Assembly (NCBI RefSeq): GCF_018417595.1
Contig: NZ_CP070982.1
Span: 5,755,001-5,819,000 of the forward strand
Source of the DNA: Pseudomonas entomophila
GTDB taxonomy: Bacteria; Pseudomonadota; Gammaproteobacteria; Pseudomonadales; Pseudomonadaceae
Reading direction: 5' to 3'
Length of the DNA stretch: 64,000 bases
This document shows positions 1 to 64,000 of this stretch, piece by piece. Both the position numbers and the translations under genes were made by a program. Within the stretch, counting starts at the first letter, position 1. Every line of letters starts with the position of its first letter. The notes below the pieces were generated by a model. That model was given only the letters and a program-made list of their open reading frames with translations, did no database searches and was not told the origin of the DNA.

Positions 1-4
1 CGCC

Positions 5-307
5 ATGAGCGAGCACGACGATATCGACGGCAACGACGAAGAAGCCTTCACCGAGGCCACCCTCACCCAAGCCATCGAAAACCAGATCGAAAGCGGCGAG
101 CCCCCAGCGGCCAAGGCCACCTTCAACAAGCTGACCCTGGTCGGCTACGAGCGCGAAGACATCCTCAACCTCATGGCCCATGTGCTGGCCGTGGAGATCG
201 ACGCCATGCTCGACGAGGACCGCCCCTTCGACACCGAGTGGTACGAAACCGCCCTGCGCGCCCTGCCGGAGCTGCCACCTGAGGCGGATCAAGGCGATAT
301 CGAATAA
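5..307 (+). CDS. Conserved hypothetical acidic protein upstream of cyaA
   Basis: A 100-residue, strongly acidic protein (many Asp/Glu at both ends) with a helical middle section around residues 30-75. No catalytic motif, signal peptide or membrane segment is visible. The ATG lies only four bases from the window edge, so an earlier start cannot be excluded and no ribosome site can be judged. It is followed by a small TIGR02647-like gene and then cyaA on the same strand. I do not recognise a function. Confidence 0.65.
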   Translation: MSEHDDIDGNDEEAFTEATLTQAIENQIESGEPPAAKATFNKLTLVGYEREDILNLMAHVLAVEIDAMLDEDRPFDTEWYETALRALPELPPEADQGDIE

Positions 308-318
308 GCCTGACTACA

Positions 319-352
319 CTCCTGACTTCCATCCTTGTCTGGAAGTCAGGAG
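319..352 (+). promoter_or_regulatory. Perfect 13-bp hairpin containing the ribosome site of the next gene
   Basis: Arms CTCCTGACTTCCA (319-331) and TGGAAGTCAGGAG (340-352) pair without mismatch around an 8-nt loop. The 3' arm ends in AGGAG, seven bases before the ATG at 359, so folding would hide the Shine-Dalgarno sequence. There is no T-run, so it is not a typical intrinsic terminator for the upstream gene. Translational control is an inference. Confidence 0.5.
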
Positions 353-358
353 TCGCCC

Positions 359-604
359 ATGTCCTTCACCCCCGAACTGATCGCCGAACTGGAAGTCCTC
401 GCCCTGTTCAACCTGGACAGCCACCAGGAAGGCATCAAGGTTCACAGCAATGCCTCCCCTGCCCTGATCGCCGCCGCGAAACGCCTGCACGACAAACAAC
501 TGACCGACCAGCCCGATGGCGGCTACCTCACCAGCCTGGGCCTGGATGCCGCGCAAAGCGTCCAACAGCTGCTGACCATTCTGAAGACCGCACAGCCTGC
601 CTGA
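359..604 (+). CDS. TIGR02647-like small conserved protein
   Basis: An 81-residue protein with pattern MSFTPELIAELEVLALFNL near the start and a helical C-terminal half rich in Leu, Ala and Gln. It resembles the small uncharacterised pseudomonad family TIGR02647, recalled from memory rather than searched. No signal peptide or membrane segment. The ATG at 359 is favoured over the one at 335 because AGGAG lies seven bases upstream; that AGGAG is inside a perfect hairpin. Confidence 0.65.
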   Translation: MSFTPELIAELEVLALFNLDSHQEGIKVHSNASPALIAAAKRLHDKQLTDQPDGGYLTSLGLDAAQSVQQLLTILKTAQPA

Positions 605-772
605 TCGATCATCGTGCTGGCGAACGGCATTGCTACGCGGTTCGCCAGCAAGCGGGCTCCTGCAACGACGAACGGTGCTGGAAAAATGGCGTCAAAAAGC
701 CACTTTCCGCTTATCCGAGCGCCGCGCTCAGGCTAAACTCGCCAATGCTTCCCCGGCCTGCCTGAGCGCGCA

Positions 773-3637
773 ATGAACCACCCCCATGAAATCCGCCCCG
801 ATATCGACCAAGGCATCGACCGCAAGGAGCTGTCCAGGCTGCGTGCGCGGTTTCTGAAGATCAACCAGGGGCGGCTGGCACGGGCGCTGGAAGGGTTGTC
901 CACGCGCCAGCAGCAGGTGCTCACGCTGTTGCCGCTGTTTTTCCACGTCAACCACCCGTTGTTGCCGGGCTATGTCTCGGGCAACACCCCTGCCGGCGTT
1001 TCAGGCTTCGAGCCGGATACAGAGCTGCTGGCCGAGGCCCAGCGCCTGACCCGATCGTTCTCCTACAAGGCCCGCCACGGCAACCCACCCCAGCCCATCC
1101 ACGGCCTGTTCCTGATGGGCAGCCTCGGCACCCTGGCCCAGGCCGAGCAAAGCGACATGGATGTGTGGGTGTGCCATGCCCCAGGCCTGGACGAACAGGC
1201 GCTGGGCGAACTGCGGCGCAAGTGCCAGTTGCTCGAGGACTGGGCCGCCACCCAGGGTGCCGAGGCGCACCTGTTCCTGATCGAGCCCCAGGGCTTTGTC
1301 CAGGGCGAGCGCGACAGCCGGCTCAGCTCGGACGATTGCGGCACCACCCAGCACTACCTGCTGCTCGACGAGTTCTACCGCACCGCGCTCTGGCTCGCCG
1401 GGCGCACGCCCCTGTGGTGGCTGGTGCCGGTGTACCAGGAGCATAACTACCGAGACTACACCCAGACCCTGCTGTCCAAGCGCTTCATCCGCGTGACCGA
1501 TGCCCTGGACCTCGGCCACCTGGCGCACATTCCACCCGGTGAGTACGTCGGCGCTGGGCTGTGGCAGCTGTACAAGGGCATCGACTCACCCTACAAGTCG
1601 CTGCTCAAGCTGCTGCTCACCGAAACCTACGCCAGCGAACACCCCCATGTGCGCTGCCTGAGCCTGGACTTCAAACAGGCCGTGTTCGCCAACCGCCTGG
1701 ACCTGGACGAGCTCGACCCCTATGTCATGGTCTACCGGCGCATCGAGCAGTACCTGCTGCGCCGCGGCGAGACAGCGCGCCTGGAACTGGTGCGCCGCAG
1801 CCTCTACCTGAAAGTGAACAAGAAGCTCGGCGACCTGGGCCGTTCGCGCAACGCTGGCTGGCAGCGCAAGTTGCTGGCACGCCTCGCCGAGCAATGGGGC
1901 TGGGACGAACGGCAGCTGGCACTGCTCGACAGCCGCAGCCAGTGGAAGGTACGTCAGGTCGCGGTCGAGCGCCGCGAACTGGTGGCCGAGCTGAACCACA
2001 GCTATCGCTTCCTCACCCAGTTCGCCCGTGAACAAAATGCCAACAGCCGCGCCGACCAACGCGACCTCAACGTGCTGGGCCGGCGTCTCTACGCCGCTTT
2101 CGAGCGCCGCGCCGGCAAGATCGAGGTGATCAACCCGGGGATCGCGCCCGACCTGGCCGAAGACACCCTGACGCTCGTGCAATCGCCCAACCGCAAGGAG
2201 CCGGGCACCCATCACTGGGGCCTGTACAACGGCAACCTGGGCGTGCACGAATGGGAGCATTTCAGCCCCATCAAGCGTTGCCGGGAGCTACTCGAACTCC
2301 TGACCTGGGCCCACCGCAACGGCGTCATCGACAGCAGCACGCGCCTGGCCCTGCACCCAGGCGCAAGCGATCTCAGCGAGTTCGAACTGTTCAACCTGAT
2401 CGGCAGCCTGCAACAGAGCATCCCCCTGCCCCTGGAAACGGTCAGCGAAGTGCGCCTGCTGCAACCCAGCGTGGCCGACGAGATCCTGCTGCTGGTCAAT
2501 GTGGGGGTGGACCCGCTGCGCCATCACCGCGACCTGAACATCCTGATGACCACCGAGCGCACCGACTCGCTGAGCTATGCCGGGGTGCGCGAGAACCTGG
2601 TGCTGACCCTCGACCAGATCACCTTGAACAGCTGGAACGAAGTGCTGGTGCAGCGTTACGACGGCGAGCACGCGCTGGTGCGCTGCCTGCGCGACTTCCT
2701 CAACAGCCTCGGCCAGCGCAGCCACCGCCCGCGGGTGCGGGTGCGCTGCTACTGCCACAACCGGGCCCAGGCCATCAGCCAACGGGTCGAGGGCATTTTC
2801 GATACCGTGCAGTTGCTGCTCGACCAGAACCTCAATCACCGCTACCTGCTACAGGTCGCCCGGCATACCCATGTGCTGGAGCTGCAACCCGGGCAAGTGA
2901 CGCTGGCCACCCTCGACGAGCATGGCGCGCTGCTCGACACGCTCGGCGAGGAGCGCGAAAGCTACAGCCCGCTGCACCTCGACGCCAATGCGCTGCAGGA
3001 CTATGACCTGCCGCTGGTGCTTGGCCAGGGCCAGCCCCAGTGCATCCAGGTGTTCTACCGCCTGCTCGATGGGTGGGCCGACCTTTATGTGCTGGACGAA
3101 TACAACGCGCTCTGGCAGCAGCGCCTGGCCCTGCAGGACGAGCTTCACCTGCTGCTGCCCCTGCAACGCTTCCTGCAATCGATGGTGATGCGCCGCGACG
3201 CGCAGTTGCCGCTGGACAGCCTGCAGCAAGCCTCGCTGGACATTTTCTACTACCAATTGTTGCCCTCCGGCATCGGCAAGGCGCGCGGTCTGGAGCCACG
3301 GCAGGCGCCAATCGACGGGCGCGACCGGCCGTACTATGAGGTACAGGCGATTCTCCAGGCCGGCGCTGGCGACGAGGTGCATGTCACGCTCTATTGCGAC
3401 CAGCAGGAGTACTCCGAGCTGGAACATGGCGACCAGTTGTACAGCGTGGTGGCTCGGCAGATCCTGCGCCAACGGCGCAGTGCCGGTAGCTACCGCTGCT
3501 ACATCACCGACCTGGACCTTTCCGAGCTGCTGGGTGACGACCAGGGCTCGACCAGCCTCTACCTACGCTACAAGTGTCAATTGGAACAGGCGCTCAATGA
3601 AGGGTTGGAACGCTTGCAGGCGACACTGGAACCCTGA
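773..3637 (+). CDS. cyaA: Class I adenylate cyclase CyaA
   Basis: A 954-residue protein of the enterobacterial class I adenylate cyclase family, which makes cAMP from ATP. The nucleotidyltransferase signature GSLGT..(A)QSDMDVWVCH is near residues 120-140, with the Asp pair expected to hold the catalytic metal. A long catalytic N-terminal half is followed by a large C-terminal regulatory region, as in E. coli CyaA, which is about 100 residues shorter. It stands alone on its strand; the preceding 170 bp hold no gene. The product would feed Vfr/Crp-type cAMP regulators. The family assignment is secure; regulation is not visible. Confidence 0.93.
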   Translation: MNHPHEIRPDIDQGIDRKELSRLRARFLKINQGRLARALEGLSTRQQQVLTLLPLFFHVNHPLLPGYVSGNTPAGVSGFEPDTELLAEAQRLTRSFSYKARHGNPPQPIHGLFLMGSLGTLAQAEQSDMDVWVCHAPGLDEQALGELRRKCQLLEDWAATQGAEAHLFLIEPQGFVQGERDSRLSSDDCGTTQHYLLLDEFYRTALWLAGRTPLWWLVPVYQEHNYRDYTQTLLSKRFIRVTDALDLGHLAHIPPGEYVGAGLWQLYKGIDSPYKSLLKLLLTETYASEHPHVRCLSLDFKQAVFANRLDLDELDPYVMVYRRIEQYLLRRGETARLELVRRSLYLKVNKKLGDLGRSRNAGWQRKLLARLAEQWGWDERQLALLDSRSQWKVRQVAVERRELVAELNHSYRFLTQFAREQNANSRADQRDLNVLGRRLYAAFERRAGKIEVINPGIAPDLAEDTLTLVQSPNRKEPGTHHWGLYNGNLGVHEWEHFSPIKRCRELLELLTWAHRNGVIDSSTRLALHPGASDLSEFELFNLIGSLQQSIPLPLETVSEVRLLQPSVADEILLLVNVGVDPLRHHRDLNILMTTERTDSLSYAGVRENLVLTLDQITLNSWNEVLVQRYDGEHALVRCLRDFLNSLGQRSHRPRVRVRCYCHNRAQAISQRVEGIFDTVQLLLDQNLNHRYLLQVARHTHVLELQPGQVTLATLDEHGALLDTLGEERESYSPLHLDANALQDYDLPLVLGQGQPQCIQVFYRLLDGWADLYVLDEYNALWQQRLALQDELHLLLPLQRFLQSMVMRRDAQLPLDSLQQASLDIFYYQLLPSGIGKARGLEPRQAPIDGRDRPYYEVQAILQAGAGDEVHVTLYCDQQEYSELEHGDQLYSVVARQILRQRRSAGSYRCYITDLDLSELLGDDQGSTSLYLRYKCQLEQALNEGLERLQATLEP

Positions 3638-3734
3638 GAAACGTCTCACTTCCAGGAAGGATTTCTCGCTGACAAGCGGGATTTTGTGGGAAGCATCCTA
3701 CGCACTCTCCAACAAACCAAACGAGAGTGCAGTC

Positions 3735-4577
3735 ATGAACAAAGAACACTGGATGGGTGCTCACCCTGAACTGGGACGCCTGCGCATAGATCAGCTCATC
3801 CTGCCTGGTTCACACGATTCCGGCATGGATAAACTGGCATCGGGCATGAACCTGCCTAACGAAATCACCCAGGACGTTCCCTGCATCGAGCAGATTCGCG
3901 GCGGGATCCGTGTATTGGACTTGCGCGTTAGGGCACATCCACACCATTCAAGGAACAGCCCCCTGCGTTTTCAGCTGTTCCACCTCAGTTCGTCCGGGCG
4001 CACGATCCAGGAGGACATAGTCGACGCGCTGAACGGTTTCTACGCCAACCCGGACAATGCCAGGGAAATCGTCATACTCGACTTTCATGAGTTCAGTGAC
4101 TTCGACGCCGACGAGCACCGGTTGTTGCAGGCCGTACTCTCAGAGTTGAGCCCGCGAATGATTCCCTACTCACTGCATGGGCTCACGCTGGACCAGTTGT
4201 GGAGCCAGCATCCAGGCAAGACGGTGGTGATTGGTTACGATACAGGTCACACCCCACCCGAGTACTGGCCGAGCGTCAACCATCGCTGGATTGGCGAAAA
4301 CACACCCAGTGCCAGCAAACTGAAGGATTACATGGATGAGGTGGCCACATACGGCGATGCCGGCTTGCCGCTGACATCAATCCAGTGCGCCAAGTATGTC
4401 TGGCCATTTTTTGTACCCGACGACTTCCATGACAAGATTGACGCCTGGTTCGAGTCCCGGGACCTGAACAGCTACATCCAGCATTTCCGGATCATCAATA
4501 CCGACTGGTCGCTGAGGGGCAGGATCGTGGACAACTGTATCCACGCCAACCGCCTCCGCGCATCGGTCATTGGCTGA
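3735..4577 (+). CDS. PI-PLC X-like phosphodiesterase domain protein
   Basis: A 280-residue protein with the landmarks of phosphatidylinositol-specific phospholipase C X domains. LPGSHDSG near residue 25 carries the first catalytic His. IRVLDLRVR follows near 60, and a second His-containing stretch, FQLFHLSS, near 80. No signal peptide, lipobox or membrane helix is evident, so export would need another route, or the substrate is internal. The start at 3735 gives a compact N-terminus; the open frame runs back into cyaA but the upstream part is out of family. It sits as a single gene between cyaA and the minus-strand rnk. The substrate is unknown. Confidence 0.7.
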   Translation: MNKEHWMGAHPELGRLRIDQLILPGSHDSGMDKLASGMNLPNEITQDVPCIEQIRGGIRVLDLRVRAHPHHSRNSPLRFQLFHLSSSGRTIQEDIVDALNGFYANPDNAREIVILDFHEFSDFDADEHRLLQAVLSELSPRMIPYSLHGLTLDQLWSQHPGKTVVIGYDTGHTPPEYWPSVNHRWIGENTPSASKLKDYMDEVATYGDAGLPLTSIQCAKYVWPFFVPDDFHDKIDAWFESRDLNSYIQHFRIINTDWSLRGRIVDNCIHANRLRASVIG

Positions 4578-4613
4578 CCGACAAGAGGCGGCAGTCCGCC
4601 ACCTCAGTCCCGT

Positions 4614-5024
4614 TCAGAGGTCGAAGTCGCCCGCCGCTTCCGGTTGATACTCGACAGCCAGCAGCTCGAGCTTGAGGGTCTTGCCGCCAGGCGCGGGCCA
4701 GTCGATCTGATCGCCCACCGACAAGCCCAGCAGCGCGCAACCGATCGGCGCGAGAATCGAGACATTGCCTTCCGGCCCTGCATCCTTCGGGTACACCAGG
4801 GTCAGGTGGTAATCCTTGCCACTGGCGATCTCACGGCAATGCACGCGGGAATTCATGGTGACCACGCCAGCCGGCACCTCCTCATGACCGACGACCTGCT
4901 CGGCGCGGTCCAGCTCGTCCTGCAGGGCGAGCACACCCGGGGTGCTTTCATCGAGGCTGTCGAGCAGGCGCTCGAGACGCTGCACGTCCAAGCGGGTGAG
5001 GATGAGGGAGGGCTTGGTGCTCAT
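4614..5024 (-). CDS. rnk: Nucleoside diphosphate kinase regulator Rnk
   Basis: A 136-residue protein of the Rnk/GreA C-terminal family. It has an N-terminal helical pair (residues 5-45) followed by a GreA-type FKBP-like domain ending in GDQIDWPAPGGKTLKLELLAVEYQPEA. Rnk binds RNA polymerase near the secondary channel and influences nucleoside diphosphate kinase and algP-type regulation in pseudomonads. The start at 5024 is preferred because the domain begins here; the open frame extends upstream without homology. It is monocistronic and preceded by the terminator of the cyaY unit. Confidence 0.88.
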   Translation of the reverse strand: MSTKPSLILTRLDVQRLERLLDSLDESTPGVLALQDELDRAEQVVGHEEVPAGVVTMNSRVHCREIASGKDYHLTLVYPKDAGPEGNVSILAPIGCALLGLSVGDQIDWPAPGGKTLKLELLAVEYQPEAAGDFDL

Positions 5025-5071
5025 GATCCAGTCAGACTCCTTTGAACAGGCGATTTTCCACAGACAGATAA

Positions 5072-5101
5072 AGCAAAACCCCGCCCAAGGGCGGGGTTTG
5101 C
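5072..5101 (-). terminator. Intrinsic terminator downstream of the cyaY-DUF1289 unit
   Basis: GC-rich stem AAACCCCGCCC / GGGCGGGGTTT with a three-base loop and flanking A/T bases, between the end of the DUF1289 gene (5182) and the start of rnk (5024). Both run on the minus strand, so it ends the upstream transcript. Confidence 0.7.
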
Positions 5102-5181
5102 GAAATGCTTCTGGCGTCGATGACGCAGAACCTGACACTACCACAGCGGGGCAAATACACAAGCCCGCAGGAAACCTGTGG

Positions 5182-5400
5182 CTATCGTCCGGACCGGGCC
5201 TTGAGCACATCGGCCTCGCGGCAGATCTGCCGGCGTCGTTCATCGTCGGCCGCGCGCCACTCGCGGATATGCTCGACATGGCGGTGGCAGCCGGTGCAAA
5301 CCTTGTGCTCGTCCAGCCGACACACGCTGATACAAGGTGACGGCACCGCCGGGCTGACATTGCTGTAAAGCGGCTTGGGCGGCCGAGGCAGGTCACTCAT
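5182..5400 (-). CDS. DUF1289 family cysteine-rich small protein
   Basis: A 72-residue protein with the DUF1289 pattern: SPCISVCRLDEHKVCTGCHR (four conserved Cys), then HVEHIREW and a basic helix. The cysteines suggest a metal or Fe-S site. It follows cyaY with only a single base between them on the same strand. That coupling with frataxin makes an iron-related role reasonable, but this is inference from context. Confidence 0.8.
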   Translation of the reverse strand: MSDLPRPPKPLYSNVSPAVPSPCISVCRLDEHKVCTGCHRHVEHIREWRAADDERRRQICREADVLKARSGR

Positions 5401-5401
5401 C

Positions 5402-5734
5402 TCAGATCTCGTCGAAATCCAGCTTCTCGCCGGCCCGCTCCCAGACGATGCGCTCGAGCATTTCACCGAGCAGCTCCTCGGTCTTCTCGCACACCCACTT
5501 GCCGCTTTCCTCGTCGTAGTCGAAGTGGAAACCGCCGGAGCGGTCGGCAAGCCACAGCTGACGCAGCGGCTCCTGGCGGCTGAAGATCAGCTGGCTGCCA
5601 TTGTCGAACTTGATGGTCAGCACACCGGCGGAGTTCTCCATGTCCAGGTCCAGGTCGCTCTCGTCGAACAGGTCTTCCAGCGCCTGTTGGGTCGCGTCGA
5701 CCAGATCGTGGAAACGCGCTTCGCTCAAACTCAT
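5402..5734 (-). CDS. cyaY: Frataxin-like iron donor CyaY
   Basis: A 110-residue frataxin homologue with an acidic first helix (DATQQALEDLFDESDLDLDMEN), beta strands TIKFDNGSQLIFSRQEP and QLWLADRSGGFHFDY, and a final helix. CyaY binds iron and modulates IscS-dependent Fe-S cluster assembly. The length matches the family (about 105-110). The start at 5734 follows the family; the open frame extends upstream without similarity. It is transcribed with the downstream DUF1289 gene and lies back-to-back with lptM, as in other pseudomonads. Confidence 0.92.
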   Translation of the reverse strand: MSLSEARFHDLVDATQQALEDLFDESDLDLDMENSAGVLTIKFDNGSQLIFSRQEPLRQLWLADRSGGFHFDYDEESGKWVCEKTEELLGEMLERIVWERAGEKLDFDEI

Positions 5735-5820
5735 TGCAGGAACCTCGAAAAATGGCTGCATACACGCAAGCCGGGCACGATAAGGCCGGTTGGTCGCGAT
5801 TGCAAAGTTTAGCGCTGATC

Positions 5821-5858
5821 CGTGCCCCTTTCGCCGGCAAGCCGGCGAAAGGGGCACG
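5821..5858. repeat. Perfect 38-bp palindrome between cyaY and lptM
   Basis: An 18-bp arm CGTGCCCCTTTCGCCGGC, a two-base AA centre and the exact complementary arm. It lies in the divergent region between cyaY and lptM. It matches the general 'TTCGCCGGC-AA-GCCGGCGAA' palindrome seen in P. putida intergenic regions, so it is probably a repetitive element and not an operator. Confidence 0.7.
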
Positions 5859-5948
5859 CCCGCCAGGCGGGCCGGCGCTTGCATAGGCAATCGGGTGGTC
5901 GCTGGGTATACTCGGCCGCAATACTGCATATTTCCAAGGATTTCACCC

Positions 5949-6155
5949 ATGAAACGCCTGATTTCCTCCCTCGCGGCGCTGGTCGCGGTTGCCTGCCTCG
6001 TTTCGGCCTGCGGTCAGAAAGGCCCCCTGTACCTGCCCGAAGACGGCAAGGACGGCAAAGGCCCGCGCAAGTCGCACCAGCACCAGCACGCACAACCGGC
6101 CAAACAGCAGACGCCGGAGCAGCAAGAGCAGGCCGAGCCGTCTCCCGCGCCGTAA
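5949..6155 (+). CDS. lptM: LPS translocon maturation chaperone-like lipoprotein LptM (LppL)
   Basis: A 68-residue lipoprotein with signal [21 protein letters not shown], the lipobox Cys being residue 21, followed by GQKGPLYLP, the signature of the LptM/YifL family. LptM helps oxidative maturation of the LptD/E translocon in the outer membrane. The tail is Gln/Pro/His-rich and poorly conserved. It directly precedes lysA, with nine bases between stop and ATG, so it is the first gene of the lysA-dapF-DUF484-xerC-HAD operon. Confidence 0.85.
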
Positions 6156-6164
6156 GGAAATCCC

Positions 6165-7412
6165 ATGGATGCATTCAACTACCGCGGCGGCGAGCTGTTC
6201 GCGGAAGGGGTGGCCCTGTCGACCGTGGCCGAACGCTTCGGTACGCCGACCTACGTGTACTCCCGCGCCCACATCGAGGCCCAGTACCGTAGCTACACCG
6301 ACGCCCTGCAAGGTGTCGAGCACCTCGTCTGCTTCGCGGTCAAGGCCAACTCCAACCTGGGCGTACTGAACCTGCTGGCGCGCCTGGGCGCAGGCTTCGA
6401 CATCGTCTCCGGTGGTGAGCTGGAGCGTGTCCTGGCCGCCGGCGGCCGTGCCGATCGCGTGGTGTTCTCCGGTGTCGGCAAAACCCGTGAAGACATGCGT
6501 CGCGCCCTGGAAGTGGGCGTGCACTGCTTCAACGTCGAGTCCACCGACGAACTCGAGCGCCTGCAGGTGGTCGCCGCCGAGATGGGCAAGACGGCCCCGG
6601 TTTCACTGCGTGTGAACCCGGACGTCGATGCCGGCACCCACCCGTACATCTCCACCGGCCTCAAAGAAAACAAGTTCGGCATCGCCATCGCCGACGCCGA
6701 AGCCATCTACGTGCGCGCCGCGCAGTTGCCCAACCTGGACGTGGTCGGCGTCGACTGCCACATCGGTTCGCAGCTGACCACCGTCGAGCCCTTCCTCGAT
6801 GCCCTCGACCGCCTGCTGGTGCTGGTCGACCGCCTGGCCGAGTGCGGCATCCACCTGCGCCACCTCGACCTCGGCGGCGGTGTCGGCGTGCGCTACCGCG
6901 ACGAACAGCCCCCCGTGCTGGCCGACTACATCCAAGCCATCCGCGAACGCGTCGGCGACCGCGAGCTGGCCCTGGTGTTCGAGCCGGGCCGCTACATCGT
7001 CGCCAACGGCGGCGTGCTGCTGACCCGCGTGGAATACCTCAAGCACACCGAGCACAAGGATTTCGCCATCATCGATGCTGCGATGAACGACCTGATCCGC
7101 CCGGCCCTGTACCAGGCCTGGATGGACGTCAGCGCGGTCAAGCCCCGCGAAGGCGAAGGCCGTCTCTACGACCTGGTCGGCCCGATCTGCGAGACCGGCG
7201 ACTTCCTGGGCAAGGACCGTGTACTGGACCTGGCCGAAGGCGACCTGCTGGCCGTCCGCTCCGCGGGCGCCTATGGTTTCGTCATGAGCTCGAACTACAA
7301 CACCCGTGGCCGTTGCGCCGAAGTGCTGGTCGACGGCGACCAGGCCTTCGAAGTGCGTCGCCGCGAGACCGTCGCCGAATTGTTCGCCGGCGAAAGCCTG
7401 CTGCCGGAGTAA
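6165..7412 (+). CDS. lysA: Diaminopimelate decarboxylase LysA
   Basis: A 415-residue fold-III PLP enzyme that converts meso-diaminopimelate to L-lysine, the last step of lysine synthesis. The PLP lysine is in CFAVKANSN (about residue 60). HIGSQ and [12 protein letters not shown] are typical, and the C-terminal [12 protein letters not shown] motif supplies the second-subunit cysteine. The length is normal. The ATG follows GGAAATCCC, nine bases after lptM, and dapF begins five bases downstream, so the genes are operonic. Confidence 0.96.
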
Positions 7413-7416
7413 GCCC

Positions 7417-8247
7417 ATGCTGCTGCGTTTCACCAAGATGCACGGGCTGGGCAACGACTTCATGGTCCTCGACCTGGTCAGCCAGCACGCCCATATCCAA
7501 CCCAAGCACGCCAAGCAATGGGGCGACCGCAACACCGGCATCGGCTTCGACCAGCTGCTGATCGTCGAGGCCCCCAGCAACCCGGACGTGGACTTCCGCT
7601 ATCGGATCTTCAACGCCGACGGCTCCGAGGTCGAGCAGTGCGGCAACGGCGCGCGCTGCTTCGCCCGCTTCGTGCTGGACAAGCGCCTGACCGCGAAAAA
7701 GCGTATCCGCGTCGAAACCAAGGGCGGCATCATCGAACTGGATGTGCGCAACGATGGCCAGGTCTGCGTCGACATGGGCCCGCCGCGTTTCGTGCCCGCC
7801 GAAATCCCGTTCATCGCCGATGAGCAGGCACTGAGCTACCCGCTTGAGGTCGATGGCCAAGTGCACCAGATTGCTGCCGTTTCCATGGGCAACCCGCATT
7901 CGGTGCTGCGCGTCGACGATGTGCGCACCGCGCCGGTCCACGAACTGGGACCGAAGATCGAGCACCACCCGCGCTTCCCGCAGCGGGTCAATGCCGGCTT
8001 CATCCAGGTCGTCGACCGCCACCGTGCCAACCTGCGGGTGTGGGAGCGCGGCGCAGGCGAGACCCAAGCTTGCGGCACCGGCGCCTGCGCCGCGGCCGTT
8101 GCGGCCATCGCCCAAGGCTGGATGGACTCCCCGGTGACCATCGACCTGCCGGGCGGGCGCCTGAGCATCGAGTGGGCCGGCCCCGGCAAGCCTGTGCTGA
8201 TGACCGGCCCGGCTGTACGCGTTTTCGAAGGACAGGTTCGTCTCTAA
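7417..8247 (+). CDS. dapF: Diaminopimelate epimerase DapF
   Basis: A 276-residue cofactor-independent racemase that interconverts LL- and meso-diaminopimelate for lysine and peptidoglycan. The two catalytic cysteines are in [12 protein letters not shown] and [12 protein letters not shown], and the N-terminal [12 protein letters not shown] is the family signature. It lies immediately after lysA and before the DUF484 gene on the same strand. Confidence 0.96.
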
Positions 8248-8260
8248 GCGAGTATCCGCC

Positions 8261-8968
8261 ATGACCGATCAGCCTAACGTTGCACCCCAGGCCAACGCGC
8301 TCGACGAAGACGCCGTGGTCGCCTACCTGCGCGCCCACCCCAGCTTCTTCGCCGAGCACGACGAGCTGCTGCTCGAGCAGCGCATCCCCCACCAGCGCGG
8401 CGACAGCGTGTCGCTGGTCGAGCGCCAGCTCAAGCTGCTGCGCGACCGCAACATCGAAATGCGCCATCGCCTGTCGCAATTGATGGACGTGGCCCGCGAC
8501 AACGACCGGCTGTTCGACAAGACCCGCCGGCTGATCCTCGACCTGCTCGATGCCAGCAGCCTGGAAGAAGTGGTGATGGCCGTCGAGGACAGCCTGCGCC
8601 AGGAATTCCAGGTGCCCTTCGTCAGCCTGATCCTGTTCGGCGAAAACGCCGCGCCGGTCGGCCGCTGGGTCCCGGGCGCCGAGGCGCAACAAGCCATCGG
8701 CGGCCTGATCGGCGGCGGCAAGACCATCAGCGGCAGCCTGCGCGAGCACGAACTGGCCTTCCTGTTCGGCGACACGGCACACAAGGAAGTCGGCTCCAGC
8801 GCCGTGGCCACCCTCGAACACCAGGGCCTGCATGGCGTGCTGGCGATCGGCAGCCGCGACCCGCAGCACTACAAGAGCAGTGTCGGCACCCTGTTCCTCA
8901 GTTACATCGCCGAGGTGCTCGGCCGCGTGCTGCCGCGTTTCACCCAGACGCTGCGCTCGGTGCGCTGA
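8261..8968 (+). CDS. DUF484 (GAF-like) protein
   Basis: A 235-residue protein of the DUF484 family found between dapF and xerC in many gammaproteobacteria. Residues 15-45 carry the signature [20 protein letters not shown] coiled region follows, then a GAF-like domain (about 90-230). The molecular role is not established. The stop overlaps the xerC start (ATG at 8968), indicating translational coupling. Confidence 0.88.
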
Positions 8969-9867
8969 TGGAACGCCAGCTGGAAGCTTATTGCGCACAC
9001 CTGCGCAACGAGCGCCAGGTGTCCGGGCACACCCTGCTGGCCTACCGCCGCGATCTTGAGAAAGTCATCGAATTCTGCAACAACCAAGGCATTGCCGGCT
9101 GGGATACGCTGCAGGTCCAGCAATTGCGCCAACTGGTGGCGCGCCAGCACCACCATGGCCAGTCCTCGCGCAGCCTGGCGCGTCTGCTCTCGGCGGTGCG
9201 CGGCCTGTACCGCTACCTCAACCGCGAAGGCCTGTGCCAGCACGACCCGGCCAACGGCCTGGCACCACCGAAGGGCGAGCGCCGCCTGCCCAAGACCCTG
9301 GATACCGACCGCGCCCTGCAGTTGCTCGATGGCGGCGTCGACGATGACTTCATCGCCCGTCGCGACCAGGCCATGCTCGAACTGTTCTACTCCTCGGGCC
9401 TGCGCCTGTCGGAGCTGGCCGGCCTCGATCTGGAACACCTGGACCTGACCGGCGGGCTGGTCCAGGTACTCGGCAAGGGCGGCAAGAGCCGCGTGCTGCC
9501 GGTCGGGCGCAAGGCCCGCGAAGCGCTGCAGGCATGGTTCAGGCTGCGTGGCATCGCCGCCCCTCGGGACGGCGCGGTGTTCATCACCCGCCAGGGCAAC
9601 CGCTTGAGCACACGGGCCATCCAGATGCGGGTCAAGACCTTCGGCGAACGCGAGCTGGGCCAGCACCTGCACCCGCACATGCTCCGCCACTCCTTCGCCA
9701 GCCACCTGCTGGAGTCGTCCCAGGACCTGCGCGCGGTGCAGGAGATGCTTGGCCATGCCGACATCAGCACCACGCAGATCTACACCCACCTGGACTTCCA
9801 GCACCTGGCCGCCGTGTACGACAGCGCCCACCCCCGGGCCAAACGCAGCAAAGGCAACGAATCATGA
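8968..9867 (+). CDS. xerC: Tyrosine recombinase XerC
   Basis: A 299-residue integrase-family protein that with XerD resolves chromosome dimers at dif. The N-terminal SAM-like DNA-binding domain spans residues 1-90. The catalytic domain shows Arg in [13 protein letters not shown], Lys in [40 protein letters not shown] with the final Tyr nucleophile. The length is standard. The end overlaps the next ATG (ATGA). Confidence 0.95.
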
Positions 9868-10559
9868 GCATCAAGCTGATCACCTTCGACCTGGACGACA
9901 CCCTGTGGGACACCGCGCCAGTGATCGCCAGCGCCGAGACCGTCCTGCGCGACTGGCTGGCAGCCAATGCACCGATCCTTGGTGGCGTGCCGATCGAGCA
10001 CCTGTTCGCCATTCGCGAGCGGCTGGTGCAAGCCGAGCCGGGCCTCAAGCACCGTATCAGCGCCTTGCGCCGTCGCGTGCTGTTCCACGCCCTGGAAGAA
10101 GTCGGCTACAGCGAGAAGCACGCCCAGGAGCTGGCCAACGAGGGTTTCGAGGTGTTCCTGCATGCCCGGCACCAGATCGAGGTGTTTCCCGAGGTGCAGC
10201 CAGTGCTGGAGATCCTGCGCCACCACTACACCCTCGGCGTGGTCACCAACGGCAATGCCGACGTGCGCCGGCTGGGGCTGGCGGACTACTTCCAGTTCGC
10301 GCTGTGCGCCGAGGACCTGGGTATCGGCAAGCCCGACCCGGCACCGTTCATGGAAGCCCTGAAGCGGGGCGCTGTGGACGCGGGGGCCGCGGTGCACGTC
10401 GGCGACCACCCGGGCGATGACATCGCCGGGGCCCAGCGCGCAGGGCTGCGAGCGGTGTGGTTCAACCCGCAGCGCAAGGTCTGGGCCGGTGAAAAGGCGC
10501 CGGATGCGGAAATCCAAAGATTGTCGCAATTGCCCGACGTTCTATCCCGCTGGCGCTGA
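9864..10559 (+). CDS. HAD-family hydrolase (YigB-like FMN phosphatase)
   Basis: A 231-residue HAD phosphatase. Motif I is [10 protein letters not shown] (nucleophile Asp), motif II VVTNGNA, motif III lysine GKPDP and motif [15 protein letters not shown]. The helical cap between motifs I and II and the position after xerC match YigB, which dephosphorylates FMN and other small phosphates. It is the last gene of the lptM-lysA operon and ends just before a bidirectional terminator. The exact substrate is uncertain. Confidence 0.85.
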
Positions 10560-10566
10560 CAGGCAC

Positions 10567-10597
10567 AAAAAAGCCCGCAGCGACGGCGGGCTCTTTT
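10567..10597. terminator. Bidirectional intrinsic terminator
   Basis: AGCCCGC...GCGGGCT stem with a short GC-rich loop, flanked by an A-run on the left and TCTTTT on the right. It separates the plus-strand HAD gene from the convergent minus-strand sutA gene and can serve both. Confidence 0.8.
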
Positions 10598-10609
10598 GCA
10601 TTCAGCCAC

Positions 10610-10939
10610 TCAGATAGGGCGGCTGCCGTACTTGTTGTCCGGCTTCTTGGGCGGATCGGCGACCACGTTGGCCTCCACTTCCTGCACCTTGCCACCGCGC
10701 GACAGGAATTCTTCCATCGCCTTGGCCAGCGCATCGCGCTCTTTCTGCTTGGCTTCCATGCTCGGCATCTCGTCTACCGAGACAGCCGCCTTGGATTTGC
10801 CCTTGGCAGCGGGTGCGGGGCTGCTGTCGTCATCGCCAGCGTCTTCCGCGCCATCGTCAGCGGCCGCTTCGAGGCCTTCATCGCCCTCGTCTTCGTCGCC
10901 TACTTCGAGGTCGTCATTTTCCAGATCGTCGTCGCTCAT
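10610..10939 (-). CDS. sutA: RNA polymerase-associated regulator SutA
   Basis: A 109-residue protein with a very acidic, probably disordered first half (runs of Asp/Glu, residues 3-40) and a conserved C-terminal half with a helix KQKERDALAKAMEEFLSRGG followed by a short tail NKYGSRPI. This is the layout of SutA, described in P. aeruginosa as an RNA polymerase-binding factor active during slow growth. It is monocistronic and convergent with the HAD gene. Confidence 0.85.
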   Translation of the reverse strand: MSDDDLENDDLEVGDEDEGDEGLEAAADDGAEDAGDDDSSPAPAAKGKSKAAVSVDEMPSMEAKQKERDALAKAMEEFLSRGGKVQEVEANVVADPPKKPDNKYGSRPI

Positions 10940-11329
10940 GTTCTACCTCATGACTTGCGAAAAGCAGGTTAGTTATAGACCGGTGCAGCCGTAGACCGGC
11001 AGCCACCAGTGAAAATTCAACTGGCCGTGGGTTGGCCACTGCCCTGGGTGTCCGCCCCCTCATGGGGGGCCTGGCACCCTGCAGGCCCTGCTCCTGGCAA
11101 GGCCTGACGAAAATATGTTGTACCCTTGCTGGCCACAGGCTATTGGCAAGCCTAGCAAAGGGTGGCGAAGTGTGTGGACTACTCGTCCAGCTTCCTTCGG
11201 CGCGCATTCTAGCGCGCTCGCAGAAAAAGCAAAGCACCAGAAACACCCGATGGCTTGTAAGATTTCTGCCCAGGTCGCGAACAGGTGGGGTAAACCGTTT
11301 GCATCGTGTAAAGCAGCAAACTACAGGCA
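10940..11329. other. Gene-free, structured interval between sutA and amtB
   Basis: About 390 bp without a convincing protein gene. It contains several GC-rich complementary stretches (for example CCCCC/GGGGG around 11051-11072 and repeated CCTGC/GCAGG). It could hold the sutA promoter and possibly a small RNA. I could not match it to a known RNA family. Confidence 0.3.
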
Positions 11330-11358
11330 AAAAAATGCCCGGCGAACCGGGCAAGTTT
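11330..11358 (-). terminator. Intrinsic terminator of glnK-amtB
   Basis: On the minus strand: GCCCGG-TTCG-CCGGGC followed by ATTTTTTTG, a canonical stem with a stable TTCG tetraloop and a T-run, 15 bases after the amtB stop. Confidence 0.85.
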
Positions 11359-11371
11359 TCCAGCGTGGCGG

Positions 11372-12706
11372 TTACAGGTTGTAGCCGCGCTCGTTGTGCT
11401 GAGCCAGGTCGAGACCGACCGACTCTTCTTCTTCGCTGACCCGCAGGCCCATCACCAGATCGAGCACCTTGAGGATCACGTAGGTGGCGATGGCGGTGTA
11501 GACCACGGTGAAGATCACGCCCTTGGCCTGGATCCAGAACTGCGCGGCGATGTCGGTGACCGCACCGAAGCCACCCAGGGCCGGCGCTGCGAACACACCG
11601 GTGAGCAGCGCGCCGATGATGCCGCCGATACCGTGCACGCCGAAGGCGTCGAGGGAGTCGTCATAGCCCAGCTTGCGCTTGAGGCTGGTGGCGCAGAAGT
11701 AGCAGACGATGCCGGACACCAGGCCGATCACCAGGGCGCCCATCGGGCCGACGGTGCCGGCGGCCGGGGTGATGGCGACCAGGCCGGCGACCACGCCCGA
11801 GGCGATGCCCAGCGCGCTGGGTTTGCCGTGGAAGATCCACTCGGCGAACATCCAGCCCAGCGCGGCGGCGGCGGTGGCGATCTGGGTTACCAGCATGGCC
11901 ATGCCGGCGGTGCCGTTGGCGGCGGCGGCGGACCCGGCGTTGAAGCCGAACCAGCCGATCCACAGCATGGCTGCGCCCATCAGGGTGTAGCCCAGGTTGT
12001 GCGGGGCCATCGGTGTGGTGGGGTAGCCCTTGCGCTTGCCCAGCACCAGGCAGCAGACCAGGCCGGCGATACCGGCGTTGATGTGCACCACGGTGCCGCC
12101 AGCGAAGTCGAGCACGCCCCAGTCCCACATCAGCGCGCCGTCACCGCTCCAGACCATGTGCGCGATCGGCGCGTAGACCACGGTGAACCATACGCCCATG
12201 AAGATCAGCATCGCCGAGAATTTCATGCGTTCGGCGAAGGCACCGACGATCAGTGCCGGGGTGATGATGGCGAAAGTCATCTGGAAGGTGATGAACACCG
12301 CTTCAGGGAACAGCGCGGTGGCCGAAGTCAGGCCCGACGGCGTGACGCCGCTGAGGAAGGCCTTGGAGAAACCACCGATGAAGGAATTGAAGTTGAGCAC
12401 GCCCTTTTCCATACCCGCGGTATCGAAGGCGAGGCTGTAGCCATAGATGACCCACAGGATGCTGATCAGCCCGGTGATGGCGAAGCACTGCATCATCACC
12501 GACAGCACGTTCTTCGAGCGCACCATGCCGCCGTAGAACAGGGCCAGGCCCGGGATGGTCATGAACAGGACCAGCGCCGTCGAGGTGAGCATCCAGGCGG
12601 TGTCGCCGGAGTTCAGCACCGGGGCGGCCGTTTCCTCGGCCAGGGCCAGCCCTGGCATTACGAGGGACAATAGGGCTCCTAGCCCTGCGATCTTGCGCAG
12701 AGTCAT
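11372..12706 (-). CDS. amtB: Ammonium transporter AmtB
   Basis: A 444-residue channel with a cleavable signal peptide (MTLRKIAGLGALLSLVMPGLALAEE) and about 11 membrane helices. Signatures include DTAWMLTSTALVLFMTIPGLALFYGG, FAGGTVVHINAG with the pore His, and DDSLDAFGVHGIGG with the second His. It conducts ammonium and is gated by GlnK. It lies 48 bp downstream of glnK on the same strand; the shared terminator follows. Confidence 0.95.
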   Translation of the reverse strand: MTLRKIAGLGALLSLVMPGLALAEETAAPVLNSGDTAWMLTSTALVLFMTIPGLALFYGGMVRSKNVLSVMMQCFAITGLISILWVIYGYSLAFDTAGMEKGVLNFNSFIGGFSKAFLSGVTPSGLTSATALFPEAVFITFQMTFAIITPALIVGAFAERMKFSAMLIFMGVWFTVVYAPIAHMVWSGDGALMWDWGVLDFAGGTVVHINAGIAGLVCCLVLGKRKGYPTTPMAPHNLGYTLMGAAMLWIGWFGFNAGSAAAANGTAGMAMLVTQIATAAAALGWMFAEWIFHGKPSALGIASGVVAGLVAITPAAGTVGPMGALVIGLVSGIVCYFCATSLKRKLGYDDSLDAFGVHGIGGIIGALLTGVFAAPALGGFGAVTDIAAQFWIQAKGVIFTVVYTAIATYVILKVLDLVMGLRVSEEEESVGLDLAQHNERGYNL

Positions 12707-12754
12707 GTTGTTTTCTCCTGGGGCGTTGGGTTTGGTGAGGCGTTGTTCTGGCGC

Positions 12755-13483
<729 letters not shown>

Positions 13484-13499
13484 TCAGCGGATAGCCAAC

Positions 13500-13763
13500 A
13501 TGCTCGCGCCCAAAGCCTTTCTCGATGCCCTGAGCGACCAGGCCTCGCGCCTTTTCAGCGGCGACACCGCTGCGCCTCGCGCCGAACTGGAAAGCCAGTT
13601 CAAGGTGCTGATGCAGGGCGCCTTCAGCAAGCTCGACCTGGTCAGCCGCGAAGAGTTCGACAGTCAAATGGTGGTGCTGGCCCGCACCCGCGCTCGGCTG
13701 GAAGCCTTGGAGAAGCAGGTCGCCGAGCTGGAAGCACGGATGGCGCCGCCCAGCGCGGAATAA
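13500..13763 (+). CDS. ubiK: Ubiquinone biosynthesis accessory factor UbiK
   Basis: An 87-residue protein of the BMFP (YqiC/UbiK) family. It has an N-terminal amphipathic helix followed by a coiled-coil tail EEFDSQMVVLARTRARLEALEKQVAELEARM, the family signature. It supports aerobic ubiquinone synthesis through UbiJ and membrane association. It is divergent from glnK and 24 bp before the Mop-domain gene. Confidence 0.85.
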   Translation: MLAPKAFLDALSDQASRLFSGDTAAPRAELESQFKVLMQGAFSKLDLVSREEFDSQMVVLARTRARLEALEKQVAELEARMAPPSAE

Positions 13764-13787
13764 CAATCGATACACGGAGCGTTTCCC

Positions 13788-14216
13788 ATGAAAGTCAGTG
13801 CCCGCAATGTCTTCGAAGGTAAGGTCAGTGCAGTCCAACCAGGCGCGGTCAACGCCGAAGTCGAGCTGATCCTCGCCGGTGGCGAGAAACTGGTCGCGGT
13901 GGTGACCATGGCCAGCCTGCACAACCTCAGCATCAATGTCGGCAAGCAGGCCGTGGCGCTGGTGAAGGCCCCCTGGGTGGTACTGATGACCGACGCCGCC
14001 GGCTACAAACTGTCGGCGCGCAACAGCCTGGAAGGCGAAGTGGTGCGAGTCGGCGACGGCGCGGTGAACGCCGAGGTGGTCCTGAAGCTGTCCGGTGGTA
14101 CCGAGGTCTATGCCATCGTCACCCGTGAAGCGGTGCAGGAGCTCGGCCTCAAGCCAGGCGTAAAAGCCACCGCGCTGATCAAGGCCTCGCACATCATCCT
14201 CGGCGCCAAGGCCTGA
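13788..14216 (+). CDS. Tandem Mop/TOBE-domain (molybdopterin-binding) protein
   Basis: A 142-residue protein made of two Mop repeats, each beginning with K(V/L)SARN: residues 1-68 (SARNVFEGKVSAVQPGAVNAEV) and 74-142 (SARNSLEGEVVRVGDGAVNAEV). Such di-Mop proteins bind molybdate or tungstate oxyanions, as storage or buffering proteins or as ModE-type sensors lacking the DNA-binding domain. No HTH is present here. A REPIN follows. Confidence 0.85.
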   Translation: MKVSARNVFEGKVSAVQPGAVNAEVELILAGGEKLVAVVTMASLHNLSINVGKQAVALVKAPWVVLMTDAAGYKLSARNSLEGEVVRVGDGAVNAEVVLKLSGGTEVYAIVTREAVQELGLKPGVKATALIKASHIILGAKA

Positions 14217-14247
14217 TGACCACGGGCCACTGATCTTGCGTGGCCTC

Positions 14248-14333
14248 TGTAGGAGCGGCTTCAGCCGCGATCACCCGCGAAGCGGGTGGCACACACCGCG
14301 ATGCCTGCATCGCGGCTAAAGCCGCTCCTACAG
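14248..14333. repeat. REPIN (pair of inverted REP sequences)
   Basis: TGTAGGAGCGGCTTCAGCCG at the left is mirrored by CGGCTAAAGCCGCTCCTACA at the right with about 45 bp between. This is the pseudomonad REP doublet. Similar copies occur at 42498-42592 and around 47492-47745. Confidence 0.85.
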
Positions 14334-14374
14334 CCAACTCATGCAAAACCAAATATTCCCTGAACCAACCAGAT

Positions 14375-14430
14375 GAAACTTATTTAAGTTTCACCTCCCC
14401 GGTTGACTTGCCCGCTATGCTTTGCATAAA
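14375..14430 (+). promoter_or_regulatory. Candidate mgtA-leader promoter with palindromic operator
   Basis: A perfect palindrome GAAACTTA-TT-TAAGTTTC (14375-14392) is followed by a -35-like TTGACT (14403) and -10-like CATAAA (14425) at 16-bp spacing. It sits about 730 bp before mgtA. A short GC hairpin with a T-rich tail (about 14436-14463) follows at the presumed transcript start. PhoP or another Mg-responsive regulator is a guess. Confidence 0.4.
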
Positions 14431-14637
14431 GTTCACCCGCCCAAAAAGCGGGCCTTTATTTCAACTCACGAAGACGTCAATGGACACAGTATCTAGTCGC
14501 TGCCTGGCCGCTTATGCCTGCCAGGCACTTGAACCGGAACTCCGGGCCCGCCCCCAAGGTCGGGCAAGCCGCGCCAGAGCCTGATTGCTCCGCCGTCGCT
14601 TGCCGCCCCGGGTGCCCGCCCGGTCGGAGGCAAGCTC

Positions 14638-14844
14638 ATGAACTTCATCACCGTTATCCGCGATCGCCTGCACGCCCCGGCGCGCAAGGCCTTGCCGTAC
14701 CTGTCCCCGCCCCGCGCGCCCGCTCCACGGCTGCGTGCCATTTGGCTGCCCCAGCCCGGCAGCCCTACCCTGCGCCTGCACTGGCACACCGAAGACACCC
14801 AGGAACCACCCAGTCGATGGCGCCCCCGCCTGTGCTTCTGCTGA
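14638..14844 (+). CDS. Putative proline/arginine-rich leader peptide of mgtA
   Basis: A 68-residue open frame with a strong ribosome site (GGAGG, nine bases before the ATG). It is unusually rich in Pro and Arg, with a run YLSPPRAPAPR around residues 21-31 and several later Pro. It lies in the 939-bp gap between the Mop gene and mgtA. Pro-rich leader ORFs (mgtL, and mgtP in mgtC leaders) sense low Mg or proline in Salmonella by ribosome stalling. By position and composition this could be an analogue, but there is no sequence identity to mgtL that I can see. Confidence 0.4.
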   Translation: MNFITVIRDRLHAPARKALPYLSPPRAPAPRLRAIWLPQPGSPTLRLHWHTEDTQEPPSRWRPRLCFC

Positions 14845-15155
14845 CCGGCGCGATGCATTCCTGACCCTGAACTGACGACACATCAAACGTCAGGCTTTCA
14901 CGAACTTTAAATATTAAAAGTTCGCAGGATTCTTATTGCCTGACATTTATTCGAGGTTTCAAAAAGACCATGGAATCAGCCAGTAGAAAGTTCGCTGCCG
15001 ATCTTATTTCCGGCATTCGCCAGCGAACACGTAAACGTCGGAAAAACCACGTTTTCCATCGATCGAATGATCGCGGCCCGAGACACGTTCACTCACCCGC
15101 CCAACAGTGAGTCGACTGTGTGTCGTGCCGCCTCCTGCGGCAGGAGCACAGCCAA
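14845..15155. other. Distal part of the mgtA leader
   Basis: About 310 bp without a protein gene. It is AT-richer than its surroundings and carries a hairpin with arms CGAACTTT (14901-14908) and AAAGTTCG (14917-14924). It probably belongs to the mgtA 5' untranslated region. Confidence 0.35.
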
Positions 15156-17867
15156 ATGACCGTAAAAGACCGCAACACCACGAGCAAAGCCGGCGCAGAC
15201 GCCCGCCTCTCCACGTATGCCGCCCGTGAGGCGCGCAACGGCCTGGCCGTCACCCTCGCCAACCTCGACGCCAGCGAACTGGGCCTGACCGAGCACGAAG
15301 CCAGCAAGCGCCTGCAGCGCGACGGGGCCAACGAGGTCGCCCACGACAAACCTGAACCGGCCCTGGTGCAACTGCTCAAGGCCCTGCACAACCCCTTCAT
15401 CTATGTATTGCTGACCCTGGCCGGGATCAGTTTCGTCACCGACTACTGGCTGCCCCTGCGCGCAGGCGAAGTGGAAGATGCCGACCTGACCAAGGTCATC
15501 ATCATCATGACCATGGTCAGCGTCAGCGGCCTGCTGCGCTTCTGGCAGGAATACCGTTCGAACAAAGCCGCCGAAGCCCTCAAAGCCATGGTCCGCACTA
15601 CCGCCACCGTGCTGCGCCGCGAACGCCACGACCAGGCCCCGCGCCTGCGTGAAGTGCCGATGAACGAACTGGTGGCCGGTGACATCGTGCAGCTCAGCGC
15701 CGGCGACATGATTCCCGCCGACATCCGCCTGATCGAATCCCGCGACCTGTTCATCAGCCAGGCCGTGCTCACTGGCGAAGCCTTGCCGGTGGAGAAGTAC
15801 GACACCCTGGGCCACGTCGCGCAGAAGTCCGCCGGTGACAGCGCCAGCGCTGAAGGCAACGTGCTCGACCTGCCCAACATTGGCTTCATGGGCACCAACG
15901 TGGTCAGCGGCCGGGCCCGCGCCGTGGTGGTGGCCACCGGCAAGCGCACCTATTTCGGCTCGCTGGCCAAGGCCATCGCCGGCTCGCGCAGCCAGACCGC
16001 CTTCGACCGCGGGGTGAACAGCGTCAGCCGCCTGCTGATCCGCTTCATGCTGGTGATGGTGCCGGTGGTGTTCATGCTCAATGGCGTGGTCAAGGGCGAC
16101 TGGAGCGACGCCTTCCTGTTCGCCCTGGCCGTGGCCGTGGGGCTCACCCCGGAAATGCTGCCGATGATCGTCAGCGCCAACCTGGCCAAGGGCGCCGTGG
16201 CCATGGCCCGGCGCAAAGTGGTGGTCAAGCGCCTGAACGCCATCCAGAACTTCGGCTCGATGGATGTGCTGTGCACCGACAAGACCGGCACCCTCACACA
16301 GGACCGGATCATCCTCGAGCACCACGTCGACCCCAGCGGCCGCACCGACCCGCGCCTGCTCGAACTGGCCTGGCTCAACAGCCATCACCAGAGCGGCGTG
16401 AAGAACCTGATGGACCAGGCCGTGCTGCGCTTCGCCGGTGAGAACGGCAGCTTCCAGCCGCCCTACGCCTATGCCAAGGTCGACGAGCTGCCCTTCGACT
16501 TCATCCGCCGTCGCCTGTCGGTGATCGTCAAGGACGCCCTGGGCGATCATCTGTTGGTGAGCAAAGGCGCGGTCGAAGAGGTGCTGGCCATCGCCACCCA
16601 CGTGGAGCAGGACGGCCAGCGCTTCGTGCTCGATGACGCCCTGCGCCAGCAGTTGCTCGCCACCGCCGCCACCTTCAACCAGGAAGGCTTCCGCGTGCTG
16701 CTGGTCGGTACCCGCGAGATTCCCGCCGCCGAAGGCAAGGCCCAGTACCACACCGACGACGAGCGCGAGTTGGTGATCCGCGGCTTCCTGACCTTCCTCG
16801 ACCCACCCAAGGAAACCGCCGGCCCGGCTATCGCCGCCCTGCGTGAGATGGGCGTGAAAGTGAAGGTACTCACCGGCGACAACCCGGTGGTCACCTGCAA
16901 GGTCTGCCGCGAAGTGGGCCTGGAACCCGGCCAGCCGCTGCTCGGCCAGGACATCGAGCGCCTCGACGACACCCAGCTCAAGGTACTGGTCGAGGAGCGC
17001 ACGGTGTTCGCCAAGCTCACCCCACTGCAGAAGTCGCGGGTGCTCAAGGCGCTGCAAGCCAACGGTCACACCGTGGGCTTCCTCGGCGACGGCATCAACG
17101 ACGCCCCGGCCCTGCGGGATGCCGACGTCGGTATTTCGGTGGACAGCGGCACCGATATCGCCAAGGAATCGGCCGACATCATCCTCCTGGAAAAGAGTCT
17201 GATGGTGCTGGAGGAAGGCGTGCTCAAAGGCCGGGAAACCTTCGGCAACATCATGAAGTACCTGTGCATGACCGCCAGCTCCAACTTCGGCAACGTGTTC
17301 TCGGTGCTGGTGGCCAGCGCCTTCATCCCGTTCATGCCGATGCTGGCGATCCACCTGCTGCTGCAGAACCTGATGTACGACTTCTCCCAGCTGTCGCTGC
17401 CGTGGGACCGCATGGACAAGCAGTTCCTGCGCGAGCCGCGCAAGTGGGATGCGCGCAATATCGGCCGCTTCATGCTGTGGATCGGGCCGACTTCGTCGAT
17501 CTTCGACATCACCACCTTCGCCCTGATGTGGTACGTGTTCGCCGCCAACAGCGTGGAGATGCAGGCGCTGTTCCAGTCCGGCTGGTTCGTCGAGGGGCTG
17601 TTGTCGCAGACGCTGGTGGTGCACATGCTGCGCACCCGCAAGGTGCCGTTCTTCCAGAGCACTGCGGCGCTGCCAGTGATCCTGGCGACAGGGCTGGTGA
17701 TGTGCCTGGGCATCTACATTCCGTTCTCGCCGCTGGGGGCGATGGTCGGGCTGGTGCCGCTGCCGTGGGAGTATTTCCCTTGGCTGGCCGCGACCCTGCT
17801 GGGCTACTGCCTGGTCGCGCAGACCATGAAGACCCTGTACATCCGCCGCTTCGGCCAATGGTTCTGA
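15156..17867 (+). CDS. mgtA: MgtA-type magnesium-translocating P-type ATPase
   Basis: A 903-residue P3B-type ATPase of the inner membrane that imports Mg2+. The phosphorylation motif is CTDKTGTLTQD (about residue 370-380). The TGE loop is AVLTGEALPVEKYD, and the hinge is TGDNPVVTCKVCREVG...FLGDGINDAPALRDADVGISVDSG. Membrane helices are near residues 70-110 and 290-350, with a C-terminal set after 690. The start at 15156 follows AGGAGCACAGCCAA. The long structured upstream region suggests leader-mediated regulation. It is followed nine bases later by the DUF2493 gene. Confidence 0.92.
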   Translation: MTVKDRNTTSKAGADARLSTYAAREARNGLAVTLANLDASELGLTEHEASKRLQRDGANEVAHDKPEPALVQLLKALHNPFIYVLLTLAGISFVTDYWLPLRAGEVEDADLTKVIIIMTMVSVSGLLRFWQEYRSNKAAEALKAMVRTTATVLRRERHDQAPRLREVPMNELVAGDIVQLSAGDMIPADIRLIESRDLFISQAVLTGEALPVEKYDTLGHVAQKSAGDSASAEGNVLDLPNIGFMGTNVVSGRARAVVVATGKRTYFGSLAKAIAGSRSQTAFDRGVNSVSRLLIRFMLVMVPVVFMLNGVVKGDWSDAFLFALAVAVGLTPEMLPMIVSANLAKGAVAMARRKVVVKRLNAIQNFGSMDVLCTDKTGTLTQDRIILEHHVDPSGRTDPRLLELAWLNSHHQSGVKNLMDQAVLRFAGENGSFQPPYAYAKVDELPFDFIRRRLSVIVKDALGDHLLVSKGAVEEVLAIATHVEQDGQRFVLDDALRQQLLATAATFNQEGFRVLLVGTREIPAAEGKAQYHTDDERELVIRGFLTFLDPPKETAGPAIAALREMGVKVKVLTGDNPVVTCKVCREVGLEPGQPLLGQDIERLDDTQLKVLVEERTVFAKLTPLQKSRVLKALQANGHTVGFLGDGINDAPALRDADVGISVDSGTDIAKESADIILLEKSLMVLEEGVLKGRETFGNIMKYLCMTASSNFGNVFSVLVASAFIPFMPMLAIHLLLQNLMYDFSQLSLPWDRMDKQFLREPRKWDARNIGRFMLWIGPTSSIFDITTFALMWYVFAANSVEMQALFQSGWFVEGLLSQTLVVHMLRTRKVPFFQSTAALPVILATGLVMCLGIYIPFSPLGAMVGLVPLPWEYFPWLAATLLGYCLVAQTMKTLYIRRFGQWF

Positions 17868-17876
17868 GGGGTGGCC

Positions 17877-18272
17877 ATGCGAGTACTGATCTGCGCGGGG
17901 CGCAACTACGCCGACAGCCGCCGCTGCCGCCAGGCGCTGGACGACCTCCAGCGCCAGCAGCCGATCCGCGTGCTGATCCACGGCGGCAGCCAGCACCTGG
18001 GGGGCGATATCGAAGCCTGGGCGCGCGAGCATGGCGCCGATATCGTCCGCTATCCGCCCAACTGGCAACTGCATGGCAAGTTGGCCGAACGCTTGCGCAA
18101 TGTCTTCATGTTGCGTGACAGCCGGCCGGATGCGGTGCTGGCGCTGCCCGGCGGGGATGACACCGAGGAGCTGCTGGCCCGGGCCCGGGGGGCTGGAATT
18201 GCCGTGGTCTGCGCTGGGCGGCCGCTGGCTGGACAAACTTCGATGCACTCTTTGCCGCTGCGGCGCGACTGA
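17877..18272 (+). CDS. DUF2493 (SLOG/YAcAr) family protein
   Basis: A 131-residue Rossmann-like protein with the DUF2493 pattern: MRVLICAGRNYADSRRC at the start, VLIHGGSQHLGGDIEAWA in the middle, and PDAVLALPGG near residue 85. SLOG proteins bind nucleotides and are common in mobile or stress-linked loci; no specific role is known. It is nine bases after mgtA and possibly co-transcribed. Its last ten codons lie in a 68-bp sequence repeated before comM, so the natural C-terminus may have been altered. Confidence 0.75.
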   Translation: MRVLICAGRNYADSRRCRQALDDLQRQQPIRVLIHGGSQHLGGDIEAWAREHGADIVRYPPNWQLHGKLAERLRNVFMLRDSRPDAVLALPGGDDTEELLARARGAGIAVVCAGRPLAGQTSMHSLPLRRD

Positions 18273-18308
18273 CATCACTAAGCTTTGCCGGGCCGCAGGA
18301 CGCGGCCC
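18241..18308 (+). repeat. Imperfect direct repeat, left copy flanking the toxin-antitoxin pair
   Basis: Shares CGATGCACTCTTT and, at identical spacing (32 bp), CATCACTAAGCTTTGCCG plus RGCCGCAGGAYGCGGCC with 19057-19124. The two copies bracket the toxin and antitoxin genes. They look like an insertion- or recombination-generated duplication. Confidence 0.7.
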
Positions 18309-18373
18309 TCAAGCGAACCTGGAGTGTCCGCATCATCGCAAGCTCCCGGCGCTCAACCGGCAGGGAGCCCTCC

Positions 18374-18646
18374 ATGTTCAAGATCCTGACCACGCCGCAA
18401 TTCGTTATCGACTTCCAGCTGCAGCTTGCAAAAAAACCGGACATCACCGCCTTCAAGGTGGTTGTCCGGTCTTTGGAAAGACAGCTTCCACTACATCCCA
18501 GGCATTGCGATGGACAGTTGGTCGGCGCTCCAGGACGTTGGTGCTGCCTGATCAGTTTTGACTGGTGGTTGATCTACAAGTGTGACACCCAAGCGAGGAG
18601 CATCACCCTGGAGCAGACTGGCCCGCATCGCTACCTGTTCGAATAG
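18374..18646 (+). CDS. RelE/YafQ-family toxin-like protein
   Basis: A 90-residue protein with the RelE/ParE-superfamily fold pattern. It starts FKILTTPQFVIDFQLQLAKKPD, then LPLHPRHCDGQLVGAPGRWCCLISFDWWLIYKCD and a final TGPHRYLF, close to YafQ-type mRNA interferases. Ribosome site AGGGAGCCCTCC precedes the ATG. The likely antitoxin is encoded convergently eight bases away, not upstream in the same operon, which is unusual for this family. Confidence 0.7.
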   Translation: MFKILTTPQFVIDFQLQLAKKPDITAFKVVVRSLERQLPLHPRHCDGQLVGAPGRWCCLISFDWWLIYKCDTQARSITLEQTGPHRYLFE

Positions 18647-18654
18647 CCTGCGAC

Positions 18655-18921
18655 TCAAATTCCCAGGTCTTTGAACAGCGTTTCGGCGCTCTCATGCGCT
18701 TGCACGATCTGCTCACGATCCTGGGTCTCCATCACTTGCCGGGCCCGATCATTCAGGGTCATCGCCTTGACCTCGAACGGGAGCGCCTTGGTCTGCACAA
18801 CCTGGACCAGCATCATCCGAATCGCCTGGGAAACGGTGATGCCCATTTCCTCAAGGATCTTTGTCGCGTTGATCTTCAGTTCGCTGTCGATTCGCGTGCG
18901 TACGACTTCTGTATGGGCCAT
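18655..18921 (-). CDS. RelB/DinJ-family antitoxin-like protein
   Basis: An 88-residue protein starting MAHTEVVRTRIDSELKINATKILEEMGITVSQAIRMMLVQVV, the ribbon-helix-helix DNA-binding domain of DinJ/RelB antitoxins; the C-terminal half would wrap the toxin. The start at 18921 is favoured over an upstream one because the domain begins here (GGATCCATGGCC context). It is encoded opposite to and facing the RelE-like gene. Confidence 0.75.
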   Translation of the reverse strand: MAHTEVVRTRIDSELKINATKILEEMGITVSQAIRMMLVQVVQTKALPFEVKAMTLNDRARQVMETQDREQIVQAHESAETLFKDLGI

Positions 18922-19056
18922 GGATCCTCCGAACACTTTGTAGCCACAACGTGGCCACATTTTTGTTCCTCAACAGACATCTGTCCAGCCGAAATGGTTA
19001 AAAGATATTCAGGCTGCTGGAAGATGGATACGCCTGGTCGTAGGGCGGAAAAACCC

Positions 19057-19124
19057 CGATGCACTCTTTTGCGCATCAACGTCAGGAGCATCACTAAGCT
19101 TTGCCGAGCCGCAGGATGCGGCCT
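19057..19124 (+). repeat. Imperfect direct repeat, right copy flanking the toxin-antitoxin pair
   Basis: Partner of 18241-18308. The conserved core CATCACTAAGCTTTGCCG..GCCGCAGGA.GCGGCC has two mismatches over about 35 bp. It ends 25 bp before the comM ATG. Confidence 0.7.
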
Positions 19125-19149
19125 CATATCAAGCAAGCACGGAGCACCC

Positions 19150-19995
19150 ATGTCCCTCGCCCTCGTCCACAGCCGCGCCCAGGTCGGCGTGCTGGCGCCA
19201 CCTGTCAGCGTCGAGACCCACCTGGCCAACGGCCTGCCCACCCTCACCCTGGTCGGCCTGCCGGAGGCTACGGTCAAGGAGAGCAAGGACCGGGTGCGCA
19301 GCGCCATCGTCAACTCGGGGCTGGATTATCCGGCCCGGCGCATCACCCAGAGCCTCGCCCCCGCCGACTTGCCCAAGGACGGCGGGCGCTACGACCTGGC
19401 CATCGCCCTGGGCATCCTCGCCGCCAACGGCCAGGTGCCGGTGGCCACCCTCGATGACATCGAATGCCTGGGCGAGCTGGCGTTGTCCGGGGCGTTGCGG
19501 CCAGTACAGGGGGTGTTGCCCGCGGCCCTCGCCGCGCGCGATGCCGGCCGCGCGCTGGTGGTACCCAGGGAGAACGCTGAAGAGGCCAGCCTGGCCAGCG
19601 GGTTGGTGGTGTATGCCGTGGGCACCTTGCAGGAACTGGTCGCCCACCTGAGCGGGCAACTGCCCCTGCCGCCCTATGCGGCCAACGGCTTGCTGCTGGA
19701 ACAACGGCCCTACCCGGACCTGAGCGAAGTCCAGGGCCAGGTCGCCGCCAAGCGTGCCCTCCTGGTAGCCGCTGCCGGGGGACATAACCTGCTGTTCACC
19801 GGCCCGCCCGGCACCGGCAAGACCTTGCTTGCCAGCCGCCTGCCCGGCCTGCTGCCTCCGCTGGACGAGCGCGAAGCGCTGGAGGTCGCGGCCATCCGTT
19901 CGGTCAGCGGCCATGCCCCGCTCGACAGCTGGCCACAACGGCCATTTCGCCATCCGCACCATTCCGCGTCCGGCCCGGCGCTGGTCGGCGGTGGC
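19150..19995 (+). pseudogene. comM: comM (yifB) Mg-chelatase-like ATPase, 5' part, split by transposon
   Basis: Encodes the first 282 residues of ComM, a hexameric helicase that promotes branch migration in natural transformation. Visible are SLALVHSRAQVGV, PTLTLVGLPEATVKESKDRVRSAI, Walker A GPPGTGKTLL near residue 220 and FRHPHHSASGPALVGGG at the break. The Tn7-like element begins at 19996, so the frame continues for only five codons (CRISK) and stops at 20013. The 3' part resumes at 41830. Removing the element and one GTGGC copy restores an uninterrupted 495-residue frame. Confidence 0.92.
19991..19995. repeat. Target-site duplication, left copy (GTGGC)
   Basis: GTGGC immediately outside the left TGTCGG end; identical to 41830-41834 outside the right end. 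It falls in the Gly-Gly-Gly codons of comM. Confidence 0.93.
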
Positions 19996-20041
19996 TGTCG
20001 GATTTCGAAATAAATGCGATTTTTTCGAAATTAATGCGACT
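19996..20041 (+). repeat. Transposon left end with two TnsB-type repeats
   Basis: TGTCGG terminus followed by two copies of a TTTCGAAATWAATGCGA repeat (about 20003-20019 and 20024-20040), 21 bp apart. The inverse of the repeat appears four times at the right end, as expected for TnsB-binding sites. Confidence 0.85.
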
Positions 20042-20171
20042 GGATGGACCATCCCGGTACCCCGGCTGAGCAGAAACCGGCTGCTGGATCCAATTGAAAA
20101 TACTCACCCTGCCCTGCATATATTCAGGCTAGGTCTCAATCCCGAGTCCTAACCACCGAAAGGGTTGTACC

Positions 20172-20456
20172 ATGAAAAATCCGATTCAAACGCAGCAAAC
20201 CCGCGCGAGAAAAGAGTTCAAAGCTCTTGGACGCGCAGAAAAAAATGGCGTGACCGACGCTGAAATTGTCCTAGAAATGGTCAAGGACATGGCAAACCCA
20301 GGCTCTGCTCAATCCGTAATGCAGGCCGCTGCTGCGGTTATGTACATGAGCGCAGTGAAAAAGGGCGATACGCCTATTACGGAGGCGGTTAATCGCTGCC
20401 TGGAGAGGCAGCGCAAGGAAAAGGCGAGCACTCGCGCAGTTCCTAGCCCAGCCTAA
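20172..20456 (+). CDS. Hypothetical small protein in the left cargo segment
   Basis: A 94-residue, mostly helical protein: a basic N-terminus (QTQQTRARKEFKALGRAEKNG) and a central Ala/Met-rich helix (SAQSVMQAAAAVMYMSAVKKG). There is no clear membrane segment. I do not recognise it. It is the first gene inside the left end and lies in the 2.7-kb segment between the outer and inner left ends. Confidence 0.5.
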   Translation: MKNPIQTQQTRARKEFKALGRAEKNGVTDAEIVLEMVKDMANPGSAQSVMQAAAAVMYMSAVKKGDTPITEAVNRCLERQRKEKASTRAVPSPA

Positions 20457-20553
20457 CCGATCGCTGCACCTGCAATCCCTCACTTCTGCTTCCTAGCTGA
20501 AGTAAGGGGTTGCACCTCCCGACAGTCATAGCTGACCGGTAGCAGTCTCAGCG

Positions 20554-21255
20554 CTAGGCGCCCTTGATCGCAGTAAGGCGCACAACTCCACAGTCAAAGC
20601 CCATCGGATTCCCGATCCCGGTTGCGAACCGTACCTGCGTATCGAGCAGCCGGTCATTGGTCTTCACCTCGACAAACTTGATCGCATCATCGCCGAGCAC
20701 GATCAAATCAGGCCAACCTGCCCGGTAGTCGTAAGGTGCGGCCGAGAAGGCCTCCAGGATCTTGGCGAGCATCTCGTTACCCATCTGCCGGTACAGGTCC
20801 AGCATGAAGTCGGCACGTACACGCGGGAAGAAAGTCCTGAGCCTGGCGTTGGTGGCCAGCTCGCGCACATTGCGCGCCACTCCATCTGGTGTGATTGACC
20901 GAACTGTGTCGACAATCTCGTCCGTATGCCCGGCCAAGATGGTCATCTGAGCCTCCAGGAACCGGACGATAGCGTCGTCTCGGTCATTGAAGGTGCTGAG
21001 CCTAGCCAGGGTTTCCAGAGCTGCGGCCTTCAGCAGGAGCAAGACAGAGCCGCCCTCACAGTAGCTCACTCGCGCGCCGCCGGTGGCGTATGTCTGGCCA
21101 ACAACCTCTTCTGGCAGTCCAGCTGGCCCACCATTGATCGACCAACTGCGCTTGTCGTGCTTGTGTGCTACTAGGTCAGTGATCGACCAGCCGATCCCTT
21201 CACACTGTTGAGCCAGAGTTGCCTTGGGTGCCTTCATGACAGGTCGCGCTTCCAT
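20554..21255 (-). CDS. VRR-NUC-type nuclease domain protein
   Basis: A 233-residue protein. Its C-terminal quarter has a PD-(D/E)xK-like VRR-NUC pattern: GWPDLIVLGDDAIKFVEVKT near residues 180-200, giving Asp and Glu-x-Lys. TNDRLLDTQVRFATGIGNPMGFDCGVVRL follows, where the Gln resembles the extra VRR-NUC helix residue. The N-terminal 170 residues are helical and not recognised. ATGs at 21255 and 21237 are both possible. It could be a restriction-like defence nuclease; it is a single gene with no obvious partner. Confidence 0.6.
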   Translation of the reverse strand: MEARPVMKAPKATLAQQCEGIGWSITDLVAHKHDKRSWSINGGPAGLPEEVVGQTYATGGARVSYCEGGSVLLLLKAAALETLARLSTFNDRDDAIVRFLEAQMTILAGHTDEIVDTVRSITPDGVARNVRELATNARLRTFFPRVRADFMLDLYRQMGNEMLAKILEAFSAAPYDYRAGWPDLIVLGDDAIKFVEVKTNDRLLDTQVRFATGIGNPMGFDCGVVRLTAIKGA

Positions 21256-21458
21256 CTGAGTAATTAAGGTACCGGCTCGCCCCAGGCTGGATAGACTGAT
21301 CAGGGACGGTGGTGTGGCGGCCTTGACCAGCCCCTAGGCCATAGTTGGCGACCGTTCAGGTCGACGGCCTGGGTTTGGATCATATGGAGGACAGGCTTTC
21401 TAATCCACGCTGCCGATAATATCGGCGCGGCACACTTTCCCCCCGACCACCAACGTAG

Positions 21459-21690
21459 CGTCTGCTGCGGACGGTATTGTCAGGACAGCCAGCAGAAATG
21501 TCATCAGCAATGGCGCTGGTGGCTAATCAATTACGAGAGAGATACCCGAAGATCGCGACGCTCATGGACGGCTGCTAGGACGAAGTACTGGCACACATGG
21601 CGTTTTCCAAAGTGCCGCGACAGCAGTTGCACAGCACCAATCCGCTGGAGCATTTGAACGCCGAGATCAAGCGTCGCACCGAGGTCGTGG
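21459..21690 (+). pseudogene. IS256-family (Mutator) transposase remnant
   Basis: Translation in one frame gives RLLRTVLSGQPAEM, then ANQLRERYPKIATLMD, an in-frame TAG near 21575, then DEVLAHMAFSKVP and LHSTNPLEHLNAEIKRRTEVV. This is the C-terminal signature of IS256 transposases (StNPLErlN.EiKRRt.VV). No start, no N-terminal part and no inverted repeats were found, so it is a decayed fragment. Confidence 0.75.
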
Positions 21691-21885
21691 AGAGGCGCCC
21701 AGCCCGATGATGCGCTGGATTTCCACAATCACCTTTCCGCCAATACTGGGAAGACCCCGGTTCCGCTCAGCTTTGGGAGACTTATTGGAAAGGAAATCAT
21801 AAGTGACCTGGGATAGCGAACGGGAGCTTTGTTTCTCGTAGATTTGCGAGCATGCTGTGAGCGAAACGTGGCAGGAGGAATAGCC

Positions 21886-22287
21886 ATGAACCAGGGAGCA
21901 TTCCAGCCAGCGCCACTGTTGGCTGCCGAACTGATTGACTGCCTGTGTCCCACGACCGGGGCACCCTACTCGGTTGAGCGCTATATTGAGATCTTTAGAC
22001 TTAGCCCAGCCGTGTTTGCCGGCCATGTCGCAGCCTATCGTCGCAGCAAACAAGGAGCGGCCAGCGAATCCGATACCGAAGCGACGCAACGCTATATCGC
22101 GGATGTCCTGCGTGTGATCTTAGCCGTAGACGAGAGCGGCGTTACCATCGAGCGGGCGATCACGTGGTTTCGCCTCGAGCCGTTACCGACCTTCAAACAG
22201 CAGACCGCAGAGCAACTGGTCAGTCAGGGCCAGGTTGAGCGAGTGCTGCAGTTTCTGGCCTCCTGGCAGGCGGGAAGCCAGGGATGA
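21886..22287 (+). CDS. DUF2384 (MbcA/ParS/Xre C-terminal)-like protein
   Basis: A 133-residue protein. The last third, ERAITWFRLEPLPTFKQQTAEQLVSQGQVERVLQFL, fits the toxin-binding DUF2384 domain of Xre/ParS/MbcA antitoxins (W..P.P.f...ta.eLv..G....v...L). An N-terminal helical region precedes it (VERYIEIFRLSPAVFAGHVAAYRRS). The ATG has an excellent site, AGGAGGAATAGCC. It overlaps the next gene by four bases (ATGA), suggesting a two-gene unit. The usual RES-domain toxin is absent, so a toxin-antitoxin role is only a hypothesis. Confidence 0.55.
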   Translation: MNQGAFQPAPLLAAELIDCLCPTTGAPYSVERYIEIFRLSPAVFAGHVAAYRRSKQGAASESDTEATQRYIADVLRVILAVDESGVTIERAITWFRLEPLPTFKQQTAEQLVSQGQVERVLQFLASWQAGSQG

Positions 22288-22565
22288 GTCGTGATAGCCA
22301 ACGGCATGTCGATCATCAATCGACCTACCACTCCTGCTATCGCACGGTCCTAGACACAGTGGATGCGCGTTACGACGTTCGCGGTTCTCTGCTGGCAGAC
22401 ATGGTGAAAGCCTGTCTGGCGCACCGCGCCATACTGCCCGCAGCGCAACGGGCGTATTTCACGCAGCACGCGCCAGAGGAAGCGGTGGCCTATTTGGAAA
22501 AGTTCACTGCCACGCTGTTGTTTGGTCCCCAGGGACGCCTCTCGCCGCAAGAGTACCGCTACTGA
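22284..22565 (+). CDS. Hypothetical protein coupled to the DUF2384-like gene
   Basis: A 93-residue protein, translationally coupled (ATGA overlap) to the preceding gene. Features are a His/Tyr-rich start (RHVDHQSTYHSCYRTVLDTVDARYD) and a helical body with no recognised motif. It is too short for a RES toxin (about 150 residues) and lacks its Arg/Glu/Ser pattern as far as I can see. If the upstream protein is an antitoxin, this would be the candidate partner. Confidence 0.5.
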   Translation: MSRDSQRHVDHQSTYHSCYRTVLDTVDARYDVRGSLLADMVKACLAHRAILPAAQRAYFTQHAPEEAVAYLEKFTATLLFGPQGRLSPQEYRY

Positions 22566-22675
22566 TGAGCATCCTATTCCGGCTCGATTGCCTGCGATGT
22601 AATCTCGTGACGAGAACATGACTATGGTTGAACCCAATACTTGGCGAGCGACCTGCCCAAGACTCCGGTGACGTC

Positions 22676-22721
22676 TGTCGGCCCCCGAAACAAATTTGAA
22701 TCATTCGAAACTAGTGTGACT
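22676..22721 (+). repeat. Internal degenerate transposon left end
   Basis: Starts TGTCGG and aligns without gaps to the outer left end (19996-20041) at 33 of 46 positions. It keeps both TnsB-like repeats (CGAAACAAATTTGA and TTCGAAACTAGTGTGACT) at the same spacing. The flanking pentamer is ACGTC, not GTGGC. It marks the end of a related, older or nested element. Confidence 0.7.
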
Positions 22722-22846
22722 AAGCCCGACCTGCAGGAGCCGGCCAAGCTCGGATACGTAAGGCCTCCTCGGACCTGACTACACTCCAGAAAGGAGCTAC
22801 TTCCAGTGCTCCAGTGGCTCTACAGCAGGGGCAAGAGCGGTGACAC

Positions 22847-23347
22847 TTAGTCCAGCTTTCTTTGCATCAGGTGGCTGACTTGCTCTGGAGTCATGGGCCT
22901 CATTTCATATGCCCAGGCCGGAGTGCCGGGATAACCGTTGTCGTTCAGCAAAATCTCAATCTCGAACGCGAACGTATCGTTGCTCCATGGGTGAATCGCT
23001 GGCGATGCCTCAACTCCCTCTGGATACATGAAAGCCAGAAGCGGCCGCTCGCCCAGCTTAGTCACCTCCAAGCGATATCCCTTGTCGTATTCCACTGGAT
23101 AGTGACCTCTGGTGTAAGCATCGATCTTCGCCTGTAGTGCGGAGCGCTCTTGATGAGCCGAGAACTCTTTCGTCACAGTCAGTCCTGCGAAAATCAAGAA
23201 CGAGACGATAGTGCAGCCGATGGCCAGCGCTCCGATCCCAATCGCAACCTTCTTCCATTTTTCCAAGGTAATTTTGGCAGCGAGCATGACCAGAACGGCC
23301 GCGACAATCGAAGCAACTACGCTCAACCAGAAGTCAGACAACGACAT
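22847..23347 (-). CDS. Hypothetical membrane protein downstream of gajB
   Basis: A 166-residue protein with two predicted membrane helices: residues 7-25 (LSVVASIVAAVLVMLAAKI) and about 33-56 (VAIGIGALAIGCTIVSFLIFAGL). A soluble C-terminal domain of about 110 residues follows. The start at 23347 has GGAG seven bases upstream; a longer frame to 23404 lacks such a site. It is on the same strand as Gabija but 500 bp beyond gajB. No family was recognised. Confidence 0.55.
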   Translation of the reverse strand: MSLSDFWLSVVASIVAAVLVMLAAKITLEKWKKVAIGIGALAIGCTIVSFLIFAGLTVTKEFSAHQERSALQAKIDAYTRGHYPVEYDKGYRLEVTKLGERPLLAFMYPEGVEASPAIHPWSNDTFAFEIEILLNDNGYPGTPAWAYEMRPMTPEQVSHLMQRKLD

Positions 23348-23404
23348 AATTTCTCCATAAAAATCAGCGGATTGGACTCTGAGAATATCGAGCCGCGACA
23401 TCAA

Positions 23405-23851
23405 TGCGCCACCTTTTTATTGAGATCTCGCTGCCCTCAAGGCAAGTGAGTTAATCACTCGAGTATGCGAGCGTCCGCCGGAAATGAGCGATGTCCTGGC
23501 CGATGTGAGCCAACGACTCAAGTAGGTGTAGAAGCCTTCGGTTCAGTCCCTTTACCCTACAAGTCGCGGGCTGTTAGACGACACAGCATCCGGGATCAGC
23601 TGGATGCTTTGAGTCTGGGGTTTATAGAGCGGTTACCTTCTTTTGCCAATGGTAGCCATTCATGAACGTTCGCTTTCGGTCGAAAGCACTTGCTGGAAAG
23701 TGTCCATACGCTCATAGCCGCGTAAATGGCATTAGCAGCCCTTTGTACATGGCGCTACCTACCCAAAGTGGCCTCCAGCGATAGGCAGCAACGAGACAAA
23801 TCTTCCGCAAGCACTGGGTCAACGATCGCCAATTGGCATGCCTTCAAACGC
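23405..23851. other. Gene-free interval between the membrane protein and gajB
   Basis: About 450 bp of mixed composition with only short spurious frames. I saw no terminator with a T-run and no recognisable repeat. It may be decayed cargo. Confidence 0.3.
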
Positions 23852-25570
23852 TCAAAGCAGCGGGCAGCGAAATCGCCCATTCGGGGTCAGTATTGTCGCC
23901 TTTTTCATTGCACGAGTGACCGCGACACGCATGGCTAAACGGGCCTGACGCACGCGATCGGGGGTTGCCCCTGCCTGTAAAAATCGCCCCCTCATCAGCC
24001 CCTCGTACAATATGACCTCTGTGAACTCTTTCCCTTTCGACTTGTGCATGGTCATCAGATGGAGGCCCTTCCAGTCCTTGGTCACCGCTTGGAAGTGATC
24101 CTGAACAAGGGCATCCCGGACCAGCCCCTCTGCTCCTGGGTAACCTCCAGCTGAGCGCCATAGTTCGCTCAACCGGCTTCGAAGGAGGGATCCCTTCCCA
24201 AGCAAGCGGACATACCGAGCATCGATACCGATCTGATTGAGAACCTGCTCAGTGCTTGAGTCCAGCAGCTGTCGCATGGCGATCCAATCGACCTGAGGGT
24301 CGCCAGTCAGTTGCAGATAAAGGCGCTGGACCGCGATAGTCTGTACGGCAGCGAGAATCCGCTTGTGCGGTAGCCTGCGAAGCGTCTGACCTCCGAACAA
24401 TTGCTCAAAAGCGAGCACCAATTCCAGATGTGGCTTACTGGGGGCCTTCTCGCCTTTCCTGCCACGCAGGTGAGCACATAAATTTCTTAGGAGCCTTTCA
24501 GTAATGATCTCTGCAGTCGCGCCACCTTCGAGAAGCGCAGCGATCGCCGTAGCAGAGAGCGCAGCAGCTTCTTGGTCAAACGCCACTTCATGGGAAAGTC
24601 TAGGCAAACTATCTGAGTCACTCGACAAGTACGCGGAAACCTCAGCCATGAAGCTCTTGCTGGGCACCAAAATAGCAAGCGACCAATCACGTCCATCTCT
24701 ATTCAACCGTCCTATAGCGGTCAGAACCGCAAACTTGAAAGCCCGATGAAGCATCCCTTTACGCGGGACGTAGGGCGTCACCGCCACATCAGTGTAGGCT
24801 CGATGCTTGTTGGCACCTGTCAGCAGGTCGTTGCCGAACTGAACGATGTCGGTCCCCGTGCTCCGGTGATTTTCCATTCCAAAAGAAAAGGAGGCGGGAC
24901 GGTAAGCTTCTTCAAACTCTTGAATCCTGTTAGCACTGGCACCGCGAAATTCGTAGATCCGTTGTTCCGGGTCAGCCAAAGCCAGCACCTGGCTATGTCG
25001 AGTCAGCGCGCGGATGAAACGCCACTCGTCCTCGTTCGTGTCCTGGAACTCGTCGAGTATGACAAGTGGATAGCTGTTGCCGTAGATGCGCTGCAGCGAC
25101 TGGCTTCTCTCCAGCAACATGGCAGCATTGCTGGCGAACAGGTCGAAGTGCAACAGTCCCTCCTCCTCGAGCAGCCTGATTTTCTCCAAGGCTATCTGTT
25201 CTGCACTTAATGTGGACAATCGCGCTGCAGCCTCTGGCGGAGGAAGCAGTGATAAGGGCCGCCCGTTGCGGAGTAAGTAGCCATGGCTGCGCAGTAAATT
25301 CCACGTGAAGCCATGGTAGGTGTTGACCTCAAGCCGAGCCTGCTCGAGTTTCGGCAGCATCTTTCCGGCCTGTTCCGCAACCCTTGCGACCGTTGCTCTG
25401 GCGAAGCTCAGGAATAGCACCTGTTGGTACTCTGTGAGGTCTAGTCGGCCTAGAAATGCTTCAGCTTTAAGCAATGCGACTGTGGTTTTCCCTGAGCCAG
25501 GCCCCCCCATCACGACCAGATGGCTGGGAGAGTCGATAACATCCCGTCGAGACTGATCAAGCACTATCAT
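23852..25570 (-). CDS. gajB: Gabija protein GajB, UvrD/Rep-like helicase
   Basis: A 572-residue superfamily 1A helicase. It has an N-terminal Gln/Walker A region (MIVLDQSRRDVID, GGPGSGKTT at 22-30), Ia FLSFARAT, Walker B LDEFQDTN (172-179), DPEQRIYEFRGA, and C-terminal MTMHKSKGKEFTEVILYEG and AMRVAVTRAM. GajB senses DNA termini and works with the GajA nuclease against phage DNA. It starts four bases after the gajA stop, the standard Gabija order. It is slightly longer than the founding GajB (about 494). No frameshift is seen, so the pair looks intact. Confidence 0.82.
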   Translation of the reverse strand: MIVLDQSRRDVIDSPSHLVVMGGPGSGKTTVALLKAEAFLGRLDLTEYQQVLFLSFARATVARVAEQAGKMLPKLEQARLEVNTYHGFTWNLLRSHGYLLRNGRPLSLLPPPEAAARLSTLSAEQIALEKIRLLEEEGLLHFDLFASNAAMLLERSQSLQRIYGNSYPLVILDEFQDTNEDEWRFIRALTRHSQVLALADPEQRIYEFRGASANRIQEFEEAYRPASFSFGMENHRSTGTDIVQFGNDLLTGANKHRAYTDVAVTPYVPRKGMLHRAFKFAVLTAIGRLNRDGRDWSLAILVPSKSFMAEVSAYLSSDSDSLPRLSHEVAFDQEAAALSATAIAALLEGGATAEIITERLLRNLCAHLRGRKGEKAPSKPHLELVLAFEQLFGGQTLRRLPHKRILAAVQTIAVQRLYLQLTGDPQVDWIAMRQLLDSSTEQVLNQIGIDARYVRLLGKGSLLRSRLSELWRSAGGYPGAEGLVRDALVQDHFQAVTKDWKGLHLMTMHKSKGKEFTEVILYEGLMRGRFLQAGATPDRVRQARLAMRVAVTRAMKKATILTPNGRFRCPLL

Positions 25571-25573
25571 CTG

Positions 25574-27385
25574 TTAAGGCCCGACCAAATCGAGAAGGTC
25601 ATCATCCAGTTCTGGACGTTCAGGCTCGGGCTTCTTGGGAACAATTGTGGCTGTAATGCTCTCAAGGGTGCTGACAATGAATTCTGGGAGGTGATGTCGG
25701 GTCATAGCGGTACAAAGTAAGCTGGCAGCAGCTCCATCGCCTTTCCAGCGCTTTAGCAGCCCCCCTAGAATCGCTGCTACCTCATCTTTCGTGGCATCAG
25801 GGCCCGGGGCCTTGTCCTTTAAGTCTGAAGGCCAAGCACCGCTGTCGATCAAAGACGCAACCCAGCCACGCAACATTTCCTCATCGGCTCCTTTGAGAAC
25901 GACGTTCTCGAAACCTTTCTCAGGTGCTTGATAGGGGTAGTCGACCGACGCCCTAATAGCCTCCAATTGCTCGGGTGCCTGCTCGTCGAAAACGGCATAG
26001 ACCTTCTTCCCGAGCTTGCGGTAGTAGGCCCCCATCGGAGCGATCAGCGAGTCAGTCGTCGCATCGATGATTGGGATGCCCAACGCCTCAAGCGGCATGA
26101 AAGACTCCGGCTCCTGCTGATGAAGCAGTCGCGCTACGGCGGGCCAAGCATCGTATTCCGTCCGGCCTTCGGCAATCAGCACCCGACGTGCCAGAAGGGC
26201 CTCACAAACACGCAGCCGCATGTCCTGCCGGTACATTTTTGCTTTGATGCCCGGCGGCAGCCCTGCAGGCATGGCACTCAGTTTCCCATCGTTTCGGCTG
26301 ATAACGATGACCTGCTCGGGTTCGAATTCTTCGAGTACGTAGGGCGAATGCGAGGTAAAAAGCGCCTGGGCTGACTTGCTGCGCACACCGTTGATGATGC
26401 GTTTTTGAATATGCGGCGGGATTGCTATCTCTGGCTCCTCCATCGCAAAAATCACGTTCTGCTTCAGCTCCGCGATCAGTGACAGAAGTGCCAGTACCAT
26501 CATGTTGATAGTACCGGTGCCTTGGCTCTGGAATGGTGCTGCATGCGCTTCGCCATCACTACGCTGCGCACCGGTTACCATGAAGACAGTTAACGCTTTT
26601 CGCAGAGACTCACGTGTCAGTTGCGTGACTCGCATTTGTGGATCGCTGCCGTCATCGCTGGGCATGTAGCCGCGGATTGAGGCCTGCACATTCGCCAAGA
26701 TGTCGTTGATCCCGATCTCCGGATCAGTTGCAACCTGCAACTGTCGAAGCTCAACCAAGAGCCCTTCCCAGATTTTGAAGTTCTTGTCGTCCTGTAACCG
26801 CAAAATGATGTCCAGGAGCGAGCCACGCTCAAGGCTCAACGCACGACTGCCGGTTCGGATCGTGCGCAGATACAGAAACCCACAGACACGCTTATCGGCA
26901 GTCCTGAAGAAATCGTAAGACCCATCCTGTTTCATCGGCGAGCAGAAGTAAGTGGTACCAGTGAAATCATCCTCATCAGCGTCGTATCTGCCGACAAAAA
27001 CGACGCGCAAACAGGCCTGAACCATCTGGTCATCAGTATTCTCTACTGGCGGCCCCCCGAGCAGATCTCCCGTACCGTTATCCCACCATTCGATGTGATC
27101 CCGAAAACGCATTTCCTGATCCAGGTTCAGGTCAGTGATCACTGCTTCGATGGTGATGTGGACTGGCTGCCCCTGCGGATCGACATACTCCCCCGCATAA
27201 AAATCGTGCTCATCTATCACAGGCCTACGGGATAGCCGCTCAGGGCCCAGCACCAGATCAATCGCCTCCAGCAGTGTCGACTTACCGATGTTGTTGTCAC
27301 CAACGATAACGGCATGCTTAGGAAACAAAACGTCCGCGCGCCTGATACCTCGGAAATTCTCAATCTGAAGTCGTGCAACCCGCAT
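25574..27385 (-). CDS. gajA: Gabija protein GajA, OLD-family ATPase/TOPRIM nuclease
   Basis: A 603-residue protein starting MRVARLQIENFRGIRRADV, the conserved OLD/RecF start. Walker A is GDNNIGKST (29-37) and Walker B is FAMEEPEI (313-320), followed by TSHSPYVLE. The TOPRIM domain shows LIAEGRTEYDAW (403-413) and VYAVFDEQ (462-469). GajA nicks or cleaves DNA and is restrained by nucleotides in the founding system. I chose 27385, where homology begins; an in-frame ATG at 27445 would add 20 residues. It pairs with gajB directly downstream. Confidence 0.82.
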   Translation of the reverse strand: MRVARLQIENFRGIRRADVLFPKHAVIVGDNNIGKSTLLEAIDLVLGPERLSRRPVIDEHDFYAGEYVDPQGQPVHITIEAVITDLNLDQEMRFRDHIEWWDNGTGDLLGGPPVENTDDQMVQACLRVVFVGRYDADEDDFTGTTYFCSPMKQDGSYDFFRTADKRVCGFLYLRTIRTGSRALSLERGSLLDIILRLQDDKNFKIWEGLLVELRQLQVATDPEIGINDILANVQASIRGYMPSDDGSDPQMRVTQLTRESLRKALTVFMVTGAQRSDGEAHAAPFQSQGTGTINMMVLALLSLIAELKQNVIFAMEEPEIAIPPHIQKRIINGVRSKSAQALFTSHSPYVLEEFEPEQVIVISRNDGKLSAMPAGLPPGIKAKMYRQDMRLRVCEALLARRVLIAEGRTEYDAWPAVARLLHQQEPESFMPLEALGIPIIDATTDSLIAPMGAYYRKLGKKVYAVFDEQAPEQLEAIRASVDYPYQAPEKGFENVVLKGADEEMLRGWVASLIDSGAWPSDLKDKAPGPDATKDEVAAILGGLLKRWKGDGAAASLLCTAMTRHHLPEFIVSTLESITATIVPKKPEPERPELDDDLLDLVGP

Positions 27386-27745
27386 ATCTGTCTGCTCCCA
27401 CTCCCGTGTAAGCCTCGCACGTCGAGGCCAATAGCCATCAGACACTAGTCGATAAACGGTCCAAATGCCTCACAGGATCTGGTCCCTCCCTAGCTCAATG
27501 CTCTAGTTGCCCAGAGCGATGACGGTACGCGTAGGGCCTGCTACATCGGTCATCTTAGACCTCCCGATGCTGCTTGCCAGGCGGAGTTCAGACGCGCGGA
27601 TCTAGGCAGATCCAGCCATCAATGGCTGTGCCGACCGCGCGATGCAACATGGACTAGGATCAGATTCAGTAGCGTGATCGCCATGATTGACTCGGTTACG
27701 CGACTCAGTGAGCAAAAGACTTGCGATTCAAGAAAAGCACGAGTA

Positions 27746-27761
27746 CTGTACATGCATACAG
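27746..27761. promoter_or_regulatory. LexA (SOS) box
   Basis: CTGTACATGCATACAG matches the gammaproteobacterial LexA consensus CTGTATATATATACAG at 13 of 16 positions and keeps CTGT...ACAG. It is symmetric over the outer bases (TACTGTA...TACAGTA). It lies over 300 bp from either flanking gene, so its target is unclear. Confidence 0.6.
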
Positions 27762-27948
27762 TAGAAAAATATTGAACTTCAGCTTTCGATAGAGCGTCAC
27801 TAGGACTGAATGCTCAAGCCCGAACCATCCGCTCTTTAACAACTGGCCTCATCCAGAGTCTGCGGCAGCCCAGCTGATACCTGCTGCGGCAACCGTAGTC
27901 CAAAGTCGGCGACATCAGGCCGAAGGTCGAGAAAATCGACTGATGGCG

Positions 27949-27977
27949 TTTCGACCTCACCAGTCTACCTGTATAAT
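27949..27977 (+). promoter_or_regulatory. Candidate promoter of the GHKL-ATPase/STAS unit
   Basis: A perfect -10 hexamer TATAAT (27972-27977) with a weak -35 TTTCGA (27949) at 17-bp spacing. An inverted pair AGGTCGA / TCGACCT surrounds the -35 region and could be an operator. Confidence 0.4.
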
Positions 27978-27995
27978 TCTGCCCCCCACCCGACC

Positions 27996-29168
27996 ATGAG
28001 CCGGGGGCAGGAAGGTCCAAATGGCATTGGATCCTTCAATAAAGTTGACCAACTCCGAGCTAAGCGAACACCCATGCGGAAAAGGATTATCCAGATCTTG
28101 AGTGGTACCCCAGAGCTAAAGGCTCGGGAAATCGCAAAGCTGTTGAATGTCGAGCGAAGGGAAGTTACGAAATTTCTCTACGACAACCTTGGAGAGTTCA
28201 TAAAAGATGAGAACTCTACTTGGTCACTGAAGAAAGACGCGCGCCTCCAAATCGAATTTTCTGCGGCCAGCACTTGGATCACGCAAGAGCATTTCGAGCG
28301 GTCACTGGCCAAACATGGATCACCTCTTGACTGTGGCCACGGTCACATAATTTTGAAGATCCCAAAGGAACGCAAGGTGCTTTTTTGTGCTGCAGCCAGG
28401 ATCCTTGCACTCGCCAACCAGCTCGCAAAAGTTAAATCACTAGTTGAGCTCGACTTCAGCGAAAACTCTGATGCAATGTCCTACCTTAGAAGAGCTTTTT
28501 TCTTCGAGCGCCTCGACAAAAGTGTCAAAGTTCTTCCCCGTCGCCCCGCTAGCGTCAATGCAGAAGGATTGAAAGCTAACAACAAGCGATTGGTTGAGCT
28601 TCTACCAATCGAGGTTAGCGGCGAAGAGAACGTCCCCGAGCGCTTCAAGTTCAGTTTTATAGAAGCTTTTGGCGAACTTCACGCTAATAAGCTACATACA
28701 GTGCTTGGTGAGCTAATTGGTAATGCGGAAGAGCATTCTGAGACGATAATCCCCGGATTTGCTGGGCTTCAGAGCTACAACTGGAAAGGATCGCCGCGTA
28801 TCGTCGCGGTGGTTTCTGACTCTGGAAAAGGCATCTGCTCGACACTAAGACCGGCCTTGGACGAGCACTACCCAGAGGTTGCAGCTCAGTTCCCAGAAAC
28901 ACTTGAAGCCTCAAATGCCAAGCTTATCATCCATGCAATGCGCAACGGCGGATTGAGCAAACGTGGTAAAGGTGGTGGGGGTAGTGGTTTAAATAAAAGT
29001 TCAGGTTATGCTGAAAGCCTTAATGCAAAGGTCAGCATTAGACAGGAAGACTTTTCCGTTGAGCTAACCTATGAAAAACCAGACTTGTATAAACATAGCT
29101 GGCGCTTAGGATTACCTAGGCTTTTAGGTACTCACATAGTATTTGAATTCAACTTGACAGATAAATAG
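27996..29168 (+). CDS. Winged-helix plus GHKL ATPase (histidine-kinase-like ATP-binding) protein
   Basis: A protein of up to 390 residues. A winged-helix-like segment lies near residues 27-75 (RKRIIQILSG, REIAKLLNVERREVTKFLY). The C-terminal GHKL ATPase has an N box LIGNAEEHSE, a G1 box VSDSGKGI and a Gly-rich lid RGKGGGGSGLNKS. There is no His phosphoacceptor and no membrane part, so it resembles anti-sigma-factor or partner-switch kinases, not a sensor kinase. The ATG at 28074 is an alternative start; neither has a strong ribosome site. The next gene, a STAS-like protein, begins 20 bases later. Base composition is AT-rich for this genome. Confidence 0.7.
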   Translation: MSRGQEGPNGIGSFNKVDQLRAKRTPMRKRIIQILSGTPELKAREIAKLLNVERREVTKFLYDNLGEFIKDENSTWSLKKDARLQIEFSAASTWITQEHFERSLAKHGSPLDCGHGHIILKIPKERKVLFCAAARILALANQLAKVKSLVELDFSENSDAMSYLRRAFFFERLDKSVKVLPRRPASVNAEGLKANNKRLVELLPIEVSGEENVPERFKFSFIEAFGELHANKLHTVLGELIGNAEEHSETIIPGFAGLQSYNWKGSPRIVAVVSDSGKGICSTLRPALDEHYPEVAAQFPETLEASNAKLIIHAMRNGGLSKRGKGGGGSGLNKSSGYAESLNAKVSIRQEDFSVELTYEKPDLYKHSWRLGLPRLLGTHIVFEFNLTDK

Positions 29169-29188
29169 ATTCTGGTTAAACTCAAACC

Positions 29189-29752
29189 ATGAACGAGAAA
29201 ACTTACATAATCGCCCTTCGCGACTTCACGGACGGAAGCAGCAACCCTTACGGCACATTTAGGGGTAGGAAGGCTCATGCTCAATTGTTGGACTCTATTG
29301 CCAAGTTAGTTGGCGCCAAAACAATTGGCATATCCCTCAAGAATATTGATGGAGCCGATGTTTCTTTTCTTCGTGAGTCACTTATATTCACCTTTAAACA
29401 GTACGCTAAGAAAATCTCCTTTTATATCTGCGACTTAGCTGATGAAGACATCATCGCAAACCTTGAGGGTGCCGCAATATCTGGCGATTTCCGAGTTACA
29501 TGCTGGGTGAACGGTCAATGTAGATTCGTAGGCCCCGAACCTTCACCATCAAGCCTACCTCTTCTCAATGTGGTCATGTCCAATCACTCGGTTACCACGA
29601 CGCAGGTTGCCCAAGCGCTTGAGATGAGCGTTCAGAACGCCAGCACCCGCCTGAAGCGACTGTCCGAGGAAGGGTTCATCACCCGCGTGGAAATGTCCGC
29701 CGGCAGCGGAGGTAAGGAATTCGTGTACAAGGTGATCGGCAATTCTGCTTAA
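29189..29752 (+). CDS. STAS-like (DUF4325-type) protein with C-terminal winged helix
   Basis: A 187-residue protein. Residues 15-100 look like the STAS-like DUF4325 fold (GTFRGRKAHAQLLDSIAKLVGAKTIGISLKNIDGADVSFLRESL). Residues 125-185 form a MarR/ArsR-like winged helix (TTTQVAQALEMSVQNASTRLKRLSEEGFITRVE...GGKEFVYKV). It would be the natural partner of the upstream GHKL ATPase, as anti-anti-sigma factors are of RsbW-type kinases. That the unit regulates neighbouring cargo is inference. It ends at a strong terminator. Confidence 0.7.
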   Translation: MNEKTYIIALRDFTDGSSNPYGTFRGRKAHAQLLDSIAKLVGAKTIGISLKNIDGADVSFLRESLIFTFKQYAKKISFYICDLADEDIIANLEGAAISGDFRVTCWVNGQCRFVGPEPSPSSLPLLNVVMSNHSVTTTQVAQALEMSVQNASTRLKRLSEEGFITRVEMSAGSGGKEFVYKVIGNSA

Positions 29753-29770
29753 AGGGGTTGCTTTATCGAG

Positions 29771-29808
29771 AAATGGGGGTATGCTTTTGGCATGCCTCCA
29801 TTTTTTTT
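29771..29808 (+). terminator. Strong intrinsic terminator after the ATPase/STAS pair
   Basis: Stem AATGGGGGTATGC / GCATGCCTCCATT around a TTTTG loop, with one G-T pair, followed by eight T's. It separates this transcript from the YegP-like and ubiquitin-like genes. Confidence 0.88.
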
Positions 29809-29862
29809 GGCCGGCGTTAAACAGGGTCGCTGAACGAGATCAGGGGAGTAAGGAGCTCATCG

Positions 29863-30192
29863 ATGAAAGCGAGGTTCGAAGTTCGCAGGCCGAACGGAGG
29901 AGACTGGTACTTCCAGTTCGTGCTAGCTGATAACCAGGTGATGCTACGTAGCGAAGCCCACAAGAGCCTCGCCAATTGCATCAACGGGATCGAATCGTGC
30001 AGGGAGCACTCGCCGTATGATCGTTTTTACAGCAGATTGGACGATGAATCGGGTTTCTCGTTCCGCCTAAGGGCTTCTAACAACAAGGCCATCAGCCACG
30101 GACCAAGATGCGCTTCGGCTGAGGAAAGAGAAAAAGTCATAAACACAGTGAAGCGGTACGCATCCGCTGCTCAGATCACAGACGTGAAGTAG
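29863..30192 (+). CDS. DUF1508 (YegP-like) protein
   Basis: A 109-residue protein of two DUF1508-type repeats: RPNGGDWYFQFVLADNQVMLRSEAHKSLANCINGIESCREHS, and a weaker second copy SGFSFRLRASNNKAISHGPRCASAEEREKVINTVKRYA. YegP proteins are small, widespread and of unknown function. Good ribosome site AAGGAG eight bases before the ATG. It lies between the ATPase/STAS terminator and the ubiquitin-like operon, so it may be independent. Confidence 0.75.
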   Translation: MKARFEVRRPNGGDWYFQFVLADNQVMLRSEAHKSLANCINGIESCREHSPYDRFYSRLDDESGFSFRLRASNNKAISHGPRCASAEEREKVINTVKRYASAAQITDVK

Positions 30193-30432
30193 GAGGTAGG
30201 AAGAAACAGAGTGCCCTAAAAGAAGGACGATACAACGTAGGTGAGAAACCTAGCGCAACGCCACATTGCGCGAAGTCTGAGTCGAGATGCCTCAAAAACG
30301 AAGCATGAGTATCTCCGCGTGTTCCGCACCAGTCAAGAACTGATTGGGACTCTCCTCCTCTACGGCTAAATCTGGCTTCCATCCAGGAAGCTAACTAGCC
30401 GCCTGTGTGCGGAAAATAAAGAGGTTTTACCC

Positions 30433-31524
30433 ATGCAAAATGATCAATCGTGTCACCCAACCCCTTTCACCGTTGAGGTGGCAGGCCATGATCTGGAGTT
30501 CCGCCAGGTCCGTCTCGATGACCGCAAGGTTAACGGTGCTCAGATCGCCGCTGCAGCTCGCTTCAAGCCTGACCAGATGCCGATCGTGCTGCAGTTGCTC
30601 GACTCGGGGGCTCAGGAAGATATCCGCCCTGAGGAACTGGTCACGCTGCAGGACGGCGTAAACCGCTTCATCGTCATCGAGTCCGACCGCAAATACATCC
30701 TGACTGTCGATGGAGCTCGCCTGGAGTGGCCATGCGCAAAAATCTCCGGACATACCGTCCGCAAGCTCGCCGAGGTCGACCCGGCTAAACGCCTGCTGTT
30801 GGAGCGGGAGGAAGAGGCCGACCTGGAAGTCGAAGACAACCAGCTCATTGACTTGGATGAGGCTGGTATCGAACGCTTCATCACCCGCAAGGCGATCTGG
30901 AAGCTGAACATCCAGGGCGAGAACTACGACTTCTCCAAACCAGTCATCACGGTACGTGAGGCCATCTCGGCCGCAAGCCTGGACCCGAACCATAACTGGC
31001 AAATTTTCTTGATCGTTCGTGATCAGCCCAAGCGCGCTCTGACCATCGACGACGAGATCGACCTGCGCCCGGCAGGCATCGAGAAGCTGCGCCTGACGCA
31101 AAAAGACGTGAGCAACGGCGAGGCCGCTCAGCCGATTCGCCGCGAGTTCAAGCTGCTTGACCGCGACGAGCAACACCTGAACGCCGTAGGCCACCACTGG
31201 GAAACCCGGTTGTCCACCGACGGTGGTCGTTGGTTGCTGATCCACGAATACCAGCTGCCACCCGGCTTCTCCGAAGAAGCCGTTCAACTGGCACTGAGCA
31301 TCCCCTCGACCTACCCCAGCACGGCCATGGACATGTTCTACCTGTATCCAGCGGTCCATATGGCTGACGGCACTCTGATACCGCAAACAGAAGCGACGGT
31401 AAACGTTGACGGGGTTCCCTTCCAGCGTTGGTCTCGCCACCGTGCGTGGAACCCAGCAACCGACAACGTCATGACCCAGTTGGCGATGGCCGACGGCTGC
31501 CTCCACAAGGAGGTCGACAAGTGA
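30433..31524 (+). CDS. Triple ubiquitin-like / E2-like fusion protein (multi-ubiquitin plus E2 family E)
   Basis: A 363-residue protein. Three consecutive Ubl-like (multi-ubiquitin) units occupy about residues 11-84, 85-152 and 154-223, each with beta-grasp pattern such as FTVEVAGHDLEF and WKLNIQGENYDF. A prokaryotic E2-like domain follows at about 238-355 (WLLIHEYQLPPGFSEEAVQLALSIPSTYP, then FQRWSRHRAWNPATDN). The only cysteines are 7, 101 and 356, so no Cys occupies the usual E2 active-site region. No free C-terminal Gly-Gly follows any Ubl. It overlaps the E1/JAB gene (GTGA). It likely supplies both modifier and transfer domain of a ubiquitination-like pathway. Confidence 0.78.
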   Translation: MQNDQSCHPTPFTVEVAGHDLEFRQVRLDDRKVNGAQIAAAARFKPDQMPIVLQLLDSGAQEDIRPEELVTLQDGVNRFIVIESDRKYILTVDGARLEWPCAKISGHTVRKLAEVDPAKRLLLEREEEADLEVEDNQLIDLDEAGIERFITRKAIWKLNIQGENYDFSKPVITVREAISAASLDPNHNWQIFLIVRDQPKRALTIDDEIDLRPAGIEKLRLTQKDVSNGEAAQPIRREFKLLDRDEQHLNAVGHHWETRLSTDGGRWLLIHEYQLPPGFSEEAVQLALSIPSTYPSTAMDMFYLYPAVHMADGTLIPQTEATVNVDGVPFQRWSRHRAWNPATDNVMTQLAMADGCLHKEVDK

Positions 31525-32897
31525 ACAACGGATCTCGCCTCGTAGTGACGGCCGAGATCTATACCGCACTCCGGGAACACCTGTTCCCGGGGGACGGTAA
31601 AGAGGCCGCCGCTATCCTCATCTGTACCCGCACCCCAGGGGCCGCACTCAAGCTCCTGTCGAAGGAGCTGATTCTGGTGCCCTACGAGGAGTGCGCGCTC
31701 AGACAACCCCACGCGATCACCTGGCCAGGCGATTACCTCGAGCAAGCGATTGATCAAGCGCTCCCTCAACAGCGTTCGATCATCCTTGTTCATTCTCACC
31801 CAGGAGGATTGTTCCAGTTCTCCCAGGTTGATGATGACAGTGACTCGGGAACGATGGTGTCGCTGTACCAAGGGGTCGAAGCAATCCACGGCTCAGCGAT
31901 TATGACGCCTAATGGGGCCATGCGGGCGCGGCTCTACCACAACGGCGGGGCTCCCGAAAACATCGAAATAGTGACTGTCCCGGGTGATGACATTTGTTAC
32001 TGGTTCCCTAACGGCTCTGATCAGCAACCACCATTGGCTTTCACCTCTGGTATGACCTCCAGGCTCAGTCACCTTACCGCAGCAGTCGTTGGCGTGTCGG
32101 GCACGGGCTCAATTGTGGCAGAACAGCTTGCCCGACTTGGCTTCGGCCGGCTGATTCTGATCGACCACGACCAGGTCGAATCCAAGAACCTCAACCGCAT
32201 CCTCAACTCCACGCTTGAAGACGCCGAGAACTGCCGGCCCAAGGTTGACGTTTTCGCAGATGCGGTCGAACGGATCCGCGGTCCCAACATCGTCAAAGCC
32301 ATCAACGATACGGTGATGAGCAGGGAAGCTGTACTGGCTGTGGCCGATGCCGACGTACTCTTCTGCTGCGTTGACTCGCATCAGGGAAGGCTGATCTGCG
32401 ACCTTATGGCCTCGAGCTTCCTGCTCCCTCTGTTCGATGTCGGCGTAACTATCCCGACTCGCTTGTCCAACAAGGGCATACGGAGAATCCATGATGTGCT
32501 GGGGCGGATTGACTACGTTCAGCCAGGCGGCTCAACGCTCTGCGCCAGAGAGGTCTACACCGCTCAATCGCTGAGTGCCGAGGAGCTGAAGAACACGGAC
32601 CCCAAGGCCCACAGTGAGCAGGTAAAGCAGGGGTACATCTCGGGCATCCCGGAAGAGGCGCCGTCCGTTATTACCTTAAACATGCGGGCAGCTAGCGCAT
32701 GCGTGAACGAGTTCGTCGCTCGAGCCTTCCCCTTCCGTGAGGACCCCAACCACAAGTATGCACGCATACGGTTTTCGCTCTCCGGGGGCTACGAGGAGTA
32801 CGAAGCCGAACGCGACCTCCCACGGTCCGAGTCTCCTACTCTTGCGCAAGGTGACGCTGAGCCTCTGCTGGGCCTTCCCGCCCTGGGAGCGGCTTGA
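31521..32897 (+). CDS. JAB protease / ThiF-E1 fusion protein
   Basis: A 458-residue protein starting at a GTG with AAGGAGG eight bases upstream. The N-terminal JAB/JAMM metalloprotease has Glu28 and HSHPGGLFQFSQVD (His91, His93, Ser101, Asp104), all zinc-site residues present. The C-terminal E1/ThiF adenylation domain has GVSGTG (191-196), LILIDHDQVESKNLNR (211-226) and Asp285 in CCVDSHQGR. A possible crossover region QPGGSTLC ends at Cys341. It should activate the Ubl and remove or process it. It overlaps both neighbours, forming a tight operon. Confidence 0.8.
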   Translation: MNNGSRLVVTAEIYTALREHLFPGDGKEAAAILICTRTPGAALKLLSKELILVPYEECALRQPHAITWPGDYLEQAIDQALPQQRSIILVHSHPGGLFQFSQVDDDSDSGTMVSLYQGVEAIHGSAIMTPNGAMRARLYHNGGAPENIEIVTVPGDDICYWFPNGSDQQPPLAFTSGMTSRLSHLTAAVVGVSGTGSIVAEQLARLGFGRLILIDHDQVESKNLNRILNSTLEDAENCRPKVDVFADAVERIRGPNIVKAINDTVMSREAVLAVADADVLFCCVDSHQGRLICDLMASSFLLPLFDVGVTIPTRLSNKGIRRIHDVLGRIDYVQPGGSTLCAREVYTAQSLSAEELKNTDPKAHSEQVKQGYISGIPEEAPSVITLNMRAASACVNEFVARAFPFREDPNHKYARIRFSLSGGYEEYEAERDLPRSESPTLAQGDAEPLLGLPALGAA

Positions 32898-33241
32898 TGA
32901 GCTTGTTCAAGACCTTCGCACGCAAAGTCGTTCTGAAGTTTGATCACTTGCTTCCCCCTCGGCGACTCATAGTCGTCAAGGGGGACTCCCTACCCCCTGA
33001 AATGCCAATCCGCGCGATTGTTTTAGCTAGGGATGGCAGCGAGGACTGGTGTGTCGGGATGCAGTGCCCCTGTGGGTGCGGCCGAACGATCGAGCTTCTG
33101 GTTATCGATGAGGCCAAGCCGCGGTGGGACTACAAGGTCGACGCTGATGGCCTCCCTTCGCTTCACCCCTCTGTCTGGCTGAACAACGGCTGCTGCTCAC
33201 ATTTCTGGCTCAAGAAAGGCCGTATCCATTGGTGCCGTTAA
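32897..33241 (+). CDS. DUF6527 (BubE-type) protein
   Basis: A 114-residue protein with the DUF6527 pattern: QCPCGCGRTIELLV near residues 55-68, then HPSVWLNNGCCSHFWLKKGRIHWC at the end. The start ATG overlaps the preceding stop (TGATG). This family is a regular companion of bacterial Ubl-E2-E1-JAB operons. I recall recent work proposing a protease-type role under the name BubE, but could not verify it. The conserved Cys cluster may bind metal; Ser in CCSHFW is a candidate functional residue. Confidence 0.75.
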   Translation: MSLFKTFARKVVLKFDHLLPPRRLIVVKGDSLPPEMPIRAIVLARDGSEDWCVGMQCPCGCGRTIELLVIDEAKPRWDYKVDADGLPSLHPSVWLNNGCCSHFWLKKGRIHWCR

Positions 33242-33290
33242 GCAGCTATACCCGAACGACTGAACCCAATCACAACGAGAGGAAAACCTG

Positions 33291-33848
33291 ATGCGCATGA
33301 ATGGATTGGAACGACTGGCGCACAGCATGCGAGCGCTGGATGTCGATATGCAGAAATTTCTCTTCACAAATGGAGCAGCCAGCTTTGACTGCTTGTTCTC
33401 CATGCGGGGGGACTACGAGCTCTCGCTGACCTCACGGGGAGTCAACCCCAGGTTCTTCCTGTTCCCGATCTCCGATGATTTTCATCTGTCGAGCTATCTG
33501 AGTAAGCACACCCTCAATGAGCTACTGGGCGTCCTCAAAACCCATGGGCTATCAACCCAAGGCTTCAGTACCTCACGTTTCTTTCAGGCTCTGGACCTCG
33601 CTGTGCCGCACCAGGCCCAACAAGCCCGCGTACCTACCGCACAAGCGATCTTGGACCTTCGCCACGATCTTGAAGAAAGAGATCGCCCATTTTTCGACGC
33701 ATGGATCTACTGGACGGAAAGAGGCCCCCGAATCGAAAACCTGGAGAAGACAATGAAGCTATTGGGGCCACAAGCACGTGAATTCAGCATCAAGAACCGG
33801 GCGTCCTCCAGGTGGAGCGCAATTGATCTGGGCAGGGCCTGGAGATAA
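33291..33848 (+). CDS. DUF6037-like protein in the ubiquitin-like operon
   Basis: A 185-residue protein. It starts with LERLAHSMRALDVDMQKFLFTNGAASFDCLFSMRGDYELSL and later has LNELLGVLKTHGLSTQGFSTSRFFQALDLAVP, resembling the uncharacterised DUF6037 family from memory, not searched. It has an AGAGGAAAACCTG ribosome site and begins 49 bases after the DUF6527 gene. It is probably the last gene of the Ubl operon; its role (substrate, regulator or toxin) is unknown. Confidence 0.5.
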   Translation: MRMNGLERLAHSMRALDVDMQKFLFTNGAASFDCLFSMRGDYELSLTSRGVNPRFFLFPISDDFHLSSYLSKHTLNELLGVLKTHGLSTQGFSTSRFFQALDLAVPHQAQQARVPTAQAILDLRHDLEERDRPFFDAWIYWTERGPRIENLEKTMKLLGPQAREFSIKNRASSRWSAIDLGRAWR

Positions 33849-33963
33849 TTTAGAACGCTCAAAAATCAAGAGTGAGAGCTCGATAAAACAAGCGAGCTCC
33901 CAGCATCACTCGCGTCAGCCACACCCAGCCAGCGCTGGCTTACGTTGCAGGGAGCAACACGCA

Positions 33964-35715
33964 TTGAAGGCCCCCATCACACGAACCGAATTCAAATACA
34001 AACGCCCTGATATTCGGCACCCGCACAGCTCAGTGGCTAATTTCAAGGGAGAGAATATCGTTTGGTGGTATAGCTTCATACGCAATAATCGCCAGGGTGA
34101 AAGGTCAATCCCGGAAGTCGAGGTGATATTTAAAACGCTCTATGGCGATGTCCCTGGCTCAATTACCAGTGCAATCATTCCTCTTGCCGCGCTGCCTCAT
34201 TACCAACTAGGAAGTGTCTGGAGCGACGGAGAGTGCGTATCCGACACAGGCATGGCCCAAGAAGAGTTCAATGTAAATTTTTCACCTAAAGGTTACGGCA
34301 TCACATCTCGAAATGAGCTTAGGAAAACAGGGCAAGGCCATATATTTCATGATGCCGAATATGAGCTTCCGCTGCGCTGCTGGTCCAGCAAGCTAATCAA
34401 CTTTAGATTACCTGACAACAAAAACCTTCTAGTCCCATGCACAGAATACTTCGTGCGAGCATACGCACACAACATGATAATATGCAGATCCATATGCACC
34501 CTACTATTCGACGAGGTACTTTCAGCCTTGTTCGAATGCAAAACCCCCGATGCCTATCGGTGGCTTATTAAGCCCAAGAGAAACATCCCAGATTCTGAAG
34601 CCGTATTCTTGGCGCATTTGCTATACGACAATTTCACACATAATGAAGTCCGCCGACTGAACAGTAATTTCACTTCTTCGGCTCCGGGTGGAAAAGTATT
34701 TCCAGAGGTAAGGCCCTGGTTCGAGGGCAGAGGTAAACTTCTCTGTCGTGGACGATGGATTAATGAAGGGAATACGTTTTTGTGCCTAGATCTGTGTAAA
34801 TCATCCAATCCTGCAGGCCCAAGGATTGAGCTTTTCCGGGATGAATTTGACAACACTAACGGAGAAGCTGGCGGCCGCACTATTATACCTCAACCCACTA
34901 GGCTCCCAAAGGACGGCGAACCTGTAAACGAAGAGTCCCATGTACCCCCAGACGCCCAAGCCGAAAAAATCGTAGTGAATCTACGGCCCTTTGGAACCCT
35001 AGGCCCAGAACGGAATGTAAAAATATTAAAATATATCAATCAAACGAAGAGGGGTTGGCGTGGGCCTGGTCCTTCCAAGGCTGATACCTTTTCCAGCGGT
35101 GATGGTACCGGCACTGGCAAAAATGTCGGGAAGTCAGAGCACGTGTCCGATGTGGCATTAGAGTCTCATGGTTTCTTATTAGATATCTGGAACGCTTTTC
35201 TCTCAATCAAGCGGGACAACCCTAAGCAGTTCAAAGATCTGAGCTGGCACGCTTCTAATGGATTTGGAGTTTCTTCCCCACCTATTATTAATCTGTTCGA
35301 CCCTAATGGTCTTTCAAAGGGCGCACGCAACTGGATTCACCTTTACCGAAGCATCAATTGGGATGACAAACGGTGCCGCGGCCTCATGGTACTGCGCTTG
35401 ATTATCGACAACCAAACTTTTTATTGCTTTGAGATAGAGCGCCAGGAAGCTAGTGATCAGGTTCATGACCCTAGGGGTTATTCCGGAGTTTTGTTTAGAG
35501 CGCACACCATTGACCCCGAAGCATTTAAGAACTTCGTAAAATCTGTAATGACCAAGATCATAAAGAACAAGGGGGTATTTAAAGGCATGATGGATCAATT
35601 CCCAGAGGATGCCCTGCTTATCACACATCACATTAAAGACCCATATGTGCGCTATCGCACCGCGCTGCTTAAGACTCTCGCTCAGGCAGGCATTGATTTC
35701 ACAGAAACTGTTTGA
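33964..35715 (+). CDS. TnsE-like protein (tentative)
   Basis: A protein of about 583 residues, AT-rich relative to core genes. I chose a TTG start at 33964 (GGGAG nine bases upstream); the open frame extends back to 33778 over the previous gene. The N-terminal part has WWYSFIRN and IIPLAALPHYQLGSVWSD. The middle has NLLVPCTEYFVRAYAHNMIICRSIC, similar in layout to TnsE's RSLFLINSYFCRS stretch. The C-terminal part has RGLMVLRLIIDNQTFYCFEIER and FKNFVKSVMTKI, comparable with the TnsE C-terminal domain. TnsE directs Tn7 to replicating conjugal DNA. It is convergent with and overlaps tniE by 17 bp, unlike Tn7. Confidence 0.45.
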   Translation: MKAPITRTEFKYKRPDIRHPHSSVANFKGENIVWWYSFIRNNRQGERSIPEVEVIFKTLYGDVPGSITSAIIPLAALPHYQLGSVWSDGECVSDTGMAQEEFNVNFSPKGYGITSRNELRKTGQGHIFHDAEYELPLRCWSSKLINFRLPDNKNLLVPCTEYFVRAYAHNMIICRSICTLLFDEVLSALFECKTPDAYRWLIKPKRNIPDSEAVFLAHLLYDNFTHNEVRRLNSNFTSSAPGGKVFPEVRPWFEGRGKLLCRGRWINEGNTFLCLDLCKSSNPAGPRIELFRDEFDNTNGEAGGRTIIPQPTRLPKDGEPVNEESHVPPDAQAEKIVVNLRPFGTLGPERNVKILKYINQTKRGWRGPGPSKADTFSSGDGTGTGKNVGKSEHVSDVALESHGFLLDIWNAFLSIKRDNPKQFKDLSWHASNGFGVSSPPIINLFDPNGLSKGARNWIHLYRSINWDDKRCRGLMVLRLIIDNQTFYCFEIERQEASDQVHDPRGYSGVLFRAHTIDPEAFKNFVKSVMTKIIKNKGVFKGMMDQFPEDALLITHHIKDPYVRYRTALLKTLAQAGIDFTETV

Positions 35716-37153
35716 TATCTCGCTCACTACGATAGGTGTTCGCTGAGGGAATCCATAGAGTTTCCCCTTCATGCTCAACCGCGAAACCGGCCATACCGTT
35801 GAAGCTCTCCTTCTGGTACACGAGCTTCTTCCTATTGGCCCGATAGATCTCGTGAAAATAAGCCATTCCCTTGACGATCCAGACTGTCTCAGTCAGGTCT
35901 TGATCATCGCTCTTCAGGAGATCCACCAATTCGCGCTCGGCCTTATGTTTCCTGGCTTGCTCAAGCCATCGTTTCTCAGGACGGGCCTTTATGGAGGTGT
36001 TACGCGTCTTATTGAGGTAGCCCACGAATCCCGAGACCGCCGCTACCTGTCCTGGCGAACTCCGCCAGAAAGCTTCGATTGTTTTCTGCGTCGGTAGCGC
36101 TTGAGGTGCCAACGCTGCAAGCTTGAGAAAATTGAGTGCCGCGTGCATAGCTAGCCGCATCGAGCGCAAATCTGTCTCCTTGCTCTCAACCCGCACAGCT
36201 AGATAGTCGTGATACCCATGCAACAACTGGTTGGACCAAAAGTCGGGCAAAACCGACAACATCTCCAACAGCCGACGCCGCTCCGTGTTCGCTTCACGCG
36301 CTTCATCGCTTACCGTTACAGCACCAATCCCCTGAAGCCAACGCATAGGGTTCTCGGCCTTACGTAGCCCTGCTGCGCCGATATGCTTCAACAGCATGTC
36401 GTATGTTGGAACGTCACCCCAAAGAGCATCCATCTGCGCAAAAAATCGGTAGTGCTGATTGATGCTCAATGCGGCTTTGTGTGGGCCACTTCGGTTCAGA
36501 AGCCACTGCGAAAATGCTTCGAAATGCTGCTGAATGCGCGGACTGCTGAAGCCTGCCGAGTTCTGCGTAGAGCGCTTAGCGAACACGGCCGTCCAAGTAC
36601 AGCTTTCACAGCACTGCCCGCGACCGGCCGGCATCTCGCCTCCACAGGTTCCACATTTGCGCTCACCTTCAGTGATACAAATCTTGCATCGTGATATGCC
36701 GTCAGCATCCGTGATCAGCACTCGGTGGCGCCGGCAACTCGCGCATGTGGCTTTCGCCGGCTCTCGACACTTGTTGCAGCTGCGGCGCCCTGTCTTGGTA
36801 CTTACGGCCAAACGCTGCGAAAGCTTTCCACAGGTCTCACAGACCTCAGGTTCGCGAAAGTATGGAACACAGGATTTGCAGACGGGCCCGTAATCCGACC
36901 ACATACCGATGGCAAATTCGATCTTGGCGCATCGCACACATGGCTTCGCCCGGTTACAGGTACTGCAGCACACCGCCTGGTCAAAAACAGGAAGACGAGC
37001 CGAGTTACCACAGCCTGGGCATAGCCGGGGTTTGAAAAGGCGTGCGTAGCAGGTCTCGCAATAGCGGCAGTGGTTGTGCACCTTCTTGGCTTTCACCATG
37101 GCACGACCGCATTCATGGCAACCCAAGTCACCGCCCAAATCAGTGGAGACCAT
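35699..37153 (-). CDS. tniE: TniE-like zinc-ribbon-array transposition protein
   Basis: A 484-residue protein. The first 190 residues carry about a dozen CxxC knuckles (CHECG, CRYCETC, CPGCG, CSTC, CVRC, CKSC, CETCG, CNKC, CASC, CKIC, CGTCG, CESC), a dense zinc-ribbon array. The remainder is helical and reminiscent of a recombinase-type core-binding fold, without visible catalytic residues. It overlaps the tniQ gene by 14 bp and is last in the tns block, the position of tniE in comM-targeting elements. A role in DNA target recognition is inferred. Confidence 0.6.
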   Translation of the reverse strand: MVSTDLGGDLGCHECGRAMVKAKKVHNHCRYCETCYARLFKPRLCPGCGNSARLPVFDQAVCCSTCNRAKPCVRCAKIEFAIGMWSDYGPVCKSCVPYFREPEVCETCGKLSQRLAVSTKTGRRSCNKCREPAKATCASCRRHRVLITDADGISRCKICITEGERKCGTCGGEMPAGRGQCCESCTWTAVFAKRSTQNSAGFSSPRIQQHFEAFSQWLLNRSGPHKAALSINQHYRFFAQMDALWGDVPTYDMLLKHIGAAGLRKAENPMRWLQGIGAVTVSDEAREANTERRRLLEMLSVLPDFWSNQLLHGYHDYLAVRVESKETDLRSMRLAMHAALNFLKLAALAPQALPTQKTIEAFWRSSPGQVAAVSGFVGYLNKTRNTSIKARPEKRWLEQARKHKAERELVDLLKSDDQDLTETVWIVKGMAYFHEIYRANRKKLVYQKESFNGMAGFAVEHEGETLWIPSANTYRSERDIKQFL

Positions 37154-38261
37154 CTCTGCGAATCCTTCTCTGCAGTCGCAACCACATCCTCAAGACGCCC
37201 AGAGGACGGCGGATGTGATTCTGCTCTTTCTTGTGCCTTGGGCACCGTGAGCTACAGCTTAAAGCCGAAGCCATCTGATTCAAAACTTGCGGGGCTTCTC
37301 GAGCGGGCAAAGGGAGGGCTGAACAGGGAAGAACAGCGCGCAGCGCACACTCGACGAAGCGTTCTGGTCCGGCTTGCATTATCACCCACGTCTGCCCCAT
37401 TAGAGCTGAGCGCTCGGCCGGGCTCAGATACTCGAGAGGTAGCCCCAAGGAGGATGGCTGGCATGCAGCCGCGTCGACCTGCATCAGTTCACAGAAGAGT
37501 CGAGTCGAGGACGTGGGATGTCGCGCCACACCTAAAAGCAGGCCGATGATCACACGAGCTACGAACATCCAGTCTGCGAAGCTCAACCTATCCCCGCCGA
37601 ACATTGTACTTTGCCCATAAAGCCCATCTGCAAACGCCTGGAACGCCAACGCATCTTTCGAGCAAGGAAATGAAGCTGCGGAATTCAGGCGCGCCTCACA
37701 ATGGTGACATTTGAAGATGCTACCGCTCTGATCCAGCAAACCAGGTTGCAGCGCCGAGGAGCAATGAGGACAGCGGTCAACCAGCAGTACGCGATGAAGC
37801 GGACAGCAGGTATGCCATGCGAATCGATCATGAACTGAATAGTGAGGCGTCGACCCCGCCATGCATTCCGGACAGCACTGAAGACCACCAGCATGAACTT
37901 GGTGCCGGCAGCCCAGAACCATGATCCATGGCCACAAGCTACTGGTACGCAGAAAAGGTTGAGGATGGAGGGACCGGGACACCGGAAGCAGGGTGCTGGC
38001 GATCAATCTCTCGACACTGATGCCTGTCAAATGAGCCAAATTCGCGAGGCGTGTTTCGTCGCAAGTTCGGTCTATGTCAATGGACCAGATTCGAGACCCT
38101 GGCCAAGCGTGATTAGTGAGCGTTCCAGGCGTGCAGCCATGCAACAACGCTGTTCTCACTAACCACGAGGAGAACAGCTCGTCAGGCAACAACTGCGGGG
38201 TCAGCGGCCATCTGGGATTTAGACAATGAGCTCCCGGATGCCACGTGTAGGACGCTTCCAC
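37140..38261 (-). CDS. tniD: TniQ-family target-selection protein (TnsD/TniD-like)
   Basis: A 373-residue TniQ protein. The start LLPDELFSSWLVRTALLHGCTP is the TniQ opening pattern. The zinc-binding core is CCPECMAGSTPHYSVHDRFAWHTCCPLHRVLLVDRCPHC plus CHHC (residues about 120-190). TniQ/TnsD proteins read the attachment site and recruit TnsC. The GTG start overlaps the tnsC end by 43 bp. It is shorter than Tn7 TnsD (508), as in other single-site elements. It is the likely comM recogniser, possibly with TniE. Confidence 0.82.
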   Translation of the reverse strand: MEASYTWHPGAHCLNPRWPLTPQLLPDELFSSWLVRTALLHGCTPGTLTNHAWPGSRIWSIDIDRTCDETRLANLAHLTGISVERLIASTLLPVSRSLHPQPFLRTSSLWPWIMVLGCRHQVHAGGLQCCPECMAGSTPHYSVHDRFAWHTCCPLHRVLLVDRCPHCSSALQPGLLDQSGSIFKCHHCEARLNSAASFPCSKDALAFQAFADGLYGQSTMFGGDRLSFADWMFVARVIIGLLLGVARHPTSSTRLFCELMQVDAAACQPSSLGLPLEYLSPAERSALMGQTWVIMQAGPERFVECALRAVLPCSALPLPAREAPQVLNQMASALSCSSRCPRHKKEQNHIRRPLGVLRMWLRLQRRIRRDGLH

Positions 38262-39109
38262 GACTTACTCTCGATGAGCTGTCGGTCGATGCATTCCTTA
38301 CCGGACGTGATTGCTTCCTTTGCACACTCTACCAAAAGGCCATGTAGGTCGCCGGTGTTACCACCAGAGATGGAGTGAAGGAGTTGAGCCAGTTGAGGCT
38401 CAAACAGCTTGGACGGTTTCTTCAACGGAAGCACCAGTTCGAAAGCCTTCAGTAACCGCTGAAAATCGGCGTCCAGTTTCCAGGTCTCAAGCTTGACGGT
38501 GTCGAAACGGCTCGCGTGTTGAGGGTCGATGTGGAGAATCTGAACAGCGTCTGGAGTACCGACGCCGACGATTGGGATCATCAGCGTGTTACACAAGAGC
38601 TTCAGAGCGTTCATAACCTCCCTCTGCTTAATGGCCGACCCTGTGAGCATCGAGTGAATCTCGTCGATGATCAGCATCCTGACCTTCAACTCGCGCAGTG
38701 CGTGAATCACCTGGTACCTGAGTTTGATCTTGGGATCAGTACTCCGATAGGGCATCCACATCTGCTCCAAAATCGCCACGTACAACTCTTTCTCGTCGGC
38801 CAACGGGGGCGACTCGGCCAAAATAATGGGTCTTACAGGCTCACTTTCTTCGTTGACGTAGCCCTGTCCGTGAGTTTTTACGAACTGGTGGATCAGAGTT
38901 GTCTTCCCATTGTTGGAGTCCCCTACCAGCAACAGATTTGGCATTCGGGGGCGCTTGGGAGCATCGAGCAGTGAACCCAGGGTATCCAGAATCTTCACTG
39001 CCGACTTGTAGGCGATCCACCGCGGCTCGCCCATGAAGAGGATCCGCTCGCGATCTGATAAATGCAAAACCGGCCGAAAGTCTGTATGTAGGTGGGCATA
39101 GTCCGTCAT
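38219..39109 (-). CDS. tnsC: TnsC/TniB-type AAA+ transposition regulator
   Basis: A 296-residue AAA+ ATPase with Walker A GDSNNGKTT (63-71), Walker B MLIIDEIHS (145-153) and sensor-like GVGTPDAVQIL. It links target recognition (TniQ) to the TnsA/TnsB transposase. The stop-start overlap with tnsB is ATGA-like (39106-39109). It is shorter than Tn7 TnsC (555) and close to TniB. Confidence 0.88.
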   Translation of the reverse strand: MTDYAHLHTDFRPVLHLSDRERILFMGEPRWIAYKSAVKILDTLGSLLDAPKRPRMPNLLLVGDSNNGKTTLIHQFVKTHGQGYVNEESEPVRPIILAESPPLADEKELYVAILEQMWMPYRSTDPKIKLRYQVIHALRELKVRMLIIDEIHSMLTGSAIKQREVMNALKLLCNTLMIPIVGVGTPDAVQILHIDPQHASRFDTVKLETWKLDADFQRLLKAFELVLPLKKPSKLFEPQLAQLLHSISGGNTGDLHGLLVECAKEAITSGKECIDRQLIESKSWKRPTRGIRELIV

Positions 39110-41034
39110 TGGATATCACCATCAAATTCAACATCGCCAAGCAACAGTCCCTCTAGAACGGGCATCGCTGGCGGTGGTACAGGTTTCGAAAACGGCCTAT
39201 CCGGCTGCGCAGGCGTTTTGTTCTTGGCATGCACCTTGAGTTTCTGAGCATCGCGCCGGGCCTTTTTAGTGTCTTTGATGGACTGCTCGACCAACGCCCT
39301 CCGCTCGAGGATAAGGCTACTGATAAGGGCTTCATCTATGTTCGTACGCCCCTCGTCTACCGCCTGCTGCTTAGCCGCTCGATACTCCCACACCGTCGCC
39401 GCAGGGAAAGCCTGGTTCGCTACCGGCACGCGGAAGTATTGCTTAAGAACGGGATCGTAGAACCAGATGACACTGATGTCCCTGGGATCACGCCTAAACA
39501 CAAATTTCCGCGCCAGCCCGGTCTCAGGATCTTTGGTGTTGATCCAGTGCCGCAAGGCGTCGGAGTAATAGAACACGTCAATCTGCACACCGTAGGCCTG
39601 GACAGTGCGCTCATACATCGGCATGAAGTCCAGCTGTAACGTGTGTGGGTCAGCAGGCCGAGGCGGTATGCAAACCAACGGATCCAGCTCTCGGTTACCA
39701 AAGAAGCCCAAGTGCCATTGGCGAGCCGGGCTCATGTACAGGGCGGAATGGTAGGTGTTGTGGTAAAGGATGATGGTGATCACCAACCAGCGCTCGAACT
39801 CATCCATCGTCATTGCAGCACGCTTTTCTGAATCGTAACCCTCACGCTCGGCAGTGTTGCTGAAGGTGGTACCAGGTAGCTCATGCAACATTCTCATGAA
39901 CGTGCCCAACAGGCGCTCGATACGCCCACCATATTTTGGATTCTTCTTTGGCCGGAAATTGGTCTCAATGTTGTGGTTCAAGCATGAGTGCCGAATGTCT
40001 TCAGCTTTGAAATCGGCCCCGTTGTCCGAGTGAACGACGCGTGGGAAACCCCAGACGGGCCACTCACCCTCGACCTTATGCAGTAGAAGCCAATTCTCTT
40101 TCGGCAGTATGGAGTGCGCCAAGCACATACCTACGGAAATGGCCGAAGGATCCTCCAGAGCGAGGTAGTAGCCAGTGATCATCCGCGAGTAGACATCGAT
40201 CGCCAGAGTCAGCCAAAGCCGTCCGATAGGCTTCCGGTGCCGATCATCCACGATGATCAGATCGATCGGGGTATGGTCAATCTGCACATACGCTAATGGG
40301 TAATCTGCGCCCGGGAACTGGCCTACCGAAGGCGTATGGCGGTTTCGAGCCTTGTCTGCGTAACCACGCCGGCGCAGAACAATCTTCTCTGGAATGTTCT
40401 TGATTCTTGCCCGAATAGCCGACGCGCCTGGAGGCTCTATGCCTATCTCCTTGGCTCGCTCCACGATCTCCTTGATAGTGGATTGCACGGACTTTCGGCT
40501 TTCGTTCAAATAGAACTCATCGATTACATTGCTGATCAGCTTGTCAGCCTGAGTAGTCAGACGGCTGCTGCCCGCCTTCCATCCTCTTTTCCGCGGCACC
40601 AGTGCCAGCACTTCGTGCCAATTGCGATAACGCTTGAGCCAACGATAGAGCGTTGCGGTGTCGACACCGACTTCCTTTGCGCGTGCTTCGACGCTATCAC
40701 GCTGAATTATCGAGTCGTTGACGAATGGTTGGATCGCAGAGAACCGTTGTTGAGCAATCGCCCACTCATCAGAACTGATAGTGGAGACATCGTAGTTAAC
40801 GTAGAGACCTTCAACCTTTTCTTGCTCGACCGCCTTGAGGTCGGGCACCCGCAGGGATGAGCATTTGCCCGTTTCGACCTCAAGGCCGATCACCGTTTGG
40901 AAATCCAGAATCTGGACTATGCGGAAAACATCTTTTTCCCGGCGAACCATCGCGCCAACCTCAATCGGCACACGGGCCCGAGAGGGCTCAAACGGCTCCA
41001 GGTGCTCGTCGCTGTCAGTCTCGTAGATGCTCAT
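39106..41034 (-). CDS. tnsB: TnsB/TniA-type DDE transposase
   Basis: A 642-residue transposase. The N-terminal helix-turn-helix part includes ARAKEVGVDTATLYRWLKRYR. The RNase H-like core has Asp253 (YVQIDHTPIDLI), Asp337 (VHSDNGADF) and Glu373 (GGRIERLLGTF), a complete DDE triad. A Mu-like C-terminal beta barrel follows. It binds the end repeats and makes the 3' cuts and strand transfer. The start at 41034 overlaps the tnsA stop (ATGA); a frame to 41049 exists but is less likely. Confidence 0.92.
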   Translation of the reverse strand: MSIYETDSDEHLEPFEPSRARVPIEVGAMVRREKDVFRIVQILDFQTVIGLEVETGKCSSLRVPDLKAVEQEKVEGLYVNYDVSTISSDEWAIAQQRFSAIQPFVNDSIIQRDSVEARAKEVGVDTATLYRWLKRYRNWHEVLALVPRKRGWKAGSSRLTTQADKLISNVIDEFYLNESRKSVQSTIKEIVERAKEIGIEPPGASAIRARIKNIPEKIVLRRRGYADKARNRHTPSVGQFPGADYPLAYVQIDHTPIDLIIVDDRHRKPIGRLWLTLAIDVYSRMITGYYLALEDPSAISVGMCLAHSILPKENWLLLHKVEGEWPVWGFPRVVHSDNGADFKAEDIRHSCLNHNIETNFRPKKNPKYGGRIERLLGTFMRMLHELPGTTFSNTAEREGYDSEKRAAMTMDEFERWLVITIILYHNTYHSALYMSPARQWHLGFFGNRELDPLVCIPPRPADPHTLQLDFMPMYERTVQAYGVQIDVFYYSDALRHWINTKDPETGLARKFVFRRDPRDISVIWFYDPVLKQYFRVPVANQAFPAATVWEYRAAKQQAVDEGRTNIDEALISSLILERRALVEQSIKDTKKARRDAQKLKVHAKNKTPAQPDRPFSKPVPPPAMPVLEGLLLGDVEFDGDIQ

Positions 41035-41717
41035 GGCGTCATCACCCACAGCTCGAGGTAGTCATTCAACGGCTCGTTGATGTCGCACTGAACCAAGCCT
41101 ACAGCAACCATGTGCCAGAGCAGCGCTACCCCGCGCCCTCTGTAGATACCGTTGAAGTGACGGGCCAAGAGATAGTGGACTGGCGCTATCCCCATGCCTT
41201 TGAGGGTGTTGAGCACCATATCAATGTCCTCTTGGTCGAAGGTGTAACGCTCGAACCGCTCCAAAAACACGATATTTTCCAGCGCCTGGTCCCGAATCCG
41301 AGACTCGTCATAGATGCTGAACGTCCAGCCCTCCTGTCGCGCATGCCGACGTGCAGCTTTCCATTTTACGCGCCACGCACGCCAGTTGTTACGCCAGTCA
41401 TAAGCAGGCTTCACCTCGACGAGCATTGGTTTGAGGTACTCCTCAGGCTTGGCGTCTCCTTGGTGGTAGTAGACGAGGAAGTCCGGCGTGTAAGTCTGCG
41501 CACGGCCAAGAGAATCGACGAAGTCCACGGAGACGGGCTGGGCAATCACCGTCTCAACCCGATAGTTAAACCGCATGCGCTTGAGGAAATCGCGCTCCAG
41601 CAACGACTCAAACGGAACGCCTCCGGCGCCTCGGAATGGCAAAAAGCCCGAAACACTACGCCAGGTCGATTTGATCTTTCGGACCTGCTTAGGCCGGTCG
41701 CATCTATTTCCGCTCAT
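41031..41717 (-). CDS. tnsA: TnsA-type endonuclease
   Basis: A 228-residue restriction-like endonuclease that cuts the 5' strands, making transposition cut-and-paste. PD-(D/E)xK residues are Glu37 (FESLLERDF), Asp79 (YTPDFLVYY) and Glu101-x-Lys103 (LVEVKP). The ATG at 41717 has AGGA seven bases upstream; TTG at 41723 is possible. The first codons overlap the innermost right-end repeat (41697-41713), so TnsB binding at the end may repress its own operon. Confidence 0.9.
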   Translation of the reverse strand: MSGNRCDRPKQVRKIKSTWRSVSGFLPFRGAGGVPFESLLERDFLKRMRFNYRVETVIAQPVSVDFVDSLGRAQTYTPDFLVYYHQGDAKPEEYLKPMLVEVKPAYDWRNNWRAWRVKWKAARRHARQEGWTFSIYDESRIRDQALENIVFLERFERYTFDQEDIDMVLNTLKGMGIAPVHYLLARHFNGIYRGRGVALLWHMVAVGLVQCDINEPLNDYLELWVMTP

Positions 41718-41829
41718 TCTCAATCCTGTCGCAGCTATTTCGGGATTTTTTTGCAGCTATTTACAAAGCTTTGAACCGTGATTTTCTGGCTCTAGCGTAA
41801 CGCTATCGCATCTATTTCGATAGCCGACA
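41697..41829 (-). repeat. Transposon right end with four TnsB-type repeats
   Basis: Four copies of RTCGCAKCTATTT(C/A)-type repeats start near 41697, 41728, 41749 and 41804, the last abutting the CCGACA terminus at 41829. Their inverse matches the two left-end repeats. An asymmetric two-left, four-right arrangement is in line with Tn7-like ends. Confidence 0.85.
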
Positions 41830-41834
41830 GTGGC
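41830..41834. repeat. Target-site duplication, right copy (GTGGC)
   Basis: GTGGC directly outside the right CCGACA terminus, identical to 19991-19995. Confidence 0.93.
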
Positions 41835-42476
41835 AGCCGGCCGCAGCCTGGCGAGATCACTCTGGCGCACCACGGCGTGTTGTTTCTCGATGAACTGCCG
41901 GAGTTCGAGCGACGTGTACTGGAGGTGCTGCGTGAGCCACTGGAATCAGGTGAGATCGTGGTCGCCAGGGCCAAGGACCGGGTGCGCTTTCCGGCGCGTT
42001 TCCAGCTGGTGGCGGCAATGAACCCATGTCCCTGCGGCTATTTCGGCGACCCTACCGGCCGCTGCCGTTGCAGCCCCGAACAGATCCAGCGCTATCGCAA
42101 CAAGCTCTCCGGCCCCCTGCTCGATCGTATCGACCTGCACCTGACCGTGGCACGGGAAAGCACCGTGCTGAACAGCCAACCCAGCGGCGAGACCAGCGCC
42201 AACATCGCCCGCGTGGTAGCAGAGGCCCGCGAGCTGCAGCAGCACCGGCAGGGCTGTGCCAATGCTTTTCTCGACCTCAAGGGCCTGCGCAGGCACTGCC
42301 TGTTGGAGCCGGCCGATCAGGCGTGGCTGGAGACGGCCTGCGAGCGATTGACCCTATCGTTGCGAGCAGCGCACCGGCTGCTGAAGGTCGCACGCACGCT
42401 GGCAGACCTGGAGAAGGCGCCCTCCATCGCCAGATCGCACCTGGCAGAAGCGTTGCAGTACCGGCCCAGCGCCTGA
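41830..42476 (+). pseudogene. comM: comM (yifB), 3' part after the transposon
   Basis: After the GTGGC duplication, codon 283 onward (41835) reads SRPQPGEITLAHHGVLFLDELPEFERRVLEVLREPLE, including Walker B. It continues AMNPCPCGYFGDPTGRCRCSPEQIQRYRNKLSGPLLDRIDLHL and the C-terminal AEALQYRP. The 213 residues complete ComM exactly in frame with the 5' part. No internal stop has accumulated, so the disruption is recent or the target is cleanly restorable on excision. Confidence 0.9.
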
Positions 42477-42497
42477 CGCAACCTGTAACACCAGATC

Positions 42498-42592
42498 TGT
42501 AGGAGCGGCTTTAGCCGCGATCACCGGCAACGCCGGTGCCACACACCACGTTGCCCACATCGCGGCTAAAGCCGCTCCTACAGACTGGACTG
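42498..42592. repeat. REPIN downstream of comM, abutted by the IS3 insertion
   Basis: TGTAGGAGCGGCTTTAGCCG at the left, mirrored by CGGCTAAAGCCGCTCCTACA at the right. The IS element begins at 42596, directly after its last bases. Confidence 0.85.
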
Positions 42593-42612
42593 CCCCCAAA
42601 AACTTGGACAGA

Positions 42613-43419
42613 TCAGCTAGCAGCCTGGGCCCTGTACTCAACAGGGCTTAGGCCGTCCAGCTTCAGTCTGATACGGTCGTGGTTGTAGTAGCGGATGTAT
42701 TCGTCCAGGCCTGCTTTCAATTCTTCCACGCTTTCGAACCGCTTCAGATAGAAAAACTCTGACTTGAGCGTGCCGAAAAAGCTTTCCATTGCCGCGTTGT
42801 CCAGGCAATTGCCTTTACGCGACATGCTCTGCTTCACACCGTGACGCTTAAGCGTGTCGCGGTATTGAGCCTGCTGGTAGTGCCACCCTTGATCAGAGTG
42901 GATTACCAGCTTTGGCTCATCGCCCAAACAGCCCAGCGCCTTATCCAGCATGCTTCCAACCAAGCTGTAGCTGGGGCGGCTGGCCGTCTCGTAGGCCACA
43001 ATCTCGCCGTTGTATAGATCCATCACTGGCGAGAGGTAGAACTTCTGCTGGGCCACTTTGAACTCGGTCACGTCAGTCACCCACTTCTGATTCGGGCGCT
43101 GGGCGATAAAATTTCGCTCCAACAGGTTCGCCGCGATCTTGCCGACAATTCCGCGGTACGACCGATATTTCTTGCGGCGCACAACCGATTGCAGCCCCAT
43201 TCCAGCCATCAGTCGCTCCACGACCTTCTTGTTGACCACTGTCCCTTGGCGCCTGATCGAAAGCGCAACACGGCGGTAGCCATACAGCCCCTTTTCCTCG
43301 TGATAGACGCGCTGAACCAACTCTTTGAGCGCAGCATCCTTGTCCGGCTTTTGCTGGATTTTCACTTGGTAGTAGAAGGTGCTGCGAGCCAACTCAACCA
43401 GCGCCAGGAGGCACGCCAA
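42613..43419 (-). CDS. IS3-family transposase OrfB
   Basis: At least 268 residues of the rve integrase core: HTH_21 part (YHEEKGLYGYRRVALSIRRQG), DDE core with WVTDVTEFKV (Asp), VIHSDQGWHY (Asp) and CLDNAAMESFFGTLKSE (Glu), then HDRIRLKLDGLSPVEYR. It is normally made as an OrfAB fusion by -1 frameshifting. The frame continues upstream (DEKALIVAKLKDRFPLAC) towards an A5G slippery run at the orfA end. Confidence 0.9.
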   Translation of the reverse strand: MACLLALVELARSTFYYQVKIQQKPDKDAALKELVQRVYHEEKGLYGYRRVALSIRRQGTVVNKKVVERLMAGMGLQSVVRRKKYRSYRGIVGKIAANLLERNFIAQRPNQKWVTDVTEFKVAQQKFYLSPVMDLYNGEIVAYETASRPSYSLVGSMLDKALGCLGDEPKLVIHSDQGWHYQQAQYRDTLKRHGVKQSMSRKGNCLDNAAMESFFGTLKSEFFYLKRFESVEELKAGLDEYIRYYNHDRIRLKLDGLSPVEYRAQAAS

Positions 43420-43448
43420 GGGGAATCGATCCTTGAGCTTGGCGACGA

Positions 43449-43961
43449 TCAGCGCTTTTTCGTCTGACTTCGCTCTTTTGACTCCCTCAAGGCCTTTAAC
43501 TCCTTTAGGACAGCATTCTCCATACGTAGATATTCGAGTTCAGCCAGCAATTGCTCGCGAGGTTTGTCCGCATCATGGGCGTCGGTTGGCTTTACAGGCT
43601 TGATGTTCTTCGGCACGGCAGTCGGCTTTTTGGGTTGCTCAGGTGTGGGATGACCACTGTAGTACTGCTGCTCCCAAATGCCTATTCGCGAAGACTGGCC
43701 AAGGCCAAAATGCGCTGCAGTTTGGCGCATCGAGAGCCGATGCTCGCGCATGTGCCGCACTACTTGCTGCTTGAAGTCATCACTGTAACGAAGGCTCTTT
43801 GGCTTAGGCGCAACGCTGGAGTGCGCCTGGTGACTGGCGACCCATCGCCGCAGCAGACTGACATCGATACCAAAATGCTGCGCCACCTTCCTGAAGCCAT
43901 TGAGGCCTTCAAGGTAGGTGGTGATGGCTGTGAGCTTGAAGCGCTCGGTGTATTTGCTCAT
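43449..43961 (-). CDS. IS3-family transposase OrfA
   Basis: A 170-residue DNA-binding protein with two helix-turn-helix units: KYTERFKLTAITTYLEGLNGFRKVAQHFGI and RYSDDFKQQVVRHMREHRLSMRQTAAHFGL. A leucine-zipper-like segment near the end (LLAELEYLRMENAVLKELKAL) is present. This is the IS150-subgroup OrfA. The ATG at 43961 is favoured over the longer frame because the HTH domain starts here. Confidence 0.9.
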   Translation of the reverse strand: MSKYTERFKLTAITTYLEGLNGFRKVAQHFGIDVSLLRRWVASHQAHSSVAPKPKSLRYSDDFKQQVVRHMREHRLSMRQTAAHFGLGQSSRIGIWEQQYYSGHPTPEQPKKPTAVPKNIKPVKPTDAHDADKPREQLLAELEYLRMENAVLKELKALRESKERSQTKKR

Positions 43962-44128
43962 AACTCCCCCAAGGGTTGGATTGGTGTCCAACTTCTTGGG
44001 GGCAGTCCAGACGCGCTCAATCGGCGTAATAGCGGAAATATATTTTGTGCACTAAATATTATCGCGCAATATTTATCTCACGCAGCAAGCAGCCGCCAAC
44101 ACCACTTAACAGAACCCGGAGAACGACC

Positions 44129-44380
44129 ATGACCCTTCGCAAAGCCTTCGCCCTTACCGTCACCACCCTGACCCTCGGCACCAGTGCCGGTGCCTTCGCC
44201 ACCGAGGCCACCCCCTACCGCTACGGCATGGACCTGAACATCGCCCAGGTGGTCAAGGTCGACGCGCCCGCCAGCACCCAGGGCCACACCGGCAACGCCA
44301 CCCTGACCTACCGCGACAGCAGCGGCCAGTTGCGCGTTCTGAGCTACGTGCAACCCGCCATCCTCGCCAACCAGAACTGA
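44129..44380 (+). CDS. DUF2790 family exported small protein
   Basis: An 83-residue protein with a signal peptide (MTLRKAFALTVTTLTLGTSAGAFA). The DUF2790 domain TPYRYGMDLNIAQVVKVDAP...GNATLTYRDSSGQLRVLSYVQP follows; it is a pseudomonad periplasmic family of unknown function. A GGAGAACGACC ribosome site is present. The IS3 copy ends 120 bp upstream and may have cut off or replaced its promoter. The esterase gene begins 31 bases downstream. Confidence 0.8.
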   Translation: MTLRKAFALTVTTLTLGTSAGAFATEATPYRYGMDLNIAQVVKVDAPASTQGHTGNATLTYRDSSGQLRVLSYVQPAILANQN

Positions 44381-44411
44381 ACCACCGACACATAACCCAA
44401 GGAGCCCGAAC

Positions 44412-45428
44412 ATGACCCTGTCCCGCACCCTGACCGCCGGCCTGCTGACCCTGGCCGTGAACAGTGCCTTCGCCGCCGGCAGCCCCGGCGTCGAATCCAC
44501 CACCCAAGGTTTCCTCGATGCCCTCGCCGCTGGCGGTGGCAAGCCACTGGAAACCCTGGCACCTAAAGATGCCCGCGCCGTACTGAGCGGCGCACAGGCT
44601 GGGGTGAAGGTCGACCTGTCGGGAATCCGCGTCGAACGCCGGACCATCCAGGCCGACGGCCAGCCGCTGGCGATCCGCGTGGTACGCCCCGAAGGTGCCA
44701 AGGGTGAGCTGCCGGTGTTCATGTTCTTCCACGGCGGCGGCTGGGTGCTGGGCGACTACCCCACTCACGAGCGATTGATTCGAGACCTGGTGGTGGGCTC
44801 CGGTGCGGCGGCGGTGTACGTCGACTACACACCGTCCCCCGAAGCGAAGTTCCCAACGGCGATCAACCAGGCCTACGCCGCCACCCGCTGGGTGGCCGAG
44901 CATGGCAAGGAAATCGGCGTGGACGGCAGTCGCCTGGCGGTAGCCGGCAACAGTGTCGGCGGCAACATGGCCGCGGTGGTGGCGATCAAGGCCAAGGAGG
45001 CCGGCACGCCGAAGCTACGCTTCCAGGCGCTGCTGTGGCCGGTGACCGACGCCAACTTCAACAACGCGTCATACAACCAGTTCGCCGAGGGCCACTTCCT
45101 GACCCGCAGCATGATGCAGTGGTTCTGGAACAGCTACACCACCGACCCGCGTCAGCGCGACGACATCCACGCCTCGCCGTTGCGCGCCAGCCTCGAACAG
45201 TTGAAAGGCTTGCCACCAGCATTGGTGCAGACCGCCGAGATGGATGTGCTGCGTGACGAAGGCGAAGCCTACGCCCGTAAACTGGATGCGGCCGGGGTAC
45301 CGGTGACCGCCGTGCGCTACAACGGCATGATCCATGACTACGGCCTGCTCAACGTGCTGAGCACGGTGCCCAGCGTGCGCAGCGCCATGGACCAGGCGGC
45401 GCAGGCGTTGAAGCAACACCTGCAATAA
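44412..45428 (+). CDS. Exported alpha/beta hydrolase (hormone-sensitive-lipase family esterase)
   Basis: A 338-residue protein with a signal peptide ending near AFA (residues 18-21). The HSL-family oxyanion motif FFHGGGWVLGDY is near residue 105, the nucleophile elbow GNSVGGNMA near 180, the acid in ETAEMDVLRDEGEAYA and the His in MIHDYGLL. It probably hydrolyses short-chain esters in the periplasm. AAGGAGCCCGAAC precedes the ATG. It follows the DUF2790 gene, and a REP palindrome follows it. Confidence 0.88.
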   Translation: MTLSRTLTAGLLTLAVNSAFAAGSPGVESTTQGFLDALAAGGGKPLETLAPKDARAVLSGAQAGVKVDLSGIRVERRTIQADGQPLAIRVVRPEGAKGELPVFMFFHGGGWVLGDYPTHERLIRDLVVGSGAAAVYVDYTPSPEAKFPTAINQAYAATRWVAEHGKEIGVDGSRLAVAGNSVGGNMAAVVAIKAKEAGTPKLRFQALLWPVTDANFNNASYNQFAEGHFLTRSMMQWFWNSYTTDPRQRDDIHASPLRASLEQLKGLPPALVQTAEMDVLRDEGEAYARKLDAAGVPVTAVRYNGMIHDYGLLNVLSTVPSVRSAMDQAAQALKQHLQ

Positions 45429-45446
45429 GCGGTCGCTGGTCGGTCG

Positions 45447-45515
45447 CATTCGCGGGCAAGCCCGCTCCCACAGAGATTGATGTTGACCCTGTGGGAGGGG
45501 GCTTGCCCGCGAATG
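45447..45515. repeat. REP-type palindrome between esterase and kefB
   Basis: CATTCGCGGGCAAGCCCGCT at the left is mirrored by GGGGGCTTGCCCGCGAATG at the right. This is the second P. putida palindrome type (GCGGGCAAGCCCGCTCCCACAG). Confidence 0.8.
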
Positions 45516-45665
45516 GCCTCTGTAAGGTTTCACTTTTAGAACGCTGCTTCCTGGAAGCCCAGGATTGTCCCGTTTGCCTCCCCAGCCGAAAATGCCCGTC
45601 TCTTTCATCGATGGCATAAGCTGTTGCATCAAGCGCTGCCTCACGCAGTTCAAGGAGTCCGAGCA

Positions 45666-47453
45666 ATGCCACACGAAGGCAGCCTTCTACAGACCGCAGT
45701 GATCTTCCTGCTCGCCGCCGTCGTCGCCGTCCCCCTCGCCAAACGTCTGCAACTGGGTGCCGTGATCGGCTACCTGCTGGCCGGCGTGGCCATCGGCCCG
45801 CAGGCCTTGGGCCTGATCCGCGATACCGAAAGCGTTGCGCACATCTCCGAGCTGGGCGTGGTATTGCTGCTGTTCATCATTGGCCTTGAGCTGTCGCCGC
45901 GGCGCCTGTGGCTGATGCGCAAGGCGGTGTTCGGTGTCGGCACCGCGCAAGTGCTGCTGACGGGCGCGGTGATCGGCGCCATCGCCCTGTTCGGTTTCAG
46001 CCAGACACTGCCGGCCGCCTTGGTGTTGGGCCTGGGCCTGGCGCTGTCGTCCACCGCGCTGGGCTTGCAGAGCCTGGCCGAGACCAAGCAGCTCAACGCA
46101 CCCCATGGCCGCCTGGCGTTCGCCATCCTGCTGTTCCAGGACATCGCCGCCATCCCGCTGATCGCCCTGGTACCGCTGCTGGCCGCCAGCGGCCCGGACA
46201 CCAGCCAAGGCGACAGCCTCGAACACGGGCTGAAGGTGTTCGCCAGCATCGCCGTGGTCGTCGTCGGCGGTCGCTACCTGTTGCGCCCACTGTTTCGCAC
46301 CGTGGCCCGCACCGGCCTGCCGGAGGTGTCCACCGCCACCGCGCTGCTGGTGGTGATCGGCACCGCCTGGCTGATGGAGGAAGCCGGGGTTTCCATGGCC
46401 CTGGGCGCGTTCCTCGCCGGCCTCTTGCTGGCCGACTCGGAATACCGCCATGAACTGGAAGCGCAGATCGAGCCGTTCAAGGGCCTGCTGCTGGGGCTGT
46501 TCTTCATCAGTGTCGGCATGGGTGCCAACCTGCGCCTGCTGCTGGAGATGCCGCTGGTACTGCTGGGCCTGACGCTGCTGCTGATCGCCGTGAAGCTGGT
46601 GCTGCTGATCGGCGTCGGCCGCCTGGCGGGCGGGCTCAACAGCGCCAGCGCCCTGCGCCTGGGCATGGTGCTGGCGGCCGGTGGCGAGTTCGCTTTCGTG
46701 GTGTTCAAGCTGGGCAAGGACCAGGGGCTGTTCGATACCCAGACCTACGACCTGCTGCTGATGACCATCACCCTGTCGATGGCCATCACCCCGTTGCTGA
46801 TGCTCGGTTGCGCCCGCGCCCTCAAGCGCCCGCAACCGCCCCGCGAAGTACCCGAGCAGTACAAGAGCATCGACGCCGGCACCCCGCGCGTTGTAATCGT
46901 CGGCATGGGTCGTATGGGGCAGATCGTCGCGCGTATCTTGCGGGCGCAGAAGGTGCCGTTCATTGCCCTGGAAACCTCGGTGGACACCATCGAGATGACC
47001 CGCATGTTCGAGCAGGTGCCGGTGTTCTACGGCGACCCGTCGCGCTCCGAAGTGCTGCATGCGGCGAAGGTCGGCGAGGCCGAGTACGTGATCATCACCA
47101 TCGACGACCCGGAGGCCGCCACCCGCACCGCCGAGCGGGTCAAGCGACTGTACCCGCACCTGAAGGTGATCGCCCGGGCGCGCAACCGCCAGCATGTGCA
47201 CAAGTTGATGGACGTGGGCGCCGAGCCGATCCGCGAGACGTTCCATTCCAGCCTGGAGATGAGCCGGCGCACGTTGATCGGGCTGGGGTTGTCGGAAGAA
47301 CAGGCGGCGTTCCGGATCGAGCGGTTCGCCGAGCATGACGAGCAGGTGCTGGAAGCCCAGGGCCTGGTGCGTGACGACCGGGCCAAGGTGATGCAGACGG
47401 CCAAAGAGGCGCGGGTGGAGCTGGAGCGGTTGTTCGAGTCGGATGCGGATTGA
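45666..47453 (+). CDS. KefB/KefC-type monovalent cation:proton antiporter (CPA2)
   Basis: A 595-residue inner-membrane protein. About 12 membrane helices occupy residues 5-380 with CPA2 signatures (LELSPRRLWLMRKAVFG, FQDIAAIPLIAL, GAFLAGLLLADSEYRHELEAQIEPFKGLLLGLFFISVGM). A cytosolic RCK/TrkA-N domain from about 410 has VVIVGMGRMGQIVARIL and FYGDPSRSEVLHAA. It resembles glutathione-gated potassium efflux systems KefB/C. No adjacent KefF/G ancillary gene is present. Confidence 0.88.
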   Translation: MPHEGSLLQTAVIFLLAAVVAVPLAKRLQLGAVIGYLLAGVAIGPQALGLIRDTESVAHISELGVVLLLFIIGLELSPRRLWLMRKAVFGVGTAQVLLTGAVIGAIALFGFSQTLPAALVLGLGLALSSTALGLQSLAETKQLNAPHGRLAFAILLFQDIAAIPLIALVPLLAASGPDTSQGDSLEHGLKVFASIAVVVVGGRYLLRPLFRTVARTGLPEVSTATALLVVIGTAWLMEEAGVSMALGAFLAGLLLADSEYRHELEAQIEPFKGLLLGLFFISVGMGANLRLLLEMPLVLLGLTLLLIAVKLVLLIGVGRLAGGLNSASALRLGMVLAAGGEFAFVVFKLGKDQGLFDTQTYDLLLMTITLSMAITPLLMLGCARALKRPQPPREVPEQYKSIDAGTPRVVIVGMGRMGQIVARILRAQKVPFIALETSVDTIEMTRMFEQVPVFYGDPSRSEVLHAAKVGEAEYVIITIDDPEAATRTAERVKRLYPHLKVIARARNRQHVHKLMDVGAEPIRETFHSSLEMSRRTLIGLGLSEEQAAFRIERFAEHDEQVLEAQGLVRDDRAKVMQTAKEARVELERLFESDAD

Positions 47454-47491
47454 GGCTTCATGGTGCATGCCTTGAGGGTTAGGGAGCCTAT

Positions 47492-47745
47492 GAGATCGAG
47501 CGCCGCCCGCGCGGCGCATCGCGGCTAAAGCCGCTCCTACACTTGTTGCAACGTACCGCACCTGTAAGGCCATGGTTGCCAGCCTTGGCGCATGGCGTGA
47601 GTCTGGCGGGGCGGCGGCAGCGCCAGCCGAAAAACCGCGCCGTGCCCACAAGGCGAACAACCATGGCCTATCGGTCATGGCCACGTTGCAACAAATGTAG
47701 GAGCGGATTCATCCGCGATGCGCCGCGCGGGCGGCGCTCGATCTC
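47492..47745. repeat. Long inverted repeat (50-bp arms) built on REP sequences
   Basis: Arms 47492-47541 and 47696-47745 are reverse complements except for about three positions near the REP core. They begin GAGATCGAGCGCCGCCCGCG and end at GCTCCTACA. The 154-bp centre has no gene. It is much longer than an ordinary REPIN. Confidence 0.8.
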
Positions 47746-48114
47746 GTAGGCGCCATAACCCTCTAGGCATGCGCCCGGCAGCCACTACTCAAATTTCAAC
47801 CGCACCAGACAGACCTCACAGCCACTGAGGACTTTTCCCACTGGGCAACCTACACCCCAGGAAATACCCTACGAAACCTGTCGATTCCCGTCTGATTGTC
47901 CGGGGAAATCATGCCCTCTAGGATCTCCCGGTCGCTGTCGGTTCAGCGATCGGACGTGGAAATCCGGTTAGGGTTATTGCCTTCAATGGCAGTTGTGCGC
48001 GGGAGGCCACCTGGCCTGCCGGGTTGACCTCTAACCGGTTTCCACCCCGCGTACGACTGCCACCCTCTGCGTGGAAACGGACGGTTGCGGTTCAACCCTT
48101 AGAGGATCACTGCA
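47746..48114. other. Leader region of the DUF6124 gene with inverted repeats
   Basis: No protein gene. GGAAATCCGGTTAGGG (about 47959) is mirrored by CTCTAACCGGTTTCC (about 48030). GTGGAAAC elements recur before the ATG. Likely an extended structured 5' region or regulatory site. Confidence 0.4.
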
Positions 48115-48408
48115 ATGAAAAAGATCGTCCCCGACCCACCCCTCCCCGACACCCGCCACCACCCCTTCGGCAGATGCGACGCCGGCCACCCACCGCTGTT
48201 CGCGGTCAACCCGAACATCAACGCCCACGACGCCCTGGTGCATGTCGCCGAATACCTGCGCAGCGCCTACAACGTTGGCTACAAAGCCCTCGACCATATG
48301 GACGACACGGGCAAGAGCCTGTTGTGGGCCAACCTGCATGCGGTCGAGATGGCCGAAGGGCTGACAGAGGCGATGCTGGAGGGGATCGAGTCCAATGGCG
48401 TGAAATGA
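48115..48408 (+). CDS. DUF6124 (DUF3077-like) small protein
   Basis: A 97-residue protein with the pseudomonad pattern FAVNPNINAHDALVHVAEYLRSAYNVGYKALDH, and a second helix SLLWANLHAVEMAEGLTEAMLEG. P. putida genomes carry several paralogues; function is unknown. Ribosome site AGAGGATCACTGCA precedes the ATG. It ends before a strong bidirectional terminator. Confidence 0.75.
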   Translation: MKKIVPDPPLPDTRHHPFGRCDAGHPPLFAVNPNINAHDALVHVAEYLRSAYNVGYKALDHMDDTGKSLLWANLHAVEMAEGLTEAMLEGIESNGVK

Positions 48409-48458
48409 GGGCTTGAGCGGGTTCGCCGGCAAGCCGGCGCCTACGGGCCAACGACAAA

Positions 48459-48490
48459 AAAGGCCGGCCCCTCGACAGGGGCCGGCCTTT
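48459..48490. terminator. Bidirectional intrinsic terminator
   Basis: A perfect 14-bp stem AAAGGCCGGCCCCT / AGGGGCCGGCCTTT with loop CGAC. It lies between the convergent DUF6124 and isochorismatase-like genes. Confidence 0.85.
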
Positions 48491-48506
48491 GGCGTTTCAG
48501 CGCAGG

Positions 48507-49136
48507 TTACTTGCCAGCAGTCAGCGCGTTGTAGCTGGTGATCAGGTTGCGGTAGTCGGGAATATGGTTGGAGAACAGTGCCGCCAAACCTTCCACGTCG
48601 TTGCGCCAGTCGCGGTGCAGCTCGCAGGCCACGCCGAACCAGGTCATCAGTTGCGCACCGGCCTGGCTCATGCGGTTGTGCGCGGCGTCGCGGGTCATTT
48701 CATTGAAGGTGCCGGAAGCGTCGGTGACCACGAACACCTCGAACTCCTCTTCCAGGGCCGCCAGTGCCGGGAACGCCACGCACACCTCGGTCACCACGCC
48801 GGCGATGATCAGCTGCTTCTTGCCGGTGGCCTTCACCGCCTTGACGAAGTCTTCGTTGTCCCAGGCGTTGATCTGGCCGGGGCGGGCGATGTACGGGGCA
48901 TCCGGGAACAGTTCTTTCAGTTCCGGCACCAGCGGGCCGTTGGGGCCTTGCTCGAAGCTGGTGGTGAGGATGGTCGGCAGGTTGAAGTACTTGGCCAGGT
49001 CCGCCAGGGCCAGCACGTTGTTCTTGAAACGGTCCGGCTCGATGTCGCGCACCAGCGACAACAGGCCCGCCTGGTGGTCCACCAGCAGTACGGCGGCGTC
49101 GTCTTTGTTCAGGCGGTTGTATTTGAAGTTGTTCAT
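48507..49136 (-). CDS. Isochorismatase-like hydrolase, YcaC family (copy 1)
   Basis: A 209-residue cysteine hydrolase of the YcaC type: catalytic Asp in AAVLLVDHQAGLLSLV, Lys in GKKQLIIAGVVTEVCVAFPALAAL, and Cys in TEVCV. The substrate is unknown; YcaC forms octameric rings. The protein matches copy 2 (53034-53663) except near the first five residues (MNNFKYN versus MSKFTYN). It is divergent from a LysR gene, with a 25-bp palindrome in the shared upstream region, which is also duplicated. Confidence 0.88.
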   Translation of the reverse strand: MNNFKYNRLNKDDAAVLLVDHQAGLLSLVRDIEPDRFKNNVLALADLAKYFNLPTILTTSFEQGPNGPLVPELKELFPDAPYIARPGQINAWDNEDFVKAVKATGKKQLIIAGVVTEVCVAFPALAALEEEFEVFVVTDASGTFNEMTRDAAHNRMSQAGAQLMTWFGVACELHRDWRNDVEGLAALFSNHIPDYRNLITSYNALTAGK

Positions 49137-49241
49137 TACCGATGCTCCTGGGTTTCGATTTTCAGTGGTTGAGGTGTTTCGCGTTGATGAGCAAAGATTA
49201 GATTCGTTACCTTTGAGCCGGTAGACTGTAAAAATTGGCTT

Positions 49242-49266
49242 TAGCGTTCTGTTTTGTGAACGATAG
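49242..49266. promoter_or_regulatory. Palindromic candidate LysR operator, copy 1
   Basis: TAGCGTTCT-N7-TGAACGATAG. The inverted halves sit between the divergent ycaC-like and LysR genes. The same element occurs at 53772-53796 before copy 2. Confidence 0.55.
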
Positions 49267-49329
49267 ATAGTGGATTGCCTTTGCCGGCGAAGAGGCCGGT
49301 ACAGGCAATCCAAAACCCGGAGACCGCCC

Positions 49330-50241
49330 ATGGAAGACCTCAACTCCCTCTACTACTTCACCCAGGTGGTCGAACACGGTGGCTTCGCCCCGGCCGGCCG
49401 GGCGCTGGACATGCCCAAGTCCAAGCTCAGCCGACGCATCGCCGACCTGGAGGAGCGCCTCGGCGTGCGCCTGCTGCACCGCACCAGCCGGCACTGCTCG
49501 CTGACCGAGATCGGCCAGGCCTACTACAACCGCTGCCTGGCCATGCGCGTGGAAGCCGAGGGCGCCGCCGAGATCATCGAGCGCAACCGCAGCGAACCGC
49601 GCGGGCTGGTGCGCGTCAGCTGCCCGACCACCCTGCTCAACTCCTGGGTCGGGCCGATGCTGACCCGCTACATGCTCAAGTACCCGCAGGTTGAGCTGTT
49701 CATCGAGAGTACCAACCGCCGCGTCGACCTGCTGCACGAGGGCTTCGACATTGCGTTGCGGGTGCGCTTCCCGCCGCTGGAGAACACCGACATGGTGATG
49801 AAGGTGCTGAGCAACAGCACCCAGTGCCTGGTCGGCCATCCATCGTTCCTCGAACAGCTGCCGGCAGGTTTCGACCCGCAGCAACTGAGCACGCTGCCCA
49901 GCCTGCATTGGGGCGGCGCCCAGCGCGAATACCAGTGGGAGCTGTTCCAGGGTGAGGACCGGGCGCAGAGCCTGGTGATCCCGCACAAGCCGCGGATGGT
50001 CACCGATGACCTGTTCGCGCTGCGGCATTTCGTGGTGGCGGGCGTGGGGATCGCGCACCTGCCACGGGTGGCGGTGCGTGAGGACCTGGCGGCCGGGCGC
50101 CTGGTGGAGATGCTGCCGGACTGGCAGCCGCGCTGCGGGATCGTGCATGCGATCTTCCCGTCGCGGCGGGGATTGCTGCCGTCGGTGCGGGCGTTGATCG
50201 ATCACCTGGCGGAGGAGTTCGCGGTCAGCGACATGGCTTAG
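49330..50241 (+). CDS. LysR-family transcriptional regulator
   Basis: A 303-residue LysR protein. The N-terminal winged helix is MEDLNSLYYFTQVVEHGGFAPAGRALDMPKSKLSRRIADLEERLGVRLLHRTSR (1-60), and the effector domain runs from 90 to 295. It is divergent from the first ycaC-like gene and probably controls it. Because the same operator-like palindrome precedes the second copy, it may control both. Confidence 0.9.
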   Translation: MEDLNSLYYFTQVVEHGGFAPAGRALDMPKSKLSRRIADLEERLGVRLLHRTSRHCSLTEIGQAYYNRCLAMRVEAEGAAEIIERNRSEPRGLVRVSCPTTLLNSWVGPMLTRYMLKYPQVELFIESTNRRVDLLHEGFDIALRVRFPPLENTDMVMKVLSNSTQCLVGHPSFLEQLPAGFDPQQLSTLPSLHWGGAQREYQWELFQGEDRAQSLVIPHKPRMVTDDLFALRHFVVAGVGIAHLPRVAVREDLAAGRLVEMLPDWQPRCGIVHAIFPSRRGLLPSVRALIDHLAEEFAVSDMA

Positions 50242-50310
50242 CCCGCCCCCACAAAGCCCTGTAGGAGCGGGTTTACCCGCGAAAGGGCCGCAAAGCGGCC
50301 CCCGTTTCAC

Positions 50311-52284
50311 TCAGAACGCAAAGCAGGAACAGCCCAACGCCCCCCAGAACCCCTGGAAGTCGCTCACCGGCACACTGGAGTGCCGTGCCTTCTCATGGCT
50401 GTGCGCATGCACCCCGCAAGGCCCGACACACTGGTGCACCGCCGCGGCCAGCGGCGCGCCGGCCCGCCAGTGCCCCGGCACCTTCACCACCGGCGACCAC
50501 TCTGGCACCACCGGGATCTGCGCCGGCCCCAGCTTCTCGAAGTCGCCGGCGCCATACACCACCTTGCCGTCGACCACGGTCAGCACCGACTCGATCCACT
50601 TGATCGCCTCTTCCTCGACGCTGAAGAAATCCGCCGACAGCGCCGCCAGGTCGGCCAGCTGGCCCACCTTGATCTGCCCTTTCTTGCCCTGCTCGCTGGA
50701 GAACCAGGCGCTGCCGTGGGTGAACAGTTGCAGGGCAACGTCACGGCTCAAGCCACCGTCCGGGTACAGCTCAAGCCCGCCGACGGTCTTGCCGCTGACC
50801 ATCCAGTACAGCGAGGTCCAGGGGTTGTAACTGGACACCCGGGTGGCATCGGTGCCCGCGCCCACCGGCACGCCCTCGGCCAGCATGCGCTTGATCGGCG
50901 GGGTCGCCTCGGCGGCCTTGGCGCCATAGCGCTCGACGAAGTACTCGCCCTGGAACGCCATGCGGTCCTGGATGGCGATGCCGCCGCCCAGCGCCCTCAC
51001 CCGCTCGATGTTCTTCGGCGTGATGGTCTCGCAGTGGTCGAAGAACCACGGCAGGCCATTGAACGGGATATCGCGGTTGACCTTCTCGAACACGTCGAGC
51101 ATGCGCGAGATGGACTCGTCGTAGGTGGCGTGCAGGCGGAACGGCCAGCGCTGCTCGACCAGGTGGCGCACCACCGGTTCCAGCTCCTGCTCCATGGTCT
51201 GCGGCAGGTCCGGACGCGGCTCGAGGAAGTCCTCGAAGTCGGCCGCCGAGAACACCAGCATCTCGCCGGCGCCGTTGTGGCGCAGGAAGTCGCTGCCGTC
51301 GCCCGGCTTGACCTTCTGCGTCCAGTTCTTGAAGTCGGCCAGTTCTTCCTTGGGCTTCTGGGTGAACAGGTTGTAGGCGATGCGTACGGTCAGCTGACCG
51401 TTATCGGCCAGCTCCTGGATCACCTGGTAGTCATCCGGGTAGTTCTGGTAGCCGCCGCCGGCATCGATGGCACTGGTCAGCCCCAGGCGGTTGAGTTCAC
51501 GCATGAACTGGCGGGTGGAATTGACCTGGTACTCCAGCGGCAGCTTCGGGCCCTTGGCCAGGGTGGCGTAGAGGATCGCGGCATTGGGCCGGGCGATGAG
51601 CATGCCGGTGGGGTTGCCGAACTTGTCGCGCTGGATCTCGCCACCGGGTGGGTTGGGCGTGTCCTTGGTGTAGCCGACTGCCCTGAGCGCGGCGCGGTTG
51701 AGCAGCGCGCGGTCGTACAGGTGGAGGATGAACACCGGGGTGTCGGGCGCGGCCTGGTTGATCTCTTCCAGGGTCGGCAGGCGTTTTTCGGCGAACTGGA
51801 ACTCGTTCCAGCCCCCGACCACCCGCACCCACTGCGGGGTCGGCGTGCGGTCGGCCTGGTCCTTGAGCATGCGCATAGCGTCGGCCAGCGATGGCACGCC
51901 TTCCCAGCGCAGCTCCAGGTTGTAGTTCAGGCCGCCGCGGATCAGGTGCAGGTGCGAGTCGTTCAGGCCCGGGATCACCGTGCGCTGCTTGAGGTCGATG
52001 ATCTGCGTGCTGGCGCCTTTATGGGCCATGGCCTCGGCGTCGCTGCCCACGGCGATGAACTTGCCGTCCTTGATGGCGACGGCGGTGGCCTGGGGTTTCT
52101 CGCGGTCGACGGTGTGCAGTCGGCCATTGAACAGGATGAGGTCGGCGGTCATGGGATCTCCTGAAATAGCGGCATGGGCGGAAGAGGTGAACGGCAATGC
52201 GCTCCACAGCGCGCCGGCGGCACCGAGCACGGTGCTGGTGGCGAGGAACTGGCGGCGGCTCGGGTCGGTGGGGTCCTGGCTCAT
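50311..52284 (-). CDS. Tat-exported YtcJ-type amidohydrolase
   Basis: A 657-residue metal-dependent hydrolase. A twin-arginine signal is visible (SRRQFLATSTVLGAAGALWSALPFTSSAHAA, residues 10-40). The amidohydrolase core starts ADLILFNGRLHTVD, with metal ligands in IPGLNDSHLHLI and later FRLHATYDES, WFFDHCET and GAGTDATRV. The C-terminal 45 residues are Cys/His-rich (VHQCVGPCGVHAHSHEKARHSS). The substrate is unknown. It lies downstream of the ABM and ycaC-like genes on the same strand, suggesting a shared unit. Confidence 0.85.
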   Translation of the reverse strand: MSQDPTDPSRRQFLATSTVLGAAGALWSALPFTSSAHAAISGDPMTADLILFNGRLHTVDREKPQATAVAIKDGKFIAVGSDAEAMAHKGASTQIIDLKQRTVIPGLNDSHLHLIRGGLNYNLELRWEGVPSLADAMRMLKDQADRTPTPQWVRVVGGWNEFQFAEKRLPTLEEINQAAPDTPVFILHLYDRALLNRAALRAVGYTKDTPNPPGGEIQRDKFGNPTGMLIARPNAAILYATLAKGPKLPLEYQVNSTRQFMRELNRLGLTSAIDAGGGYQNYPDDYQVIQELADNGQLTVRIAYNLFTQKPKEELADFKNWTQKVKPGDGSDFLRHNGAGEMLVFSAADFEDFLEPRPDLPQTMEQELEPVVRHLVEQRWPFRLHATYDESISRMLDVFEKVNRDIPFNGLPWFFDHCETITPKNIERVRALGGGIAIQDRMAFQGEYFVERYGAKAAEATPPIKRMLAEGVPVGAGTDATRVSSYNPWTSLYWMVSGKTVGGLELYPDGGLSRDVALQLFTHGSAWFSSEQGKKGQIKVGQLADLAALSADFFSVEEEAIKWIESVLTVVDGKVVYGAGDFEKLGPAQIPVVPEWSPVVKVPGHWRAGAPLAAAVHQCVGPCGVHAHSHEKARHSSVPVSDFQGFWGALGCSCFAF

Positions 52285-52348
52285 GGTGCTCTCCGTCCGG
52301 GTGGTTTCGGCAGGCGGTTGAAGGCTAGCAATGGATCGCGGAAGGCGC

Positions 52349-52915
52349 TCAGCGCCGCAGCCAGCCGGCGCAGCGGCGGGTCACCCAGGGCATGATGTAG
52401 AACACCACGGGCAGGATGACGAACAGGTTGCTGATCAAATTGCCGGTGATCGGGCCACCCAGCAGCGGATAGCGGGCAAACAGCGGTGCCAGCAGATGCG
52501 GAATGACCAAGGTCATCGGGCAGATCACCAGGTAGGTCAGCAGGGCCTGCTTCCAGCGCGGCGGTTGCGCGGCGCCCACGCTGGGCGGGGTGAACCAGAA
52601 CTCCGGGTCATCGTGCACCTGGGTCTGGTCGCCGTCTTCCAGCAGTGGCAGCACTTCGCTGATCAACGCCTGGCGCTCGGCGGAGTTGACCCAGGCCTGC
52701 AACAGGCCGGCGTCGGCGAAGCGCACCACGGTGGTGAAGTGGCGACCGCCGTCGTCCGGGCGGATGACATTGACGTCCAGGTGGCCAGGTTGTTGGCGGG
52801 CGGTGGTCACCGCGCGCTTGAGCCAGGTTTCGTAGTGCGCCAGCGCCTGGGCGCGGACCTTGTGCTGGATCACCAGCGTGACGACGTTGCGGTTGCCTTC
52901 GGTTGCAGTGTTCAT
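52349..52915 (-). CDS. Antibiotic-biosynthesis-monooxygenase domain membrane protein
   Basis: A 188-residue protein. Residues 10-95 form an ABM ferredoxin-like domain (VVTLVIQHKVRAQALAHYETWLKRAVTTARQQPGHLDVNVIRP). About two membrane helices follow near 123-145 and 155-178. This ABM-plus-membrane layout is common in proteobacteria; the chemistry is unknown. The start at 52915 fits the domain. It lies between the second ycaC-like gene and the amidohydrolase, same strand. Confidence 0.82.
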   Translation of the reverse strand: MNTATEGNRNVVTLVIQHKVRAQALAHYETWLKRAVTTARQQPGHLDVNVIRPDDGGRHFTTVVRFADAGLLQAWVNSAERQALISEVLPLLEDGDQTQVHDDPEFWFTPPSVGAAQPPRWKQALLTYLVICPMTLVIPHLLAPLFARYPLLGGPITGNLISNLFVILPVVFYIMPWVTRRCAGWLRR

Positions 52916-53033
52916 CGCTGACATTTCCTGGGGATGAGCTGGCCTGCATCCACTGTGCAACGGCAGACGAGCGCTGGATTGGATGGGTGTGCTGCCTTGC
53001 CTGGCACCGCGCGGGTGCCAGGCTGGCGGCGGC

Positions 53034-53663
53034 TTACTTGCCGGCGGTCAGGGCGTTGTAGCTGGTGATCAGGTTGCGGTAGTCGGGGATGTGGTTGGAG
53101 AACAGTGCCGCCAAACCTTCCACGTCGTTGCGCCAGTCGCGGTGCAGCTCACAGGCCACGCCGAACCAGGTCATCAGTTGCGCACCGGCCTGGCTCATGC
53201 GGTTGTGCGCGGCGTCGCGGGTCATTTCATTGAAGGTGCCGGAAGCGTCGGTGACCACGAACACCTCGAACTCCTCTTCCAGGGCCGCCAGCGCCGGGAA
53301 CGCCACGCACACTTCAGTCACCACGCCGGCGATGATCAGCTGCTTCTTGCCGGTGGCCTTCACCGCCTTGACGAAGTCCTCGTTGTCCCAGGCGTTGATC
53401 TGGCCGGGGCGGGCGATGTACGGGGCATCCGGGAACAGTTCTTTCAGCTCCGGCACCAGCGGACCGTTGGGGCCTTGCTCGAAGCTGGTGGTGAGGATGG
53501 TCGGCAGGTTGAAGTACTTGGCCAGGTCCGCCAGGGCCAGCACGTTGTTCTTGAAACGGTCCGGCTCGATGTCGCGCACCAGCGACAACAGGCCCGCCTG
53601 GTGGTCCACCAACAGTACGGCGGCGTCGTCTTTGTTCAGGCGGTTGTAGGTGAATTTGCTCAT
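53034..53663 (-). CDS. Isochorismatase-like hydrolase, YcaC family (copy 2)
   Basis: A 209-residue near-duplicate of the gene at 48507-49136. The catalytic Asp/Lys/Cys regions are the same (LLVDHQAGLL, GKKQLIIAG, VTEVCVAFP), and differences are mostly silent plus the first residues. The upstream region including the GTTTCGCGTTGATG stretch and operator palindrome is duplicated as well, but no LysR gene follows. It heads an apparent ABM-amidohydrolase unit. Confidence 0.88.
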   Translation of the reverse strand: MSKFTYNRLNKDDAAVLLVDHQAGLLSLVRDIEPDRFKNNVLALADLAKYFNLPTILTTSFEQGPNGPLVPELKELFPDAPYIARPGQINAWDNEDFVKAVKATGKKQLIIAGVVTEVCVAFPALAALEEEFEVFVVTDASGTFNEMTRDAAHNRMSQAGAQLMTWFGVACELHRDWRNDVEGLAALFSNHIPDYRNLITSYNALTAGK

Positions 53664-53771
53664 GGTCGTTGCTCCCAAAGGTGTGTGATTGTCGTTGCCA
53701 TCGGTGTTTCGCGTTGATGGACAAAGATTAGAATCATCACCTTTGAGTCGGTAGACGGTGAAAAATGGCCG

Positions 53772-53796
53772 TAGCGTTCTATCTTAAGAACGATAG
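53772..53796. promoter_or_regulatory. Palindromic candidate LysR operator, copy 2
   Basis: TAGCGTTCT-N7-AGAACGATAG, a better palindrome than copy 1 at 49242-49266, at about the same distance from its ycaC-like gene. Confidence 0.55.
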
Positions 53797-53818
53797 AATT
53801 CGCTTCGCGCAGCGCTGC

Positions 53819-54172
53819 TTAACGGACCAGTTTCCAGACAATGTGAGAGTGCCGACCACTGAGCCTGTACTCGCACCCCTGGAACAGCCCCCAGATCAAG
53901 GGACCGAACGACAGGACAAGCAACACGGGGAACACATAAAGCCCCAGGATGAGCAACACCGAGAGCAGTTTGTGCTCGAAGGTCATGGCCAGCCTGTGGA
54001 CCTCGCCTGCCCCTTCGAAGGTGTTGATGTCCAGACCGCGCTGCCTGGCGAAGAACCAGGCATAGATAGCCAGGGCGAATGCGGACACCATCACACACCC
54101 GAACATCAGGAGATTGATGAACCTGAGGGTTTCACACATGGTTACGGAATCGTCCAGGTGCTGACAGTCCAC
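53819..54172 (-). CDS. Small two-helix membrane protein
   Basis: A protein of up to 117 residues with two hydrophobic helices: about residues 19-40 (NLLMFGCVMVSAFALAIYAWFF) and 68-95 (KLLSVLLILGLYVFPVLLVLSFGPLIWGLF). The loop between is soluble. The start at 54172 or Met12 (54139) is uncertain. No family was recognised. It follows the 144-residue gene on the same strand with 11 bases between, so the two probably form a pair. Confidence 0.55.
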   Translation of the reverse strand: MDCQHLDDSVTMCETLRFINLLMFGCVMVSAFALAIYAWFFARQRGLDINTFEGAGEVHRLAMTFEHKLLSVLLILGLYVFPVLLVLSFGPLIWGLFQGCEYRLSGRHSHIVWKLVR

Positions 54173-54183
54173 AAACCTGTTCG

Positions 54184-54618
54184 TTATTCATGCTCGGGAA
54201 GCTCCTCTGCACGAACATGGCCGCCCAATACATAGAACTCACCGTCACGGCGCACCTCGTCGAGTGAGCGAGGGTCCTCGGCGCCGCCATACATACCGTT
54301 TACATCGACGCACCAAAGGCCATCGAATTTCAGCAGTTTGACGCTGAGATAGATCCGCCGGAATTCATCGCTGAATACTTTCAGGGATAACTCCCGAACA
54401 TCTTCGACCACGACCCTGACATGTCGCCAGACATTGCCGTCGGCCCAGTTGTCACGGCCGTTGAAGGTCATCGCAAAACTGAGGGCTCCATCAACGGCTT
54501 CCTGATACTCGAAAGCCAACAGATAACCGTCGTCGAACCGGTGGTACTTCTCGAAAATCGCTTCTGCCGATAACGTCCCTGTAGCCACTGCAACCTCCTG
54601 GAAAAAATCGAAGAGCAT
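54184..54618 (-). CDS. Hypothetical soluble protein paired with the small membrane protein
   Basis: About 144 residues from Met at 54618 (an upstream ATG at 54666 is possible). It has mixed alpha/beta character, with FDDGYLLAFEYQEAVDGALSFAMTFNGRDNW, VRVVVEDVRELSLKVFSDEFRRIYLSVKLLKFDGLWCVDVNGMY and an acidic tail. The size and composition resemble small immunity-type proteins, but there is no recognised motif and no toxin nearby. Confidence 0.5.
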   Translation of the reverse strand: MLFDFFQEVAVATGTLSAEAIFEKYHRFDDGYLLAFEYQEAVDGALSFAMTFNGRDNWADGNVWRHVRVVVEDVRELSLKVFSDEFRRIYLSVKLLKFDGLWCVDVNGMYGGAEDPRSLDEVRRDGEFYVLGGHVRAEELPEHE

Positions 54619-54834
54619 CTGGTGACTGCCGCTTGCCCGGGCAATCCCAATGCCGGCCTGGCGCACGCGAGGAACGCGCGGTTTCGGCCACGGGCCATTG
54701 TTTCCAACTCATCGGCCTACGGCAAGAATGGCGTGCCCTCGAAGCAAACAACTCTACGCTTCCTGCATGCCCATTGCGTGCCCCTTCAACCTGCTCTATT
54801 ACTAGCCACTGCCCTCCCCCGCACCGAGACCATC

Positions 54835-56262
54835 ATGCTGGCTTTCATCCAGTCTTCCCCGTTGTTGCTCGGCACCGCCCTGATCTTCCTCGACCTGCTG
54901 CTCTGGCACCTGATCCCCCTGGAACGCCGCGCCTGGCGCATCGCCTCGCGGCTGGCGATCTTCCTGCTGTTCAGCTGGGTCCTGCTGGCTGCGGGCATGA
55001 GCCCGCTGCAACCGCCGCCCTGGGCCGACGACGTATCGCGCAACCTGATGGCCACGGTGCTGGCAATCGGCTGGTGGCTGTTCGGCGCGCGCACGGTGAC
55101 GGTGGTGTTCGGCCTGTTGCTGGTGGCACGCGGCAGCCACGGCGGGCGCCTGTTGCAGGATGTGGTGGGGGCGCTGATCTTCCTGGTGGCGGCGGTGGCG
55201 GCGGCGGCCTATGTGATGCAGTTGCCGGTCAAGGGCCTGCTGGCCACCTCCGGGGTGATGGCCATCGTCATCGGCCTGGCCTTGCAGAGCACGCTGGCCG
55301 ACGTGTTCTCGGGGATCGTGCTGAACACCACACGGCCCTACCAGATCGGCGACTCGATCTCCATCGACGGCACCGAGGGCAAGGTCGTCGATATCGACTG
55401 GCGCGCCACCCGTCTGATCACCGGCAACAGCAGCCTGGCGGTGATCCCCAACTCGGTGGCGGCCAAGGCCAAGATCCTCAACTTCAGCCGCCCGGCCGAG
55501 GTGCACGGGGTGTCGATCAGCGTGGTGGTACCGGCCAAGGTGCGTCCGCAACGGGTGTTCGACGCCCTGGAAAAAACCCTGCAGGGCACCAGCATCCTGC
55601 TGGACAAGCCGGCGCCCAAGGTCACGGTGAAGGCCTCGACGCTGGAGTCGGTGGAGTACGAGGCCAGCGGTTTCATCGCCGACATGACGCGCAAGACCGA
55701 AGTGCGCAACCAGCTGTTCGACCTGGCCCATCGCCACCTGGAGGCCAGCGGCGTGATCTGGAACGTCGAGACCGGCGTGCCCCCGCGCAGCCGCCAGCGC
55801 GAGCTGCTGGAGGAGGTGCGGGTGTTCCGCTCGCTGACCAGCGACGAGCGCGACAGCCTGAGCCAGCGCATGACCACGGTGGAGTACCCGGCCGACCAGG
55901 TGATCCTTGGGATCGGCGAGCGTTCAGAGCATGTGCTGTTGATCAGCCGTGGCGTGGTATCAGCGTCGGTGCGTGATGGCGAGCGGGTAGTCGAGGGTGG
56001 ACGCATGGGGCCAGGAGAAGTGCTGGGGCTGGAAGGGCTGGTGGATGACGAGGCCTCGCCCGTCGAATTCCGCGCCCTGACGGGCTGTGTGCTCTATCGC
56101 ATCGACAAGGAACAGATACGCGGTTGCCTGACCCAGAGCGGGGATGTGAAATCGGCATTGACCAAGTTGCAGCGCTTCCGTCGGCAGAAGCGTGAATCGC
56201 TGTTGCTGCAGAAACCGACGGTGGTGAAGAAAGGCGGGTTCCTGAGTTGGTTGCACAAGTGA
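54835..56262 (+). CDS. MscS-family mechanosensitive channel with C-terminal cyclic-nucleotide-binding domain
   Basis: A 475-residue protein. Four to five membrane helices span residues 5-170. The MscS pore/beta domain is at 140-310 (GLALQSTLADVFSGIVLNTTRPYQIGDSI, VVDIDWRATRLITGNSSLAVIPNS). A cNMP-binding domain is at about 325-445 (FRSLTSDERDSLSQRMTTVEYPADQVIL...LLISRGVVSA). Such channels may be gated by cyclic nucleotide as well as tension. The start at 54835 begins the first helix; the open frame upstream is unrelated. It sits next to the amaA gene, as I recall for P. putida. Confidence 0.88.
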   Translation: MLAFIQSSPLLLGTALIFLDLLLWHLIPLERRAWRIASRLAIFLLFSWVLLAAGMSPLQPPPWADDVSRNLMATVLAIGWWLFGARTVTVVFGLLLVARGSHGGRLLQDVVGALIFLVAAVAAAAYVMQLPVKGLLATSGVMAIVIGLALQSTLADVFSGIVLNTTRPYQIGDSISIDGTEGKVVDIDWRATRLITGNSSLAVIPNSVAAKAKILNFSRPAEVHGVSISVVVPAKVRPQRVFDALEKTLQGTSILLDKPAPKVTVKASTLESVEYEASGFIADMTRKTEVRNQLFDLAHRHLEASGVIWNVETGVPPRSRQRELLEEVRVFRSLTSDERDSLSQRMTTVEYPADQVILGIGERSEHVLLISRGVVSASVRDGERVVEGGRMGPGEVLGLEGLVDDEASPVEFRALTGCVLYRIDKEQIRGCLTQSGDVKSALTKLQRFRRQKRESLLLQKPTVVKKGGFLSWLHK

Positions 56263-56309
56263 TTCGCCAGCAAGGCTGACTCCTTGTAGGAGCCAGCCTT
56301 GCTGGCGAA
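56263..56309. repeat. Intergenic palindrome / possible bidirectional terminator
   Basis: TTCGCCAGCAAGGCTG mirrored by CAGCCTTGCTGGCGAA with a 15-bp centre. It lies between the convergent MscS-type and amaA genes. Confidence 0.65.
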
Positions 56310-56313
56310 CCGG

Positions 56314-57600
56314 CTACAACACCACCCGCAAACACTGCCCCGCGTGGTACAGCGAGAACCCCGACTCATAGAACGCCGTGCGCAACGACGGCGCGCTCAC
56401 CGGTTTCATCGGCGAAAACGGAATCGGCAAACTGTCCGGGTCATCCTTGAGCAGAAACTCGGCAAAGGCCCGGCCAATCACCGTACCGGTGGTGTTGCCC
56501 CGCCCGTTGTAGCCAGTCACCGCCACCAGCCCCGGGGCCGGCTCGAACAGGCGCATCAGGTGGTCGGGGGTAAAGTCGATGCAGCCGGTCCAGTGCATCT
56601 CCCATTCGACCTTGCCCAGTTCCGGGTAGTAATGGCTTTGAATGCGGTCGGCCCAGCTGCGCACGAACCACGCCGGCTTGTTGTCGACCCGGCCGAGGCT
56701 GCCGAGCAGCAGGCGGCCCTGGTCGTCGCGGCGGATGCTGCTGAGCACGGTGCGGGTGTCCCAGGAGCCCTGGCCATGGGGCAGGACCTTGTCGGCAGCC
56801 GCGCCCTGCAAGGGTTTGGAGGCAACCTGGTAGTAATAGCCACGGAAGAAGTGCTTCTGCAGGTTGCTCCAGTCGCCTTCGGTATAGGCGCCCGTGGAAA
56901 TCACCACCTTGTCGGCGCGCACCGCGCCGCGCGCGGTCTTCACCCGCCAGGCGTCGCCGTCGCGCTCCAGGCCTTCGACCGAGGACTGCTGGAACAGCTT
57001 GCCGCCCAGCCGGCTCACGGCGGCGGCCAGGCCTTGTGTATACCCCATGGGGTTGATGGTGCCGGCGCGGCGGTCGAGCAGCGCGGCGGAAATCTTGTCG
57101 GTACCGCAGTATTCCTGGCATTGCGCGCCGGTCAGCAGCTCGACGTCGGCGCCGCGCCGGGTCCACTGCTGGTGGCGGGCTTCCAGGTCGGCGATGCCGG
57201 TGGCGTTGTGCGCCATGTGCAAGGTGCCTTTGTGCTGGGCCTGGCAGTCGATCCCCAGGCGCTCGATCATGGCGAACACTTCGCCCGGCGCCTCACCCAG
57301 CACCTTGTTCAGGCGGCTGCCCTGCTTGTGGCCGAGTGTTGCCTCGACGTCGTCAGGGCGGATCCAGGTGCCGGCGTTGACCAGGCCGACGTTGCGCCCG
57401 GAGCCGCCATGGCCGATCTTCCAGGCCTCCAGCAGGATCACCGACTTGCCTTGCTCCAGCAGGTGGATCGCTGCGGACAGGCCGGTGATGCCGCCACCGA
57501 TCACGCAGACATCGGCCTTGTGCTCGCCGGCCAGGGCCTGGGCGGCCACGGTCGGCTGGGTGACGAATTCCCACAGACATTCTTGACGCAGTTCGGACAT
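56314..57600 (-). CDS. amaA: FAD-dependent oxidoreductase, probable L-pipecolate oxidase AmaA
   Basis: A 428-residue DAO-family flavoenzyme. The N-terminal dinucleotide motif is ADVCVIGGGITGLSAAIHLLEQGKSVILLEA (29-59), followed by GHGGSGRNVGLVN. The C-terminal FAD part is GLVAVTGYNGRGNTTGTVIG. Adjacent to an aminoadipate-semialdehyde-type dehydrogenase on the same strand and near hglS, it fits AmaA, which oxidises L-pipecolate to piperideine-6-carboxylate in lysine catabolism. A gamma-glutamylputrescine oxidase role (PuuB-like) is the main alternative. The start at 57600 matches the family. Confidence 0.8.
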   Translation of the reverse strand: MSELRQECLWEFVTQPTVAAQALAGEHKADVCVIGGGITGLSAAIHLLEQGKSVILLEAWKIGHGGSGRNVGLVNAGTWIRPDDVEATLGHKQGSRLNKVLGEAPGEVFAMIERLGIDCQAQHKGTLHMAHNATGIADLEARHQQWTRRGADVELLTGAQCQEYCGTDKISAALLDRRAGTINPMGYTQGLAAAVSRLGGKLFQQSSVEGLERDGDAWRVKTARGAVRADKVVISTGAYTEGDWSNLQKHFFRGYYYQVASKPLQGAAADKVLPHGQGSWDTRTVLSSIRRDDQGRLLLGSLGRVDNKPAWFVRSWADRIQSHYYPELGKVEWEMHWTGCIDFTPDHLMRLFEPAPGLVAVTGYNGRGNTTGTVIGRAFAEFLLKDDPDSLPIPFSPMKPVSAPSLRTAFYESGFSLYHAGQCLRVVL

Positions 57601-57651
57601 GACCCGGCTCCAGCTATTGTTCTTATTGCCTCTGGGGCCGCGTTGCGACCC

Positions 57652-57719
57652 TTTCGCGACGCAAGGCCGCTCCCACAGGAATCTCGCCGAACCCTGTGGG
57701 AGCGGCCTTGTGCCGCGAA
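57652..57719. repeat. REP-type inverted repeat between amaA and amaB
   Basis: TTCGCGACGCAAGGCCGCTC and its mirrored partner GAGCGGCCTTGTGCCGCGAA around a 28-bp centre. Confidence 0.75.
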
Positions 57720-57747
57720 ACGGGGGCAAGGCCCCCGCCTGCGATCA

Positions 57748-59238
57748 TCAGTCGAACACGATGCCCTGCGCCAGCGGCAGCTCGCGCGAATAGTTCACGG
57801 TGTTGGTCTGGCGACGCATGTAGCCTTTCCAGGCATCCGAACCGGACTCACGCCCGCCCCCGGTCTCCTTCTCGCCACCAAACGCGCCACCGATCTCCGC
57901 ACCGCTGGTGCCGATGTTGACGTTGGCGATACCGCAATCACTGCCCGAGGCACTCTGGAAGCGCTCGGCCTCGCGAATGTCGGTGGTGAAGATGCACGAG
58001 GACAGTCCCTGAGGCACCTCGTTGTTCAGGCGCAGTGCCTCTTCGAAGTCGTCATAGGCCAGCACGTAGAGGATCGGCGCGAAGGTCTCGTGGCGCACCA
58101 CGTCGCTCTGGGCCGGCATCTCGGCAATGGCGGGCGACACGTAGTAGGCGTTGGGGTACTGGTCAGCCAGCTGACGCTCGCCACCGAACACCAGGCCGCC
58201 TTCGTCGCGGGCCTTGGCCAGCGCGCCCTGCATGGCATCGAACGACAGCTTGTCGATCAGCGGGCCGACCAGGTTATCCTTGCGTGGGTCGCCGATGCGC
58301 ACCTTGCCGTAGGCGGCTTTGACCCGGGCCACCACTTCATCCTTGATCGAACGGTGGACGATCAGCCGGCGCAGGGTGGTGCAGCGCTGACCAGCGGTGC
58401 CCACCGCCGAGAACAGGATGCCGCGCACGGCCAGGTCCAGGTCGGCGCTCGGAGCCAGGATCATGGCGTTGTTGCCGCCCAGCTCGAGGATGCTGCGGCC
58501 GAAGCGCGCCGCTACACGCGGGCCGACTTCACGCCCCATGCGGGTGCTACCGGTGGCGCTGACCAGCGGCACGCGCGGGTCGTCGACCAGGGCTTCGCCG
58601 GCTTCGCGGCCGCCGATCACCAGCTGGCTCAGGCCGGCCGGCGCATCACCGAAGGCTTTCAGGGCCTTTTCGAACAGTGCCTGGCAGGCCAGGGCGGTAA
58701 GCGGGGTTTTCTCGGACGGCTTCCATACCACGGCGTTGCCGGCCACCAGCGCCAGCGCAGCGTTCCACGCCCACACCGCCACCGGGAAGTTGAAGGCGCT
58801 GATCACGCCGACCACACCCAGCGGATGCCAGCTTTCACGCATGTGGTGGCCCGGGCGCTCGGAGGCGATGGTCAGGCCATACAACTGGCGCGACAGGCCC
58901 ACGGCGAAGTCGCAGATATCGATCATTTCCTGCACTTCACCCAGGCCTTCCTGGGTGATCTTGCCGGCTTCGATCGACACCAGCTCACCCAGGTCGGCCT
59001 TGTGCTCGCGCAGCACTTCGCCGAACAGGCGCACCAGCTCGCCACGGCGTGGCGCCGGGACATTGCGCCAGGCTTCGAAGGCCTGTTGCGCCTGGTCGAT
59101 GCGGGCGGTGGTGTCGGCCTTGCCGAGCAGTTTCACCGAGGCGATCTGGCTGCCGTCGATCGGGGTGTGGACAGGGTGGTCGCCCTGGGTGTGAGCCGCG
59201 GCGGCAACGCCGAGGCGTTCGAGCAATCCAGCAACCAT
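57748..59238 (-). CDS. amaB: Aldehyde dehydrogenase AmaB (piperideine-6-carboxylate / aminoadipate semialdehyde dehydrogenase)
   Basis: A 496-residue ALDH7-like enzyme. The nucleotide site is FNFPVAVWAWNAALALVAGNAVVWKPSEKTPL. The catalytic Glu is in ILELGGNNAMIL and the Cys in TAGQRCTTLRRL (about residue 290). ETFAPILYVLAYDDFEEAL is present, and the C-terminal GGGRESGSDAWKGYMRRQTNTVNYS is typical of ALDH7/AmaB. It makes L-2-aminoadipate downstream of AmaA. It is transcribed ahead of amaA and divergent from a LysR regulator. Confidence 0.88.
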   Translation of the reverse strand: MVAGLLERLGVAAAAHTQGDHPVHTPIDGSQIASVKLLGKADTTARIDQAQQAFEAWRNVPAPRRGELVRLFGEVLREHKADLGELVSIEAGKITQEGLGEVQEMIDICDFAVGLSRQLYGLTIASERPGHHMRESWHPLGVVGVISAFNFPVAVWAWNAALALVAGNAVVWKPSEKTPLTALACQALFEKALKAFGDAPAGLSQLVIGGREAGEALVDDPRVPLVSATGSTRMGREVGPRVAARFGRSILELGGNNAMILAPSADLDLAVRGILFSAVGTAGQRCTTLRRLIVHRSIKDEVVARVKAAYGKVRIGDPRKDNLVGPLIDKLSFDAMQGALAKARDEGGLVFGGERQLADQYPNAYYVSPAIAEMPAQSDVVRHETFAPILYVLAYDDFEEALRLNNEVPQGLSSCIFTTDIREAERFQSASGSDCGIANVNIGTSGAEIGGAFGGEKETGGGRESGSDAWKGYMRRQTNTVNYSRELPLAQGIVFD

Positions 59239-59371
59239 GTGCTTCTCCTACATCGGGTGAAGGGTTGGAAAATGACGTGGGTCAGTATTAATCCGATTAC
59301 ACAGGTGCAACAAACGACCTTTATTCCGCATATCATTCCGCCAGGTAATGATTCGAGCCGCAGAGACCGCT

Positions 59372-60262
59372 ATGTCCAAACGCCTGGTGCCTTCCATGAC
59401 CGCCCTGCAGTGCTTCGAGGCTGCAGCCCGCCACCTGAGCTTCACCCGCGCCGCCGAGGAGCTGCACCTGACGCAGAGCGCGGTGAGCAAGCAGGTGGCG
59501 CAGCTCGAGGAGATGCTGCGCCATCACCTGTTCCTGCGCATTCGCCGGCGCCTGCAGCTCACGCCCGCCGGCGCCCTGTACCTGGCCGAGGTCAACAAGA
59601 TCCTCACCCAGGTCGACATGTCCAGCCGCTACGTACTCAGCTACGGCACGCAGACCGAAGTACTGAAGGTAGCCACTCAACCGAGTTTCGGCGTGCGCTG
59701 GCTGATTCCGCACCTCAAGGGCTTCGGCAAGCGCCACCCGAACATCCACCTGGACATCCGCAACGAGATGGAACCGTTCGCCCTGCTGCAGGGCTCGGCC
59801 GACGTGGTGTTCTTCTTTGGCCAGGGCACCTGGCCGGGGGCTACCTGCGTGGAGTTGTTCGGCGAGGAGGTGCTGCCGGTGTGCGCGCCGGAACTGCTGC
59901 AAGGCCGCACGCTGGCTGACGCGGGCGCGGTGGCGGAGTTGGTGCTGCTGCAGAGCACCTCGCGGCCGGAGGCCTGGCACGAGTGGTTCCTGGAGCAGGG
60001 GCTGCACACCGACAACAGCTATCACGGGCCACGCTTCGATACTTTCTACATGGCCTTGAGCGCGGCGCAGGCCGGCTGTGGCGTGGCATTGGTGCCACGT
60101 TACCTGGTGGCGAAGGAGCTGGCCGAAGGCAGCCTGGTGGTGGCCTGGGATCATTCAATGAAAAGCAATGGCGCGCATTACCTGGCGTTTGCCGAGCATG
60201 CGGCGGAAGTGCCGAAGGTGCGGGCCTTGGTGGAGTGGGTTCGCGAGCAGCTTCAGGCTTGA
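59372..60262 (+). CDS. LysR-family regulator of the ama/hgl region
   Basis: A 296-residue GcvA-type LysR regulator. The DNA-binding part is SMTALQCFEAAARHLSFTRAAEELHLTQSAVSKQVAQLEEMLRHHLFLRI, and the effector domain is at about 90-290. An in-frame ATG at 59348 would add eight residues; 59372 fits family starts better. It is divergent from amaB and upstream of hglS, so it probably controls one or both in response to a lysine-pathway intermediate. Confidence 0.88.
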   Translation: MSKRLVPSMTALQCFEAAARHLSFTRAAEELHLTQSAVSKQVAQLEEMLRHHLFLRIRRRLQLTPAGALYLAEVNKILTQVDMSSRYVLSYGTQTEVLKVATQPSFGVRWLIPHLKGFGKRHPNIHLDIRNEMEPFALLQGSADVVFFFGQGTWPGATCVELFGEEVLPVCAPELLQGRTLADAGAVAELVLLQSTSRPEAWHEWFLEQGLHTDNSYHGPRFDTFYMALSAAQAGCGVALVPRYLVAKELAEGSLVVAWDHSMKSNGAHYLAFAEHAAEVPKVRALVEWVREQLQA

Positions 60263-60444
60263 GAAGGTCGGGGCCGCTTTGCGGCCCTTTCGCGACACAA
60301 GGCCGCTCCCACATGACAACGCGCTCGCCTGTGGGACCTAAAGATCGATCAAAAAAGGAATGAAACCCGCACTTTTTTTCGCTTGTACGGCCACTCCATT
60401 CCCAGCTTTCATGTAAGGGTCCTCACTCACCCAGGAAGCTTGCG

Positions 60445-61830
60445 ATGCCCGCCCACGATTTCGTCAGCCCCGACAGCATCCGCGCGCGGTTCTCCGCCGC
60501 CATGTCGCTCATGTACAAGCAGGAAGTGCCCCTGTACGGCACGCTGCTCGAGCTGGTGAGCGAGATCAACCGCCAGGTCATGGCCGAGCAGCCCAAAGTG
60601 GCCGAAGCCCTGCGCTGGACCGGTGAGATCGAGCGCCTCGACCAGGAGCGTCACGGCGCCATCCGCGTCGGCACCGCCGCAGAACTGGCCACCATCGCCC
60701 GCCTGTTCGCGGTGATGGGCATGGAGCCGGTTGGCTACTACGACCTGAGTTCGGCCGGCGTGCCGGTGCACTCCACCGCGTTCCGCGCGGTGCATGAGCA
60801 GTCGCTGCATATCAGCCCGTTCCGCGTGTTCACCTCGTTGCTGCGCCTGGAACTGATCGACAACCCGAAACTGCGCGAGCTGGCCCAGGGCATCCTGGCC
60901 AAGCGGCAGATTTTCACCCCCCGCGTGCTGGAACTGATCGACCAGTGCGAGCGTGACGGCGGCCTGAGCGCGTCCGACGCCGACACCTTCGTTCAGGAAG
61001 CCTTGCATACCTTCCGCTGGCACCAGGAAGCCACCGTCACCGCCGAGCAGTACCAGCAACTGCACGACCAGCACCGGCTGATCGCCGATGTGGTGGCGTT
61101 CAAGGGCCCGCACATCAATCACCTGACGCCACGCACCCTGGACATCGACGCGATCCAGCTCGGCATGCCGGCCAAGGGTATCCCGCCCAAGGCCGTGGTC
61201 GAAGGCCCGCCCACTCGCCGCCACCCGATCCTCCTGCGCCAGACCAGCTTCAAGGCTCTGCAGGAGAAGGTCGCCTTCAGCGATGCCCAGGGCAGCCATA
61301 CCGCGCGCTTCGGCGAGATCGAGCAGCGTGGCGCGGCGCTGACGCCCAAGGGGCGGCAACTGTACGACCGCCTGCTCGATGCGACCCGCGCGGCCCTGGG
61401 CGGCGCACCGGCCGAAGCCAATGCCGAGCGCTACATGACGCTGCTCGCACAGCACTTCGCCGAATTTCCGGATGACCTGGCGCAGATGCGCGAGCAAGGG
61501 CTGGCGTACTTCCGCTATTTCGCCACCGAGAAAGGGTTGGCGGCACGCGGCCAGGCGGATCGCCCGACCACCCTGCAAGGGTTGATCGACGCCGGGCATG
61601 TGCATTACGAGGCATTGGTGTACGAGGACTTCCTGCCGGTGAGCGCGGCAGGGATCTTCCAGTCCAACCTGGGCGACGACAGGCAGGCGGAGTACGGCAG
61701 CAATGCCAACCGCGAGGCCTTCGAGCAGGCGCTGGGGCTGGCTGTGCAGGATGAGTTGGCGCTGTATGCGCAGAGCGAGCGCAGGTCGTTGCAGGCATGT
61801 GCGCAGGCGTTGGACCTGGGGGCGATGTAG
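60445..61830 (+). CDS. hglS: 2-oxoadipate dioxygenase/decarboxylase HglS (DUF1338)
   Basis: A 461-residue DUF1338 enzyme (YdcJ/HglS) that converts 2-oxoadipate to D-2-hydroxyglutarate using Fe(II) and oxygen, linking D-lysine catabolism to the TCA cycle. The His-His-Glu metal site fits His70 (DQERHGAIRVG), His226 (GPHINHLTPR) and a Glu in FGEIEQRG (about 291-293). Length matches the P. putida enzyme. It lies downstream of the LysR gene in the same direction, near amaA/amaB, which fits the known lysine degradation neighbourhood. Confidence 0.92.
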   Translation: MPAHDFVSPDSIRARFSAAMSLMYKQEVPLYGTLLELVSEINRQVMAEQPKVAEALRWTGEIERLDQERHGAIRVGTAAELATIARLFAVMGMEPVGYYDLSSAGVPVHSTAFRAVHEQSLHISPFRVFTSLLRLELIDNPKLRELAQGILAKRQIFTPRVLELIDQCERDGGLSASDADTFVQEALHTFRWHQEATVTAEQYQQLHDQHRLIADVVAFKGPHINHLTPRTLDIDAIQLGMPAKGIPPKAVVEGPPTRRHPILLRQTSFKALQEKVAFSDAQGSHTARFGEIEQRGAALTPKGRQLYDRLLDATRAALGGAPAEANAERYMTLLAQHFAEFPDDLAQMREQGLAYFRYFATEKGLAARGQADRPTTLQGLIDAGHVHYEALVYEDFLPVSAAGIFQSNLGDDRQAEYGSNANREAFEQALGLAVQDELALYAQSERRSLQACAQALDLGAM

Positions 61831-61885
61831 GGCTTGCGGCCCTTCGCGGGTAAACCCGCGAAGGGGCCGGTACGGACAACCGCTG

Positions 61886-63856
61886 TTACTTGACCCGGAA
61901 CCGATCCACTTCCTGGCGCAACTGCCCCGCCAACCCTTCCAGCTCCCGCGCCGTCATCGCCAGCTCATTGGCCACGTCACGCTGCTCGCTGTTGGCCTGG
62001 GCGATGCTCTGCAAATTGCGGCTGAGCACGGTTGCCGTGCTGCTCTGCTCCTGGGTCGCGGTGCTGATCACCGTGAACTGCTCACCGGCAACCCTGCTCT
62101 GCTCGTCGATGCGCGCCAACGCCTCGGCCACCTTGTCGTTGCGCGCCAAGCCTTCCTGCATCAGCTGGTTGCCCTGCTCCAGGGTGCTGATGGCGTGACC
62201 GGTCTGCTGCTGGATGCTGGCGATCATGCCGGAGATCTCGTCGGTGGCCTGGCGGGTGCGCGCGGCCAAACCACGGACTTCATCGGCCACCACCGCGAAA
62301 CCACGCCCCTGCTCGCCGGCCCGGGCCGCTTCGATGGCGGCGTTCAGCGCCAGCAGGTTGGTCTGCTCGGCAATCGCGGTGATCACCCCGACGATGCCGC
62401 CGATTTCCTGCGAGCGCGCACCCAATGTATCCATCACCGCCGCCGTACCACCGAGGGCTTCGGCGATCTGCTTGAGCGAGGCTGACGCTTCGTCCATGGC
62501 CGTGCGGCCGATGCGGGTCTGCTGGGCATTGTCACGGGCCATGCGCTCGGTGCCGGCCATGTTGTCGGCGATGTTCATCGAGGTGGCGCTGAACTCCTCC
62601 ACCGCACCAGCCATGCTGGTGATCTCGCCGGACTGCTGGTCCATGCCTTCGCAGGCACCGGACGAAAGCCCCGACAGCGAACGGGCGCGGCCGCTGACCT
62701 GATCGGAGGCGCTGCGGATGTGCTCGACCATGGTCGCCAGGGCTTCCCCCATCTGGTTGAAGCTGCGCGCCAGCTGGCCGATCTCGTCATGGCTGGTCAC
62801 GCTCAGGCGGGCATTGAGGTCGCCCGCACCGAGGGCTTCGGCCTGGCGCACCAGGTCACCCAACGGGCGCAGCTTGCGGCGCAGCAGCCACAGCGTGGCG
62901 GCGACGGCCAGGAGCATGGCCAGCAGGCTGCCGATGGCCAGGCGCAAACCGACGCTCCAGGTCACCTCGCGGATTTCCCCTTCAGGCATGCTCGCCACCA
63001 CGGTCCACGGGCCCTCGGCGAATGGCACGACAACGCTGAACAGCTGCTCGTCGGCGCTGGCCCAGAAGCGCCCCTGCCCCGGCTCGAAACCCTTGAAAAC
63101 CTGGCCATCGGCGTTACCCGCCGCTGCCGGCGGCACCAACCATTTGCCCTGCTCGTCGAGCAGCGCCAGCGAGCCGGTCTGGCCAATGCGGAAACGCTTG
63201 AGGTTGGCGAACTGGGCGCTCTGCGCGTCGGTGTAGTCGAAGCCGACGAACAGCACGGCGATCACCCGGCCAGCGCCGTCGCGCACCGGCACGTAGCGGG
63301 TCATGTAGTTGCGCTCGAACAGCACCGCGCGGCCGACGTAGGTCTGCCCGGCCATGAGCTTCGAATAGGCCGGGTGCTGGCGATCGAGCTGGGTGCCGAT
63401 GGCACGGCTGCCGTCCTGCTTGGTCAGGCTGGTGCTGATGCGCACGAAGTCGTCGCCGCTGCGCACGAACAGGGTGGCGACCCCGGCGGTCATCCGCTGG
63501 AACTCGTCGACCTGCTGGAAATCGTTGTTCAACAGGTGGTCGCCAAGGTACAGGGCCGGTGTCTGCGCGCCCGCCACGTTGACCGTCTCGCCCGCGTGCA
63601 CCGCCAGGCCCGAGGCGAAACGTCGCTCGAACAGGCCACTCAGGCGCTGGGTGTTGTCCTTGAGCGAACCGTGGAAGGTATCGAGCTGGTCGGCCAGCAG
63701 CCGCGCCTCGCTGGCCAGGTGCGCCTGGCGGGTGGTGAGGTTGGCGTCGTCCAGCGAACGCAGGGCGAACAGGGTACTGCCGGTAATCACCAACGCCAGC
63801 ACGACGGCGAGGGCGACACCGAGTTGCGAGGCAATCCGGGCACGCGGTTGGGACAT
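61886..63856 (-). CDS. Methyl-accepting chemotaxis protein with periplasmic Cache domain
   Basis: A 656-residue chemoreceptor. TM1 is at about residues 8-32 ([24 protein letters not shown]). The periplasmic sCache-type domain is at about 35-300, with the pattern [42 protein letters not shown]2 is near 305-330, followed by HAMP ([29 protein letters not shown]). The cytoplasmic signalling hairpin has [38 protein letters not shown]. The ligand is unknown. The start at 63856 has AGGAG seven bases upstream; a longer frame to 63895 lacks this. Confidence 0.92.
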
Positions 63857-64000
63857 GGGAAGCTCCTGGCAAGAGGCCGGGATCATCCTGATCACGCTGA
63901 CCGCCCGCTTTCTGATCGACGGGTAATCGCGCCCTCTTCCGGGACGCTGGTGCCATTGGATCGGCGTCGCGGGGGAATACTTGAGTGTCGGACCGGGGTA

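Follow-up and report, generated by a model that had tools for sequence, protein, structure and literature searches.

A mobile Bub operon with a probable CapK-CapS DNA-damage switch in a Tn6022-like comM transposon of Pseudomonas entomophila

Results

The window, a 64,000-nucleotide stretch of the Pseudomonas entomophila genome, contains a Tn7-like element that carries a ubiquitin-like conjugation operon and the Gabija genes gajA and gajB (Table 1). The preliminary description had recognized four tightly packed genes in the operon, and the reading frames and joints are indeed as it claimed: bubAB and bubCD overlap by GTGA, bubCD and the DUF6527 gene by TGATG, and 49 nt separate the DUF6527 gene from the DUF6037 gene. 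The locus begins further upstream, with capK, capS and yegP. This module and the leader behind it were absent from the earlier reading.

Table 1. Features of the element and the Bub locus (window positions)
Feature	Position	Strand	Basis or remark
Target-site duplication GTGGC, left copy	19991..19995		
Tn6022-like (Tn7-like) element, inserted in comM	19996..41829		21,834 bp; ends 5'-TGTCGG...CCGACA-3'
gajB (Gabija)	23852..25570	-	PADLOC, E 0
gajA (Gabija)	25574..27445	-	PADLOC, 2.2e-253
capK, HTH...GHKL kinase (predicted)	28074..29168	+	start set by conservation; ORF opens at 27996
capS, STAS-wHTH repressor (predicted)	29189..29752	+	PDB 9z71 (E. roggenkampii CapS), E 4.7e-33
CapS-like box 1, TTAA-N10-TTAT	29749..29766	+	sequence match
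Terminator-like hairpin and T run	29773..29808	+	read by eye
CapS-like box 2, TTAA-N10-TGAA	29817..29834	+	sequence match
yegP-like gene (DUF1508)	29863..30192	+	Pfam, 3.1e-19
Non-coding leader, candidate structured RNA, helices P0-P4	30268..30421	+	conservation and covariance model
bubAB, three Ubl domains fused to E2-like domain	30433..31524	+	Ubl C-terminal Gly229 (31117-31119) at joint
bubCD, JAB protease fused to E1	31521..32897	+	Pfam and solved-chain matches
DUF6527 zinc-finger-like protein	32897..33241	+	Pfam, 2.6e-22; ATG 32897, stop 33241
DUF6037	33291..33848	+	Pfam, 2.1e-8; 34.8 bits, cut-off 28.8
tnsE-like gene, not cargo	33964..35715	+	named homologues and Tn6022-like place
Probable tnsF	35699..37153	-	position and Cys-rich N-terminus
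tniQ	37140..38261	-	Pfam, 2.5e-17
tnsC/tniB	38219..39109	-	Pfam, 4e-71
tnsB	39106..41049	-	Pfam, Mu-transpos_C
tnsA	41031..41723	-	Pfam, 5.9e-17
Target-site duplication GTGGC, right copy	41830..41834		

The domain content first proposed was borne out by profile searches, which found Multi_ubiq, Prok-E2_E, ThiF, Prok-JAB, DUF6527 and DUF6037. Both folds expected in 30433-31524 were recovered, with Multi_ubiq matching BubAB in three stretches (E = 3.1e-36) and Prok-E2_E at 2.6e-29. BubCD matches ThiF (4.4e-23) and Prok-JAB (2.4e-9), the JAB part lying N-terminal to the E1 part. The multi-Ubl part of BubAB matches the solved chain PDB 9D59, a multi-ubiquitin protein, at E = 1.6e-82. Solved Citrobacter Bub chains (entries named as such are 9EA4, 9EA5, 9EA8, 9EAE and 9EAV) match the operon proteins at E values of 1.6e-82, 8e-45 and 8.5e-180, over nearly the full length of the proteins, and the final residue of the solved BubA chains is the glycine equivalent to Gly229. 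At the Ubl/E2 joint N-G-E is invariant in all eight aligned BubAB proteins, the E2 part of which has no invariant cysteine; the JAB motif HSHPGG...SxxD is likewise invariant in eight of eight BubCD proteins. The motif C57-x3-C61-x37-C99-x2-H102 of the DUF6527 protein, which we take to be BubE, is the same in all 32 aligned rows.

Judged by sequence comparison, the core of 30433-33848 is a Bub operon of the kind already known (Gong 2025; Ye 2026), with an identical order of triple Ubl, E2-like domain, JAB-E1 fusion and DUF6527. A Citrobacter freundii plasmid locus, which also has a fused BubAB and capK-capS upstream, shares 60% identity in BubCD, 57% in BubAB and 62.5% in DUF6527. The same core corresponds to row 6e of Iyer 2006, whose accessible text lists a polyUbl protein, a JAB fused to an E1 and a metal-binding protein, some of the polyUbl proteins being fused to an inactive E2-/RWD-like domain. 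Tandem Ubls, an E2-/RWD-like domain lacking the catalytic cysteine and the JAB-E1 fusion are all found here; the metal-binding signature of row 6e (C-x3-C-x(35-38)-H-x2-C) differs from that of our DUF6527 in that the C/H order is swapped. Hence, the suggestion that the gene set is little described does not hold for its core, already covered by row 6e and by the Bub family with its solved Citrobacter proteins. The Bil system (BilABCD) has the Ubl, E1, E2 and JAB set in common with our locus, but its E2 is described as carrying a catalytic cysteine. Because the E2-like domain here has no conserved cysteine (eight BubAB proteins), membership in Bil is ruled out. The window locus goes beyond these Bub operons in having yegP, a conserved leader and DUF6037 and in its position on a comM transposon; in the accessible text on row 6e a regulator, yegP, an RNA and DUF6037 are not described.

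The DUF6037 gene terminates the operon in three loci (the window, P. morbosilactucae and P. grimontii), and no clear structural relative of its protein was found. Several of its homologues, at 56-84% identity, come from metagenome contigs only. It might be a hitch-hiking passenger at the operon end, unrelated to Bub function, a reading to which we give slightly less than an even chance. As expected of a passenger, 21 of 23 DUF6037 loci on genome contigs lack Bub in the fetched flank (contig ends shorten some flanks), six of the seven plasmid copies opened lack it too, and the Bub loci of Citrobacter and Bradyrhizobium have no DUF6037. A passenger would not, however, be expected to occupy the identical place in three loci, one of which (L029, P. 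grimontii) has no transposon genes in its fetched flank, nor would its three Bub-linked copies be expected to form one clade with support 100/100.

Upstream of the operon, capK-capS-yegP is, by its similarity to characterized controllers, a probable DNA-damage switch. CapK-CapS is described as such a switch, with CapK an HTH-STAS-GHKL kinase encoded directly upstream of capS (EMBO J 2026). According to the accessible text of that study, among 443 capK loci capK and capS lie upstream of 231 Bub operons, and yegP comes next in 57. The arrangement here agrees with capK-capS placed directly upstream and yegP following it; yegP and Bub in one locus and a leader RNA are not described in that text. 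The capK gene directly precedes capS, and its product is 34% identical to that of the gene preceding capS in the Citrobacter plasmid locus (L020), 82% to that of locus L028 and 62% to that of L029. Its HATPase_c (GHKL) match falls below the Pfam cut-off, STAS was not detected, and no solved relative was found by sequence. In CapS the STAS-wHTH architecture and the conserved serine, which precedes a phenylalanine, are present.

CapS sites are described as palindromes of TTAA half-sites, with N1 spacing before capS and N10 after it (EMBO J 2026, accessible text). These palindromes occur exactly in the Citrobacter plasmid, whereas the Pseudomonas boxes differ by one base; our locus has one-mismatch N10 versions and no narrow (N1) one, and one-mismatch words are not rare. 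The CapS-like boxes nevertheless occupy conserved places among capKS loci: paired TTAAA[CG] boxes lie 67-75 bp apart, 3' of capS, in seven of eight of them. On the + strand of the whole window such words occur nine times, both boxes counted.

Between yegP and bubAB lies a leader in which the last helix reaches to 30414, leaving 18 nt before the bubAB start codon. Its core is 94% identical to that of P. morbosilactucae, exceeding every gene of the locus. That it is a structured RNA is moderately supported. A covariance model built from the leaders of the window and P. morbosilactucae scores the P. grimontii leader at 47.2 bits, compared with 23.0 for sequence alone, the folding z values are -2.62 (window) and -2.48 (P. 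grimontii), and two pairs of P0 have changes on both sides even when the alignment is made from sequence only. The support comes from three loci and is weaker with an unfitted alignment. It is quite possible, if somewhat improbable in our view, that the gap is instead conserved promoter or operator DNA with incidental hairpins. The P. grimontii leader by itself folds differently (mean pair probability 0.10-0.31 for P0-P3), the three pairs that change on both sides in the sequence-only alignment are equaled by 15 of 500 shuffles, and the RNAalifold covariation term is +0.46. Moreover, identity to P. grimontii is lower in the gap than anywhere else in the locus (47.1% for the whole gap, 53.2% for the core and 51.4-70.4% for the genes). 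The model scores, folding z values and P0 changes favor the structured RNA over plain DNA. A short ORF in the gap was ruled out, as no frame is open across all three loci.

The covariance model matched the window's own genome and one apparently of P. grimontii among 398 Pseudomonas genomes, and none other; in 95 relatives it gave its own match and one further genome (G1008) at E = 0.06. BLAST against 298 Pseudomonas genomes returned a full-length match only in the window's own, and 85 other genomes had short matches (E <=1), the best of which (G777, E = 2.3e-4 over 28 nt) lies in a 3-kb locus (L090) without any window protein. No plasmid record reached 80% coverage (the 15 matches listed, of 53, cover 14%), and an Rfam search of 29700-30500 gave chance-level matches only (E 2.7 to 4.2). 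The leader's loop word occurs in 22 stretches of viral contigs, the flanks of which show no resemblance to the leader and encode no window protein. About half of these stretches share one coding-like context.

Carriage by a Tn7-like transposon, and Gabija as neighbor, had been proposed from the outset and both stand: the Pfam matches to TnsA, TnsB, TniB and TniQ are joined by inverted termini matching at 19 of 22 bases, and the comM frame is continuous once a single copy of the 5-bp duplication GTGGC is kept; both Gabija genes are identified by PADLOC. In the accessible text of Faure 2023, Tn6022 consists of TnsA, B, C, TniQ, a TnsF-like protein and an opposite-strand TnsE, with comM as target. 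TnsABC, TniQ, the TnsE-like gene with its strand and the comM insertion are alike here; the Pseudomonas element differs in its Bub and Gabija cargo. Two of 58 homologues of the tnsE-like gene carry the name TnsE C-terminal domain-containing, and tnsE of Tn6022 occupies the same place, which rules the gene out as cargo. The Pfam search of the probable tnsF gave no match; the gene overlaps tniQ and lies in the place of TnsF.

Discussion

We are fairly confident that the Bub operon is complete and intact, that a CapK-CapS DNA-damage switch controls it and that a Tn6022-like comM transposon carries it as cargo. Gene identities, domain order, the conserved joint, the box arrangement and the element ends were all established by comparison; every biochemical step set out below, the leader control and any anti-phage role are inferred.

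With CapS dimers bound to boxes on either side of capS, the locus would be silent. Damage or phage replication would yield single-stranded DNA, which could activate CapK; phosphorylation of CapS by CapK would then allow transcription of yegP-bubAB-bubCD-DUF6527-DUF6037. The leader upstream of bubAB would probably form a second layer of control. The JAB part of BubCD may then cleave BubAB after Gly229 and thereby free the triple Ubl of its E2-like domain, and the E1 part may adenylate Gly229. The cysteine-less E2-like domain could help to join the Ubl to its targets, from which JAB, perhaps with DUF6527, could remove it. DUF6037 would be an accessory of this Pseudomonas lineage. A bolder version, which we put forward tentatively and think rather doubtful, is two-layer control in which the CapK-CapS repressor acts together with a structured leader RNA, possibly read by YegP, that gates translation of the modifier-E2 protein, with DUF6037 as a new pathway partner or effector.

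What the operon is for is a separate question. It could tag phage proteins as Bil does, its carriage beside Gabija reflecting selection by phages, and we regard this as nearly as probable as not. Gabija lies on the same element, defense cargo is described as frequent on Tn7-like elements, damage-inducible regulators are common to CBASS, Thoeris and Bil (EMBO J 2026), and a 2025 review, in its accessible part, places Bub among phage-defense systems. The E2-like domain, however, lacks a conserved cysteine, unlike Bil, and in the accessible text of EMBO J 2026 Bub operons are not demonstrated to protect against phage; a defense role is therefore unproven. A general DNA-damage stress response, in which Bub tags host proteins after damage and the phage link is incidental, seems to us on the doubtful side: the regulator senses damage rather than phage as such and the same authors leave this explanation open (EMBO J 2026, accessible text), but carriage beside Gabija and on plasmids fits conditional defense or element upkeep better.

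Two additions to the known Bub core, the non-coding leader and DUF6037, look new, and they offer two testable parts beyond the Bub literature we found. With a naturally mobile Bub copy that has its full control region, the purpose of Bub can be addressed directly, in a host genus, Pseudomonas, that offers good genetics and phage sets.

Gene Content of the Operon

According to ORF and Pfam checks, the four genes that the preliminary description had singled out as a ubiquitin-like conjugation operon are as it described them, and none contains an internal stop. The bubAB product carries three ubiquitin-like (Ubl) domains and an E2-like domain (Pfam). Its residues 3-229 match the solved multi-Ubl chain 9D59 (E 1.6e-82), the last 76 residues of which are identical to chain 9EA8, named Citrobacter BubA, and its residues 227-362 match Citrobacter BubB (E 8e-45). 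Residues 2-456 of the bubCD product match Citrobacter BubCD (E 8.5e-180). Pfam assigns the third gene to DUF6527 (E 2.6e-22) and the fourth to DUF6037 (E 2.1e-8). We take BubE to be the name for the DUF6527 protein.

Across eight BubAB proteins the N-G-E at the joint between the Ubl and E2-like parts is invariant, and we therefore take residue 229 as the C-terminal glycine of the Ubl; no cysteine in the E2-like part is invariant among these eight. The JAB motif is invariant across eight BubCD proteins. In DUF6527, C57, C59, C61, C99 and H102 are invariant in all 32 aligned rows, and their spacing is, judged from the alignment, zinc finger-like.

The gene set had been thought little described. 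For the core this does not hold: row 6e of Iyer 2006 comprises a JAB-E1, a metal-binding protein and a polyUbl that some species carry as a fusion with an inactive E2. The gene set here fits that description, and hence the operon core was already published in 2006.

Features of the locus and its transposon (positions in the window)
Feature	Position	Strand	Basis
capK	28074-29168	same strand as bub	position and 34% identity to the same-place gene of a C. freundii IncHI2 plasmid
capS	29189-29752	same strand as bub	match to E. roggenkampii CapS, PDB 9Z71 (4.7e-33)
CapS-like box 1	29749-29766		
Terminator-like hairpin	29773-29808		by eye
CapS-like box 2	29817-29834		
YegP-family gene	29863-30192	same strand as bub	Pfam
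Leader core	30268-30421		
Bub operon	30433-33848		ORF and Pfam checks
Cargo gene	20554-21255	-	weak VRR-NUC nuclease match, E 1.2e-4, just below the Pfam cut-off
Element ends	19996 and 41829		5'-TGTCGG...CCGACA-3'

The Tn7-like Element

Both flanks of the element carry GTGGC, and the comM frame is restored when a single copy is kept. Pfam finds TnsA, TnsB, TniB and TniQ; a gene overlapping tniQ occupies the place of tnsF in Tn6022, and an opposite-strand gene has 58 homologues, two named TnsE-like and most nameless. In gene arrangement and comM target the element resembles Tn6022, for which Faure 2023 gives such an arrangement in comM. In P. morbosilactucae the transposon genes are shared, although tnsB is split into two pieces, and so are the seven-gene locus and a right flank of comM. 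Gabija is listed as Tn7-like cargo in Benler 2021, the main text of which does not mention ubiquitin, JAB or ThiF.

A Probable CapK-CapS Switch

Directly upstream of bubAB lie three same-strand genes, a probable capK, capS and a yegP-like gene. According to a study in EMBO J (2026), 231 of 443 capK loci have capK and capS ahead of a Bub operon and 57 have them ahead of yegP; once activated by single-stranded DNA, CapK phosphorylates CapS, and repression is lifted. The window has a pair of TTAAA[CG] boxes 3' of capS at a spacing of 68 bp, and such pairs, 67-75 bp apart, occur in seven of the eight capKS loci examined; by the strict word, P. morbosilactucae retains box 1 alone. Whereas the Citrobacter plasmid locus has exact copies of the published palindromes, the window boxes are one base off the N10 palindrome and the narrow palindrome before capS is absent. 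The hairpin between the boxes, kept with some changed letters in P. morbosilactucae and P. grimontii, may mark the end of the capKS transcript.

Seven of 398 Pseudomonas genomes contain a CapS relative. Of the five examined, one carries Bub; the other four show yegP but no Bub within the fetched stretch, and at locus L059 that stretch stops some 570 nt beyond yegP. By eye, four other Pseudomonas capKS-yegP loci (L059-L062) share a small ORF of about 56 codons between capS and yegP (product ATNPP..GDGHR...TPSGHWVKRDTETGQF...), for which the gap of the three Bub loci is too short. On a Marinobacter plasmid, an opposite-strand WYL regulator precedes yegP, downstream of which some 740 nt lack any annotated gene before an exonuclease is reached; the leader model described below finds no match there.

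The Leader Before bubAB

The 240-nt yegP-bubAB gap is 88.5% identical to that of P. morbosilactucae, with scattered one-base indels; its first 51 nt fall within the longer yegP of that locus, beyond the stop of which identity is 92.7%, and the 154-nt core reaches 94.2%. Between the same loci the genes are 67.7-85.8% identical, the capS-yegP gap 84.5% and the gap before DUF6037 44.8%. Against P. grimontii the pattern is opposite (gap 47.1%, core 53.2%, genes 51.4-70.4%). No frame within the gap is open in all three loci. A 28-nt segment elsewhere (G777:C187:210394-210421) is 93% identical to the central region of the leader (E 2.3e-4); its 3-kb locus holds no window proteins.

A covariance model built from the window and P. 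morbosilactucae leaders finds the P. grimontii leader (E 5.6e-9, 47.2 bits; 23.0 bits with a sequence-only model). The 19 sources scanned give no further match up to E 10; they include the Citrobacter Bub locus and four further capKS-yegP loci. Run at E 0.01 with strict filters over 398 Pseudomonas genomes, the covariance model gives two matches, the window's own and G755, apparently the P. grimontii contig again. A three-sequence model run over 44 sources matches the same three leaders alone. Pairing holds in 97.9% of the cells of the model-fitted alignment, with both-sided change at 8 of 32 pairs; in the sequence-only alignment the values are 89.6% and 3 of 32. RNAalifold gives no covariation gain, and the P. 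grimontii leader alone favours other folds. The leader is likely functional, and we put the chance that it acts as RNA somewhat above even. Only 18 nt separate the end of the last predicted helix, at 30414, from the start codon of bubAB, so that translation control would be its simplest role.

DUF6037, Spread and Role

DUF6037 was found at 23 loci in genome contigs, in 7 plasmid records and in 3 viral contigs. Two of the 23, those of P. morbosilactucae and P. grimontii, have the full capK-capS-yegP-bubAB-bubCD-DUF6527-DUF6037 order; the other 21 hold no window protein besides DUF6037, several flanks being cut by contig ends, and one (L050) gave no window-protein match at all in the locus comparison. 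The three Bub-linked copies form one clade (100/100) in a 23-row tree of the window, 19 genome loci and 3 viral copies, from which plasmid rows and the partial or weak L047-L050 were excluded. Six of the seven plasmid records with DUF6037 were examined, and none shows Bub; BubAB matches occur in 170 plasmid records, and the two of these that were examined show no DUF6037. DUF6037 thus seems to accompany one Pseudomonas lineage of Bub as an accessory and not to belong to the Bub core. The structure predicted for it has high confidence (pLDDT 91.1), with no clear relative found. At three Pseudomonas loci (L034, L040, L049) the same pair of large genes, of about 545 and 713-740 aa, is found near DUF6037; by eye, the product of the former seems to resemble a defence-type protein.

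Within the family, 15 of 298 genomes contain a BubAB relative, and in four the match spans most of the query. Many Enterobacteriaceae plasmids give near-identical BubAB scores; on the IncHI2 conjugative plasmid pOZ181 of C. freundii (5176-9797), capK-capS-bubAB-bubCD-DUF6527 adjoins gamma-mobile-trio genes. The EMBO J 2026 authors state that Bub protection against phage is not demonstrated, and a 2025 review places Bub among phage-defence systems. A defence role of the Bub operon is plausible.
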